DNA of 64,000 nucleotides from assembly GCA_026874595.1 (NCBI GenBank), contig CM049318.1, forward strand, positions 51,364,750 to 51,428,749, written 5' to 3'. How positions within the stretch are numbered: the stretch's first letter is position 1; each line of letters starts with the position of its first letter. Positions 1 through 64,000 of this stretch are shown here, piece by piece. A program made the translations under genes and the position numbers. The notes under the pieces were generated by a model. The model saw only the letters and a program-made list of their open reading frames with translations, did no database searches and was not told the origin of the DNA. The DNA is from Sipunculus nudus. Its lineage: Eukaryota; Annelida; Sipuncula; Golfingiida; Sipunculidae.

Positions 1-1291
1 AACTACTAACCATTTAAATCTGGTGTAATTACTTGGCAACCAATGAGTGAATAACTTTGACCTGCAACCTTTAACCTCCTGACCAGCTGACCCCAAAATC
101 AATCAGTTATTTCTTCAAGCAAAAAGACCCATAAATATGAAGTTTGGATCAAATTGAGTGATGCATAGATGTGGCATGGGTTGAACAGTTTCACCAGAAA
201 TATGTTCACAAACATTTAGAACAATCAAGTATTGTGGCCTTGACCTCTGACTTTTTGAACTCGACATCAATAGGCTTCTTCCCCTATTGGTAGGTAAGCC
301 ATATATGTCAGATATAGGTATAGATTGAAATGTTTGCCTGAAAATGTCTCCACATTAGAAGAGGGTGCGGTGAACTTGACCTTTGACCTCAAAATCAACA
401 GGTCTGTTCCCCTGTTGGCAGAGAATCGATATCAGTGCTGGAAGGTTTGGAATAAAAAGTCTAGCTTGAAATGTGTCCACAACCTTTTAAAAAAATATGT
501 TCACAAGCATTTAGAACAATATTGTGACCTTGACCTTTGACCTTTTGAACTCAACATCAATACGCTTCTTCCCCTATTGGTAGGTAAGCCATATATGACA
601 GATTGAAAGTATAGATTGAAAAGTTTGCCTGAAAATGACTCCACGCAAGAAGAGGGGCTGTGAACTTGACCTTTGACCTCAAAATCAACAGGTCTTTTCC
701 CCTGTTGGCAGAGAAGCGATATCAGTGCTGAAAGGTTTGGAATGAAAGGTCTAGCTTGAAATGTGTCCACAACCTTTTCAAAGAAGTGGATCCTGTGACC
801 CTGACCTTTGACCTTGTGACCTCAACATCTATAGGATTCTTCTCCCACTTAGAAGGTGAGCTATATGTGAAAGATCAAAGAATTGGGATGAAAGGTTTGG
901 CTTAAAATGCATCCACAGGCTTTTCAAAGAAGTTGGTTCTGTGACCTTGACCTTTGACCTTGTGACCTCAAAATAATTATAGTTCTTCCCCTGTTGTTAG
1001 GTGAGCTGTATGTGAAAGATGGAAGGTTTGGGATGAAAATTTTGGCTAAAAGAATTATTTTTGGGGGGGGTGCAAACACACCCCATAACTTCGAGAATAT
1101 AGGTCGCAGTGACCTAATTTCAGGTTTGCAAGGAGATCTTTTTATAACCTCTAAGACTGCATAGGGTTTATGGCCCTAGCCCCTACGGTTACGATTTGTG
1201 CCCTGCTAACGGCCGGACGGACAGACGGAAGGACGACGGACAAAGACCCATCGCTATAGCCCAGCATGACTGAAAGTCAGCTGAGCTAAAA
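1..1291 (-). repeat. Family B Helentron-like repeat, 5' end and internal units (cut by window edge)
   Basis: Read on the minus strand, the right end (about 1291 down to 1255) is the family B 5' palindrome with AGCTCAGCTGAC, then CTATAGCGAT and a GTCCGTC-rich stretch. Leftward follow units of about 290 bp: the block around 240-480 recurs at about 530-770 with the same text (for example CTTCCCCTATTGGTAGGTAA at 278 and 567). Two shorter, related units follow at about 780-1050. The 3' end is outside the window. Small ORFs here are incidental. Confidence 0.7.
377..960. promoter_or_regulatory. Cluster of five DR1-type nuclear-receptor-like sites inside repeat
   Basis: The 13-mer TGACCTTTGACCT occurs at 377, 531, 667, 802 and 948. 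Its reverse complement is two AGGTCA half-sites separated by one base, the DR1 consensus bound by RXR heterodimers and HNF4-type receptors (established knowledge). The sites lie inside repeat units, so binding in vivo is speculative. Confidence 0.35.
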
Positions 1292-1350
1292 ACTGTAGAC
1301 ACCATGAGAGCCATACAGACCTAAACACATTTTTCTAGTTAAAAATTTGA

Positions 1351-1850
1351 AAGCTGTCTTTCTTTTTCACTTTTAGTGATAACCTTGGAACCACACCAGT
1401 TTACAATCAGATTTTTTTCCCATTATAAATGTGAATGTTGTCTTTGTTTTTTCACTTTAGTGATTACCTTGGAGCCACACCAGTTTTACAATGTAACAAC
1501 TTTTTAAAATTATTTTTAAAATCCAGTGATGTATCAGGTTTTCCTTCCCAATATAAATGTGAATGCTGTCTTTCTTTTTCACTTTTAGAGATAACCTTGG
1601 AACCACACCAGTTTACAATCACTTTTTCTTTCCCTTTACAAATGAGAATGCTGTCTTTCTCTTTCAGTTTAACTGATAACCTTGAAACCACACCAGTGCT
1701 TATCAGGTTATTTTTCCAGTTAAAAGTGTCTCTGCTGTCTATTTTTTTCACTTTTAGTGATAACCTTGGAACCACATCAGTTTACAAGAAGGTTTACACT
1801 CACATTTTCTTTCCCATTTCAAATGTGAATGCTGTCTTTCTTTTTCTTAC
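1351..1850. repeat. Degenerate minisatellite of about 80-130 bp units next to the NFX1 RING exon
   Basis: A block starting with a variant of GAATGCTGTCTTTCTTTTTC, followed by TTAGTGATAACCTTGGAACC and CACACCAGTTTACAA, recurs at about 1351, 1432, 1561, 1647, 1728 and, as a partial copy, 1827. The last partial copy runs directly into the splice donor of the NFX1 exon (minus strand). ORFs on both strands here are repeat translations, not genes. Confidence 0.75.
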
Positions 1851-2012
1851 CCTCCACAGTGGCATTTGGTGAGCGTGCCCACTTCTTAACACAGCGTAGA
1901 TGAAACACGTGGTAACAGTTCTGACAGTTCCACACCGCATGTTCACAACGAACGATATCACAGCAGACCATACACTCATAAGTGTTGTTACTCAGCTGCT
2001 CAACAAGGCTCC
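1851..2012 (-). CDS. NFX1: NFX1 exon encoding the N-terminal half of the RING finger
   Basis: This 162 bp exon has acceptor ATTTTAG (AG at 2014-2013) and donor GGAGG|GTAAGAA (GT at 1850-1849). The 53 complete codons include [24 protein letters not shown] and KKWARSP, the characteristic NFX1 RING signature. It ends in phase 1, and the remaining cysteines (GWRCPAC in relatives) would be in the next exon, outside the window. Confidence 0.92.
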
Positions 2013-3786
2013 CTAAAATGTAAATATCAGTAACACTTCACTTAATGCTCAAGTATCATCAAAACCATAAAACAATATTAATATGATAACATTTTACAAA
2101 TTCTTTAAAAATTGAATACGATACAATTTTTAGAATATCATTTCTTAATACGTTTTAAAGATATCTTTATCAATTTTCCATATTAGAAAGTGACAGTCAC
2201 AAAATAATATAGTTTAAAGAAATCAAGCTCTGTCAAGTAATATGAGACAGAAATTTTCTTCTAAATACATGATCATACCTCTGCCAGAAAGGTATTATGC
2301 TTTTCTCTTGGTTCATTGGTTGGCTGGTTTGTCTGTCAATGTTAACAAATTAACACCAAACATTATGAATAGATTTTAATGGAATTTTAAGCAGAGTTAG
2401 AAGAACATCCAAAGAATGATCTGTTAAATCTGCATCAGCTTAATATATATATTAATTTCAAAGGACTGTATACCATTGTGATAGGGGTTGGTTCTTTGTC
2501 CAAATAGCAGAGGCCCCATTCATAGGATTCGGGTAGCATGAATCTTATAACCTGACCAGGTGAACTGTTGTCACTGAAGCATGATACTGTATGAACATGA
2601 ACTACACATAAAAGCTTCATTAGGGATTCTGGCAGGGGTGTCTGGGTAGTTATATGACTGCACTCATCTAGTTGTCTACTCCAGGAGGGTATGCATCAAT
2701 TCCCATTTGTGTGTTTGTTCACAACATAACTCACCCATTTATGAACTGCATCATGAAATTTTAAGGGCATTTCCTATTTGGGCCCTTAAAGAATAGATTA
2801 GATTTTTGGTGTAGATCTGGCACATGAAACAGATTCATGAACATCCAAGAATATTCTTAAGTGAATAGTCACTTGGGCATGAATGAACCACGGTCCACTG
2901 AGTCTGTCCAAAATAAATAAATGCAAACAAAGGTTAAGGAGCATCCCTTGATAGGGACCCCCAACATGGCAGAGGCTAGCATTTCACAAAATGCAGCTTT
3001 CTAGTTATAAACTATATTATTTCTTACCTCTTTGGGACTCATCATCAACTTGTTTCTGTGGTGCCCTCTGGTGGCGGAATTTATTACCACCACGACTGTA
3101 GACTTTCCTCCCTCCTCTTCCTCTCCCTTGTGACACAGAACCATTATAACTGACAGTATCTGTTGAATTCTGAGTCACATGACCTGACCTTTCATGACCT
3201 TGGGTTGACCTTCTGGCCTGAGCATTTTGTCCTTGACCTTGACCATTCCTTGTACTGTCATCATTGAACTCCCTAGAATCATTATTTCTGTCCAATTCTG
3301 GATGACCTTGTGTTAAGTCACCATATTTATTTTTATTTCCACGTAATTTCCTAGAGTAGCCATAATTTTCTTGCCTACCACTACCTGGTTGGCTGTCTCT
3401 TGATTCAAAATTATGTCTAGGTTCATAATACTGATGGTGATCTTGATGATGAAAATTTCCTCTACCTCTGTGACCTTGACTTCTGTAACCGCACCTCTTC
3501 TGACTTCTGCCCCCTTGACCTCTTCTGTGACCTCTTTGTTGGTATATACCAGGATCCATCTGTTGCTGGTACATCATATGTGGGTCTTGGTAATACATCT
3601 GATTTTGGGTGGGATAATAATAATAATCATTTGCATAATGATATGGCTGGAAATCAAGACGACCTTGCGCATGACCTTGATGTCTCCCTGGTACAAATTC
3701 TGTTGCTTGTGCATTTAGCACTGTATGCCTTTCTTCTGTGTTTGGTTTGGCTGCCATTTCTTGAATTTTTTGTGCTTTGTTTTCTC
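1851..3786 (-). CDS. NFX1: NFX1 orthologue, 5' part of gene (two exons visible)
   Basis: NF-X1 family protein: a nuclear RING-finger protein with cysteine-rich NFX1 zinc fingers that binds promoter X-box DNA and, in mammals, also associates with poly(A)-binding protein (known for the family). Two exons are visible, 3786/3757-3028 and 2012-1851. They join in phase 1 to read QRG-SLVEQL, which matches the human NFX1 segment leading into its RING (GSLIEQL). The first exon carries a PAM2 motif, [11 protein letters not shown], at residues 14-24, then a Gln/Gly/Arg/Tyr-rich region. The second carries the first half of the RING, with YECMVCCD and [14 protein letters not shown]. The zinc-finger array and R3H domain should lie left of base 1. 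The ATG at 3757 is assumed; the frame stays open upstream to a splice acceptor at 3787, so a few N-terminal residues may come from another exon. Confidence 0.9.
2013..3027 (-). other. NFX1 intron, nothing recognised
   Basis: This is AT-rich intron between the two visible NFX1 exons. I see no ORF of note, no strong repeat structure and no RNA gene. Confidence 0.6.
3028..3757 (-). CDS. NFX1: NFX1 exon with PAM2 motif and RG/QG-rich region
   Basis: There are 243 codons plus one base, ending at donor AGAG|GTAAGAAA (GT at 3027-3026). Residues 14-24 ([11 protein letters not shown]) fit the PAM2 consensus, which binds the MLLE domain of poly(A)-binding protein. The rest is low complexity, rich in Gln, Gly, Arg and Tyr, with a stretch of Y residues near residue 46 and RGRGRGG near residue 213. 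An acceptor TTTCAG at 3787 marks the probable exon start at 3786. Confidence 0.9.
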
Positions 3787-4136
3787 CTGAAACATTGAAT
3801 TATTTGTTCATATTAATGGTACAAAATCATTAGCAAAAAACAAAGGAATTGTTCCCCGCTTCTTCCTTCAAGTCAATGATGATTTTCAAGTCTGTGTGGA
3901 CTAAGTGGAAATAGTTTTTTAACCGTGCTCAACAAATGGTGGCACCTTGCAGTTACTGCAAAAAAGTATTTAGGAAAGTTATCGCACAGAAACAAAAATC
4001 TGTCAGATGCCAGACAGAGGGAACAAACAGACAGACAAACCAAAATTAATGTCCCCCTTTCCTTCCAGGAATCACGGGACAATAATTTATGGATTCTCTT
4101 ATGATATTAGTTCATTTGTGCTGAATCAATTAATGT
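3787..4136. other. Non-coding sequence upstream of the NFX1 exon, nothing recognised
   Basis: No coding exon is supported. The stretch contains a remnant with TGGTGGCACC and a run of GACAGAC words, resembling decayed internal repeat units of the kind seen elsewhere in the window. Confidence 0.4.
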
Positions 4137-4900
4137 TAAAGAGGCCCAATCACCTATAAAGCATGTTGAATTAACACGAAAAATAGCTTCTTCCCTTTAA
4201 AATCATTCTGTACCCGCCAAAATATTGCCTTGAAACCATCTGTTTACACCTGTAAACGAGTGTTAAAAACAGTATTATGTTCGTTGGGCCGTGCGTATCG
4301 TGGAGCCATAACGTGTCAATCAGGAGATGCTTTAACTGACTTGGCCAAAAAAAGTAATACATGTTCCTGGGGGCACAAACATCATGTGTTGAAGTTCATA
4401 TTTGGACCTAAGGTTACATGGCCTTGTTATGGTAAACAGAAGCACGTGGACTGTGTTTACCAACACGCAGAACCATATAACAAGGTGTTAAACAGCTGTG
4501 TGCGAGGTACTGAGACTGTGTGCTGGGATGGTTTTGCTGGGAAGCTTTTGTATAAACTATAAAGCAAAACTGGACTGATAGTGTTGAAGAATAGGCATAG
4601 TATTATGTCCCTTTCATTTCATTAGTACATTTAGCAGGGACCTAAAACATACAAGGTATTATAATACCTTTGCCTGAAATAGTTTGAATGATATACATAT
4701 GCATTATAGCATGACATTAGACTATTAGGACTGAATACAAAGGTTTCCCAGCAAAACCATCTTGGTACATAAACTTACTCAACTCCAGTTCACCAGTTTT
4801 ATACATTGTTATGATTCTGTGTGTAAGTAAACACAGTCCATGTGTTTCTGTGCACTGTAACAAGACTACATGCCAAGAGGTCCAACCTTGCCAGGTAACA
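4137..4900. repeat. Fold-back pair of repeats with TTAAAG-type ends
   Basis: Bases 4390-4560 and 4741-4890 are diverged inverted copies. Both contain GTGGACTGTGTTTAC (or ATGGACTGTGTTTAC) and GATGGTTTTGCTGGGAA in opposite orientation. The left part starts with TTAAAGAGGCCCAATCACCT at 4137 and has a GTCCCTTTCA word near 4606, as expected for inverted ends. Further copies lie near 58495-58660 and 55160-55200. The 110-codon ORF at 4230-4562 falls inside this repeat and is not considered a gene. Confidence 0.55.
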
Positions 4901-5254
4901 TTTGGTTATACTGGTATACAAACAAATTTGAAAATTTGAATGTATCAGCTAGATTATTGGGTCTCAGAAACTTATGTTACATATAACTGATTGCTGTCTG
5001 ATAAATGGGATATATAAGGTACCTATACACATTACATATGTATCAAGATGTGCAAGATTACAAAATGTCACATGATACAGTACATTTAAATCAACTGATG
5101 GTCCTGATCACTGGTAAGGAGGATCTGTTGTAACTCCATCATCAATTTCCATTTTAACTTATGTGGTCTGGGCACGGACATGGGTACAGGCACAGATAGG
5201 TTTAGTTAGACCTACAACAGGTCAAGGATTAGATTAGTTAACTATTTGTTTTTT

Positions 5255-7770
5255 TTTTAATCTCGTTTATTAACGTTGGCACATTTTTTATCCTTTGAAC
5301 TCGCAGAGTTCAGTTGTTGGCATCCTCCCAAGTGGAAGTTGTATATATGCTTGACAGAGACAAAGCAATATCTGATTTTATTCAGAGTACCGTAAAATCT
5401 CCACTTAAAACCGCACTTCTGATTAAAACCGCACCCAGACTTTGCCGAAACCCCAGGTGAGACACCGCGAGGGGCTCAAATACTAAGAACCTCCCTTTAA
5501 AACCGCACCAACTTTCGCTACGGATTGATTTGACAAAAGACACAATCAAGCTATCATCTAGAAATGAACACGCGTAGGTTGCGACTCAGCCAATCCTGTC
5601 CACTTTAAAATTCCTTGGGCATTTTATTCAAACACATCAAAACACTTTTTTTGCAGGTTCACTGAAGCATGGAGTTTGGGAAGACCTAAGGGCCGGTGAA
5701 CCTCCACATGTTAATACAGATTCAATATGCCGTGCCGTATTCTTGTTTGCTTCTGATTTTCCATTATATTTTAGAAAAATATTCTGCTGATCCATTTCAA
5801 GTCACTGTATATTTTAAGTCTTAAAGGAATATTTTGAAATCTTAATCTATGATGAAAATTCCATTTTCTTGAATTACTCGGAAGATTCGAATAATTTTCA
5901 TACCGCTTACTTCGGTATTATCATCGTCACATCGTACATTGACATCGCTCCATGTCACAATTTGCTGGTGCGTTTGAAAACATCGCTGGTCAACTTAACT
6001 AAGTATAAAAGTAACTGATGTTACCTTTTAAAGATACGCACATATAGAAAACATGACACGTGAAAACGAATGATTTTTTAGTAAAATTAAAGTGGCCAGT
6101 CGGGGTAAGCAGGTTTTTTTCTTGAAGAAAGTTTCCGTGTCGGGAGCCGTTTTGTCAAGGCAGCGTTGCGCAAGGCACGCTGGGACGGGATAGGTGGCTG
6201 TTCTGTTAACCACCCATCGAGTACAGCCGTTCAAAATATTCTTAACAGAAGCATTTCAGCACTCAATCTTAATTTTAAAATGAACGTCCGCCATTGTGCG
6301 ACCCTTTACGTCTCAGTTATTTATTCATTTTATGTTTCAAACGTTGCTAAATAATGCCGCAAACGGGTTTAAAGTAGGCATTTATTTCAATTTTGCTTGG
6401 CAATGCCCAACGAAGTGGGCCGCTGTGTTGCAGTAGGGGTGTTATAAACGTATTATTTGGTGACAATTACCAAGATTTTTATAACAATTTATGTATCGCA
6501 TCATAGATAATCAGCAACATTTAATTTGAAAATAACAAATAATCATAAATAATAAATTTACACACGGCATCCATGCATGCGAGACTGCTGCTATGGGCGG
6601 CCTTCGAAAATCGCGATATTATTGCCGGCCAATAAAAACGATGTCTGCCGGGAAGATATTCAGGAAACCCTTCCAGGAAAAACCGCACAATGCTTTCAGG
6701 AAAACAACCTAATTTCAAGATTTTTAATTTCTTGATTAAACCGCGGTTTTAAGTGGAGATTTCACGGTAAGTGCCCATACTTTCTTATATACTGATCATT
6801 CAGCACAAGTTTTGGTCCCAACGGAGTCTAAGCATCTGTATCAATGATAATATCTTGGGATTCTTTGGTTTCCTCATGCTACTCAAGGCATATACTTAGG
6901 CTTTGCATGTATCTGTGCAAACTTACATAGTATAAACCCTCCCTGCCAGAGGATGTAGTGCTTGACACTTGTTCACTATATGTCAGCGCCACCGACTAGC
7001 AATATTCTGACAATTTCTGTGATGGGGCTACATAAATAGTTCAAATACTAGTCTGCCACATACCGACTCCATTTATCTGTGATATGGAGTCCGACCGTCT
7101 AGTGGTGAGAGTTCACCCTGCCGTACATGGAGGGACCTTTAACATGAATTACCACTGCTTGTTGTGTGATAGAGAAACAATCTTGTATTTTTATATAGAA
7201 ATAAACTTTTTATGTATCAAATTTAATCGATATATCACCTTTATGTGCGCCTGTAAATGTTTTTTATCCTTTGAACTGCCAGGGTTCAGTTGTTGCATGC
7301 CAACTGGACACCCCCGGAAAAAGAATCCCATGCAAATTAGGTGGGCAATCTATGCAAAAGATGAATTCAGGGGGGCTTTTCCCAGGAATGCCAGTGCCTT
7401 GCACTTGGATAGACCACATTTTCATAAGCATCCTACCCATCATACATCGCTTGTGGTCAATGATGCTAATTTCCTATTGGCTGTTCCAACTTGAAGGCTC
7501 CAGCAGCCCGACGAAGACAAAGTAATATCTGACTTCACTGAGAGTAAGTGCCCATACTTTATTACATACTGATCATTCAGCAAAAGTTATGGTCCCAACA
7601 GATCGAGTCTAAGCATCTGTAACAATTATAATATGTGGAGTTTGTTTGGTGTCCTCACGCTTCACAAGGCATATACATGTCTGAGGGTTTGTACGGATCC
7701 GTACAAACTTGGATAGTATAGACTCTCCCCGCCAGAGGCTGCAGCCCTTGTATTGTTTACTATATATGTC
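5255..7770. repeat. Duplicated segment (5255-5389 plus 6768-7080, and 7250-7770)
   Basis: Two direct copies of a roughly 500 bp segment share TTTTTTATCCTTTGAACT, GTTCAGTTGTTG, AAGTGCCCATACTTT, TACTGATCATTCAGCA and GTCTAAGCATCTGTA in the same order. The left copy is split by the transposon at 5390-6767; the right copy is uninterrupted and keeps the empty insertion site near 7543. No protein-coding potential is recognised in either copy. Confidence 0.75.
5390..6767. mobile_element. TA-flanked inverted-repeat DNA transposon, non-autonomous, 1378 bp
   Basis: The left end CCGTAAAATCTCCACTTAAA (continuing ACCGC) and the inverse complement of the right end CCGTGAAATCTCCACTTAAA (continuing ACCGC) match at 24 of 25 positions. 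Both ends are flanked by TA (5388-5389 and 6768-6769). The paralogous copy near 7543 reads through as GAGAGTAAGTGCC, giving an empty site with a single TA. TA duplication is typical of the Tc1/mariner/pogo (IS630) superfamily. No transposase ORF is visible, so it is probably mobilised in trans. Confidence 0.85.
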
Positions 7771-8040
7771 AGTGCTTCAAGACTGCAGCAATTCAAATAC
7801 AAGTTGTTCATTGAAGATTTGAATAATTTTATGCTATAAATGTGTGATATACTTTGAACATTAACTAAATGAGCCAATAACAATGTTTTGTGCATATCGT
7901 GAGAAACCGGTATGACAACTATGGATTTATATAATAAACTTAACGTATAGAATTAGGAGCTTGAGTGTGTCTCAAGTCAAGTGAAGACCGAACTCATTTG
8001 TCCACACCAAGGCAAGATCAAAAGTCAAGGCCATACTCAC
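7771..8040. other. Unassigned non-coding sequence
   Basis: AT-rich DNA without supported exons. It leads into the CpG-containing block at 8041-8380. Confidence 0.4.
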
Positions 8041-8380
8041 GTCTTTTCAGTTCTGCCACCTTGCGCTTGCAGTCGGTTTATGGTCAGCTGTCAGACTCTT
8101 GGTTCGTATAGGTATGGTCAGGTGACGAAATAAGGTTATATTTAGAAACTCTGCGATTGTGAAATTCTTCTTCTGTCGTTGCCTGTCAAGTACTTTGCGA
8201 CACGGGATACCCCTCACGTGGACTCTAATTACCATATATGGAACGGAATCCCCACTCTCCAAGCAGAAACAGATCTGTTACTTATAGACTGGTTTCTTTC
8301 TTTCTCGTTTTGGAACGCCAGTGGTTTGCTTGGGAACAAGGCTATCGTTTTCTGATGCAACAAGAGTGAAACTGACCATT
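8041..8380 (-). promoter_or_regulatory. Candidate promoter and untranslated first exon for NFX1
   Basis: CpG dinucleotides are markedly denser here than in surrounding DNA, as expected at promoters of invertebrate genes that are otherwise CpG-depleted. On the minus strand a strong donor, AAAGAC|GTGAGTATG, sits at 8041/8040 and would splice to the NFX1 acceptor at 3787. This assignment is inference from composition, donor quality and orientation only; no start codon choice is implied. Confidence 0.25.
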
Positions 8381-8509
8381 AATTACCTGTAAATAGACCT
8401 GTGCTTGTATTCATGTATGTATATAATTGATTTATGAATTTAGGATTATATTAAACTGCCGTTTGATGCCATCGATAAACGTTCGGTTCCAACCATTTTA
8501 TCAAGATAT

Positions 8510-8514
<5 letters not shown>

Positions 8515-8573
<59 letters not shown>

Positions 8574-8597
8574 TATATAGGCCTATATTTATATAGG

Positions 8598-8645
<48 letters not shown>
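8515..8645. repeat. (TA)n microsatellite with internal TAGGCCTATA blocks
   Basis: Two long TA runs are separated by a short segment containing two copies of TAGGCCTATA. The ORF that crosses this region is a translation of the dinucleotide repeat. Confidence 0.95.
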
Positions 8646-8648
<3 letters not shown>

Positions 8649-9084
8649 AGCGGGGCAGCAGCAATAATAAATTTGGTCTTTTTTAATTAATATTTATTTT
8701 AATTTTTTATCTACTTATTTAATTATTCTGGGATTATATCATCCAATATCTCCATTAAGAGCAAAATTTGTGTACACCTTAAAAATAAATCATTGCTCTC
8801 TGTTGTATTTTGTCACATGACTGTGCTTTTTAAAATCACCGTATTCCAGAGGCATATTCAATTACTGGGGCAACACTATATAGTAAATGTGTCTAATGTT
8901 ATATTTTTATATTGTTTAATTTTAGATATTAATGCTCCAAGAGCCCTCGAACTTGCCTCGTCAAGTTTTATCGCATTATAATCAAAATCCATGAATTCAT
9001 ATAACCAAAATCCTAAATATTTATATTCAAATACCTTATCTAATAACTGACTGTCATACGTAAACTAAAAAAAAAAAAAATCTG

Positions 9085-9779
9085 TTCGCTTTACCTTTAT
9101 TCCTGATATGCATAACATTATTTTTGTTGATGTTTACTTTCAGATGCCAAAATGCACCAACTTTCAAGAGCATTCAAGTTTGCAGCTCAGCTTCGGATTC
9201 TGCGATTAAAGCTAAATCGTCTGCATACAAAAATATGCATACAGTTTTACCAATAATTCTTACGCCAACATTTTCAGATTTTCCACTAAGTCATTATAAA
9301 AAAGATTGAAACGTGTAGGAGATACAGGATCTCCTTGCCTGACACCACTAGGCACATAGAACCAATCAGTATTAACAGATTCATTAATTCTAACATATGC
9401 CTTAGTGTGCTTATATAGAGATTTTATGGCATTGTATATTTTCCCATAAATATTCCATTCCAGGAGGCGATAGAGTAAGAGAGACCTGTTTATCCAATCT
9501 AACACCTTTTCAATGTCGACCAGTGCAATAAATATATCTTTTCTTTGTACCAGATTATTTCTTATTATACAAGTTAAAGAGAAAATAAGATCACAACAAG
9601 AATGATTCCTCCTAAATCCATTTTGTTTATCTGCAATTATATTTAACATGTCACAATATTTCACAAGTCTTCTCTCCAAGACTGATGTATAAACTTTACC
9701 AGTACAAGAAAGGAGACTTAATTATTCCCCTATAACGTAATGGTGTATAAGGATCTTTGTTGGTTTTAAAATACGCTCC
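9085..9779 (-). pseudogene. Decayed LINE-type reverse transcriptase fragment
   Basis: Minus-strand reading gives DPYTPLRYRGI (interrupted), then SCTGKVYTSVLERRL, QNGFRRNHSCCDLIFSL, ALVDIEKVLDWIN, and SGVRQGDPVSPTRFNLFYNDL split over two fragments in the order typical of non-LTR retrotransposon RT domains. After residues VENL the frame shifts, and the catalytic YADD follows in another frame as LYADDLALIAESEAELQT. A second shift gives LNALESWCILASES. At least two frameshifts make it non-functional. No endonuclease or 3' end is found. Clade cannot be assigned by eye. Confidence 0.88.
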
Positions 9780-9851
9780 ATAAGAAGCGGCTATGCTCAA
9801 CTATTCGCTACACTACGCGCTGCAATAAACGCCGGTGATGTTCAGGTTTGG

Positions 9852-9867
9852 CCACCAGGTGGTGCTG
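9852..9867 (+). promoter_or_regulatory. CTCF-like motif
   Basis: CCACCAGGTGGTGCTG closely matches the core CTCF consensus (CCACNAGRKGGCGC-type), with T for C at one position. It is a single site with no supporting context, so this is a low-confidence sequence match. Confidence 0.25.
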
Positions 9868-10029
9868 TCTCTGTGGAATCCCCCCTGCATATAATATTTA
9901 ACCAATCACATTAATAGCAGATATCACCCGCACAATCGGATTATTTTAGAGGTACAGGTCACTTTACACTGCAGTGGAAAGCGCTTGGTAGCATAGACTC
10001 CCTCCTCCCGGATTCGTTTAATTAGTATC

Positions 10030-11260
10030 ATGCACGTTTAATTTAATTTCATAACTGTAGACATATTTATAAGTTCTGGTAATAATCCGAAAGGCAAACT
10101 GAAGACAACCCGTATATACACTCTGTAAAAGTCTGAAGAATATCTATAATTTCTGCAATTAATGGAAAGGTAAAAAAAAAAATAATAAACTGACGAGAGA
10201 GTCACACACGAAGAGTGTCCGCTTGTATTTTTCTCTCTGCCGGCTCTAAACACAGCCCTTATTTATAACTTTTTCACCCGAAGCCCGGAAACTTCCATAT
10301 TCACGAATATTCCAAACACACAACAATACATGCGTACCAATGGCGCATGAACAGACCCGAAATTTCTAGACTACAACGGGCACTGTGTCTCTACACGCCA
10401 GAGTTCAGCCAGTGCGGTTCCCATAGAAACGCCCAGGGCTTGAGCCTAACAAGAATCAGAACGCCAGGCGCATAATAAACAGATACATGTAACACTATAA
10501 AACAGATATATACATGTAACAATAATGACAAGGCCACATTGCATGAGAAATGTATGAATAATGAGAAGGCCATTAACACAAAATTATCAATGGAGGACAT
10601 ATTGACACACTGGTTTCAGATTGCCAGTCATTGCGAACTAAGTACAGATGTCTTAAAAAATGGGACAGGTTAAATGGAGTGAGAAGGGAGTCAAAATAAA
10701 TGACACTAAAACCAGATTTTGTTACACAGGACTTGACATGTATTTTTACCCTCTGTCCTTATTTATAACTTTTTCACCCGAAGCCCGGAAACTTCCATAT
10801 TCACGAATATTCCAAACACACAACAATACATGCGTACCAATGGCGCATGAACAGACCCGAAATTTCTAGACTACAACGGGCACTGTGTCTCTACACGCCA
10901 GAGTTCAGCCAGTGCGGTTCCCATAGAAACGCCCAGGGCTTGAGCCTAACAAGAATCAGAACGCCAGGCGCATAATAAACAGATACATGTAACACTATAA
11001 AACAGATATATACATGTAACAATAATGACAAGGCCACATTGCATGAGAAATGTATGAATAATGAGAAGGCCATTAACACAAAATTATCAATGGAGGACAT
11101 ATTGACACACTGGTTTCAGATTGCCAGTCATTGCGAACTAAGTACAGGTGTCTTAAAAAAAATGGGACAGGTTAAATGGAGTGAGAAGGGAGTCAAAATA
11201 AATGACACTAAAACCAGATTTTGTTACACAGGACTTGACATGTATTTTTACCCTCTGTCC
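10030..11260 (-). mobile_element. LTR-like fragment with a 500 bp tandem duplication
   Basis: The segment shares ordered words with the solo LTR at 12839-13699 (TATTTATAACTTTT followed by a Pro/Cys-poor spacer, ACACAACAATACAT or CCCAACAATACAT, ATCCGAAAGGCAAACT or ATCCCGAAAGCAAACT). Bases 10257-10756 and 10757-11260 are near-identical copies offset by exactly 500 bp, with one substitution and a 2 bp indel noticed. On the minus strand each copy contains TATAAATA, a plausible LTR TATA box. The identical 69-residue ORFs in the two copies are a by-product. Confidence 0.65.
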
Positions 11261-12339
11261 ATGGAGGCATAATGTGGGAAAACAAGGCTTTTAATGTACA
11301 TGTTTTATTGATCCATATGCATTTGTATATTTACCCCAAACAAACTCTCTTATAGCCAGATTGATCTTAAAAAAATTATCTACACAGATATTATACAAAC
11401 AGTGAATATAAATCAAGTGACTGTTTTCGGTCATTGTATTTTTTTTGTTATTCCAACTGAACGGAGTTGCTTATAACTTCAGTCTCCCATGTCTGTCCGT
11501 TGTATTTTAATTTTGTATCTCGGTCTGTCTGTTAGTATATTTAAATTAGTACAGATTCAAAAAAGGTGCTTTCAAACTGAAGTTTTATGAAGCAGTTGAG
11601 GAATAATTAAAGTTAAATAATTGTTATCGATTTGAACTGCATACAGACAGGCTGTCTTTATCACATTACATTAGTTAATTTTCTCCTTCCTAGGAGCATA
11701 GGCTGATCATCATATAGACCTGCGAGGCCGTCTGTAATTATGTTTTCTGCTATATTATGTAAAATAAGACGATATCCCGTGCCTCGGTACACGTGAACTT
11801 CTGTGGTCTGAACGTCTGTGCGGTCCTCTATCTGCGACGTCAGAGAACCATACATAAGTAATATAATTTACCGGCAGGTGGCAGTACCTATTGTAGGCGA
11901 GGCAATTTAGCCATTTGAACAGTTCCCCCATCGGAGACAAATAGTATTACTGGCTGCAAATTCTAGTCACCATATCAAAAACAATACATATACTAGTATA
12001 TTAAAGACGGTTTTAATATAAAATTACTAAAAAAACTACGGTTATTCTATGCAGCACATTTCTTTCATAATAGTATCCGTGGAAACCAACAAAGCACATT
12101 AATGTATTCACCAGATGGATGATATTAAAAGCATCACTGGCCACCTGTCTAACCAATTACCCTCGCACTAATCAATTTTGGTCCCTTTCTTTGTCTGTCT
12201 ATTCATCTCTATTACTCAACAATTATTCAATCACAATCCAGGCGTGAGCAAATATTTCCTCAATGAGACGATATGGACCTTCAGTAAGGTCTCAAGCGGC
12301 CGCCTCGATAAATAGCTAAATTTACTTAATAAAAAATAT
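11261..12339. other. Unassigned non-coding sequence
   Basis: No supported exon. A short segment near 11480-11530 has GTCTGTC words similar to the 5' parts of GTCCGTC-type repeats in this window. Confidence 0.4.
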
Positions 12340-13807
12340 TGTATCCGCCAAGACAAAGCTTTGCGGATACTGTTTTTTTGACCGGGTTCCGCCGCGGCCG
12401 GCGCTTTCGTTTCTGGAGAACTCCTCTGAGACCACTGGACCGATTTTTCAAAACTTGACCCAGTTATCGGGACAAATTTGAACTGGTGCCTAACCATTTT
12501 GCGTTGACCTCTGACCATCTGTGCGTCTGTTAACATATTGAACCACATATCTTCGGACTAGTTCACCGATCAATATGAAATTTTGGCACCAGTGTACCTT
12601 TTGGAAAGATTGTTACCCTGCAATAAACTGGTGGCGTAACCTGCAACCATTTTTGCACAGCGTCCATCTCTTTGTCTGCCTTGGGTTAAAATCGCTCATA
12701 TCTCTTCAGTGGTTGGACTTATTTACCTGAAATGTTGCGTACGTATACATCATAGATAGCTTGTTCGATTTTGTGACAGATGGCACCACCTATATTCCCA
12801 TTTACGCTGCAGACATCCATGCAAATATGCAACACATCTGTTACGGAACCTAATAACAACAGATCACGTAGTCGTGATGAGCATAAATTTTGTAATGGAG
12901 ATAAGAAAAATCAGATTCTGCAACACTAGGCAGCGTGAAATATCTAGGGGAATGAATAAAGAAGTCAGTGTTTTTTTTGTTGACAAATAATTATAATTTA
13001 TTCTTAAAACAATCCTAACATTACAATACACTAAATCAATACAATTACACAATATAACAACAGTATAACAGTAAATCAATACAATTACACAGTATAATAA
13101 ATAAAGCGTACATTACCTGGATACCACCACTGTCACAGCGACAACAAGTCCTTTAAAACGTACAATCCAAATGAACAGTTCACATAAATCTTCTCAGAGA
13201 ATAATAGTTCAATTCAATCACAAAATCTATCTCTTGTAATCCAAAAGGGAAGTTCTTGATACAATCCCGAAAGCAAACTAGAGACAGGCCACACTAAATC
13301 TGCATAGAGTTCGTAGAATCCCTGACACTACTGCAATTATCGGATAGGTCCAAAACTGACTCACACTGTTCCGTGTCCGCTGGAATATTTCTCTCTCCTC
13401 TCTCCTCGCCTCACAGCCCCTATTTATAACTTTTCATCCGAAAATTCTAGAAACTTCTATTCATGAACAATCGAAAAACCCAACAATACATAATACACAC
13501 GCCCAAAGAACATTACAAGACACGCGCTTATAGAGCGCGACCAGCCCAGAAAGTTCCAGATAAGTATGAGCGCTGTGTTTCTACACTCCGGGAGAGTTCA
13601 GCAGGTGCGATTATTTATAGCAGCGCACAGGGTTTGCGCTTGACACGAAACTGAATGCCTACAGACACATGTACCACAATGAAAGAGAGACACCTGTCAG
13701 ACATCTCACTCTATTTCCCCTTGCCATTCGATCCATGCTTCACTTCACCCGTCCTCCTCTAATATCGGCGGATACACGTAGTCGCTTGTCGATTACCCGT
13801 TTTCTAG
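12340..13807 (+). mobile_element. Family A Helentron-like element, split by a solo LTR
   Basis: It starts with TGTATCCGCC and the palindrome GTATCCGC...GCGGATAC, then ACCGGGTTCCGCCG, GTTGACCTCTGACC and internal units with ATGGCACCACCT. After the inserted LTR (12839-13699) it resumes with CTCTATTTCCCCTTGCC, GGCGGATACACGTAGTCG, a 3' hairpin (GTAGTCG...CGATTAC) and the terminus TTTTCTAG followed by T. Alignment to the uninterrupted copy at 32732-33906 shows the LTR removed cleanly. Confidence 0.8.
12839..13699 (-). mobile_element. Solo LTR, 861 bp, inserted in a family A element
   Basis: On the minus strand the ends are TGACAGGTG...CCGTAACA, a TG...CA pair. It is flanked by ACATC on the left (12834-12838) and by ACATC one base beyond the right end, consistent with a 5 bp target duplication with one extra base. 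A minus-strand TATAAATAG TATA-like box lies near 13425. No gag-pol sequence is present, so this is a solo LTR left by recombination. Class (Gypsy or BEL type) is not assignable. Confidence 0.7.
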
Positions 13808-14324
13808 TTTCACATAGAAATAAGTATTATTCAAATATCTATTTTATTTGATACACAAAACATTATAAATAAGTATTAAGTTACCGGTGGTTGGTTACTT
13901 GATAAATTTTTAATATTTGTTAATTCTTATTAATATTCACACATGAGAAAGTCTGTTCAAAATATTAGTTGATAAGCACATTATTCTGGCAGACTTTTAC
14001 AAATTACCTTAAATTTCTCTGTATTAAGAGATTCACAGAACTCTGCTTCAGTATATTGCCTGCTAGTTAATCAATTGCAGCTGGAGATTAGTGTGGGATG
14101 CTTTAGTATAGTAAACTAAAACTAATTCTTTTCAAACTTATTTTAGCCTAATATTTTAAAACAGGTACCCAAGGAAAGGCATTATTCGATACGATACGCT
14201 CTTTACACAGCGCTTAAACTATAGGCCTATACTCCCTATATCCTAAGAAATCAGTTGCTTCTTTAGAAGCGCAAGATTTCCGCTGCCTCGGGAGCGTATC
14301 GATACGAGAATGTTTGCAAGAACT
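13808..14324. other. Unassigned non-coding sequence
   Basis: AT-rich, with no exon or clear repeat. Near 14180-14310 the words ATTCGATACGATACG and GTATCGATACGAG form a loose inverted pair. Confidence 0.35.
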
Positions 14325-14608
14325 TTAAGGCCAACAAAAATAAAAGGTATACGGTTCTAAGGCACCGCCCGCGTCAATTTTTACCCCCTGCATCAAACAT
14401 TTTTATTTTGATTTTTGTCTTTCAAGAAGATAAATAATACAATTTATGTAGTGCTTTTACCCGTTTAGCAAAAAATGTTATTTTCATGCTTTTCTCTGAT
14501 CATATGACATTTTATCGAAACATACAAAAAAGGTAAAAAATAAAATACCGCCCGCCCGCACTGATTTCTAAATAAACGTGCCTGAGAACCATACTTTTTT
14601 TGGCCTTA
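14325..14608. mobile_element. MITE with TAAGGCCAA...TTGGCCTTA ends
   Basis: The left end TTAAGGCCAACAAAAATAAA leads to GGTTCTAAGGCACC; the right end has GTGCCTGAGAACC and then TTTTTTTGGCCTTA, its inverse complement. The same end structure recurs at 36583-36910 and 42182-42422. It is 284 bp with no ORF. Confidence 0.7.
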
Positions 14609-15095
14609 TGCATCAATTTTCCAACCCTAAAGTAATCACCAAAAAAGGGGGAGCATGGGTGAAAGCGGTTAAGCAGGAGTTGTTTAAAGATTTTTTAGGA
14701 TTACTTATGGGAGTAAATTCAAAATAGACACGTTTTTCAACAAAAGGGCCACCTTATTGGCTGTTTTATGTAAAATGCTCATAAATGATTTAGTTATTTC
14801 CATTATAGTTATCAAGTACTTTTAAGGTAGCGAAAATATGATATGGTATCGGAATCAGTAATTGAGGGGATTGTAGTTTACGTATTTGAAAAGAATTCGT
14901 GACTTTAATACTAAAACGGTAAATTATAAAACCCACAATGTTGCCTAGACTTTATTATTGATATTGTAGTTAAAACTGTAAAACTAAAATTTTGTTAAAT
15001 TTTGAATCCGGTCGGGATAGACTGTAAAATTAATTATTTTTTAGATTGTATTCGAATTTGAAAATCAACTGAAAGTCAGGAAAAAGGTAAGGTTT
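14609..15095. other. Unassigned non-coding sequence
   Basis: AT-rich, with no supported feature. Confidence 0.4.
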
Positions 15096-16657
15096 TTTTA
15101 GCTCAGCTGACTATGAGTCACCTGAGCCATAGCGACAATCCCTTTTCCTTTGTCCGTCTGGCCGTCCGTCCATTAACAAGGCACGTTTCGATGTACAGTT
15201 AGACCTATATATACGAATACAAAATTCAACATACACTGAGTAGGCTAAGATGTTTCATACCCAAACCAAAACCTGGGTCACTGCGACATTTTTTCTTCGA
15301 GAAATTAAGGAAAACCCTCACTTGTCTTTTAAAAAACCTGTTGTTACACTTCAGCACTGCTTAATATCAAAACCACTGATCTGTTTTAGCTCAGCTGAAT
15401 ATAAAATCATCTTAGGTATATAGTGATGGTCCTATTTCCGTCTGTCGTGCCGTCCGGCCGTCCGTTGACAAGGCACGTTTTGAAACCGTTGCATTTACAA
15501 ATCTAAAATTCTGTACATGCAGTTAGATGTCCTGAAGTTTTCCTACCAAACCGAAAACTGGGTCACTGCGACTTCGTTCCTTCGAGAAATTAAGGGGAAA
15601 CCTCCGTTCTCCAGTAAAAACCTATTGTAACATTTCAAATCTGCCCACCATGAAAACCACTGGTGTTGATGTATTCATGTTTAATATAACCATTCCTGCA
15701 TATATTTCCTATATGCACATGCCATAAATCAGGTCAACATTGCGTAGAAGTGATGGGCTCAAACAAAAAGAACTTTGTCAAAAATTAGGAAATATATTTT
15801 CTCATCTAAAAAGATTATTTTTAAAGCATGAGACTATATTCCCAATTATATAACTTTATTTAATTGAGATTCAATTGTATTCCAGAAATCATATCACAAT
15901 TTTGTAAGTTTTTTAGGTTATAAGCATAATTGTAAAATTAGTACTTGCAATTTGGCCCAAAGTGAGGATCTAACTGAAGATATGTGTCAACTGCTGAACA
16001 TGTCAACAATTTATCAAAGAGCCAACCGGTGATCATGGTTATAGTATAGTTCTTATGTTTATATAAACTGCTCACATGGTTCAATCAGAAAACGCATTGT
16101 AAGATCACAAAATATTATTTTGCAACCATTCCTCACTCATCAATTTAAACCAATCATATCAACCCTGGCCTAAATTATCCCTTCCTCTCAGACTTTTTTT
16201 CTCAAATTGTTATTATTTAAGATTTTTACCTTTAAGGTCAATTTCAGCTGAACACTGCGACCCATGGGTCCAGAAATCATATCACAATTTTGTAAGTTTT
16301 TTAGGTTATAAGCATAATTGTAAAATTAGTACTTGCAATTTGGTCCAAAGTGAGGATCCAATTGAAGATATGTGTCAACTGCTGAACATGTCAACAATTT
16401 ATCAAAGAGCCAACCGGTGATCATGGTTATAGTATAGTTCTTATGTTTATATACTGCTCACATGGTTCAATCAGAAAACGCATTGTAAGATCACAAAATA
16501 TTATTTTGCAACCATTCCTCACTCATCAGTTTAAACCAATCATATCAACCCTGGCCTAAATTATCCCTTCCTCTCAGACTTTTTTTCTCAAATTGTTATT
16601 ATTTAAGATTTTTACCTTTAAGGTCAATTTCAGCTGAACACTGCGACCCATGGGTCC
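15096..16657 (+). mobile_element. Family B Helentron-like element with two 5' ends and a tandem 378 bp duplication
   Basis: Two family B 5' ends occur in tandem: AGCTCAGCTGACTATGAGTC at about 15100 with TATAGCGA- and GTCCGTC-like words, and a diverged TAGCTCAGCTGAA at about 15387. The 3' end pattern CAGCTGAACACTGCGACCCATGGGTCC appears twice, at about 16243 and 16631 (shown here as separate words: CAGCTGAACACTGCG and GACCCATGGGTCC), because 15892-16269 and 16270-16657 are near-identical tandem copies. Confidence 0.65.
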
Positions 16658-18214
16658 CTTATTTTTTTCAGTGTTGGCTGCTGGCAACATTAATCTTCAG
16701 CTCAGCTCATACAAAAGTCCTCCAGAATACAGGTAGCTTGATTCCAATGAAATAGAGAACGCTAGTTTATCTTTAAGAAATTAACTGCTACTGCAGACCG
16801 TGGTACCATACATGCAATCTTCCTGTTTTACGCATTTTACTTGTATTTTTTTAGGATGTCAAAATCGATACACTTAAACTTCAGAAACACACCGATCTTA
16901 ACTGGTAGGCTCACAAAGTTCAAACTTGACATGCTGACAGGTCATTAAAAGTCCTCTGTGGAAATAAAAAAAATTATGATCTATCTTCTTTTAATTATGA
17001 GATGAAAACGAAGGCCTCAGCACCTTTGATTTTTTTTTAAAGATTGACAAACATAACAATACATACGAAAGGCAAGATTTCTTAGGAATTGCTGGGCCAG
17101 TTGTCATGGTATTTGATTTGCTGTAAGAATCTTGAAAGCTGATGAAGATTAAGGCGCTAGCTATATATATATGCATTTTTACTTGAATGGAGATGGTGCA
17201 AAGACACAGGGTTTGAAACTCTAATAGCTCAGGAGTCTGACCAATAAATTCTTGGAAGTTCCAACTTTACATAGAGAATGCTTTCCAGAAAACACCAGAT
17301 TGCATTGTATACTTTAACATTTTTATGGCTGTATAATTTTTACCTTTTAAGTATTGCATATTAAACAATACTAGCTGCTCCTGTGGAAAATCCACGGCTC
17401 TGTCTGATGCATTTTTTAAAATGAGCTGATAGGAACTAAAAAGACGCATATTTTAATACTAAAGTTTTGCAGGAACTATTGTCACTTATATGTGTTTTGT
17501 CACTTATATGTGTTTCACTTACATGATATAAAGATTATACTTCTGCTAGAATTCCCAAGGAACAACCTCCACCAAAATGTCAAACTTAAAAAGAAAAGTT
17601 ATTCTATTCCATAAATCACACAAAAAAATAAATTCTGGAAAGAGACGTGCAGCATATACAGCGTGTACGAATTTTTAAGAAAGAAGTTTTTTTTCCCAAT
17701 AAACAACATAGGTCCGACAGCTTCATTGCTTGGGAAATATCGTAGATATAACGATTGTATAAAGAGGCATTCTACCGTCAAATTATATGAAAGACGCTTT
17801 GTATTAGTTGAAGCTCAGGCGACATCGTGAAACATGTTTATTCAGTGTAGTCAGTAGAGGGTAGAGTCTAAGGCATGTTAACTGGCACATGCGTTATTTG
17901 TATACACATGCATACGTTGTGGAATTCTCTTGTAGTCGAAACGTATTGCTACCAATGTGAAAAAGATAGACCCAGATACATATATTCCAATAGTATTAAA
18001 TTGTTGGTTTAAGTACTTTAAATCGTCATGTAATAAGCATGCAGGTCTGATGCAAAATGGACAACTCTCCCAGATAAAAAGAAAGCAGGTTGATATATTT
18101 TGATGAAGCATTATGCAAAGAAACCACTTCAGCCTTGGTTTATTGCATTGTCTTTCAGCAAATTAACGCAAAATGTAATACACAGATTTTATTGAAAGTT
18201 TGTAGAGGGGTACA
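16658..18214. other. Unassigned non-coding sequence
   Basis: Short ORFs of about 60 codons on the minus strand have no recognisable motif or splice context. No RNA gene or repeat structure is seen beyond a short (TA)n run near 17162. Confidence 0.45.
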
Positions 18215-19140
18215 GTAAAACTGCATCCGTAAACCATTATATTTTTTGGAGGTATAATCGGAATCACCATAATTTATTCTTAGGTGCCATAATCACAATT
18301 CCACAAAGAAATAATTATTAGGGGCTACTCCTCTGTCCCCGAGTGGAAGCCGCCCATTCGTATGCAGTTGTTCTGGCACTCGCCTTGTGAACACGTGTTT
18401 CTGAACCATGACTTTGTTTTACATGAAACGTGCACGTATAAACGAACGACTGATTAGTAGACTCTGGCGGGGTTTCAAAGTACCCAAGTGTGTACAATGC
18501 CCCCGCCCCCAGGCTTCCTTTTGAAACAAAAACTTTTTTCAAACATTCCGTAAATCGGCCGAACTATTAAAACCATGGTTATAATTGAAAGAGACTTCTG
18601 AATGTATAAAAATCAACAAACCCTGTAAACCTATAAAACGGTGATCGTGTAAAGGGTCTCAGCTCTTTGTGTCCACTCAACGGAAAAGTGCTCCCTATTA
18701 AAAGATTCATGTGGACATGTGTTCCGCGCTTGAATTTAAAATCTTTAATTCCTTTTGACAGAGTAAAATTGCTTAACAGGCGATATAATGGAAATGGGGT
18801 TCAATGAGGATTACAGGTCGCCTCCTGAAAATGCGTGACAGGCGAAAAATGTTTTGCTGACATTTATACAAGTTTAGGGTAAAGACATATCAATAATCCA
18901 TTTCATTTTGGAGGTAATAAGAATCACCACAATATATATTTTCTTATAAACCATTATGACAAAGGACCATTCCTTTGTCTCCGTGTGGAAGCCACCCATT
19001 CGTATTTATTTTTTTCTGCCACTCGCAAGGTGAACTCGTGTTACTGAAGCATGACAGTGTTCACACATGACACGCATACACGTGAACACATGACTGATAT
19101 TAAAAGAGATTCTGAGGGAGGTCTGTACGCCCTGACTATA
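18215..19140. repeat. Diverged direct repeat pair
   Basis: Bases 18235-18480 and 18900-19110 share, in order, TTTGGAGGTA, GAATCACCA, CCTCTGTCCCCGAGTGGAAGC or CTTTGTCTCCGTGTGGAAGC variants, CCCATTCGTAT, CACTCGC and GAACACGTGTTTCTGAA or GAACTCGTGTTACTGAA. The offset is about 665 bp. Origin is unknown; the 74-codon ORF inside is not conserved in the second copy. Confidence 0.6.
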
Positions 19141-20732
19141 GATTCTAGTTTGTTATCAATTTAAAGATGTACGAGTGATATTTTTCATGTTTCACCCTCC
19201 CTATAGACAACGGATCTTAACAAATATATGTGAACCCTCGGAAGCAGGTAAACCGTGGTCTAGAAAAAAACCAACTCCGTATTAATTATATTGATTTTTC
19301 TCATATTTGATACACCAATGGATTCAACCAACTTCTGGGAAGAGTTAAAAGAAAGGGTGATCTCGACCTTAATTATCACGGTCCAATTAGCCGAAATGCA
19401 ATATTGTTGTTACGTTCGAAATATATATTTCAGGTTTTTAGTATTTTTCCCTCGCGTCCTCATTCTATATACAGTTAATGAATCGATTTACCTAGATTTG
19501 CAGTGATGAGTCACATGTAAAGTCTGGCGTTTTCTCAGATGTCAGATTAACTTTACTAATTCGAATATATATTGTATTGGATATATAGTATATAAAATCC
19601 AGGGTATGAGTATGACAACCCATCTTTCGCCCTATAGGAGCGGGTATTTATGACCAGGCACCATGCACAATGTCTCGCAGTTAGGACACAGATCATGTAT
19701 ATCTAATTAATATATACTGGGTAAAGGAAGTCAGAGTTAAAGTTTACGTGTTAGTAGCGGGGGAAGGAGGGCTTTAAGCCCCTCATTTAAATATGAAAGG
19801 GCAATGAATCCATCTTCATGGCAACAAGCTAGGCTTTCGCTATAACATTCAGAGACTATAAGGGCCGTTAGCGCTATATCGGCCCTCTGACATTTTGGTC
19901 CTCAACTTTTAGTATGCGAGTTCCCATGTATACCCTTTAGTCTACGAGTGCACGACCAATGTACACTTAACGTCAGAGTGCCTTTTCAATTTGCATTGAG
20001 GACCGCACTCTAACGCTCTTTGAGGATACAGGTGTTACATTATATATAAATGAGACCAATCGTTACCCTTTTCAGGATACTTTCCAAAAACACCTACCAT
20101 ATGCGAGAAAAATTCCGTTATAACTAAGAATATTGTTAAATCTCCCTGCATGTTAGATTGAATTTCTGACAGAATGAATACAAGCATGGTCTGCAAAAGG
20201 ACAGGTATGCAACTTGTATACACGCGATATACAGGAAATGACTCGTAACCATACAGACGGATTATCAGTATGTGAGTTCACATGTATTCAATTGTCTTAA
20301 TCCGTCACCCGTAGCCCAATGTTAAGACTCTTGGCTGTTTACCAAGATTCCGATGCAGAAGGATGGATAAACGTTGCAGTTCATTCCCACATATGGCTTT
20401 TTATCACGATTTAAATTAGGCTTACCAGCTCATGCAGCATAAATGCCTATTGAGTCGTGTTTACATGGCTAAAGGATATATGCTCGAATACTGTAAAAAC
20501 CAAACAGTGTTTTAAGAAAACCATTGTGTTAAACAACCCTATACACAGTATATACATTAACTGATATGATTATAGCTTTAATGACTCGTTGTCATTACAA
20601 ACACACAGTTTATAGCTGACCTGTTCTAGCATTTCTTAGATTAAAAAGGAGAGGGATTTTGCGATACTTCCTATTCAAAATTTTATGAACCCATGGAATA
20701 CCTGTGTTACCTCGGCTTTTGTTTCTGTACTG
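19141..20732. other. Unassigned non-coding sequence
   Basis: No exon, RNA gene or repeat is supported. Confidence 0.4.
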
Positions 20733-20775
20733 CCCCCCCCCCCCCCCCTTCTCCACCCCCCCCCCCCCCTCCGCC
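20733..20775. repeat. Two long poly-C runs
   Basis: Two C runs of about 13-16 bases are separated by TTCTCCA, followed by TCCGCCGG. The complementary strand is a G-rich tract that could fold into a G-quadruplex. Confidence 0.9.
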
Positions 20776-22389
20776 GGTCTTTATTTCGTGCAAAAGTAAC
20801 TGAGTAAGATGAGAGGTGCGGTTACAAACAGAATATACTTTCACTCTTTAGGCCTATTAATTATCGACCTTCAGGGGGAGACTCGACACCACGCGCGCGC
20901 GCTTCCACGTGTTAAGCCCTAGAGTGTGATTTTTAAGCGCGCGGAAACAGGGGTTTCCATGTTCATGGAAAAGGTGGCTTTTTAAAAACTCTATATTGAC
21001 AGACGGTCACTTTTCTTTTTTTTTTTTTTAATAATTTTGGCCAGGGAATTGTTAGAATTAAGTTCTTCAGCTTGATGAAAAGGTGCATGTGCAATTTTAA
21101 CATTTTGGGCTGTTGATGTTCGAAATTCGGACCTTTATTTAGATAGGGCCTATGGCTGCATGGTAAGTTATACGAAATGTGTTAGGTTTAATGAACATGG
21201 ATAGAACTTCCAGCTGTTCAAGACTGGTGGTGCCACCTACATTTTTTTATTGTTTCGCATTTGAGTTTATTTTTATTTTGTACCAAGAATTACGGCTGGT
21301 CACTGGCTAACAAAGCACGAAATCTATATAACTTGACATCCGGAGGGTTCCTACTTGGTATATAAGATCTGCTTGGAGACCTAAAATTATATCTCGGAGA
21401 CCTATATATATATTCTGTTATTTATTCAATATTGTCGCCGGCGCAGTTGAAAAATTTAAACATCTATTGCTGATACACTTTTAAATAGATAAGTCAGATA
21501 AGATATCTCAGTGATGAATGTAATGATTTACTTAAATTTGGTAAGGTTATTGGTCATGGATAGCCTTTTCTGGTATATCCAACATGCACTGATGGTGCTG
21601 TCTACAATTTCTTCATTAATGAAAATGTTTGTAGTTAGAAATAGACAGGTCGCATTTCGACCCATTTTTCAGACTTAAAAATAGACAGGTCACATTTGGA
21701 CCCAAGTAAAGAAATCGTTTACATTTAATGCACAAATTGAAATAATGTGCATCATGATTGGCATGCATATGTTTCTATCGCCGTGAATATTTGAATAAAA
21801 TCTGTTCTTCACGACTGCTACAAAAAAATTGCCAAATGCAAGAATTTAATAACAATCTATAAGTTTGTATACATTTTCTGTGTCACAGATCAGCTGCATT
21901 AGCGTCATGACCCCGAGCACATATCCAGCACATATCTGCTGCGTTAATTCCCCCACGCCAAGTGTTATTTAAGTTCATAATTTTTTCTCATATATATATA
22001 TATATATATCTATTATGTGCCTACGCCTGCACATGAGACAATTAATTGAGTGAACATTATTTTGAACAATAACAATTTTCTTGTGGATCCTTAAATATAG
22101 AAATGTTTAAAAACACTAGACTTTCTATTTTAGTAACAAATTTGGCAATGGATTTTTGTTTTTGTTTATAATTTAAAATAATAACAAGATTTTAATATTG
22201 TCTCCTATAAATAAGTTCAATGTTTTTCTTGTTTAAGTACTCCCCATAGGCCGATTTATGGTTTTACGGAGATTAAGTGGCATATTTTGGCATGGACACG
22301 TTTGCTGATTCAAGATACGTTCTCTTTCACATGTGATACACTACTGCAGCAGCATGGGGTCACTGATTTTCAGGAGAGCCAGTGCTTTA
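20776..22389. other. Non-coding sequence with a short TA run
   Basis: No exon is supported. It contains a CG-alternating stretch near 20893-20902, a TGGTGGTGCCACCTAC word near 21224 like those in the internal units of families A-C, and a (TA)n run at about 21990-22009. Confidence 0.4.
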
Positions 22390-22845
22390 CTTAGAATTCT
22401 TCCGGGACGCCCACGCCCACGCAATCAAAGTTCAATAAAATACCCGGCAAAAGGCTGTTGCGGTGTTATATAATGGTTCCCAATAGTAATGAATGCTCTG
22501 CTAACTGTTGACGCGCGGCAGGGCACAAAAAAACACAGGATCGCGTCTATGTTTCACAACAAGCCGTAAATCTACCGTAGATTAACATCAAATGAGTACC
22601 GAATGAGTGAATGCTGTTTACGTCTGCTGAAGGCTCACGGTCAGTCGGTGCAACATACCGCATGGCTTATGCTGCCACACTTATCACTGATTGGCTGTCA
22701 GTATGTGGGTGTGTGCGCCAGTTGGCCTTTCCCGCGAATTTTATATGAGGCACGAGTGACATGAATGGCGCGGATTACGCGGATATTGAGTCACAATAAC
22801 TAACAGTAATGGGCCTCGTGAAAACGGCGAGCACGTGTAGATAAG
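22390..22845 (+). promoter_or_regulatory. Candidate promoter and untranslated first exon of the SLC28 gene
   Basis: CpG dinucleotides are far denser than in neighbouring DNA (for example GGGACGCCCACGCCCACGC, TGACGCGCGGC, GGCGCGGATTACGCGG). The block ends with a good plus-strand donor, GATAAG|GTAGGTG, at 22845/22846. It would splice about 5.9 kb downstream to the acceptor at 28732, just ahead of the SLC28 ATG. No TATA box is evident. This is inference from composition, donor and orientation. Confidence 0.35.
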
Positions 22846-24102
22846 GTAGGTGTCACAATTTTCTGTGTTTCCTACAATAATTTGTCAACGCAAGGGATAA
22901 AATGTTGAGGTTTGTTAGATCCGTATTTGGTGGGAACCATTGATTTGGCGGTGACCACGTGCATGCTCTTTATAAATTAGTATCCCTGTGGTTTTCACCG
23001 ATACCGGTATTTTCCATGCTTTCTGTTTGAGCACATGGTTTCACTATGGCTGACATTTTGGATAATAGAACGAAACATGTATAGAAGAAAAAGAAATTGT
23101 TCTACATAGGCCTAATGTGTAGGCCTATATGGTAGGCATATAAAGGATTTAGAGTGCGACTATGATGTTTTCGGGTCCTTGTGTTCGTGTGTGTGGAGAT
23201 TCCATGGTTTATGAAAGCGCATAATCTGATTACTGAACAAGACCTTTGTTCAGTTAGCCTACGAATTTCATGTAACATGTATAGTGTGTAAGCATTAAAC
23301 TGTATTATAACAACTCACTTTGGCGCGAGTATAGAATCTGGTCTTCATTTCCAAGATGAGTCTAAACTGACTGGACCGTCTCATATTAGTAGAAATCAAC
23401 ATTAGCCATGACATGCCTGATGATATGACATCGAAATGCCTCATACTTCTCCATTACATGAATCCGAAACATCATTAGGCCTACGTCCGTTAGTATACAC
23501 CCATAATCTCGTCCATGAAGACCGGATTCTATTCTCGCTACCTAACTTTATATTAATTTAACAGCATTCAAGTATAAAATGAATGGGCCTAAAATTAGGA
23601 CCTAATACTAAATAGGGCATTATATATAATATAGTCGGCATTTAGTTGTGTATGTGCCAGATCCTCTTTCTACTATATACAGTAGGCCTACATGTATATA
23701 CAATCTGAATCTTCATAATTATCAGAATTTTATTTAAAGAAAAAAGGCTTAAATTTACCTACAATCTGCAGTGTTTATTAATTATAATACCTGGAAATGA
23801 AAATCACAGTTATTTATAAGTCCTCCTTTGACAAAATTCTTTCTTTTTTGTAATTCTCTGTTGTTGTACTGGTAGGCCTATACATGCTTTATTAAAGCTT
23901 TTCTGTGAAATTAAGGTGCCGTACTGGTATAAGATGTTCAAAGATCTTGAAACCCTGGCACTGCCTTAATTGGATACTGACCCATGGCCCCACCTTAATT
24001 TTTGCTCAACCCAGTACCCAGTTGACTGAAGTGTCATTGAAGCTTTGAATTGTGGGAAAATTGTGGAAATAAAATTTGTTTGTTTTTCAGTTGGACTATT
24101 TC

Positions 24103-24105
<3 letters not shown>
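22846..24105. other. Putative first intron of SLC28, no exon seen
   Basis: AT-rich DNA with repeated TAGGCCTA words (about 23107, 23121, 23479, 23686, 23874). No coding exon is supported. Confidence 0.4.
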
Positions 24106-24141
<36 letters not shown>

Positions 24142-24193
24142 TGAAGTAGTCTTCACAGAGGTCATGTTTTCAGGATAGCCTTTATTCCATCAG

Positions 24194-24252
<59 letters not shown>
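24106..24252. repeat. Two (TA)n microsatellites
   Basis: TA runs at about 24106-24139 and 24196-24252 are separated by roughly 56 bp of unique sequence. Confidence 0.95.
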
Positions 24253-24254
<2 letters not shown>

Positions 24255-26980
24255 ACGGGGGGATTGAGGATTTTGTAGGGTTCAGCCAAGGTAGATTAAT
24301 AAGTAAACCTAAAAAAAGGGAGCGGTCCAGGCTAGAAAATTTGATTTTAAACCCTGAAAAAGCTTGTTGTTGCCAAAAATGAGGGGGTCCGGACCCCCTA
24401 TACACCCCCCCCCCCTTTGGATCTGCTTATATTCAGTAAATATATATACTTACACTTTTATTTAAATTTTCTTCCCTGGTTCTCAACTGGTTACCTATCA
24501 CTATTTTTAGCGATATTTAGCTGTCCTGACAGTTTAAATATCTATAATAATAAATACCAGCCTTGTTTACCATGCCACGTGTTTGGTACCATTTTACCTG
24601 TGTCTTTAATTATTTTACATGTATCATATATTGGCCTGTTAATTTATTCAATTATCAATTCTTTACCCTCGATTCAATCCTTACTTTATTAGCAACTTTC
24701 ACACATTAAAAAATTAAGGCAATTATACCAAAATGAATATAAACAAATTTCAGCATACAAATAAAATATCTAGCTCTCTTTCTGTTTGAAACAGCCATTT
24801 ATTTTTCTATGTAATTCCACTAGCGAATGTTTTTAGAATATTAAGGGCACATGCATGGTAAAGAGCAGCATTTCTAAGCTTCAACATCACAAACTGCTCA
24901 TCAAATTTAAGAGCTCACAGAGGAAATGAAAATTTTAAGTGAAAAAATTAATGATAAAAATAATTAATAGAGATTAATATTCTAAATATTACAATTTAAC
25001 TGAGGGCTTGCAATTCAGTTCATCGATTCCTCAGTGCATTAATTGGTTACACTCCTAGTATTATACTTTTTTGTCTTATTTCATATCAACTGGTCTCTTT
25101 ATAAATTTATGTACCAGGAGTATGTGAATGTACCAGCATTTTTGTTTGAGATGACCTCTTATCCCTTAGCTAGTCGTTACCTAGTTCATACTGTGATTTA
25201 TTGCTGTATCACTTAAAATTCCAGCATGTTTTATCAACATGTGCTTTAATGATGCATTCCCTCTAACAATTGCATATCCAGGTTCTTACCAGCCTCTAAA
25301 TGATTTAGGCTACCTTTTGTGACCTACACAATCAATCAACAAAGAGTTCTTTTGGCTCACACCAATTTTGCGTCACTTAATGCATTTTTCAGCTTGAGCT
25401 GTGCTACATGTACACTTGGCAGATTTCCTGTATTATATATTACCTGATCACTCATCTTTTCATGATTTGTGCTCTAGGCTTTGAACTGACTGATAGACCT
25501 GTATGAATGGTAAAGATTCTTACAAGGTTAGAGCTGTCATCAGTTCAACAGGAACATTGCCTAACTGTGGTGGTTTACTTAAAGGTACCTGTACATAAAC
25601 ATTTCTGATAATGGGACATACTATCTCAGGATGTTAGTGTTCGTTCATTTTGGCTGAAAGCAAAAGTTTCCAAGCAGATCATCTCTTCACATGGACCAAC
25701 TTTCTCAAGTTCTCATATTTTATTTGTTGTAATGGTTCTGTGTGTATATAAAGTTAACAAAGAGAAGAAGCTTGGAAGAGGAAACACTTACCTTAATTTG
25801 TGTGGGACAACTATCAGATGGCATGAACATTTTTTTTACCTTTTGTGCTACTGATTATGCCTGATGCAAGTTTATTTCCATTTGTGTAAGCAGTTAGTTC
25901 AAGAATGAATTCAAGGCAAAGAACATAATATTCTAAGGAGGAAACACCATACTTCACAGATAATTAACACCATTGTATGTGAACAGGTCCCTTTAAAGGA
26001 GCTGCATCAATACCTATCGCCAGGGCTGTGGTAAATGTGATTGGAAAGGTCAGAGGTTAATTGTCCAATTTGTCTGTTTACTTTTTTCAGCACAGAACCA
26101 TAGAACTGCACTTAATACCATGCAGCATGATCCTGGATGCTTGTTTACTTGTAGTATTATGTTTTTATAACCTGTGTGCTGTAAAACATGTAAGCAGGTT
26201 GACAAAAGTTCACGGGTGTGACAACAAGCAGTGCTGGTAGGCTGGCAGGACTTTATGAACGTGTAAACAAGGTCGAGTAAGTGAATGCATGCCATGGGAT
26301 ACGTCAGCCAATTACAACCCATATTGCCGCTTTTGATTTGACAATCAGGATTTGTTTAACATATCAGCTACTTGTCACCAAGTGTATATGTACGTCTCCT
26401 GGTAATCTGTTTCAGATTCAAAACAAACACTGCCGAAGAAAGCTGCGTAGAAAATCATTGACCTTGGACTATTGATTATTCTGAGCAAATACTGGATTTA
26501 AGGCTCTCTAGTGGTGCCAACAGCAGGAAATAACAACATCAGGTATTTATATGTTTTTTGTTTCCTTGTGAATATATTTTCCCCTTTTTACTGATTTTTT
26601 TTTCATTCTTTGCTCTTTCCCTGTGTCAAAGTACCTATAATTGAATGTCTTTGAAGCTTCTTTGTCCAAAGACATGCATAAATTCAGCACAGTTAAAAGT
26701 ATTATTAAAATTTTATTAAATCATTTGTGAATGATATTGAGTCTTTTTTTTTAATATTTCAGTAATTTCAGTTATTTCATTTTGTCTTTTCCATCTCAGT
26801 TTGCAAACAAAAATTTGCAATTTTTAATATAAACAAAACATTTAGATGGCATGTCTGTGGAAATGTCATTAAATTATAAAGAATTAAATGTTAATGTCTA
26901 GCCTTGATTTTGTAAAAAAAATAAAACCTGTTGGTGGATTTAAATATTTTTATGGGAATGTTTCTCCTTGGATATAATAT

Positions 26981-26982
<2 letters not shown>
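24253..26982. other. Unassigned non-coding sequence, probably SLC28 5' intron
   Basis: No exon with convincing splice sites or homology is seen. The 91-codon ORF at 24417-24692 is hydrophobic and AT-driven. A run of C residues lies near 24405. A GTCCCTTTAAAGG word near 25990 resembles the ends of the fold-back repeat at 4137-4900. Confidence 0.4.

Positions 26983-27040
<58 letters not shown>
26983..27040. repeat. (TA)n microsatellite
   Basis: Uninterrupted TA repeat of about 57 bp. Confidence 0.95.
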
Positions 27041-27041
<1 letters not shown>

Positions 27042-27819
27042 TCAATTTAGTATATTTGACCTTAACCAAAATAGTTATTTATTTTTAACCAAATTTGATT
27101 ACACAATATTTTTAGCATCAGTCATTTGGAGAATTCCTTATCAAAATGTTAATTAATAATCAAATCCTGTCACAAGACCTTTTTACGTAACAGGATGCCA
27201 TTAGAGATGTCATAGGCATCCTGCCATTACAGGATGTCCCACTGTTCTGTGGGGGATGTATCAAATGTCTATCAGTCAGGCGTCTCCCACTGGATACAAA
27301 AACTGATTAACTTTGTCCTTGCTTTCCCACACAGTTCATGTATATATAACTGTGTAAGGTGAGACTTGACAGGCTAAATTGTGCTCAAGGATTTTACACA
27401 ATTAAATTCTATTTATAAATGTTGTTTTTTGATAGTACATTTTTATACTACAGAATACAATGTTAATGATAGAACATGGTATAATAAGTACCAACATAAA
27501 ATCTTAAATCAAATTTCAAAATTAGAACATTAAACCAGAATCCTAAATATGGAAAAATGTTGTTGGTACTTGTACAATTTAGTAGCCTATTAAATTACAC
27601 CAGACTGATGAGCGTGCCATGGTGAGAGAGCACATGAAACTTCAGATATCTTATTCATGTCTAAAATGAAAATATGTATTAGTGGTGTGCTGATTAATCA
27701 ATTAAATCAATAATGGTCGTTTTCTTTCAAAATCAATTAAATCAGTTGTATCAATTGTATAATCTATTAAAAAACATTATGTATATGGACATGCAAAGAA
27801 TATAATCCTGTAAGATCCC
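27041..27819. other. Unassigned non-coding sequence
   Basis: AT-rich, with no supported exon. A short internal duplication of AGGATGCCATTAG- and AGGATGTCC-type words lies near 27190-27235. Confidence 0.35.
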
Positions 27820-28400
27820 ATTAGGGCCTCAGACGACTGCTTATTTTTCCTGTAAAAAATTGTCTCCTATAATTGTCCTCGGAATGGGGAACATTGATTT
27901 GGATTTTCTGTCTATCCCTCTATCTGTCTGTCTGTCCATCAGTGAGTCTGTCCATTTGTCACTTTTTCGTTTCCGTGTGATAAATTTCTTAAATATTATC
28001 TGATTTCATTCAAATTTGGGTCAGTGATTGCTCTCATGCTTACCTTTGTTGCATGATTAGTTTTGGAGTGTCTCGCCCACTGTCTGTCTGTCTATCACTC
28101 TGTCAGGTTTTTGGTTCTGTGCGATAACTTGCTAAAATACTATCCAATTTCCTTCAGATTTGGATCAGCAATTGCTCTCATGCTTACCTTGGTTGCATTA
28201 TTGGTTTAGGAATGTCTGGCTGGTTTAGGAGTGTCTGGCCCTTTGTCTGTCTGCCTGCCTCCCTGTCTGTCTGTTAGTCAGGTTTTTGTTTCTGTGCGAT
28301 AACTTTCCTTAATTTGATCCTATTTCATTCATATTTGTATTATTGATTGCTTTCATGCTTACCTTGTTTGGGATTGGTTTTAGAGTGTCTCACAAGATAA
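27820..28400 (+). repeat. GTCTGTC-rich interspersed repeat (family D)
   Basis: Three units of about 180 bp start near 27900, 28080 and 28245. Each has a CTGTCTGTC stretch, TTTCTGTGCGATAA (or TTTCCGTGTGATAA), TTCATTCAAATTTGG- or TTCATATTTG-type words, ATTGCTCTCATGCTTACC and GGAGTGTCTCG. The same text recurs at about 37765-37960, where the first unit begins with GTCCCC...GGGGAC inverted words. Confidence 0.65.
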
Positions 28401-28732
28401 TAATACAATATAATATTTCATTTTTTATATGATGAATCAGAACATTTAGTTTCACTAATCAGCAACAGGTGTCACTAGCTGTGGACATAAAATACTTGAA
28501 TTTTTTGCAGTAACTGCCAGGTGCTGCCATCTTTTGAGTGTGGTTAAAAATGTTTGTACTTATTCACCACAGACTTTAAAATCATCACAGATTTAAAGGC
28601 AGAGGTGAGGGAAATAAATTCCTTGAATTTGCTTGTTTCATATAATTGTTGCAATCATTTATGCCTAAACCTGTATTTTTCTATATTTTTTTGTCACTGT
28701 ACAGTCATGTTTCCAGTATATCTCATTTTCAG

Positions 28733-28749
28733 AAGAAAAAATTGAGATT
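28733..28749 (+). other. 5' untranslated bases of the first SLC28 coding exon
   Basis: The acceptor CATTTTCAG ends at 28732 and 17 untranslated bases precede the ATG at 28750, implying at least one upstream non-coding exon. Confidence 0.6.
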
Positions 28750-28918
28750 ATGGCCTCACCAAATAACACAGAACCTCTTATGGGCCAGCACAATCATACA
28801 GATGTCGATGCCACAATTGTTACCGTGGAAACTGAGAGCGATGAACCCCCTCCAGAATATGAATCTGGCAGAACAACCCCAACAAAGCAAACCTCAGCTA
28901 TGAAGAAACTTCAGAATG
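28750..28918 (+). CDS. SLC28: SLC28 exon 1 (cytosolic N-terminus)
   Basis: Residues 1-56 plus one base, with donor AGAATG|GTATAT. Hydrophilic and acidic, including DEPPPEYESG, whose PPEY fits the PPxY motif recognised by WW domains. Confidence 0.85.
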
Positions 28919-29457
28919 GTATATATCATTTGAAAATAATTTTATGATAGATAAAACAGATGCTGTTCTTCTGAACATAATAAATTTATAATTTTCTGTT
29001 GCACACAACTATTTTATCTCACAAATGAGTGTGCTTTTCGGGGATTCCTCGGTGGTATGACCCAGCAATGGGAATTAATTAAGATAACATGCTCAAGGCC
29101 TGCAGGTGCGGTAGTCACTGGGTCAGGTTAACACCAGGATATAAAATGAGAGGTAGTCTACTTATGTGTGCTACTGCCCTGTCATGTAATTCAAAACTGG
29201 AATGGAATTCTGAAGATGTACACTACTGAGTTAAGCTGCATTAAAAAAAATGGAGGTGGTTACCCCCCCAAAAATTACAATATAAAGGGGTATAAAAGTT
29301 CTAGCCAATACAACTAAAATCCATTATAAAAAAAAATTAAAGCTGGCACTTGGAAGAAATATGATTATATGCCAATAAATTTGTGGATCGATCATGGGAA
29401 AAATATCTGTATTCCTTTTAAATCAGATTTTGTAATATAAAATGCTAAAGATAACTG

Positions 29458-29492
<35 letters not shown>

Positions 29493-32400
29493 ATATTTCT
29501 TGCCCATATATCAAGCAAGCTTCATCTTTGATGAAAATTAACAGGGAAGATGGAGCAATTTACATTGGACACAAGTGATGCAGAGTCTGAGGGCCCAGCA
29601 TCCAGCAACTCCTCGTGGTCCAGCGGCATCGTCGCTAAGATAGAGGACCTCCAGGCAAAGCTTGACACCCTGTACCTCAGACACAGGCAAACCATCAAAA
29701 GGGTGTGTGTCAGTGAGGACATAATAGTCTATTCCAATAGTTTGTATGGAATGTATCACAAGTATGTACAACATTGTTTGCAATCAAGAATGAAAAAAAT
29801 GCCAAATTCAAAATAATCTTGTTTCCATGTTTATAAAAAATTATTATATTTTTCATGTTTAGTAATGATCAAAATTGTTCATATGATAATCCAGTTTCAA
29901 GTAGTTATCGGTAATTAAAAATAATTGATACCAGAAGTGTTTCAGGTTGATCCTGTTTCATATTGATTTTCATGAAAAATAAATTATAGGGATATATCTT
30001 TCTCATTTAGATACCATACTTGAAGAAAAAGTTACATTATCAGATTCAAGACACCCTTGGCCTTTCACTTGATAATTTATATTACCACCTTAAGTACGTA
30101 TCATTCACTATATCAATTTAGATACAGTGTGATTATTAACAGTATCTGTATTGTACTGGTCTTTGTATTGTTAATTACAGCTGTGTCTGATTGTTGCCCT
30201 ACTGGTGTATTTGGTGTACTTTGGTTGGGCGATATACCTGGATCCTGTAAGAGCAAAGCCTTTGATCGTGTTGACGAGTCTGGCTGCTCTGCTGGTCGTA
30301 CTTATTGTTCTGAAGAAACACTGTGGTACGAAGATAAGAAAATCCACCCGAAAAATCTCCCGCCAATTCACACCCAAAATACGGACTGTAGCAAACTGGT
30401 GAGTATCAACAGAACTTTTTTTCCCTTTACCATTCAGTTTACTGATTGGCTTAATAGACCTCTCCAATTACCCTAGTGACACCTGTCTTCAATAATTGAC
30501 ACTGATTGTTCAGGTCAGCTATATCAACAAGAAAGTTCAAATTTGTTATATCTTAGTTGACTTATTAAGTTATAAATTATAGTGATAAACCTAACTTATT
30601 TTTAAGGATCATGTTCCAGCCTGGGTTCCTGGATTATTTGTTAAGTTATTCATATTGTACAGTTGTCATATCTTTGGATGTTTTTATCTCAGCTGACTGA
30701 AAGTCATCTGAGCTATAGCGATCATTCTTTGTCCGTCGTCCGTCTGTCTGTCCGTCTTTTAACCAGGCACAAATCGTAACCACTGGACCTAGAATCTTGG
30801 AACTTGGCATTCTGAGAGGTCCATGAATAATCTCCTTGGAAACCAGAAATTAGGTTTCTGTTACTCATATCCTTCGAACTATGGGGCCCAAAAGAACCCC
30901 CCAGAATAGTAAAAAATTTCATACAAAAACTTCAATATCTCATTAACTACATCACTGATGGTCATGATTTTTGGCATACCTATTGATCATGAGATGTTAC
31001 ATCAGTTTCTGCAGACTGGTGGTGCCACCTGTATTTTTTTATTTTTACGAATTGTTTTCTATATTTTTGAGACCTTAAAAAATGTCAACAGCTGTTAACA
31101 GGGCAAAAATAGTAAAGACTGGACCTTGAAACTTCATTCTTGACACAGTGAGAGACCTATGAAAAGTCTCCATGGAAACCTGAAATAAGGTCTCTGTTAC
31201 CCATATCCTTAGAGCTTCGAAGCTCCCAATTATCCCCCAGAATAATGGAAAATTTGATAAAAACAAACTGCAACATATCAATAACTACAACACTGATGGT
31301 CATGATTTTAGGCATACATATTGATCAAGAGATGTTCCATCAGTTCCTGCAGACTGGTGGCGCCACATGTATTTTTTTCAAATTTTCACAATTTTTTTTT
31401 TTCTCTAATTTTGAGACCTTTAAGGATATCGTTATCTGTCAACAGGGTACAAATCGTAATGACTGGACCTAGAATTTTCATTCTTAACACACAGGGAGAC
31501 CTATGAAAAGTCTCCATGGAAACCTTAAATTAAGTCTCTGTTACCCATATCCTTTGAGCTATGGCACTCCAAAGTACAGCTTAGAATAATGGACAATTTG
31601 ATACAAAAGCTGAAGTATCTGAACAACTAATGCAGAGATCACCATGATTCTTTGTATGGATATTGATTATGGGGTGTTTCATCAGTTTCTGCAGACTGGT
31701 GGCACCACCTATATTTCTTCGGGTTTTTTTTTACGAATTTCTTTCTCTATTTTTCAGACCTTTAAAGATATGAACATCTGTTAACAGGGCACAAATCATA
31801 ACAACTGGACCTAGAATCTTCATTCTTGACACACAGGGAGACCCATGAAAAGTCTCCATGAAAACCTGAAATTAGGTCTCTGTTACCCATATCCTTTAAG
31901 CTGTATGGCCCCAAATTACCCCCCAGAAAAATGGAAAATTTGATACAAAAACTGCAGTATCTCAATAACTACAACACTGATGGTCATAATTTTCGGCATA
32001 CATATTGATCATGAGCTGTTCCATCAGTTTTTGCAGACTGGGTGTGCCACCTCTATTTTTTCAAATTTTTACGAATTTTTTTCTCTATTTTTGAGACCTT
32101 TAAAGATGTGGTTATCTGTCAACAGGGTACAAATCGTAACAACTGGACCTAGAATCTTCATTCTTGTCATGCAAGGAGGCCCATGAAAAGTGTCTGTGGA
32201 AACCTGACATTAGGTCTCTGTTCCCATATCCTTCAAGCTATAGGACTCCGAAGTATCCCTCAGAATAATGGACAATTTGATACAAAAGCTGAAGTATCTG
32301 AACAACTAATGCAGAGATCACCATGATTCTTTGCATGGATATTGATTATGGAGTGTTTCATCTGTTTTTGGAGACTGGTGGTGCCACCTATATTTTATTC

Positions 32401-35400
32401 AATTTATCGAATTTGTGTCTCTATTTTTTAGACCTTTAAGGATGCTGTCATCTGTTAACGTGGCAAAATTGTAACAACTGGACCTAGAATCTTCATTCTT
32501 GTCATGCAAGGAGGCCCATGAAAAGTGTCTGTGGAAACCTGAAATTGATCTCTGTTACCCATATCCTTCAAGCTATAGGACTCTGACATATCCCTCAGAA
32601 TAATGGACAATTTGATACAAAAGCTGAAGTATCTGAACAACTAATGCAGAGATCCCCATGATTCTTTGCATGGATATTGACCATTAAGTGTTTTTATTAG
32701 TTTCTGCAGACTGGTGGAGCCACCTGTATTTCTGTATCCACCAAAAAGTTTTGTGGATACTATGTTTTTCACCGGGTTCCGCCGCCGCCGCATTCGTTTC
32801 CAGAGAACTCCTCTGAGACTATGGACCCATTTTTCCGAAACTTACACCAGTTGTCAGGTCACATGTGAACTGATGCCTAACCAATTTTCGTTGACCTCTG
32901 ACCTTTCCTCTCTGCCCAGCGTCCATTTGTGCGTCTGTTTCCAAACATTAAACCCTCATATCTTGGGAACCATTTGACGGATCAGGAAAAAAAATTTTTA
33001 TACAAATGTAGCCCTTGGATAGCTTTATAACATACACAAAAAATGGTGGCACCGCCTGCAACCATGTTTGCACAGTGTTCATCTGTTCATCTGCCTTGGG
33101 TTAAAATCACTCATATCTCTGCAGTGAATTGACTAATTCACCTGAAATTCGGCATGGGTATACATACTGGATATCTTTCTTGATTCTATGACAGGTGGCA
33201 CCACCTACATTCACGTTCATGCTGATGACATCCAAGCTCATATCTCGGGAACCGTTTGACTGATTGGGCCAAAATGTTGCACGTTTATAGATCTCACAGA
33301 ACTCTTTTTTCATACACAAAACTTGAGGGGCCACCTGCAGCCATTTTTGCACAGCGTCTGTCTGTTTGTCTGCTGTGGGCTAAAATCACTCATTTCTCTG
33401 TAGTGGTTTGACATAACTGCCTAAAATTTTGCAGGTTTATACATCCTGGACAGCTTTCTTGATTTTATGACAGGTGGTGCCACCTTCATTCTAGTTAAAG
33501 CTGCAGACATCGAAGCTCATATCTCAGGAACCATTTAACAGATTGGGCCAAAATTGTGCTTGTGTTTAGATCTCACATAGGTCTTTATCATACACAAAAC
33601 TTGAGGGGCCACCTGCAACCATTTTTGCTCAGCGTCTGTCTGTTCGTCTGCTGTAGGCTAAAATCACTCATATATACATGTAGTGGTTTGACTTTTCTGC
33701 TTAAATTTCGCATATGTATACAACTTGGAAAGCTTTCTGGATTTTTTTTCACAACCTACATACACATTTAGGCTGCAGACATCCATGCTAATATGCAACA
33801 TACCTCGCTTTATTTCCCGTTGCCACTCAATCAATGCCTCACTTCACCCGTTCCACTCAGATTTTGGCGGATACACGTAGTCGCTTGTCGGCTACCCATA
33901 TTCTAGTTTTTAAAGTTTACGCATTTTTTCTCTATTTTTGAGATATATAAATACAGACTCAATCTTGGCCTGTTGGTTAATCTGTTTGATGCTTCAGTTG
34001 AATGGGTATATACTACCATACTGATGATAAAATTTCCTTTTGCGAATCTCTTCCCAGTCAGCTGAGCGTCATGACCCGTGGGTCACTTGTTGGATATACC
34101 ATGATTATTATTGAGGTCCCCCATAATGCCATAAGCATGAGCCTTGGCTTGTTGCAGCATGTTTATTTAGAACATTAATTTTTATTCGTGACTTTTGATA
34201 CCTTCAGTGTATTGTAGATGGTGCTGATTAGCAATTATGGTTTGAAAAAAAGATTTATTAATGTGTTTGATTTTGGCAGTGTGGACTTAAATGTCTTCCA
34301 CATGTGGAGGTGTAGGATTTTTCCCGCAGATAATATAAAACAACACAGGAATTTAAGTTTAAAATCACCAGTTTTTCAAAAAGGTCAGTCCAAAACATAA
34401 ACTGCCAGTCTATTAGTTAAACATGATAATTGGGGAAGCTAGAACAATTGCGGCTACTAAACTTCACCTTATGTCCAGTGGCCCACGTCTGGATCATTCA
34501 AGCACAAGAGAAAAGTTGCATTTTGCACACTGCTGTAGGCCAGCCTACTTTACAGCAGGGGTGGCCTATTAATGGGTCAGTCCAAATATATAGATAGGAG
34601 GGGTGGTAGGTGAAGTGACATCTTACAGAGTTTATTTTGATTCATCAGATTAACACTAGATGGAGCTGATAGGACACTTGAGATATTACAGTAAATAATA
34701 TAAACTGTTAAATATATCACAGCATATTTATATATGTAATAAATGATGACTACTATTAAGATAATGTTCTCCTCCTTGCCTGCAGGCTAATCTACCTGTG
34801 TGTGATGATGTCACTCATAATTTTTATCGCCGTGAAAGTGCAACCCAATCCGAGGCAGCTGGTGGCCCTGGGTGGCATGGCAACCTTCATCACCTTGCTG
34901 TTTGTTATGTCAAAAAATCCCTCCAAAGTAAGTACAGGCAACCTGTCCAGACCAGGTAACCCTTTATAATACACACTAAGTCACTTGAGGCCTGCCCCCA
35001 TTAAAAGTACACAAAAATGTTCAGCTCTTGGATATATAGCTCCTGTCAGTGTGTATAAATGGGATGACCCAGCTACATTTAAAAGAGAATTATTAGAATT
35101 AAAGATGAAATAAAGAAATTAATGGAATAACATTTTAATGACTAATGAAATTTAATTTAAAAAAATGTTTTACATGCTAATTAAGTCTCTTGGATTATGA
35201 AACATCTTTGGTTACATAAAAATCTTTATACTTGCTTATTAAGTTAAGGATGTCTAAAAAAATTGAAATATAATGGTATGGTCTCAGTTTGTTCTGAATG
35301 TAATACATTACAGCGATTTGTCTGTAGACACAGGTGACCTAGGTCCACAAATTTATGTTAGTTGTTAATAACCTCTGTATCAAGCTACTTGTAAAGATTT

Positions 35401-38400
35401 AATTTTGTTATTTGTAACAAATGTTATGTGTTACTGTATTAAGAAATTGATAAATATTAATTATCTGTAAATAGCCTGATTAAGACATATATATATGTAC
35501 ATGGAAAAAGGTCAAAATTTTTAAATACTTTGATTATATTAAAGGTTAAATGGAGGCCAGTGTTGTGGGGACTTGGCCTGCAACTCCTCCTGGGAGTGAT
35601 TATCCTGCGTACCAGTCAGGGCTACGCTGCGTTCAAATTCCTCGGGGGACAAGTACAGTACTTTCTCAGTTACTCGGACTTTGGTGCTGAGTTTGTGTTT
35701 GGTGAAAAGTATAAGGATCACTTCTTTGCATTTAAGGTGAGTCTTCATTGTCTACATATATCATGTGGAATTTTCTAGTACTTACAAATTATAACGAACA
35801 CTGAAACAAAATTTCAGGATAAACACTGAAACCCCTCAAAAGTCACTACTTATTTGATGTTTATGTTTCAGATTTATTAAAATTACTATTTTTATATACC
35901 TGTCTATGACAATGTATTATGACATACTCTTGGTCCATCTGTCTGTCTGTCCATTGTCCGTCCTTTAACTTTTACTATCATTGCAATAAATTACTAGAGA
36001 TTTACTGGATTTTCACAAAACTGATCAAAACTACTTACCAATAAATTATCTTGCCTTAATTTGATTATAGGCAAAATCCATGCATGTTTAATGAGGTCAG
36101 AGGTCAACTTTGTTGGGTCACCAGGAATATGATAGATTTTGGTGAATGTGTATGTTATGAAAATGTGTATTTGCTTAATTAGTAAATATCTAAAAATATA
36201 AAAAGTAAATATTTAAAAAGAATTTTAATTTTAAAAAAATTTAAGATTTGTGATTTTGCCATTTTCCGTAAAAGGGGATTTTTTTTCTGTATATTGTATC
36301 TGTTAATGATCCAGTTAAGATTTGTGTTCCTGATTAAAATGGGAACATTTTTTTTTCAGGTACTACCAGTGATCGTTTTCTTCAGCTGTATAATCAATAC
36401 ACTATACTACCTTGGAGTGATGCAGTTTGTCATCAGCAAAATCGCTTTCGTGATGCAGGTTACCATGGGAACGGCACCAGCTGAATCACTGACCGCTGCT
36501 GCTAATATATTCATTGGGCAGGTAAATCAATAACTACCATCTGTACTGGGAGCTGATGCTGATAATTAGATGTCTGGTTGGATAAGGCAAAAAAAAAATA
36601 ATGTTTGGTTCTCAGGCACTTTTTTTCAGGAATCAATGTGGGCGGGCATTTTTTTTTATTTTTAATTTTTTTAATATGTTTGGATGAAAATGTCAAATGA
36701 TAAATGAAAGGCATGATAATAACAGATTTATGTTGCTAAACAAATAAAAGCACTGCATAACAAAGGAAATTTATCAAAAATGTATGATTTTATCTTCTTG
36801 AAAAAATGTTTGAGCAGCTGGATTGGTAAGTTTCTATTGAAAATCAAAATAAAAATTCCAAATTGATTGGGCGGTGCCTGAGAACCAAACCTTTTATTTT
36901 TTTTGCCTAATCTCTCACAATCTGTCAGGAATAACTCTGGTATAATAACTAACATCTGTCTTACCAAGAATAGATGATGCCCATAACAGGGATTTGTTTG
37001 GGTGTTACCCAATACACATACTGGTGATCAGTATTCTACCAGAGTAGTTCTCTGTCTTCTCCTATATCTGCTGATGGATAGGTTCGACATGGCCCAGTAT
37101 TTGACCAGTGATAAACATTAAACTAGATGTCTACAACTGTGATCAGGCAGCTTCCCTTGAATCACCACCTTGAACATTAGATCCAGGTTAAAAATGAATT
37201 TCAGGAACTAATCTGTTAAAAGTGACTCTTATACAAAATTAGGGGTATTGGACTCAGAGATCCAGCAAAATATATGGTAGAGAAAAAAAATTTTTGCCAG
37301 TGCTGTTTGCACTTCTTGAGGCCTAAGAAAGTCCATTCCAACTCGCCAAAATCTGGAACAAAATTTTGAAATAGAACTCCTGTAAGCTTCCCTGTTGGGG
37401 GACACTTTATGAATCTAAAATTTAGGGCCAGTCATAACATTTTAATAGTTATCTTCCTGTGTTTTGTGTAGGCAGTACTCGTACATGCAGTGATATGTAT
37501 GAGGATTATCCTAACTCAAGAAGTGTGAATTTTGCATTTTTCAGCTTTTCTGATAGTTTACTTTGATATAGTCCAGTTTCAACCAGTATAAAAATGCTTG
37601 ACCTGGTTAGATCATAAGAGTCCACAACATTCTTGTATTAAAGGTCTCTCACACCAGTGATATGGAAAATAATCAGCACAACAGTGAGTGCAGCATCAAA
37701 CGAAAAGTTGGTGTTGGATGCATTTGAAGAGGTCTTAACAAGAAATGCAGTAGTTATGATTTTTGTCCCCAACTTTTGCAGAATGGGGACATTGATTAGG
37801 GTTTGTCTGTCTTCCCCTCTGTCTGTCTGTCATTCTGTTTGTCTGTCTGTCCGTCAGGTTAATTTCCGTGCATTTACTTTCCTAAATATAATCTGATTTC
37901 ATTCATATTTGGGTTATTGATTGCTCTCTTGTATACCTTGGTTAGGATAGGTTATTGAGTGTCTATCTAAAAAATAATTCTCTCCAGCTCAAAAACAAAT
38001 TTATCAAATTTTGATCCAATTTCTCAATGTGTTTTAGTTTTTATGTTCACCTGCAGATGTCTCCACATGTCAAAGTGGATTTTGGTCCTATTTCTCAATG
38101 TCTTTTATTTTTTCTGTTCGCCAGCAGATGTCTTCACATGTCATAGTGGATCTGTTTAAGTTTTCATGTGCCCTCAAGATTTTATTCACGGTTATAATTT
38201 TGGTTGCTTATCAAGCATGTAAGACAACAAGAGCTAAAAGCGGGGGACATTGATTCCATGAATTCAGTTTTGTTGAATAATTCTTCATTTAATGCACTGG
38301 GAATAATGTCAAGAACAATACAGTGAAACTGTATTGTATTTATACTAACCAGTATGCTGTCATTATTATTATTATTTCAGACTGAGGCTCCCATCCTGGT

Positions 38401-41400
38401 GCGACCGTTTATTCCCTATATGACAAAAAGTGAGTTGCATGCTATCATGACCACTGGTTTTGGAACAATTGCTGGAGGTGTCATGGCTGCCTATATTCTG
38501 TCTGGGGTGAGTGTTTTTTTACTTTAAAAAAAATTTACTTCACAAGATCTGTGAAAGATGGTAAAGTTTAAAGTGCAAGTTCTAAAGAGCAGATGGAATC
38601 CAATGTTTGTGATACTATCAACAAATTAGGCATCTTATGTTAAATGATGAATATAATTATAAAAATATAAATTGGAATTTAAAAAGTACTTTTAAAATGT
38701 TTTTTTCACTGCACCTAACTCAATTTTTTCAGGTTTCATAATTTGTGGACTTTCATAAAATTTATAAGTTTAAAATTATATCAGTCATTAAAATCAGTCT
38801 TATACATCTATGTAGTTATGTTTTTATGAATTTTTCACTTCTTTGAAAGTTGAATGCCAGAATCAAAATCTATGTTAGTTTTGTTTGTAGTGACAGCAAG
38901 ATTGTACATCAAAACAGTCTGTTTGTTAATCACTTGCGAGGGTTGTTTTTGCTCATTGTTTCTGGTCAGTGCTGTGGGCCATAAGAAACTCTTCCAAGGT
39001 CTGGTCCTTTTATGTTTCAACTGTGTAGTATGTTTTGATAAATTTGACAGACAGCTGCTGTAGTGTATATTAATCATTGCAGGTACCGGCTGAGCACCTG
39101 ATCTGTGCATCGGTGATGAACGCCCCTGTTGCCCTTGGTCTTGCCAAGCTGTTCTATCCTGAGACTGAAAAACCTTGTAATGTGTCAGAGAGTCTGGAAC
39201 TGGAGAGAGGGTAAACCCTGAAACTAAATAAAATTTTATTTTACAATTTATAAGTTCACAATTATTGTCAGTATTGGCCTGATTTAGGTATCAGCCATTA
39301 GGAATCTTTTATTTGCAAAATTGTCTAACTTGTAATACAAATCCATTTTTCCTGTTCATGCTAGGAATTACCAGACAACAGTTCTCACGGCAGAGACTGA
39401 ATATATATTATGCAATAACACTAAGTTACAGTATAACATATTCATATATACATAAATATAATTATTAAACTTCTCTGATTATAAATACGTCTGTCTATGA
39501 AGAGATGTATAACCTTATGCCCACGGTCAATCCGTCGGATAACTTTTAGTGTCGCCATGATAACTTATCAGGGCTTGGATGGATTTTTACAAAACTCACC
39601 AAAACTTATTTACCAATTGATTATCTCACCTGAGTTTTATTATGAGCAAAATCCAAGCATATGTAAAAAATCAAAGGTCACTGGGTTACTTTGTGGTGTA
39701 GATTTGATAACTTACCAGGAATATAATGGATTTTCTTAAAACTCAATAGAAATATTAATCAATATAAATTCTCACCTGTATTGGATTTTAAGCAAAATAC
39801 ATGCATATTTAATAAGGTCAAGAGGTCACCAGATTTTGGTGGCACTGTGATGATAGATTTTCATGAAACTCATTATGAATATAAACCTATAGATTCTCAC
39901 CTGAATAACATTCTCAGTAAAATTCACACATAATTAATTAGGGCAGGGGTTACAAGATAAGTGGCTGGCATTTTAATTGCAGTGAACAATAAATTTTAAC
40001 TTATTACAGTAAAGAGAGGAACATTTTGGAGGCTGCGGCTGCAGGCGCTGCAGCATCAATCAAACTGGTGGCGAACATTGCTGCTAACCTGATCGCATTC
40101 CTGGCATTGCTCAAGTTCGTGGATACAACCCTCGGCTGGCTAGGATCCATGGTCAATCACCCTGAACTCAGCTTCCAGGTAAATTGCAACTCTGTAATGT
40201 ATCACAAATGGCTACTGTTCTTATTGCAGATCTGAAAACGTGTTCCTTCTAAAAATTTATTAATTAGGATTTTAAAGTAAAGCGTGGTATGACCGGACTG
40301 TTTCTGCAAAACTAAGTTATTTCACTCATGTACTGCATTCTACATGATGATTTTCCTTGATATTTGTAATTTCAAGAAAGCTGTTGATAATAAAATATAC
40401 TTTTGAGTATAGTGATTTTTAGCCCTCAGCCCTTAGGCTGATGGGCTTTTGTCATCACCCAAGCTGTCCGTCCGTCCGTTCGGCATCCATTAACTTTTAC
40501 CTTGTGAGTGGGATATCTTAAAAAGGATTCGCTGTCAGAATTTTATTTCCTCGGTAAAGATGTATATCGACAAAATCTCGGTCAAGTTAAAAGATGGGTG
40601 ACCGTGACCTATTTTTCTACATTTTAGAGCAGATTATAGAAAAACACTTAGATGCTTATTACTCAGGAACCATTTGGTGGATTTTCACAAAACCTACTAT
40701 GATTATTGGGACTGATAGTCTGTACCTGCTACACAAGTTTGGTGGCACCACCTACAATTTCTGATTTTTAATGAATTTTTATCGGATTTTTCAACTTTGG
40801 GCTTGTGAGTGGGATATCTCTAAAAGGATTCACCATAGGAATTTTATTTTTTCGGTGAAGATGTATATTGACAAAATCTCAGTCAAGTTTTAAGATGGGT
40901 GACCTTGACCTATTTTTCTACGTTTTAGAGCTGATTATAGAAAAAACATTTAGAAGCTTATTTTTCAGGAAACATTTGGTGGATTGTTATGAATCATGGT
41001 ACATACCTCTCCATTTTAAATTTATAACTGAGACATGTACAGATATACATCCATGTGAGAACAGATATTTAGTACTTGTTACTGTTACCACCCCTAAACA
41101 CTGTTCTTTTGGCTGAGGGCTTTTGTCAGCTTCTGCTGATATTCTAGTTTTTATTTATACTTAAGTCAACAGGTAATGCAGAGGCTGTGTGCGACTATTT
41201 CTCAATTCAAATTTAGGACCTACTTTGGTCAGAGTATTTACTGAATGGGTCTCATTCAGCTTTAAGATTCAGCCATTGTTGAATGTTCCTTGAATGACGT
41301 CCAGGACATGCATACATTTAACATTGCAGCTGCAACCCTGCTTTATGAATAGTGTGTTGATAGACTTATGGTCACATATGATGTGAACATGCTTGGAATA

Positions 41401-44400
41401 TTATGATAATTCCAGACTATTTGAAATATTGCTGTAGATTTAAAAGATGAAAACATGTATGGAAATTTTTGACCAAAAAATTAATTGTATTCTAAATACT
41501 CATCCAGTGTTATAGTTTTTGGTGAAATATTAACATTTTTCAGTGAAATATGTGATTTAAATTAAGTCCATATTGTACCAACGATCTTCACTGAATGATA
41601 TGTTTATTAATAGTTCATCTGTTATCCACCAGGTGGCGTGTGGTCACCTGTTTTTGCCTGTGGCCTATTTGATGGGTGTCGAATGGGAGGACTGCACAGA
41701 AGTGGCCCGTCTTCTTGGGATCAAGTCCTTCACCAATGAGTTTATTGCTTACAAAGAACTCTCCAAGCTCATTAAAAATAGAAAAATGTGCACTGGGCCG
41801 TCCATATCTGTAAGTGAAAAGTATTAAAAAGATGGGATATGCAAGTGGTATGTGTGTCTAAATATGTGGGAAGGAATTTTTTTCAGAACTTTGTTAAAGC
41901 CAGCCTAGCTTTTCTGTAGTATTTATGTGATATCTGGCTTTTAATTAATAAAATGTTGGTTAAATAACTGTAAGGAAAGTTTGTATTATGTGATGGATGT
42001 ATTAGTTTGTTTATCTACAAGTTGTTGGTAAACAAATTACATGTGCCAGTATTGACAAAAAGGAAAACCATGTAAGCCAAGGTGGTGAGTTTTATTTTGC
42101 AGTCTTTTGCATTCTGTATTAATTATTCTTGAAAAATAAATCTATAATATTAAATGAATTCAGTTAAAAAAAATCATAAATTAGGCAGGGTTCTCAGGCA
42201 CCATGTGCGTCAAATTTGACCCTTGGTATCAAAAATTTTGATTATGATTTTCAATAGAAACTTACCAATTTCGAACTCAAGCTACTGGAATATTTCTTTC
42301 AAGAAGATAGAAATAATACAATTTTGACATTTTTATCGAAACCTACAAAAAAGGTTTAAAAAATTTGCCCTGGTGCATTGATTTCTGAAAAACCTGAGAA
42401 CCCAACTTTTTTTGGTCTTTATAATTATAACAGTTGCATCACTTTCTTTATAAGAATTCCCTATGATGTATCATATATTTGAATTTAATTTTAGATACGC
42501 TCTGAGGTCATCTGCACCTATGCGTTGTGTGGCTTTGCCAACCTGAGTTCAATAGGTGTCCAGCTGGGAGGCATTGGTCCAATGGCCCCTAACAGAATGG
42601 GAGACTTGGCCAAGGTTGTCCTCAGAGCCCTTATATGTGGAACTGTCGTCTGCTTTATGAGTGCTTGTGTAGCAGGTAAACAGATATGCATACGACTAAA
42701 CACTATTTGTAATAATAACATTAAAATAATGATAAATATTATTCATATAGCGCCATTTCTCTGGAACTTGCAGCACTACATGTACCTATACCTGCATTCA
42801 GAGCATGGTTTCAAAGAACCCTTCCCCTGGTACCTCTCCCCAAACCCTAACTCTTTCTCATTCACAGACTTCCATGTGACACGTTGATACTTTAAGATTT
42901 TCCCCTCAGCTTACACAAAGGCTGCAAGTTTTATTTTTTTCTTGATGTTCTGATTTTTTAGCTCAGCTGACTGAAAGTCATCTGAGCTATAGCGATCACT
43001 CTTTGTCCGTCGTCCGTCTGTCTGTCTGTCTGTCCTACTGTCCGTCTGTCTGTCCGTTAACCAGGCACAAATCGTAACCACTCTGTAAGTTCTCTGTTAC
43101 TCATAACCTCTGAGCTATGGGGCTCCGAAGTACCCCCCAGAAAAATGGAAAATTTGATACAAAAGCTCAAGTATCTGAACAACTATTGCATTGATCACCA
43201 TGATTCTGTGCATGGATATTGATCATGGAATGTTTCATCAGTTTCTGCAGTCTGGTGGCGCCACCTATATTTTTTTTATTTTTACGAATTTTTTTCTTTA
43301 TTTTTGAGACCTCTTGAGATGTGGTCATCTGTTAACAGGGCACAAATTGTAATGACTGGACCTAGAGTCTTCTCTATTGAAATTCCGGGAGGCCCATGAA
43401 AAGTCTCTTTGGAAACCTGAAATTAAGTCTCTGTTACCCATAACCTCTGAGCTATGGGGCTCCGAAATACCCCCCAGAATAATGGAAAATTTGATTCAAA
43501 AGCTCCAGTATCTGAACAACTATTGCATTGATCACCATGATTTTGTGCATGGATATTGATCATGGAATGTTTCATCAGTTTCTGCAGTCTGGTGGCGCCA
43601 CCTATATTTTTTCGATTTTTACGAATTTTTTTCTTTATTTTTGAGACCTCTTGAGATGTGGTCATCTGTTAACAGGGCACAAATTGTAATGACTGGACCT
43701 AGAATCTTCTCTCTTGACATGCTGAGAGGCCCATGAAAAGTCTCTTTGGAAACCTGAAATAAAGTCTCTGTTACCCATAACCTCTGAGCTATGGGGCTCC
43801 GAAATACCCCCCAGAATAATGGAAAATTTGATTCAAAAGCTCCAGTATCTGAACAACTATTGCATTGATCACCATGATTCTTTGCATGGATATTGATCAT
43901 GGAATGTTTCATCAGTTTCTGCAGTCTGGTGGCGCCACCTATATTTTTTCGATTTTTACGAATTTTTTTCTTTATTTTTGAGACCTCTTGAGATGTGGTC
44001 ATCTGTTAACAGGGCACAAATTGTAATGACTGGACCTAGAATCTTCTCTCTTGAAATTCTGGGAGGCCCATGAAAAGTCTCTTTGGAAACCTGAAATTAA
44101 GTCTCTGTTACCCATAACCTCTGAGCTATGGGGCTCCGAAGTACCCCCCAGAATAATGCAAAATTTAATACAAAAGCTCAAGTATCTGAACAACTTATGC
44201 ATTAATCACCATGATTCTTTGCATGGATATTGATCATGGAGTGTTTCATCAATTTCTGGAGATTGGTGGCGCCATCTATATTTTTTTTATTTTTTACGTT
44301 TTTTTACTCTACTTTTGTGATCTTCAAACATTTGGTCATCTGTAAACAGGGCACAAATCATAATGACTGGACCAAGAATCTTCTGTCCTCACCTCCAGGG

Positions 44401-47400
44401 AAGCCCATAAAAGGTCTACATGGAAACCCGAAATAAGGTCCCTGTTACCCATATTCTGTGAGCTATGGGGCTCTGAAGTACCCCCCAGAATAAAGATTTG
44501 GTCATATATTAACAGGGCACAAATCATAATGACTGGACCTAGAATCTTCTTTCTTGACATGCAGGGAGGCCTTTGAAAAGTCTCTTTGGAAATCTGAAAT
44601 TACCCCCCAGAATAATGCAAAATTTAATACAAAAGCTCAAGTATCCAAAGAACTGATGCATTTTCCCCCATACTTTGCACCGATATTGATCATGGAGTGT
44701 TTCATAAGTTTCTGCAGACTAGTGGCACCACTTGTATTTTTTTGTTATTTTTACATTTTTCACTTTATTTTTTAGACCTTTTAAGAAACATATTATATGG
44801 TCATAATATTTATTCAAAACAACAGCAAAAATAATAAAATCATTTGTTGTTTTTCTTGTTTTGCTACTACCAGGTACACAAGCTCAGTCTTGTAGCTGAC
44901 TTGTTTTATGTTTGGACAGATAATGACAGTTACAGATCGAGTATGCATTTCGTCCCAGTTGACCTACTTTTGATTGTTTTACAGCTCCTAAACATAGAAA
45001 ATTTCATTAAAGACAGAAATTTTTATGGAAAATTCACATGTATGGACTTTTTTTCACAATGCCTGCAGAAACTGGCCTGATTTTTGGTGTGTTGCTTGAT
45101 AATGACCCATTACAGATCAAAATTGCATTTTGCCCTTGTTGACCTACTTTTGACCATATGACCCCTCCTGAACTTAAAAAAATTCACAAAATTTAACAAA
45201 TATTTCTAATTTGCTCCAAGCAATGCATTCGTGTCATTCCGACACATCTAGTTTACAAATTGTTTTCTCTATTTTTGAGACCTTTAAAAATGTGAACATA
45301 TGTTAGCAGGGCACAAATTGTAAAGACAGGACCTAGAATCTTCAGTCTTGACATTCTGAGAGACCTATGAAAAGTCTTCATTGAAACCAGAAATTAGGTC
45401 TCTGTTACCCATTTCCTTTGAGCTATGGGGCCCCAAAGTACCCCCCAGAATAGTGAAAAATTTCATAAAAAAACTTCAATATCTGATTAACTACATCACT
45501 GATGGTCATGATTTTTGGCATACATATTGATCATGAGATGTTTCTTCAGTTTCTGCAGACTGGTGGCGCCACCTGTATTTTTCAAATTTTTACAATTTTT
45601 TTCTTTATTTTTGAGACCTTTAAGGATGTAGTTATCTGTCAACAGGGTTCAAATTGTAAAGACTGGACCTAGAATCTTTATTCTTGACATTCTGAGAGAC
45701 CTATGGAAAGTCTCCATGGAAAACAGAAATTAGGTCTCTGTTACCCATATCCTTTGAGCTATGGCACTCCAAAGTACAGCTCAGAATAATGGAAAATTTG
45801 ATACAAAAGCTGAAGTATCTGAACAACTAATGCAGAGATCACCATAATTGTTTGCATGGATATTGATCATGGAGTGTTTCATCAGTTTCTGCAGCCTTGG
45901 TTAGCCACCTCTATTTTTTTCGATTTTTTATGAATTTTTCTCTATTTTTGAGACCTTTAAAAATGTGGACATCTGTTAACAGGGCACAAATCATTAAGAC
46001 TGGACCTAGAGTCTTCAGTCTTGACATTCTGAGAGGCCTATTAAAAGTCTGCATGAAAACCTGAAATAAGGTCTTATTATCCATATCCTTCGAGCTATGG
46101 GGCCCCAAAGTATACCCCAGAATAGTCAAAAATTTCATACAAAAACTTCAATATCTTATTAACTACATCACTGATGGTCATGATTTTTGGCATACATATT
46201 GATCATGAGATGTTTCATCAGTTACTGCAGACTGGTGGCGCAACCTGTATTTTTCGATTTTTGAATTATTTTTTTTTCTATTTTTGAGACCTTGAAAAAT
46301 TTGGACATCTGTTAACAGGGCACAAATTGTAAAGACTGGACCTAGAATCTTTATTCTTGACCTTCTGAGAGACCTATGGAAAGTCTACATGGAAAACAGA
46401 AATTAGGTCTCTGTTACCCATTTCCTGCAAGCTATGGGGCCCCAAAGTACCCCCCAGAATAGTGAAAAATTTCATACAAAAACTCCAGTATCTCAATAAC
46501 TACAACACTGATGCTCATGATATTTGGCATACATATTAATCATGACATGTTCTATCAGTTTCAGCAGACTGGGTGTGCCACCTCTATTTTTTTTCAAATT
46601 TTAAGAATTATTTTCTCTATTTCTGACACCTTTAAAGATGTGGTTATCTGTCAACAGGGTACAAATTGTAACAACTGGACCTAGAAACTTCATTCTTGTC
46701 ATGCAAGGAGGCCCATGAAAAGAGTCTGTGGAAACCTGAAATTAGGTCTCTGTTACCCATATACTTCAAGCTATAGGACTTCAAAGTATCCCTCGGAATA
46801 ATGGGAAATTTGATACAAAAGCTGAAGTATCTGAACAACTAATCCAGAGACCACCATGCTTCTTTGCATGGATATTGACTATTAAGTGTTTTTATTAGTT
46901 TCTGCAGACTGGTGGAGCCACCTGTATTTTTTTAAAGTCTACGCATTTTTTCTCTGTTTTTGAGATATATTAATACAGACACAATCTCAGCCTGTTGGTT
47001 CATCTGTTTGATGCTTCAGTTGAATGGTTATATACTACCATTCAGATGATAAAATTTCCTTTTGCAAATCTCTTCCCGGTCAGCTGAGCGTCATCACCCA
47101 TGGGTCACTTGTTATTAATTGGACTATGTCAAAAAAAGACTTGGTTTAGGAAAAAGGTGATATATATATATATGTATTGTTTGTTGAATTGGACTGCTTA
47201 AGGGTGATTTAAGGATGTAAAGGATGTGCAAAAATTGCAGTAACGATCAAAATTTATTCCTTGTTAAAATGTTTAAACAACCTTGAAAATTAAATTTAAA
47301 AAAAGTTGTTGGTATGTGTTGGTGCATATTGTTTTGGTTAATTACAATCCAATTATTTGCCAGGCAATATCAACTTTGTCTTAATTTTTCTCAGGGCTAC

Positions 47401-47513
47401 TTACGGTGGAACAGATGGCAGAACCATGTATCAACTCCACTCTGGTGAACATGACCACGCTGAATGTCACCACGGTGCAACCTCTGCTTCTGAATACTAC
47501 TGCGGTTCATTAA
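28750..47513 (+). CDS. SLC28: Concentrative nucleoside transporter (SLC28/CNT family), complete gene
   Basis: Cation-coupled nucleoside uptake carrier of the plasma membrane. Thirteen coding exons (28750-28918, 29545-29702, tentative 30011-30097, 30181-30398, 34786-34927, 35545-35736, 36360-36521, 38381-38506, 39083-39210, 40010-40178, 41633-41809, 42495-42675, 47395-47513) join without a frame error into 676 codons including TAA, close to human CNT3 (691 residues). The exon at 35545 is strikingly CNT3-like (WRPVLWGLGLQ, FVFGEKYKDHFFAFK). Family signature GIKSFTNEFIAY is at residues 546-557. The substrate-site motif GQTEAP (375-380) has the Gly-Gln pair of broad-selectivity CNT3, paired with Gly-Val at 409-410. 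The cytosolic N-terminus carries a PPEY motif (34-37) and the short C-terminal tail has four N-glycosylation sequons. Lineage-specific orthology to CNT1, 2 or 3 is not decided. Confidence 0.95.
29545..29702 (+). CDS. SLC28: SLC28 exon 2 (cytosolic N-terminus, helical)
   Basis: The acceptor TTAACAG ends at 29544 and the phase-1 join reads QN-GKMEQF. It includes a Ser-rich stretch and an amphipathic helix AKIEDLQAKLDTLYLRHRQ. The chosen donor is AAAAGG|GTGTGT at 29702/29703; a GTGAGG donor at 29713 is an alternative but would leave a different phase. Confidence 0.75.
30011..30097 (+). CDS. SLC28: SLC28 tentative exon
   Basis: The acceptor CTTTCTCATTTAG ends at 30010 and a weak donor TAC|GTATCA follows 30097. 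The 29 codons (IPYLKKKLHYQIQ...) keep phase 0 on both sides. No clear homology, so it may be skipped or misdefined. Confidence 0.4.
30181..30398 (+). CDS. SLC28: SLC28 exon with first transmembrane segments
   Basis: The acceptor TTAATTACAG ends at 30180; donor AACTG|GTGAGT. It encodes two hydrophobic helices (CLIVALLVYLVYFGWAIYL and PLIVLTSLAALLVVLIVL) separated by DPVRAK, then a basic loop. It ends in phase 2. Confidence 0.9.
30399..30685 (+). other. SLC28 intron, unique part
   Basis: Non-repetitive start of the intron before the family B element. No feature. Confidence 0.5.
30686..34089 (+). mobile_element. Family B Helentron-like element with a tandem array, carrying a nested family A element
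   Basis: The 5' palindrome CTCAGCTGACT-GAA-AGTCATCTGAG is followed by CTATAGCGAT and GTCCGTC words. About five internal units of 335-346 bp follow, marked by GAGACCTTTAAGGAT-type words at 31068, 31411, 31757, 32093 and 32428. The 3' part has CAGTCAGCTGAG (inverse complement of the 5' arm), the hairpin TGACCC-GT-GGGTCA and terminal CTTG followed by T. A family A element interrupts it at 32732-33906. Confidence 0.8.
32732..33906 (+). mobile_element. Family A Helentron-like element nested in family B
   Basis: The 5' palindrome GTATCCAC...GTGGATAC is followed by ACCGGGTTCCGCCG, internal units with ACAGGTGGTGCCACC or ACAGGTGGCACCACC, GGCGGATACACGTAGTCG, the 3' hairpin GTAGTCG...CGGCTAC, and terminal TATTCTAG then TTTTT. 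The family B copy at 46906-46940 shows the same flanks joined without the insert. Confidence 0.85.
34090..34785 (+). other. SLC28 intron, unique part
   Basis: Non-coding, with no repeat structure recognised; it ends in the acceptor TTGCCTGCAG. Confidence 0.5.
34786..34927 (+). CDS. SLC28: SLC28 exon, transmembrane segments
   Basis: It joins in phase 2 to give VANW-LIYLCVMMSLIIFIAV, and a second helix LVALGGMATFITLLFVMS ends in KNPSK. Donor TCCAAA|GTAAGT. Confidence 0.95.
34928..35544 (+). other. SLC28 intron, nothing recognised
   Basis: AT-rich intron without repeats of note. Confidence 0.6.
35545..35736 (+). CDS. SLC28: SLC28 exon (WRPVLWGLGLQ to FAFK)
   Basis: 64 codons in phase 0, with GLGLQLLLGVIILRT and FVFGEKYKDHFFAFK, almost identical to the CNT3 family core. 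Donor TTTAAG|GTGAGT. Confidence 0.98.
35900..36150 (+). repeat. Interspersed repeat of family E (first of three copies)
   Basis: It shares CTGTCTGTCC words and GCAAAATCCATGCATGTTTA, AATGAGGTCAGAGGTCA and CACCAGGAATATGATAGATT with segments at about 39490-39960 and 51490-51875. AGGTCAGAGGTCA at 36095 is again a DR1-like arrangement. Confidence 0.5.
36360..36521 (+). CDS. SLC28: SLC28 exon (LPVIVFFS to IFIGQ)
   Basis: 54 codons in phase 0. Contains VLPVIVFFSCIINTLYYLGV and ends at IFIGQ, the first residues of the substrate-binding GQTEAP motif, which is split by the intron. Confidence 0.98.
36583..36910. mobile_element. MITE with TAAGGCAAAA...TTTTGCCTA ends, in SLC28 intron
   Basis: The left end TAAGGCAAAAA continues to TGTTTGGTTCTCAGGCAC; the right end GTGCCTGAGAACCAAAC continues to TTTTTTTTGCCTAATC. 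These are inverted repeats of about 38 bp. The internal sequence also has a long poly-T and an oligo-A stretch. Same family as 14325-14608 and 42182-42422. Confidence 0.8.
36911..38380 (+). repeat. SLC28 intron with a family D repeat at about 37765-38260
   Basis: The family D unit starts with GTCCCCAACTTTTGCAG and AATGGGGACATTGATTAGGG and has CTGTCTGTC runs and TTGGGTTATTGATTGCTCTC. Two units of about 65 bp near 38020-38150 share AATTTCTCAATGT- or TATTTCTCAATGTC-type words and CAGATGTC. A word GGGGGACATTGATTCC at about 38243 matches the family D 5' end. The remainder is unassigned. Confidence 0.5.
38381..38506 (+). CDS. SLC28: SLC28 exon (TEAPILVRPF to ILSG)
   Basis: 42 codons in phase 0 completing GQTEAP, then HAIMTTGFGTIAGGVMAAY, the second substrate-selectivity helix. 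Donor TCTGGG|GTGAGT. Confidence 0.98.
38507..39082 (+). other. SLC28 intron, nothing recognised
   Basis: No feature. The 69- and 91-codon ORFs on the two strands are shadows with no motif. Confidence 0.6.
39083..39210 (+). CDS. SLC28: SLC28 exon (VPAEHLICASVMNAPVAL...)
   Basis: 42 codons plus two bases. ASVMNAPVALGLAKLFYPET matches the conserved CNT loop-helix region. Donor AGAGG|GTAAAC. Confidence 0.97.
39490..39960 (+). repeat. Interspersed repeat of family E in SLC28 intron
   Basis: Three or more units share GCCATGATAACTTATCAGGG-type starts, GGATTTT(T)ACAAAACTCA, TTATCTCACCTGAGTTTT, GCAAAATCCAAGCATATGTA and AAAGGTCAC-type ends. They are related to 35900-36150 and 51490-51875. Confidence 0.5.
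40010..40178 (+). CDS. SLC28: SLC28 exon (NILEAAAAGAAASIKLVANIAANLIAFLALL)
   Basis: It joins in phase 2 to give G-KERNILEAA. It contains SIKLVANIAANLIAFLALL and LGWLGSMV, conserved CNT helices. Donor TTCCAG|GTAAAT. Confidence 0.98.
40421..41147 (+). mobile_element. Family C Helentron-like element in SLC28 intron
   Basis: The 5' palindrome AGCCCTCAGCC...GGCTGATGGGCT is followed by GTCCGTCCGTCCG. Two internal units of about 300 bp follow (CTTGTGAGTGGGATATCT at 40500 and 40803), the first containing TTGGTGGCACCACCTAC. The 3' part has GGCTGAGGGCT (inverse complement of the 5' arm), the perfect hairpin TCAGC-TTCT-GCTGA and terminal TATTCTAG followed by TTTTT. Confidence 0.8.
41148..41632 (+). other. 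SLC28 intron, nothing recognised
   Basis: Non-coding up to the acceptor TATCCACCAG. Confidence 0.55.
41633..41809 (+). CDS. SLC28: SLC28 exon with CNT signature GIKSFTNEFIAY
   Basis: 59 codons in phase 0: LMGVEWEDCTEVARLLGIK, then NEFIAYKELSKLI. This is the CNT family signature (GxKxxxNEFVAY type). Donor ATATCT|GTAAGT. Confidence 0.98.
42182..42422. mobile_element. MITE (third copy), in SLC28 intron
   Basis: The left end TTAGGCAGGGTTCTCAGGCACC and right end CCTGAGAACCCAACTTTTTT with GGTCTTTA are inverse complements (given as separate words: GGTTCTCAGGCACC and CCTGAGAACCC). The interior shares TTTCAAGAAGATA, AATAATACAATTT and TTTATCGAAAC with 14325-14608. Confidence 0.65.
42495..42675 (+). 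CDS. SLC28: SLC28 exon (SEVICTYALCGFANLSSIG to FMSACVAG)
   Basis: 60 codons plus one base. LCGFANLSSIGVQLGGIGPM and VVLRALICGTVVCFMSACVAG match the CNT C-terminal core. The Cys of TVVCF lies at about the position of human CNT3 Cys602, reported to affect cation coupling (alignment by eye). Donor GCAG|GTAAAC. Confidence 0.98.
42960..47111 (+). mobile_element. Family B Helentron-like element with a large tandem array in the last SLC28 intron
   Basis: The 5' palindrome GCTCAGCTGACT-GAA-AGTCATCTGAGC at 42960 is followed by TATAGCGATCACT and GTCCGTC words. About a dozen internal units follow; the units at 43306, 43643 and 43980 are almost identical at a spacing of exactly 337 bp. A different segment of short repeats (GACCTACTTTTGA) lies at about 44870-45240. 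The 3' part has GGTCAGCTGAGCGTC, the hairpin CACCCATGGGTC and terminal CTTG followed by TT. The many 60-127 codon ORFs on both strands are translations of the units. Confidence 0.8.
47112..47394 (+). other. End of last SLC28 intron
   Basis: Non-coding, with a short (TA)n near 47160; it ends in the acceptor ATTTTTCTCAG. Confidence 0.55.
47395..47513 (+). CDS. SLC28: SLC28 last coding exon
   Basis: The phase-1 join reads AG-GLLTVEQM. The extracellular tail of about 34 residues has sequons NST, NMT, NVT and NTT, then TAA at 47511-47513. The tail is shorter than the Cys-rich tail of human CNT3. Confidence 0.93.
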
Positions 47514-49032
47514 CGCATGATGTCTCACTGCGCATCTTGTTCTAGGTAAAATCTCAATAGACAATCAGGGTGAAAGTAATGGTGAACATGGGATGATAAA
47601 AACAATTTCTGTATTGTCGACACTACTGATGTTCACTTTTGAAGTGCACAAAGACAATATTTGTTGTTTAGTGTATGTGTTAAATGTATGAGATTGTGAC
47701 CTGTCAATCAAAAACAAATTTGAAATTCTGAATGATCAGAATTGGGCAGCTAATGCTGCACACAGCAGTTTGAACTATTAGCATGTGTTAGTCCTAGGTG
47801 TTTATTCCTGTCTTGGGCACAATCATTGTTGAGCAAAAATAGCAAAGAACTAACAATGTATGTCTGGCAGAGTGTGAATAGCAAATAGGCCTACTCTTAT
47901 CAGATTATTTAAAATTCATTTAAAATTTTCATATATTAAAATATGTACTGTTATTTATTTGCAAGATTTTATATTATTCTTACATATTTCATCTTTCCTC
48001 TGAAAAAGTGGGGCTACTTATAATTTTACATAGATTTTCAATTGATTTAAAGTAAATTTCTAATATATGTAAAATCTCATTATGACAATTTCTGAAACAG
48101 AATAATTCTCATACAAGAACTCTTTAATGGATCTGACCGGTGTGTCATTGACCACAGGGGCCAATATACAAGGAATGTTGATGATATACATTGAGTTTAT
48201 ATTTAAAATCTTCTTAAATTATATAGGTTGACCGCAGCCTTACTGATACCCCTTTTTTTTACTACTCTGCATGTAACATTTCACATTCCAGTGGGTTTGG
48301 TGGAATTTGATCCATGAAAACTTCATTGATGTAATGTGTTGATGTAGAGCTTAGGTAAGGTCAAAGTCACTGTAGAGGTTCATAGGTCAAGGGTATATGA
48401 TTGTCATATTTATAATCCATGCATGAACTTCATAACATATACACATAAACATATTCGTGATGTATATATGCTTTAAAGTATGCATATTTATACTAGGAAA
48501 TTGTGCGTTTGTAAGGTCATATTTCAAAGTGACAAGTTGTTGGAGATCAAGATCATTAAGCTTCTTATGTATGCTGTGGTCCATGTTTGAGAGAGAGAGA
48601 GAGAGAATATCTGGCCATCTCCTTAAATGTTGGCTCTAAATTATTAAAAAAAATGTGCAAAAAAAAAAGACAATAAATCTCAAACCATACAGATCAAAAC
48701 TTTCCTAGCTTGTTCTGGTGGAAACTGAAGCTTTCATGAATTTGAAGTCAGGACAGACATGTTGTTCTTGCTTCAGAATATTTGGACTCTTGTAAAAAAT
48801 TTGGATGCTTGGAGATATTTCTGAAGGCAAGTGGTGAATTCAAACCCTTATTTTTTTTTGTAACAAAGGCCAAGAGATCCGTTTCCTAAATCTGTGGGTT
48901 TACAAACTTTAAATAACGTGAGAAATGATTCAGTTTAGTATTCACCATGTAAATTGTCTTTGCAGAAACCATTTATATGAAGGATCTTGGATATTTTTAG
49001 GTAAAAAGACTGGAGTTATTAGACACTGTGTA
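47514..49032 (+). other. Probable 3' UTR and downstream sequence of SLC28
   Basis: No coding potential. The end of the transcript cannot be placed: an AATAAA at about 48674 is one of several possible poly(A) signals. A (GA)n run lies at 48588-48606. Confidence 0.4.
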
Positions 49033-49142
49033 CAGTGAAACCTAGAATTTAAAGAGCAAACCAGAAATGGGACTGTGAAAAGTTTTCTTTATTATGAGGT
49101 GATCACTAATCCGAGGTGGTTGTATAAGGCTAGGTTTTACTG
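49033..49142. mobile_element. Small TA-flanked MITE (110 bp)
   Basis: The left end CAGTGAAACCTAG and right end CTAGGTTTTACTG are inverse complements except at one position. They are flanked by TA at 49031-49032 and 49143-49144. CAGT ends with TA duplication fit pogo/Tigger-type elements. Confidence 0.75.
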
Positions 49143-51489
49143 TAATATTTTTGCTCTGAACCAGGCAAATCATTAAAATTAGGTATTATGAATAAGTCCT
49201 CCCTTGCAACTGGACAGAACCATGCATATTTAAGACTTTTGGCCTTTTTGATGAAATTGATTATCTATGAATGCTTTTGAAGATGCATGTGTGTTTGTAT
49301 ATGTAATACTATTGAACTTTAGGCAATTCTACAATTATTTATCTGTGTCTCTACAGCACTGCTAAACTGTGTTTTTCTCATTATTTTGAAGTGTAGGTTA
49401 TATTTATTTTGAAGTATCTGTCATATTTGCTCTTTTGTGCATATTTTGTTTGTTCTGGTACTGTCTATATTGTGACATATATTTGGTTCTGTCTACATTG
49501 TGACATATATTATTATATATTGTGTATGTTACTGCCTTGTACTGCCATGCCTGCTGTCTTTGTTGTTTTCCATTGTGAACTTATCCCTGCCAATCAAAAT
49601 GCTCATTATTTATCAGCTAATATTTAATTATAAAACAGTGACAGTACTTATTTATGATTGGGTTATACTTATGTGAAGCTATTCCATATGATACACTATT
49701 CTGTTGTATCCAGACCAAAGAGTGCTTTTTTATACCCTATTAAACACAAACAAGTACATCCAAACATGAATCGCGTATGAATATTGTAGCAATCAGATCA
49801 TTTTCTGATGATGTCATGCATGAATATTGTTATGAAGACAAATTGCTCAGGGGAAATATTGGGCCGATCCAGGATTTGAACCAATATCGGTGGCGCACAT
49901 GTCCGGCATTCGAACCCCTTTGCTAGAAAAGCATGCTTCACTAGCGAGGCAGTTTGGTCCGCTTTTATGTCACCACGTAACAGTATTCACAGGAATGCAT
50001 ATTTAAACAGTGATTTCTGTGTACATTATAAATATAGATATTTTATATGTATTTATAAGTGTATGTGAAAGAATTATTTAATTATCCCAAGGAGATTAAA
50101 GACTTGAGTATCAAGTTGGAGTCAATATTTAGTTGTCGACGGAATACTGTAATACATGGCTAATTATTAATATAAGTTAGAAGTGTGGAAACTGATGTAA
50201 ATTTTTATAATTCCGATTTATTCAGGGAAAGTAAGGTGTACTTTACAAGTCGTCCGTCATTAATCACGGCAAAAGTTGATGCAGAGTGACCGCATCTATC
50301 CCAAAATTGATCCAGTGATTCCTCAACACGAGACCCTTTAGATATATTTGTAAGGCATAATTCTTGACAAAACAAACCTTTTGCGCATTCATAATTCCAG
50401 TCAATGTAATTCCAGTGATTTACCGTTCAGTTACCGGATATATCGCTCTCCGCTTCAGCAAGTTACAGCGGAAGTAACATCAAGCAGACTCGGTTTACCA
50501 AAGGCCGTGCCACCTCTGCGCCTGACACCGCAGCACAATAGCCTCACAATAGAGTTATTGGGCTTATCAGGTCATAATTGCAATAAGCGCACAACTGACA
50601 CTCGAGGCTTCTGACAGTTGATACTCCAGTCTGTAATCTCCTTGATTATCCAGACAACGAGCAATAACATGCTGTGTGACCTGGTGCAAATATGCAAGGT
50701 GTGTAAATTTTCATGTCAAAATAGAAAATATATTTATACATAATGCTTATGAAGTTTGGTGACTGACCTAAACCCAATTTGTATATATATTTATGATAAT
50801 TCTTATCTTCTGGTGAATTGAACTCTGCAGTGTCAAAATAGGGAAGCAGTACCAAACAAACAACCATCTTTTAGACTATGATGTAAGCCGGAAAACAGTA
50901 CAGGTTAACATTGTGCAGTTGGTGTATCTGCTATTTAAAAATCACGAAATTATCATATATATTTCATTTCAAGGTGTAGATTGGAAATCATTCATCCAAA
51001 CCATCAAAAGAAGCTGATAAGTTTTATGACTGCCATTTTTTTTGGTTGTTCATTTAAATGATAGCTTAAAAAATCTGAGGTTGTTGAGATAATTTGTGTT
51101 CTACTTTCAAACTTGTGTATAATACAATTCGTGTACGAGTAAGACCAAAACAGGCCAGGGTTGAATTTTTACCTTGTGTTTATTTATTAACTGGGATACT
51201 GTGTATACCTGAATGTATGGAAAATACTCTTTTCAGGATATATTTGTAAAAGGTATATACTTACAATTATATGGCAGACTTAGATCTGCTTAGATCTGAA
51301 TACAATAGTGCCATGGAAATGTAGACAAAATATATGTATTTAATGTCGTCTTCCACAATCAGATGTTTTGTATGCATCGTATCATGTGCCACAGGTGACT
51401 TCACAAATACTTCAGTGTGATGTGTGTCAAACTACGAATAAAAATCTCACCGAAACCTGCATTTATGTTGATTTACTGAACCTCTGATT
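49143..51489. other. Intergenic sequence without supported gene
   Basis: No exon is supported. Bases 50210-50600 have more CpG than their surroundings, with words such as CAAGTCGTCCGTCATTAATC and TACCGGATATATCGC; this could be a regulatory region or a decayed mobile element. A tRNA-B-box-like GGTTCAAATCC (minus strand, about 49874) is isolated. Confidence 0.35.
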
Positions 51490-51875
51490 CAGTATTCTGA
51501 CTGTGACTGCCTGTATTATTGTACACTTACCATCCTTAACGTAACTTTAAGTGTTGCCATGAGAACTTACCTGGCTTATAGATTTAACGAAACTTGGCTG
51601 TAACTTATAACCCAACAGAATATGGCCTTTGTTAGATTCCCCACAAAATCCATGCATATTTAATGAGGCCAAAGGTCACAGAAAACTTTGTGGTGTCACC
51701 TCGGTACCTTTCTAGGAATATAATGAATTTTAATGAAACTCAAAAATATTAACCAGTTTCATATTTCACCCAAGTTGTGATTCCTGGTAAAAACCATACA
51801 TATTTTAAGAGGACCGAAGTCACCAGATTTTGCTGGCATCTTCATCACTAACAAAACTGATCTGAATTCTCTGAA
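51490..51875 (+). repeat. Interspersed repeat of family E (third copy)
   Basis: GTTGCCATGAGAACTTACCT, AAAATCCATGCATATTTAAT, GAGGCCAAAGGTCAC and TTTCTAGGAATATAATG follow the same order as in the copies at 35900 and 39490. It abuts the family B element at 51876. Confidence 0.5.
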
Positions 51876-53033
51876 CAAGGGACCCATGGGTCACGGCGCT
51901 CAGCTGTTATATATGATCACAAAAAATGATTTGGAAGAGGAGGTAGGCAAAGGCTGGTTTTGTGTGGTAATATAAGCTCTATTATGAGTTGACAGTGTTT
52001 AATTCAAGTTGTGTAAGATTTTGATAATACCCTTTGAGACAGGGAAAAGGATTGATGTCATTAATACTATTTACAGTTGGAAATGGTGTGCTATTATCAC
52101 ACAGGTTTTGACTTGGCCATAAAACTTTACGTACATTGCAGCAGAATTATTTGAAAAGTTAAACTATTTATTAAAAATTAATAAATGTTGTGTCAAATAT
52201 AATTTAAAATTAAATATGATAACAGTATCATCTGTTTTTATCAAAGATTTTTTAATAATATTACCAAAATAAATGTAAGGGAATACAACAAGAGCCTAAA
52301 AAAAAATTCAATAACTAGCCTAATTTTGCAGCTTTTATTTTCAAATTTAAGATTTTAACAGATTATTTCCTTATGTGTACATGCTGTGAAAATTAAATCC
52401 ACAATACTTACAGGAAAAAAATGTGCCATGGCCAAAGTTGGGCAAAATTTAAGGTACCAGTTTTATATTTTTGCTAATATTTAAAAAATTTAACAGATTT
52501 TGATCAAATTTTTGGTATACAATTAAATTTTGATTAATTAAAGTTGTATTACTGGAAAAAAGTCCCTACCTTAACACTTTTGGTCTTAAGTGACCAAATT
52601 TCTTTCCTGATTTTTTTTACAAAGTCCATTATGTTTGGGCCCATAACTTTTTTAAATTAGATAATACTGATTTAATTTCTGGCATATACATAGGAACAAT
52701 ATAGAGGAATATTTATGGTAAATATGAAGAAAACCAGATGAGTGGTTTTGATATTAGGCAGTCCTGAAGTGTGAAAATAGATTTCTAATAAAAAATTGAG
52801 GTTTTTCCTTAATATCTCAAAAGAACGAAGTCCTATTGACCCAATTTTCAACATGGTAGAAGTTTTTTGGGACATCTAACTGTATGCCGAATTTCAGATT
52901 TTTAGGTCCAATGGTGTCAAAACGTGCCAGTCTTACAGACGGACATCTGGACGGAATGGGCGGACAGCTAGACGGACGACGGACAATGGACAACAACTAT
53001 AGCTCAGTTGACTTATAGTCAGCTGAGCTAAAA
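51876..53033 (-). mobile_element. Family B Helentron-like element, minus orientation
   Basis: On the minus strand the 5' palindrome AGCTCAGCTGACT...AGTCAACTGAGCT (right end near 53033) is followed by TATAGTTG, GTCCGTC-type words, and a long unique interior without the 337 bp array. The 3' part has CAGCTGAGCGCCG, the hairpin TGACCCATGGGTC and terminal CCTTG followed by TT at 51876. Confidence 0.7.
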
Positions 53034-53376
53034 ACCCACGCATTTTTTTAAGGTCAGAGGTCAAAGACCTATGACAGGTGTATTATGCACCATTTCTGTG
53101 CTCTTCTTAAAATCTGTCATAAGGCATTGTATTATTCTCTGCAATAAAAGCAGCAGCCAATTCCTATACCCTCTTCTTGTAATGAGGGGGCAGCGAATGA
53201 ACACACATGCAAAATGGTGAAAAATCAAATAAAACAATTCATGAGAGGAAATATATATTTTATTTTATATCTATACATATGTGATGATGTGGTCTGAATA
53301 AATAATTGTAAAGTACAATCAAAATTCTCTCATGAACATGTTCTCCCATGCACAGATATGAAAAATATATTATGAA
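53034..53376. other. Unassigned spacer between two mobile elements
   Basis: AT-rich spacer with an AGGTCAGAGGTCAAAG word near 53053. No gene. Confidence 0.4.
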
Positions 53377-54892
53377 CTAGAATACGGGTAGTCGACAAGC
53401 GACTACTTGTATCCGCCTAAATCAGAGTGGAACGGGTGAAGTGTTGCATATTAGCATGGATATTTTATCCCATGGCAGACAAACAGATGGGAGCTGTGCA
53501 AACATGGCTGCAGGTGGCGCCACCAGTTTTGCGTATGATAAAGAGCTATGTGAGATTTATACACATGCAAAATTTTGGCCCAATCGGTCAAACGGTTTCC
53601 TCGATATGAGCTTGGATGTCGCAGCGTAAACTTGATTGTAGGTGGCGCCACCTGTCATAAAATCAGAAAAGCTATCCAGGATGTATAAGCATGCCAAATT
53701 TCAGGTGAATTAGTCAAACCACTGCAGAAATATGAGTGATTTTAACCCAAGGCAGACGAACAGATGGACACTGTGCAAACATGGTTGCAGGTGGTGCCAC
53801 CATTTTCGGTGTATGTTATAAAGCTCTCCAAGGGCTACATTTGTGCAAAAAAATTTTCCTGATCGGTCAAACGGTTCCTGAGATATGAGCTTAGATGTCT
53901 GCAGCGTAAACGTGAATGTAGGTGGCGCCACCTGTCATAAAATCAGAAAAGCTATCCAGGATGTATACGCATGCTAAATTTCAGGTGAATAAGTCAAGTC
54001 ACTGCAGAGATATGAGTGATTTTAACCCAAGGCAGACAAACAGATGGACACTGTGCAAACATGGTTGCAGGTAGCGCCACCATTTTTGGTGTATGTTATA
54101 AAGCTCTCCAAGGGCTACATTTGTGCAAAAGAATTTTCCTGATCGGTCTAACGGTTCCTGAGATATGACTTTTGATGTCTGCAGCGTAAACGTGAATGTA
54201 GGTGGCGCCACCTGTCATAAAATCAGAAAAGCTATCCAGGATGTATACGCATGCCCAATTTCAGGTGAATTAGTCAAGTCACTGCAGAGATATGAGTGAT
54301 TTTAACCCAAGGCAGACGAACAGATGGACACTGTGCAAACATGGTTGCAGGTGGCGCCACCATTTTTGGTGTATGTTATAAAGCTGTCCAAGGGCTACAT
54401 TTGTGCAAAAGAATTTTCCTGATCGGTCAAACGGTTCCCGAGATATGAGCTTGGATGTCTGCAGCGTAAACGTGAATGTAGGTGGCGCCACCTGTCATAA
54501 AATCAGAAAAGCTATCCAGGATGTTTACGCATGCCCAATTTCAGGTGAATTAGTCAAGTCACTGCAGAGATATGAGTGATTTAAACCCAAGGCAGACGAA
54601 CAGATGGACACTGTGCAAACATGGTTGCAGGTGGCGCCACCATTTTTGGTGTATGTAATAAAGCTCTCCGAGGGCTACATTTGTGCAAAAAAATTTTCCT
54701 GATCGGTCAAACGGTTCCCGAGATATGTGGGTTTATGTGTGGAAACAGACGCACAAACGGACGCAGAGCGCAAAGGAAAGGTCAGAGGTCAAAACAAAAT
54801 CGGGGCGCAGCAGTTCACATGTGACCCGAACATAATCCCGGGTTTCGGAAAATTCCGCCCAGCGGTTACGGAGGAGTTCTCCGGACACCTAC

Positions 54893-54953
<61 letters not shown>

Positions 54954-54999
54954 CCAGCTGAAAACATAGTATCCGCAAAACTCTGTTTTGGCGGATACA
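53377..54999 (-). mobile_element. Family A Helentron-like element with a 280 bp satellite-like array, minus orientation
   Basis: Read on the minus strand: the 5' palindrome GTATCCGC...GCGGATAC (about 54999-54970), then a (CCG)n tract, GTTGACC-free DR-like words (GACCTCTGACC), an internal array, GGCGGATACAAGTAGTCG, the 3' hairpin GTAGTCG-CTTGT-CGACTAC and terminal TATTCTAG followed by T. The palindrome-containing word AGGTGGCGCCACCTGTCAT starts at 53640, 53920, 54200 and 54480, a spacing of exactly 280 bp, with a second, half-unit copy between each pair. ORFs beginning MAPPTFTFTLQTSK are repeat translations. Confidence 0.88.
54893..54952. repeat. (CGG)n trinucleotide tract inside the family A element
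   Basis: About 20 uninterrupted GGC/CGG units. The matching position in the copies at 12390 and 32782 has only a few CCG units. The poly-Gly and poly-Pro ORFs across it are artefacts of the repeat. Confidence 0.95.
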
Positions 55000-56012
55000 A
55001 TTATCCATCCAGCATACATTCCTTGCACCACAAATGATTAAACAGACAAAAAGATTTCTGGCAAATGTAAATGATATAAACTGACATTGTAACAGTGAAA
55101 TTCTGAAGGTACATTAACATTTACTATGCATAATATCTCAAGCTTTTAGTTTGCTTCAGCTGAATATAATACGGGAATTTCCCAGCAAAACCATCATAGC
55201 ACACAGATTAGTCCCCAATCCACCTGAGCTATAGTGATCACCCTTTTTCCATCATCTGTATGAAGCTCAGCAGTAAGTTCAGCTAAAAAGTACAACCAAA
55301 CTCTTATGAGACCCACTGAAATAGTCTTGTTCCTGTAACCTGACAATTGCATACCCCTGAACATTTGACATGTCATTTGATCAAATTGGTTTCTGTTGGG
55401 CTGTGAAAGGAAATATATGTCACAATAGGAAAATATTTATGAACAAAAATTGCACACAGGGTAACTTTTGCATATAATGGCAAAGTACCTGAGGCAGAAC
55501 AAGATGTCTTCATGCAAAATATAACATACTGATGTTTGTCATACATAAAAGGTAATTAAATTCATCAGTCTCTAATAAAATTGCATATGTTTTGCATATA
55601 TTAACATTCATAACCCATCTGATGTGCTTACCCCTAGTGGCAAAGGGTCAAGAATACCATTGTATAACCAGTATTATAAAAGGTAATCCTTTATATAGGG
55701 TCTACTCATTCCCCCTAAGAAAAATTCATTCCTATAAATACATATATAAACTTAATGTATAGCCAATATATGTGGACGAACTGAACATACTGGAACTGAC
55801 ATAGAACATACTGGACTTACCTGTACCTATAGTGACTGTTTCATCTACTCATGTCAGCAGGTTTAATCACCCTGCAGGAAAGCTACAAGACTGATTTAAT
55901 CAGACTTAATATTATAAAGCCCTGTCATATATTGAGTCTGATATCCATACTGTGAGAGATTCTACAATATAAGCCACAGTATAAGATCTGTTGCATCTTA
56001 ATTCTTTGACTT
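55000..56012. other. Unassigned non-coding sequence
   Basis: No exon is supported. A short piece at 55165-55200 (TTTCCCAGCAAAACCATC) is a fragment of the repeat at 4741-4890. CTGAGCTATAGTGATCACCC at 55223 is a relic of a family B 5' end. Confidence 0.4.
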
Positions 56013-56260
56013 CCTGGGACCTGGATAGCTGAGTGGTAAAATGCTCGGCTTTCTCCGCTGGCAACCCGGGTTTGATTCCTGGTGTGGCTATGAGAGTGGG
56101 TTGTAGTGGCCCATCCAAGGTCGGTGGTTTTCTATGGATCCTCCGGTTTCCTCCACCCTTACCGACTACCGAACGCCAACATGCCAGCCATGGAGAGTGC
56201 CTTATATTAGTTATTATAACTAGTTGTACAATCCATGTAAAATAAATAAAGTTTACTGCC
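56013..56260 (+). mobile_element. tRNA-type SINE with a Meta-like central domain
   Basis: An A-box-like TAGCTGAGTGGTAAAATG near 56026 and a B-box-like GGGTTTGATTCC near 56069 mark a tRNA-derived head. The body contains GGTCGGTGGTTTTCT and CCTCCGGTTTCCTCCACC, which resemble the conserved Meta domain of animal MetaSINEs. The tail ends with AAAATAAATAAAG. The 70- and 127-codon ORFs over it are not genes. Family assignment is from memory of the domain and not aligned. Confidence 0.75.
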
Positions 56261-56680
56261 CAATAAGAAGACACAGGATTACACCATTTTGACAATGATG
56301 AATATATGTTTCATGGTTTATATACCAGCAAAATTTAAAATTGGATCCTACTTTTTAAACATTAACTGACCTTTTTACCAGAGGCATATCAGAGAGTTTA
56401 GTAGGAACAGCAAAGAGCATACTCATACAGGCACTAGAACACCTCACTGGGAGCCACGCTGACTCAGGTACTGATAGCCAGAAATTCGTCACATTTTTTT
56501 AAACAGGCCGGCATTGAAGGATGATGCGCTGGACGGGGTAACACGTGCAGTTCACACTAGTTACAAAGGCATTGGGTGTTGTGTAGTGTGGAGTTTATAT
56601 TATAGAAACTCACTGTGTGGCTATCAGGCTCAATATAAGGCAGGGCCTTGTTATATTGAGTCTGATTAAATTGGATTTAG
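56261..56680. other. Unassigned non-coding sequence
   Basis: Contains words related to ATATTGAGTCTGATTAAAT that also occur near 55905-55940 in another order, so probably decayed repeats. No gene. Confidence 0.35.
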
Positions 56681-56957
56681 TAAGCGACATACTGCATGTG
56701 GCAGACTTGTATTTTGATGTGACAACGCGATGTTCCAGAAATTGACGCCACTACTTATTAAGTGGCTGTGCATAAAAAGTATATGCTCCTCATGCATATA
56801 GTAGTGACAGTTTCTTCCTTTTGTGTCAGCCGATTTTATCAAACAGCAGAACTGCTACTGTTCACCTAAAGACGACTAATCAGCAGGTTGTAGAATTCTG
56901 GAACATTGTGTTGTAACATCAAATTACAAGTCTGCCACATGCAGTTTATCGTTATAC
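56681..56957. mobile_element. MITE with inverted repeats of about 60 bp
   Basis: The left arm (about 56681-56747) includes CTGCATGTGGCAGACTTGTA and GATGTTCCAGAA; the right arm (about 56893-56957) includes TTCTGGAACATTGTG and TACAAGTCTGCCACATGCAG. The arms pair over most of their length around a spacer of about 145 bp. No transposase. Confidence 0.75.
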
Positions 56958-57546
56958 ACTGCAGTTGTCCCAGATCTCCCTTGGTGTAACCGCTGCTTTG
57001 TATAACAAGATTCTCTGGGTTCCAACAACAGAGCAAAGACTTGTATAATCAGACCAATGAGAGCATAGTATTGCATATACTATAACAATATCAGACCCAA
57101 AATAATCCAACTCTCATTGATCAAAATTCTTGGATCTGGGCTTACTAGATCTGCATGGTAGTGATATACACAGCAAAGCCTGATATTGTACACAGTGTTC
57201 AAGTGGAAGGAATGATAGAATGGGTGTAGTGTAAATGGAACCTGCCATGATGTAAGATGCATCTTTAGATAATTACTGTTGGTATTGCACTAAGAATGTC
57301 AATGTACATGATTGGCTTACAGTAAATAAAATACCTAAAATCTTTGTAAACACTAAATGCTAAACTGGTGTTTTTAACAACGGCACAAGTTCACTGAAGT
57401 AAGCAAAATACTTAAATAGGGTCTAAAAAGTGTTGGTATTAATAGCAGTTGTTTAATTAATTTATTTAATATGATAATATCATGGGTATGGTCAAACAAG
57501 TACTTGGATATATTTTCCAAGCAATGTCACCAGCCTCTGATCTTCC
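56958..57546. other. Unassigned non-coding sequence
   Basis: No exon, repeat or RNA gene is supported. Confidence 0.4.
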
Positions 57547-57571
57547 TCACACACACACACACACACACACA
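57547..57571. repeat. (CA)n microsatellite
   Basis: Uninterrupted CA repeat of 24-25 bases. Confidence 0.95.
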
Positions 57572-58494
57572 TGGGATGCACAAAAAGATACAATGGATTG
57601 GACCAAAAATTCATCTTATGCCATTTGATGATGTAACATCACAAGAGAGAACCTGGATGATTGTGCATAATATACCGGTAAGTTATAACACACAATTAAT
57701 GTAAAATTCATACACCACTGCATGCCTTTTCAAATATAGCTAAAAACTAGGGGGCACTGAGTGAGAGAATTGACACTAAATGTAACACCATTAAGATACA
57801 TTGCGAAATAAAATAAAGGTACATCTGATAACTATATTTTTACCCTGCACTATCATATGTTGGTAAATTTATAATAATAATAGTATTTTGTACAAATATC
57901 AATTTGATAAACATGCTTCCACATAAAAAGTACGGTTTTACATCTCAGAGAAGAGACAAAACCAACAGTGCCAAAATGCAAAAAAGAGATATGACAATGG
58001 CCTGCTTACATGAAACTGGCAAAAGAAAGTATTATCAAAACATTTTGTGACCTCCCAGGCAGAAACGGATTGACAATATGGACAATAAAAACATATATGT
58101 ATGTGGTCCTGAAATATGAAGGCACAAAATTCTCACTGCTGAGTCACAAATTAAAAATACATCATTCACGGATATATGAATATTGCTAAGGTAAATATGC
58201 CCGTCTGGTTCAGGCTTGCCTGTCTTCTCTGTGTGACACAATATAAGCTAGCTATTTGTAATCAATGAATCTGAATTGGATAAGTTTTAAGTCACTCAGA
58301 AAAGAAGATTACAAATAGGGCCAATACTGAGACTTATGAATGCATAAGCAAATAACCACAGGTTCACCAAGCTGGACCCCTTTTTTTACCTACTGGCTTT
58401 TTCACACAGAGGCTAAGACTCCAGCTTTAACAGACCTAGCAGACAGTCAAATTTGACAGAACTTAAAGTGACATAATCAAGAGCAACATGATGC
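57572..58494. other. Unassigned sequence downstream of the YEATS-like gene
   Basis: No exon is supported; may include 3' flank of the minus-strand gene. Confidence 0.35.
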
Positions 58495-58660
58495 CTTTTC
58501 TTTCACACTCTAAGTTCAGTTTTGCTTTTTACAAACTATATCCAGCAAAAGCATCCCAGCACATGAGGTCAGTACCTCTCCTTCAGCTGCTTAACACCTT
58601 GTTATGGTTCTGCTTGTGAGTAAACATGGTCCATGTGATCAGGTCCCTTTAAACCCTAAT
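58495..58660. repeat. Copy of the fold-back repeat at 4741-4890
   Basis: Shared words in the same order: CCAGCAAAAGCATCCCAGCA, CACCTTGTTATGGTTCTG, GAGTAAACATGGTCCATGTG and GTCCCTTTAAA at the end. Confidence 0.6.
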
Positions 58661-59102
58661 TATCAGAAACTGATGTTACTTCTGGGCTACTACATGGAAT
58701 GTGTGGAGAGGGAGGGGTGACATAGTCAGGGGCCATGTCAAGACTATCACGGTAAAAAGAGTTGTGCACCCTCATTTTTGTCCCTTGTACATGCTTCTAA
58801 TGGGTGGTCATTTGCAAGTCCAAAATTTCTGGTAAGATGTGTGAGTAATCTTCCTAGACATGGGCAGGAATGAAATAAGCATTAGAATTAGCATTAGTTT
58901 TGCATAATCTGGCTAGATTTACTGACAAGTTGGGCCATCTGCTAGGCCCAGAATCTGGGCCAGTATATAAATTATAAAGAAGCTGGGTCCAACCAAGTAA
59001 CATGCTATAAAAATAACCATGCATGGTAAAGCAGAATTAAAGCAGAATCACTGACATTACAGCAAATCTATGGTTAATATATATATCTCAGTAATATTAC
59101 AT
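58661..59102 (-). other. Probable 3' UTR or flank of the YEATS-like gene
   Basis: Non-coding sequence just downstream of the stop codon on the minus strand. No unambiguous poly(A) signal could be fixed. Confidence 0.4.
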
Positions 59103-60400
59103 TTATTTATATCTGTATCCTCTTGCTTCATGATGATGATGCTGATGATGATAATAATGACTACCAGATGTATCACTTCCACTCCTTTCTCTATAACCAG
59201 TACCCCTTGATCTGTTATTAGACACAGGCAAGTAGCCCCCACGGTTAGTATAAAATGAAGCTTGTCCATCACTTTGAGAGCGTTGATACCGGTCAAACTG
59301 AGACTCCGCCCTCTGAAGTGTTTTTGTGTCACTCACACTTCTCTGATAATAGTCTGTGTCATGGTAGCCCCGCCCCCTTTGTCTGGGGCTGCGTCCCCTA
59401 GTCCTACCCCTCCCATAATCATTATAACCCCGTCCTCTATTAACTTGATATCCTTGAGAAAATTTCTGATTATCAGGTAAACTAATTCTCCGATAACTCT
59501 CTTTTTGTTCTGAAGAAGTCCTTGTTTCTTGACTATAATGAGAATGGTGCCTCATGGGGGGCCTCTGGTATGGATGGTGAAATCTTGGTGCATTGAAAGA
59601 CATTCCACCATTTTGTTCTGTCACAGGACTTGCATGTAATGGCTGACAGCTTTGAGTAGCACTGCTGCAAGAACTGGTTTCATCTGGTCCAATGGTGAAG
59701 TGCACTTTGTCTGGATTGCAATCCTGGTCAGACTGAAAAACTCCTGGTTGATCCACAGGAAACAGTTTATGTTTGGCCTCATTCCATTGTTTTTCGTCTG
59801 ATTCATCAGTCAGAGTCATCTGAGAATCAAAGTCACCAAAAGACAGCTCTGATTGGCCAGCAGGTTGTATCTCCTGCTGTGATTGGCTGATATGTTTATT
59901 TGGGTTTCTCTGTGTTTCACTTGAAGCTGGCAGTGATTTATGGTCTTGAACAGACATTCGTCTGTCTGTATGAGCTTTTCCACCTGTCACTGGGGCTGAC
60001 AGGTTACGATTCCTTTGGGAAGATTGAAGTTTAACTGTGGAGATGTCTGATTGGTTGAGACTATGTAAAACAGGCTGTGATTGGCTGGGGAAGATACCAG
60101 GACTTCTGGATGGTGTGCTTGGTGTGGACGGTGAGCGTGGAGCATACTTCAGCTGGTAACTTGTAGAGTCACTGGTACTTGGTGAAGGGGTCGCAGACTG
60201 CCCGCTGCTCCACGGACTTCCACTGGACCACATCTGGGCATGAGAGGGGGATCTTGTGGCTGGGTCATTGTGGTTTGGGGACGGATTCTTGGAAGGACTG
60301 CCACTGGAAGGAAGCAGACTCCCATTTGATGGCAGAGGAGGCCACTGTTGAAGCTGGGAAGGCGAGCTCTGCTTACTGACTGCCTCAGCCCATGCTCCTC
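59103..60400 (-). CDS. Last coding exon: low-complexity Ser/Pro/Gln and RG/His-rich tail
   Basis: The acceptor ATACTTTAG ends at 60401 and the phase-1 join reads KA-GGAWAEAVSKQ. It is largely disordered: SP and TP dipeptides, then RRISLPD, RGRGYNDYGRGRTRGRSP, YHHQHHHHEARGYRYK and TAA. RG motifs suggest RNA binding or arginine methylation (inference). The ORF also opens upstream of the acceptor (to 60479), which is intron. Confidence 0.88.
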
Positions 60401-63400
60401 CTAAAGTATAAATTATCATCATGGTTTGGCTGTGTTTCTTAGCATGTAAACTGTAAGAAATACATTTCTGACAAGCCAATCATATATTCAACATTTTACA
60501 TTCATGTTTGGTGAGGTGTAAAAATATAATTCAATGAAATACAGAATTAATCTATGATACAAAATCATAGCTTTGATGAAAGAAATAAAATTCTAAAACA
60601 ATAATTTGTTATAAACAATTAGGGGTTGCTAGCTAGCAGCATATCTGTCAATCGGACACGAGTCTAGGAGACATCAGTGGCAGCACATTAGCCACAAGCC
60701 ATGTTGAAACTGTGATGAAAATCTAGATGAGAAAACAATTTTATTTCACTTTTAGGACACACTGACTTCAAGTATTATGACCAAAATGGCAAACTATTAA
60801 ATGTGTTTATTTTCTAACAACACCCAACATGTGTGAAAGAAATTTTGTTACAGCTCAACAACATGATAAATCTTCCTTCTTGTTTGTTGAATTTCTGACT
60901 AATTACATGAGTGCCTTCCACAGGTTATGTGACTGACATGCATTGTTTGAGGATTAGGAAATTATGGCAGTCACCATAGAGATGATATTTACATCATCTA
61001 AATTTGTCCATTCACAGGATTTCTTTTGTATGATATCATCATTCACAGTCACTAAAGATTACCACTATGTACGTATACATTTACATCTTTGCTACAGGAT
61101 GGATGGGCATTGCAGTGCAGTTTTCAGTATGACTGCCATCAGGACTAAAAGTTTGGGCAATTCAGTCAAATTAAGAGACCAACTGAGTCATGTATTAGGC
61201 TCCAGCTGGGATGAGACACTACTGATAAGGAGTGTGGTGTGTCAAACAGAAATCAGAACAGGAAAATTACAAAAATTTAGCCTACCTGCTTTGATGTCCA
61301 GAGGGGTTATAGCATTTTCCAATTTTTTCATGCTCCACACCCCCTGCAGCAATGGACTGCTCTGACTGTGAATCAGTGGTTTGTTTGGCACTGGGGCAGG
61401 GGACCGTTCCACTTCTGGTGGAGGGGGTGTCACAACTCTTTTCAGTGTAATCTCTACAGTTTTCTGACTGACAGCACCTTTATCAGCAGGGTCTAGGTTA
61501 TGGCTAAATTTGATGCTTTTAGGTTTCTTCACCTTGTCCTGTGACGGAACATTAGAATCTTAATATTAATTATTAACTCCTGGTGGAAGAACTTGTTTGA
61601 AAAAAATAATAATATACACAATTAATGCTTTTAAGAACATCATTATAAATCACTTAAATTTTACAGTTAATAAAGATAACAAACAGAAAACTAAACTTTG
61701 TAAAACTAGTGTAATGAGTTTGATCAAAACAAAGTAATACAAACAAGAAATATTAAAAAAAAAATGAAACAAAAGAATACCTAGAGTAAATATGGTCTAA
61801 TTAAAAATATTAACATGACTTATGTCAGCATGTTAAATACAAAATACAACTCTGATAGTTAAATATATGAAGGTGACACCAATTAATATGACATATTTTC
61901 GGGACAAATGTATACATATTTAATGTGATATCAATATACGTGATATAATTGAAATTACAGTGATTAAAAGTCTGCTCTATTGTATAGTTTTTGGAAACAA
62001 ATCAATGAAATGAGATTTTAAAGAATTTTAATTTTTCAAACATAAATTTTCTTACCTCAAATGTGACAATACAGTCTACGACCATGCCATCTATCATACC
62101 CACAGCCCACTTATCCATCACAAATGGAGGCTGCAAAAGGAGAATACAGCTGTCAGATAAAATTAAGGGCATAATAATATGAATATATATATTTCTTACA
62201 ACAAGCTTTTTAACATTGATTAAGCCAAACTAGATGTGGCTGGACAATGGTCCTCAGAGGGCCCCGCGTTTCTGCTAGTGCTTGACTAGTTTACATATGG
62301 GTAAAAATTAAGTTAAATTTGAAAAATATGACAAAAAGAAACAGGTTTTTTTTCCATATGCATATGGGAAGAATTCCTACTGGATTAAATGATATTAAAG
62401 AAGCTATGTCTGAAATAATGTGTGCAATAGAAAATCACCGAATGTAGTCTGTTAGCCATATTTGATTTTGAGCAAGTCTGTAATTCAATAGGTCTGGAGC
62501 CCTTATAAGTACCAATCATCCCTGTGATTGGAAAGGTGCAGTTGGTTGTTGTTGAGTTATCGCACACAAAAGAAAATCAGTGAATGGGCTGTGGTGGCCA
62601 TATTAGAATTCTGACAGGTCTGTAATTCAATAAGTCTGGAGCCCTTATAGGTACCAATCATCACTGTGAATTTGGTAAAAGCTGCAGTAGGTTGTTGCTG
62701 AGTTATCGCACGTGAAAGAAAATCAGCGATCGGGCTTTGGTGGCCATATTGGAATTCTGACAGGTCTGTAATTCAATAGGTCTGGAGCCCTCATAGGCAC
62801 CAACCATCCCTTATGCTCCTGAGGCAGGGGAAATCTTGCGCTTCTAAAGAAGCAACTGATTTTCACAGCTGGAATAATTCTAAATGATTTGTTTTATAAA
62901 CTTTAATAAAATTAAATAAAATTTGACACTATTTTCTTAAGCCCTTAAAAATATTTCTTTTAAAAGGAGTGTAATTCATCTAATAATAGTGATTTATCTG
63001 AAGTTTTTTTTCACATTTGAAACCTGATGTACTGTTTCCCATGCAATATTACAGTCATCAATTCCTTATAACCTTTTGTCCTCTGAAATGTGTAAATAAT
63101 CTAATGATCTCAACATTATGTTCATGATTACATGTTACGAGGACCTTTTGATATACCTGTGTAATCCTGAAGGTGTCGCTGGCCCAGCGTTTACACAGGA
63201 ACGTGACGTGTTTGATACAGGTTAACACGCTGTCTCCATCCTCCTCATCATCATCATCAGCCTCCATGTACATCTTCCATTTGTGTTCCTGTTAAAACAG
63301 ATTGACACAAAAGATTGATTAATTAATTAGCTTTTAATGCACTAATGTGAGCGAACATTTTGAAACCCAGTCTCATAGCCCTACCATGAGGGTAAGGTCT

Positions 63401-63670
63401 GTTAGATACTTACAATTATCTGTTAATAATACTTAGGCAGACAACATCCCTTGAGAAATGAACTACATCACTACATGTCAACAGAGAGACTGAAGCTGCA
63501 GTAGCACTGTCTTCAGGGGAGGGATAAAATACTAAACCTTAATACATGTTCAATAATATTTTTTATCTAACCTGTGGTGATCCTCCCAGCCACATGTGGG
63601 CACCAAACAGAAATGTGATGGTCTGTTTCTTGTAGACAGGAGATGTGGCTCTGCCATTGTCCTTGCTTGT
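59103..63670 (-). CDS. YEATS-like domain protein with RG/His-rich tail (3' part of gene, unrecognised orthologue)
   Basis: Five exons on the minus strand (63670-63572, 63288-63157, 62130-62056, 61538-61286, 60400-59103) join in frame. The first four encode a region that resembles the YEATS beta-sandwich: ITFLFGAHMW, EHKWKMYME, a strand IKHVTFLCKRWASDTFRITQ, PPFVMDKWAVG, VVDCIVTFEDK and KKPKSIKFSHNL, in the order seen in YEATS proteins (HxWxV..., VxxVxFxLH, PPFxV, F...D). The usual GWGEF segment is replaced. The C-terminal exon of about 432 codons is Ser/Pro/Gln-rich, then RG-rich (RGRTRGRSPRQRGRG), ending in a His/Tyr run. In canonical YEATS proteins the domain reads acylated histone lysines; whether this one does is unknown. 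The N-terminus lies right of the window. YEATS assignment is by eye only. Confidence 0.7.
61286..61538 (-). CDS. Exon ending the YEATS-like region, with proline-rich linker
   Basis: The acceptor CCGTCACAG ends at 61539; 84 codons plus one base; donor AGCAG|GTAGGC. It contains KPKSIKFSHNLDPADKGAV, VEITLKRVV and then TPPPPEVERSPAPVPNKP. Confidence 0.88.
62056..62130 (-). CDS. Short exon of the YEATS-like region
   Basis: 25 codons in phase 0 between acceptor CTTTTGCAG and donor TTTGAG|GTAAGA: PPFVMDKWAVGMIDGMVVDC and then IVTFE. PPF and the VxxxVxF pattern fit a YEATS strand pair. Confidence 0.88.
62131..63156 (-). repeat. Intron with three tandem units of about 145 bp (62410-62800)
   Basis: CTGTAATTCAATAGGTCTGG or its variant recurs at 62478, 62620 and 62766. 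Each unit also has GAAAATCA, a GTTGTTGTTGAG- or GTTGTTGCTGAG-type word and GTTATCGCAC. Downstream is AT-rich unassigned intron. Confidence 0.7.
63157..63288 (-). CDS. Exon with HKW and acidic insert of the YEATS-like region
   Basis: 44 codons in phase 0: EHKWKMYMEA, then an acidic DDDDEEDGD loop, then CIKHVTFLCKRWASDTFRIT. Acceptor GTTTTAACAG, donor ACACAG|GTATAT. Confidence 0.9.
63572..63670 (-). CDS. First visible exon of the YEATS-like region
   Basis: 33 codons in phase 0: TSKDNGRATSPVYKKQTITF then LFGAHMWLGGSPQ. Acceptor CTTTCAG ends at 63671; donor CCACAG|GTTAGA. Confidence 0.88.
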
Positions 63671-63738
63671 CTGAAAGAAATATAATATCATATGTATACG
63701 GGGGACCCATGGGTCATGTTGCTCAGCTTACAGAACTA

Positions 63739-63896
63739 CAGTGGAATCCCACAATTCCAACCAAAGTTGTTGTAATTTGGGATGGTTGTATTTGTGAAAT
63801 TCTAAGTGACCTGGATCACATATTTGGGACAAAGAAAAGTGGCGCAATTGTGGGATGGTCGCAGTTGTGAGGTGGTTTCATGGCAGGGCTGCACTG
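63739..63896. mobile_element. TA-flanked MITE with CAGTG ends (158 bp)
   Basis: CAGTGGAATCCC at the left and GCTGCACTG at the right, flanked by TA at 63737-63738 and 63897-63898. Internal words CACAATTCCAACC and GGTCGCAGTTGTGAGG pair loosely. Pogo/Tigger-like by its ends. Confidence 0.6.
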
Positions 63897-63932
63897 TACT
63901 AAATTATATTGACCAACCAGTAGGAAAGGTAC

Positions 63933-63947
63933 CTCCGGACTAGTCAC
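63933..63947 (-). CDS. Possible 15-base microexon
   Basis: On the minus strand CATTTTCAG|GTGACTAGTCCGGAG|GTACC gives five codons (VTSPE) in phase 0, compatible with the exon at 63670. A 15-base match can occur by chance. Confidence 0.3.
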
Positions 63948-64000
63948 CTGAAAATGATTGACACAATGATCAGGAGTAAGGATTAACCTACTGAAAAGGA

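What the first reader, a model, noticed from the sequence alone, without database searches (positions are those of the whole stretch)
53377..54999. At least three repeat families share one Helentron-like (HINE/DINE-1) architecture
Family A (12340-13807, 32732-33906, 53377-54999), family B (30686-34089, 42960-47111, 51876-53033, 15096-16657, 1-1291) and family C (40421-41147) have unrelated sequences but the same layout: 5' palindrome of about 30 bp, GTCCGTC or CCG-rich stretch, internal tandem units, inverse complement of the 5' arm near the 3' end, a 3' hairpin, and CTAG or CTTG then T. A and C even share the terminal octamer TATTCTAG. This layout is known for non-autonomous Helentrons. A parallel diversification of several such families around one gene would be worth documenting.
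Basis: partly seen in the sequence, partly recalled or inferred. Interest (0 to 1): 0.75.

Follow-up and report, generated by a model that had tools for sequence, protein, structure and literature searches.

The report
Tandem-repeat-carrying rolling-circle jumping DNA families
Several families of non-coding "hitch-hiker" transposons sit in and around this gene; their ends, empty insertion sites and a matching protein-coding element elsewhere in the same genome indicate that they belong to a known kind (non-autonomous Helentrons), with an unexpected short palindrome shared by families that otherwise look unrelated.

Summary
The layout is real. Families A, B and C look like non-autonomous Helentrons (HINEs) that carry tandem repeats, a kind described in the oyster Crassostrea gigas. 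Window copies have a subterminal inverted repeat (9-12 bp in 6 of 7 tested), a 3' palindrome, and CTAG or CTTG before T.
A: 20 of 20 fetched copies share the borders; 19 of 20 sit at TNATT; empty sites show no duplication beyond a few T.
B: 30 of 30 3' ends are CTTG|T, 29 of 30 CTTG|TT.
C was checked only in the window.
The genome has 143 Helitron Rep matches. One intact 2,235-aa protein has OTU-Rep-PIF1-endonuclease. Another intact 2,342-aa Rep/helicase element on C17 is followed by a B-type 3' end (31 of 34 nt); a decayed relative on C8 has similar spacing. This is the likely partner of B, though its 5' end was not read. No convincing partner was found for A; C was not searched.
Corrections: A and B are genome-wide, not local. 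A, B and C repeats share a palindrome, GGTGGCGCCACC (25 hits, 0.05 expected). "B" covers several interiors.

The parts
53375..55000 (-). Family A copy w53: 5' TTGTATCCGCCAAAACAGAGTTTTGCGGATAC palindrome (54969-55000), 20-unit GCG triplet microsatellite (54893-54952), 4.5 tandem 280-bp units (53462-54727), 3' subTIR + hairpin + CTAG (53377-53417), then TT (53375-53376)
   Evidence: same borders in 20 of 20 fetched genome copies
32732..33906 (+). Family A copy w32, inserted in a T-run of B1; 2.5 units of 279 bp; 5' end partly mutated
   Evidence: empty site in other B copies
12339..13807 (+). Family A copy w12, most diverged of the three (about 81% to 20 young copies at both ends), interrupted by an ~860-bp insert at about 12839-13703
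30684..34089 (+). Family B copy B1: 5' palindrome, GTCCGTC stretch, 336-344-bp units, 3' subTIR GTCAGCTGAGC, palindrome, CTTG|TT; split by A w32
42958..47111 (+). Family B copy B2: two arrays of about 337-bp units around a non-repeat middle
51876..53033 (-). B-type element with a different interior
   Evidence: BLAST similarity to B1/B2 at the ends only
15096..16661 (+). Composite B-type element: 5'-like ends at 15096 and 15384, 386-bp tandem duplication copying the 3' hairpin, decayed 3' end
1..1291 (-). 5' part of a B-type element with its own tandem units, cut by the window edge
   Evidence: complete relative L064
63699..63732 (-).
40418..41147 (+). Family C: 5' TAGCCCTCAGCC palindrome, GTCCGTCCGTCC, two repeats (193 nt, 86.5% identical, 301 bp apart), subTIR GGCTGAGGGCT, hairpin, TATTCTAG|TT
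   Evidence: genome copies not tested (searches unanswered)
40741..40752 (+). Shared palindromic box (GGTGGCACCACC) in family C
43254..43265 (+). Shared palindromic box GGTGGCGCCACC in the 337-bp B units; 12 boxes (up to 1 mismatch) against 16 unit copies found in B1 and B2
53641..53652 (-). Shared palindromic box GGTGGCGCCACC, usually two per 280-bp A unit (11 A boxes: 9 in w53, 2 in w32, 0 in w12)
21226..21237 (+). Same box outside the three families; the sequence around it resembles a B unit, mainly at the box

Best explanation
A, B and C are HINEs: non-coding Helentron derivatives moved in trans by Rep/helicase proteins of Helentrons in the same genome. Proposed steps, inferred from established rolling-circle (Helitron/Helentron) models: the protein nicks at the CTAG|TT or CTTG|TT 3' end, peels off one strand with the subTIR and 3' palindrome as recognition and stop signals, and inserts it at a T-rich target (TNA|TT for A), leaving no duplication beyond T residues. 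Tandem units between the ends are cargo. Shown here for A and B: borders, target preference, empty sites and genome-wide spread; also intact Helentrons, and a B-type 3' end downstream of an intact Rep/helicase ORF. For C only the layout of one copy is shown. Inferred: trans-mobilisation itself, and that this Helentron family serves B.
For: A borders in 20 of 20 fetched copies, with TT on both sides 20 of 20, A at -3 in 19 of 20 and T at -5 in 20 of 20. Empty sites for 9 A copies (14 comparisons; L011 and L017 share one flank), cleanest for L010, L011, L013: one TT in the empty site, two in the filled. B 3' end CTTG|TT 29 of 30, one of the 30 being the window's B2; TT before the B 5' end in 10 of 10 copies examined with both ends; one clear B empty site, L035 versus L024. 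subTIR test. 143 Helitron_like_N and 150 PIF1 matches. L059: one 2,235-aa ORF with OTU, Helitron_like_N, PIF1 and Exo_endo_phos and Rep motif IEFQARGSPHAH, with the Helentron-type S. C17: Rep and PIF1 matches both lie in a 2,342-aa frame, with a likely stop 1,045 nt before a B-type 3' end, 31 of 34 terminal nt as in B1/B2.
Against: The 5' end of the C17 Helentron was not read. A pattern for B-type 5' ends with a different interior gave 60 places, none near C17 or C8 (by design it would catch only about a third of possible interiors, my estimate). The last 60 nt of C17 and B1/B2 align at only 45-46 identities in 65 columns, so a different subfamily. The same-family Helentron C13:9109249 has no B-type end in the about 1.6 kb read after its ORF (only a 4-mismatch match to the 17-nt palindrome), and C13:66180677 none in 1.65 kb. 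L059 carries no A, B or C ends in 10 kb. No convincing partner for A; C untested genome-wide. The A copies were chosen from the 40 scored of 486, all 100% identical to the query, so are biased to young ones. The 3' hairpins are not beyond shuffles as lone structures.
Confidence: 0.88

Rival explanations
1. MITEs of cut-and-paste transposons that duplicate TT on insertion.
For: The extra TT in filled sites could be read as a 2-bp duplication.
Against: No inverted repeats at both very ends: the 3' copy lies 23-41 nt inside the terminus and is followed by a second palindrome and CTAG/CTTG. The empty sites keep the bases before TT once only. A Rep/helicase element is followed by the same 3' end as B.
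Confidence: 0.04
2. The B-type 3' end behind the C17 and C8 Helentron ORFs is a B-family HINE of another subfamily that happened to insert there.
For: B ends are abundant (1,022 first-look candidates); 65 and 111 partly overlapping ends have other sequence just before them. The C17 5' end is unread.
Against: Found in 1 of 3 stretches picked blind behind intact ORFs. Similar spacing from PIF1 on the same strand on C8; my hand estimate of coincidence is about 0.01 or less for each.
Confidence: 0.15
3. Canonical Helitrons (A|T insertion, CTRR end) or Helitron-Helentron intermediates rather than Helentrons, at least for A.
For: A ends CTAG and its empty sites can be read as A|T insertion of an element that starts TT. 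C. gigas has CTAG-ending elements with subTIRs that its authors call possible intermediates (PMC7992393, passages); Phytophthora has a proto-Helentron with 5' TT, 3' CTAG and A|T insertion (PMC4067079).
Against: subTIR, 5' palindrome and microsatellite together are HINE features (PMC4067079, PMC7492417); the one protein read in full here is Helentron type with endonuclease, but it is not shown to serve A.
Confidence: 0.1

Closest known systems
Cg_HINE elements of the Pacific oyster (Vojvoda Zeljko et al. 2020, PMC7492417; abstract, sections 6-9 and part 1 of 2 of the Discussion read)
   Same: 11-12-bp subTIR with an inverted partner in the 5' flank, often a GTCY/GTCC microsatellite, tandem units, 3' subTIR plus palindrome, T-rich TT target, no target duplication, several unrelated families in one genome, related flanks with unrelated units
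   Different: Units here are 280 and 337 bp (140-180 bp there); A prefers TNATT; here a Helentron followed by a matching 3' end was found, whereas the oyster authors could relate none of 10 autonomous elements to their HINEs
HINE-Mo / DINE-1 and their Helentrons (Thomas et al. 2014, PMC4067079; abstract, parts 1-2 of 3 of Results, passages read)
   Same: subTIRs close to the 5' end and inside the 3' end, 3' palindrome, TT target, Rep-helicase-endonuclease elements in the same genome
   Different: Here the 3' subTIR lies 23-41 nt from the 3' end (about 38-60 there); terminal CTAG/CTTG is strict in A and B; tandem arrays dominate many copies
Helitron-like elements of C. gigas with CTAG ends and subTIRs (PMC7992393; passages read)
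   Same: CTAG 3' end with palindrome upstream; 257 of 751 have subTIRs
   Different: 5' TC and mostly A|T insertion; only 1 had a microsatellite
FoHeli1/2 of Fusarium oxysporum (PMC5148889; passages read)
   Same: Asymmetric terminal inverted repeat plus hairpins; target TNAT next to T (figure legend) or A (main text), like the TNATT of family A
   Different: Autonomous fungal elements that end ATTTT; no tandem arrays in the passages seen
Pearl / DTC84 / MgE elements and BIV160/Cg170 satellites of bivalves (as described in PMC7492417 and PMC5139131; passages read)
   Same: Modular elements with satellite-like units; divergent units that share short conserved motifs or a palindrome

Membership tests
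HINE (non-autonomous Helentron) | Subterminal inverted repeat of about 11-15 bp, 5' copy near the terminus, 3' copy inside the 3' end | tested here: met
   11 bp in A_w53, B2 and C, 12 in B1; shorter in A_w12 (10), B3 (9) and mutated A_w32 (7)
HINE (non-autonomous Helentron) | Palindrome between 3' subTIR and 3' end | tested here: met
   present across copies of A and B; as a lone structure not beyond shuffles
HINE (non-autonomous Helentron) | Insertion in TT/T-rich target without other target-site duplication | tested here: met
   for A and B; C only flanked by T in the one copy
HINE (non-autonomous Helentron) | Microsatellite or tandem repeats inside | tested here: met
HINE (non-autonomous Helentron) | No coding capacity of its own | tested here: inconclusive
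   no stop-to-stop frame longer than 128 aa within the A, B and C spans; those frames were not searched against families
HINE (non-autonomous Helentron) | Autonomous Helentron partner with matching ends | tested here: inconclusive
   B: 3' end matches, 5' end unread and not found by pattern; A: none convincing; C: not searched
Helentron (C17, autonomous candidate) | Rep + PIF1 helicase in one open frame | tested here: met
   both matches report a 2,342-aa open frame without stops
Helentron (C17, autonomous candidate) | C-terminal AP endonuclease | not tested
   Coding letters of C17 beyond the last few codons were not available; L059 has it
Helentron family rule of Thomas et al. | At least 11 bp identical subTIR (family); at least 80% over last 60 bp (subfamily) | tested here: inconclusive
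   3' subTIR GTCAGCTGAGC identical in C17, B1 and B2 (family met on the 3' side); last 60 nt 45-46 identities in 65 columns, so subfamily not met
Canonical Helitron | 5' TC, 3' CTRR, hairpin, A|T target | tested here: not met
   5' end is TTGTATCC (A) or TTAGCTC (B), not TC; B ends CTTG. A does end CTAG and can be read as A|T insertion

The most novel reading that the evidence does not exclude
The 12-bp palindrome GGTGGCGCCACC, followed in element orientation by TRYA-like letters, is a functional module shared by HINE families with unrelated ends. It could be a binding site for a host DNA-binding protein or for the Helentron protein, so that tandem arrays act as multi-copy docking sites and spread by convergent acquisition or by descent from one very old repeat unit.
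Probability: 0.2. Interest if true: 0.6.

Novelty: new member of a known kind. Interest (0 to 1): 0.42.

Why it matters
The oyster study left open whether tandem-repeat HINEs have autonomous Helentron partners (PMC7492417, Discussion). Here one genome holds young HINEs, intact Helentrons and one Helentron family followed by the B-type 3' end, which makes that question directly testable. The TNATT target and the shared palindrome give concrete signals to test in how such elements spread satellite-like repeats.

Tried and rejected
Rejected: local diversification around the SLC28-like gene (A and B are genome-wide). Not accepted: a partner of A on C6. An A-type 3' end at C6:50110131 (minus) lies 13 kb from a Rep at C6:50123428 (plus); by hand estimate chance alone gives about 0.2 such pairs. 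C6:21759426, a B-type end 8.5 kb behind a Rep on the same strand (PIF1 at C6:21765739), is a weaker third candidate for B.

Homology of the A, B and C repeat units beyond the box was tested by pairwise alignment and profiles and stays inconclusive. One search was contaminated: 8 of 60 'B' units came from two loci (L050, L055) with other units and were dropped. One search gave no scores because of an option clash and is void. In one search, the two A halves match each other clearly (0 of 200 shuffles). A-B with the box kept: 34, 8, 3 and 13 of 200 shuffles reach the real median. With the box cut out: 1, 5, 8 and 200 of 200. Against C: with box 188, 0 and 4 of 200; box cut 200, 0 and 200. Against the 21226 sequence: with box 3, 43 and 7; box cut 200 in all three.

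A text search for the box (40 papers listed, titles and abstract starts seen) showed no transposon paper; it looks only at printed letters.

Family C genome copies: not completed (as DNA; 120, 122, 126, 130, 132, 137, 140 as a pattern). Host species was not identified; 'probably a bivalve' is my inference from the repeats.

Full report
What is there. The window is contig C13:51,364,750-51,428,749 of an unnamed 1.43-Gb genome. It contains exons of an SLC28-like nucleoside transporter (Pfam Nucleos_tra2_N in frame 35461-35778, Gate in frame 36186-36533; the SLC28 name is recalled), with repeat elements in and around it.

Family A. All three window copies have the stated borders within 2 nt. A search with the 85 nt at the 3' end found 486 first-look candidates; the 40 scored were all 100% identical to the query. 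I fetched the first 20 of these 40 with flanks. In 20 of 20 the element runs from a GTATCCGCCAAAACAGAGTTTTGCGGATAC palindrome (two copies with one change each) to GGCGGATACAAGTAGTCGCTTGTCGACTACCCGTATTCTAG. On the 5' side, TT is at -2/-1 in 20 of 20, A at -3 in 19 of 20 and T at -5 in 20 of 20; on the 3' side TT follows in 20 of 20. These copies were picked by identity, so they are biased to young insertions. Lengths run from 1,035 to 1,978 nt. A further 59 A-type 3' ends with other letters before the subTIR exist, 0 for the reversed pattern.

The cleanest (L010, L011, L013) have TNA|TT once, whereas the filled site has TT on both sides. The rest differ by 1-3 letters in T-runs or have the difference displaced by small indels (L016, L021, L024). 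No longer duplication is seen. Whether TT belongs to the 5' end, the 3' end, or is a 2-bp duplication cannot be told, as already noted for HINEs (PMC4067079, Results). One window copy of A sits in the T-run of a B element.

Family B. A 126-nt query from the 3' end of B2 gave 1,022 first-look candidates, 40 scored. Loci were returned for 30 (one is the window's B2); all 30 end CTTG followed by T, 29 by TT. Ten copies with both ends that I examined (6 of the 30 loci, 3 window copies, L064) all have TT before the 5' end. One clear empty site (L035 versus L024) shows the same single TT. Interiors differ: B1/B2 have 337-bp units; B3 resembles them at the ends only, and 1-1291 at the 5' end and in short unit matches. 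L064, 2,425 nt, is a complete relative of 1-1291 (96% over 811 nt). Genome-wide, patterns that demand B's 3' end but a different sequence just before it found 65 and 111 (100 listed) places, partly overlapping, against 0 for reversed patterns. Three B-type ends on C8 are spaced exactly 1,690 bp (L065; the ends in L065 read CATG rather than CTTG). This looks like head-to-tail tandem elements or a local tandem duplication; which one was not tested.

Family C. One copy at 40418-41147 with an 11-bp subTIR (0 of 500 shuffles) and two repeats 301 bp apart (86.5% over 193 nt). Its genome copies could not be tested because the searches did not complete.

Shared box. GGTGGCGCCACC with at most one mismatch occurs 25 times in the window; shuffles give a mean of 0.05. 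Of these, 11 are in A, 12 in B, 1 in C and 1 at 21226, in sequence that resembles a B unit mainly at the box. Read in element orientation the box is followed by TRYA-like letters in A, B, C and at 21226, with few exceptions. In 23 A copies (20 fetched, 3 window) there are 190 boxes in 37,893 bp, and 2 in 6,900 bp of flanks, both where A sits in a B element; w12 has none. Similarity beyond the box is weak and mixed: all controls are in Tried and rejected. In bivalves, conserved short motifs shared by otherwise divergent satellite units are already reported (PMC5139131, passages). Whether this is the same motif could not be checked.

Autonomous elements. Pfam PF14214 (Helitron_like_N) has 143 matches in the genome (195 candidates, 150 scored), PF05970 (PIF1) 150 (256 candidates, 150 scored). 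The ORF in L059 is a 2,235-aa protein with OTU, Helitron_like_N, PIF1 and Exo_endo_phos domains and the motif IEFQARGSPHAH. The S before P is described as diagnostic for Helentrons (PMC4067079). Two relatives read behind their ORFs (C4, C8:80.14 Mb) share repeated units offset by about 330 bp, with no match to A, B or C beyond AT runs. No A, B or C ends were found in the 10 kb of L059.

Partner of B. I then fetched the predicted 3' regions of three further intact ORFs without knowing their sequence. One of three, C17:35624900-35626550, contains TGTCAGCTGAGCATCATGACCCATGGGTCACTTG|TTTTT, which is 31 of 34 nt identical to the B1 and B2 ends, with an identical 11-nt subTIR. It lies on the strand of the Rep/PIF1 ORF (2,342 aa, no stops), 4,713 nt after Rep, 2,532 nt after PIF1 and 1,045 nt after the likely stop codon. 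The stop is inferred from similarity to the C13:9109249 relative (87.7% over 65 nt; reading frames). By hand I estimate the chance of each coincidence at about 0.01 or less. A third, looser case is on C6 (Rep 21767953, PIF1 21765739, B end 21759426, all minus strand). The other listed places (11 places are not listed) are not within 10 kb downstream of a listed Rep, as compared by eye.

Limits. A positions-only pattern for B-type 5' ends found 60 places, none near C17 or C8; it covers only part of the possible 5' sequences. C13:9109249, of the same coding family, shows no B end in the stretch read, nor does C13:66180677. By the rule of Thomas et al., C17 and B fall in one family on the 3' subTIR but not in one subfamily (last 60 nt 45-46 identities in 65 aligned columns for B1/B2).

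Verdict. What is added here is a probable Helentron partner for one such family, a TNATT target for another, and a palindrome shared by families with unrelated ends. I found no report of an autonomous partner for bivalve tandem-repeat HINEs in my searches (listings, and passages or sections of 6 papers), which cover only open-access papers; and that this host is a bivalve is itself inferred.

Noticed in passing
window 12839-13703 (minus strand), inside family A copy w12: An insert of about 860 bp interrupts this A copy; it looks like a solo LTR or retroelement (TGTCTGACAGG...CGTAACA, TATAAATA inside, AGATG at both edges as a possible duplication). Read by eye, not searched.
   Followed up: partly
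L065 (G000:C8:31839700-31841700) and C8:31839809, 31841499, 31843189: Three B-type 3' ends spaced exactly 1,690 bp: head-to-tail tandem elements or a local tandem duplication.
   Followed up: partly
G000:C8:14694359, 14704615, 14789611, 14799879 (minus strand): Two pairs of B-type 3' ends, each about 10.26 kb apart; no Rep match is listed there (one search scored 150 of 195 candidates).
   Followed up: no
L060, L061 (3' regions of Helentron copies on C4 and C8): These Helentrons carry repeated units offset by about 330 bp right after the Rep/helicase/endonuclease ORF, so autonomous elements seem to carry satellite-like arrays too.
   Followed up: partly
L059:8518-9273 (minus strand) and the N-terminus of L059:1810-8514: STPR repeats (score and three amino acid peptide repeats): above the Pfam cut-off in the upstream frame, just below it in the main ORF.
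   Followed up: no
L055 and L050: B-type 3' ends with units unlike the B 337-bp unit upstream, some resembling A units (one search list): chimeric or nested elements.
   Followed up: no
window 10257-11056: A 300-bp stretch is repeated at 500-bp spacing at 100% identity, so probably a recent duplication.
   Followed up: no
window 9260-9721 (minus strand): Fragment of a reverse transcriptase (RVT_1).
   Followed up: no
window 62285-62580: Empty counterpart, about 84% identical, of the insertion site of A copy L016; the region overlaps a 146-bp tandem repeat.
   Followed up: yes
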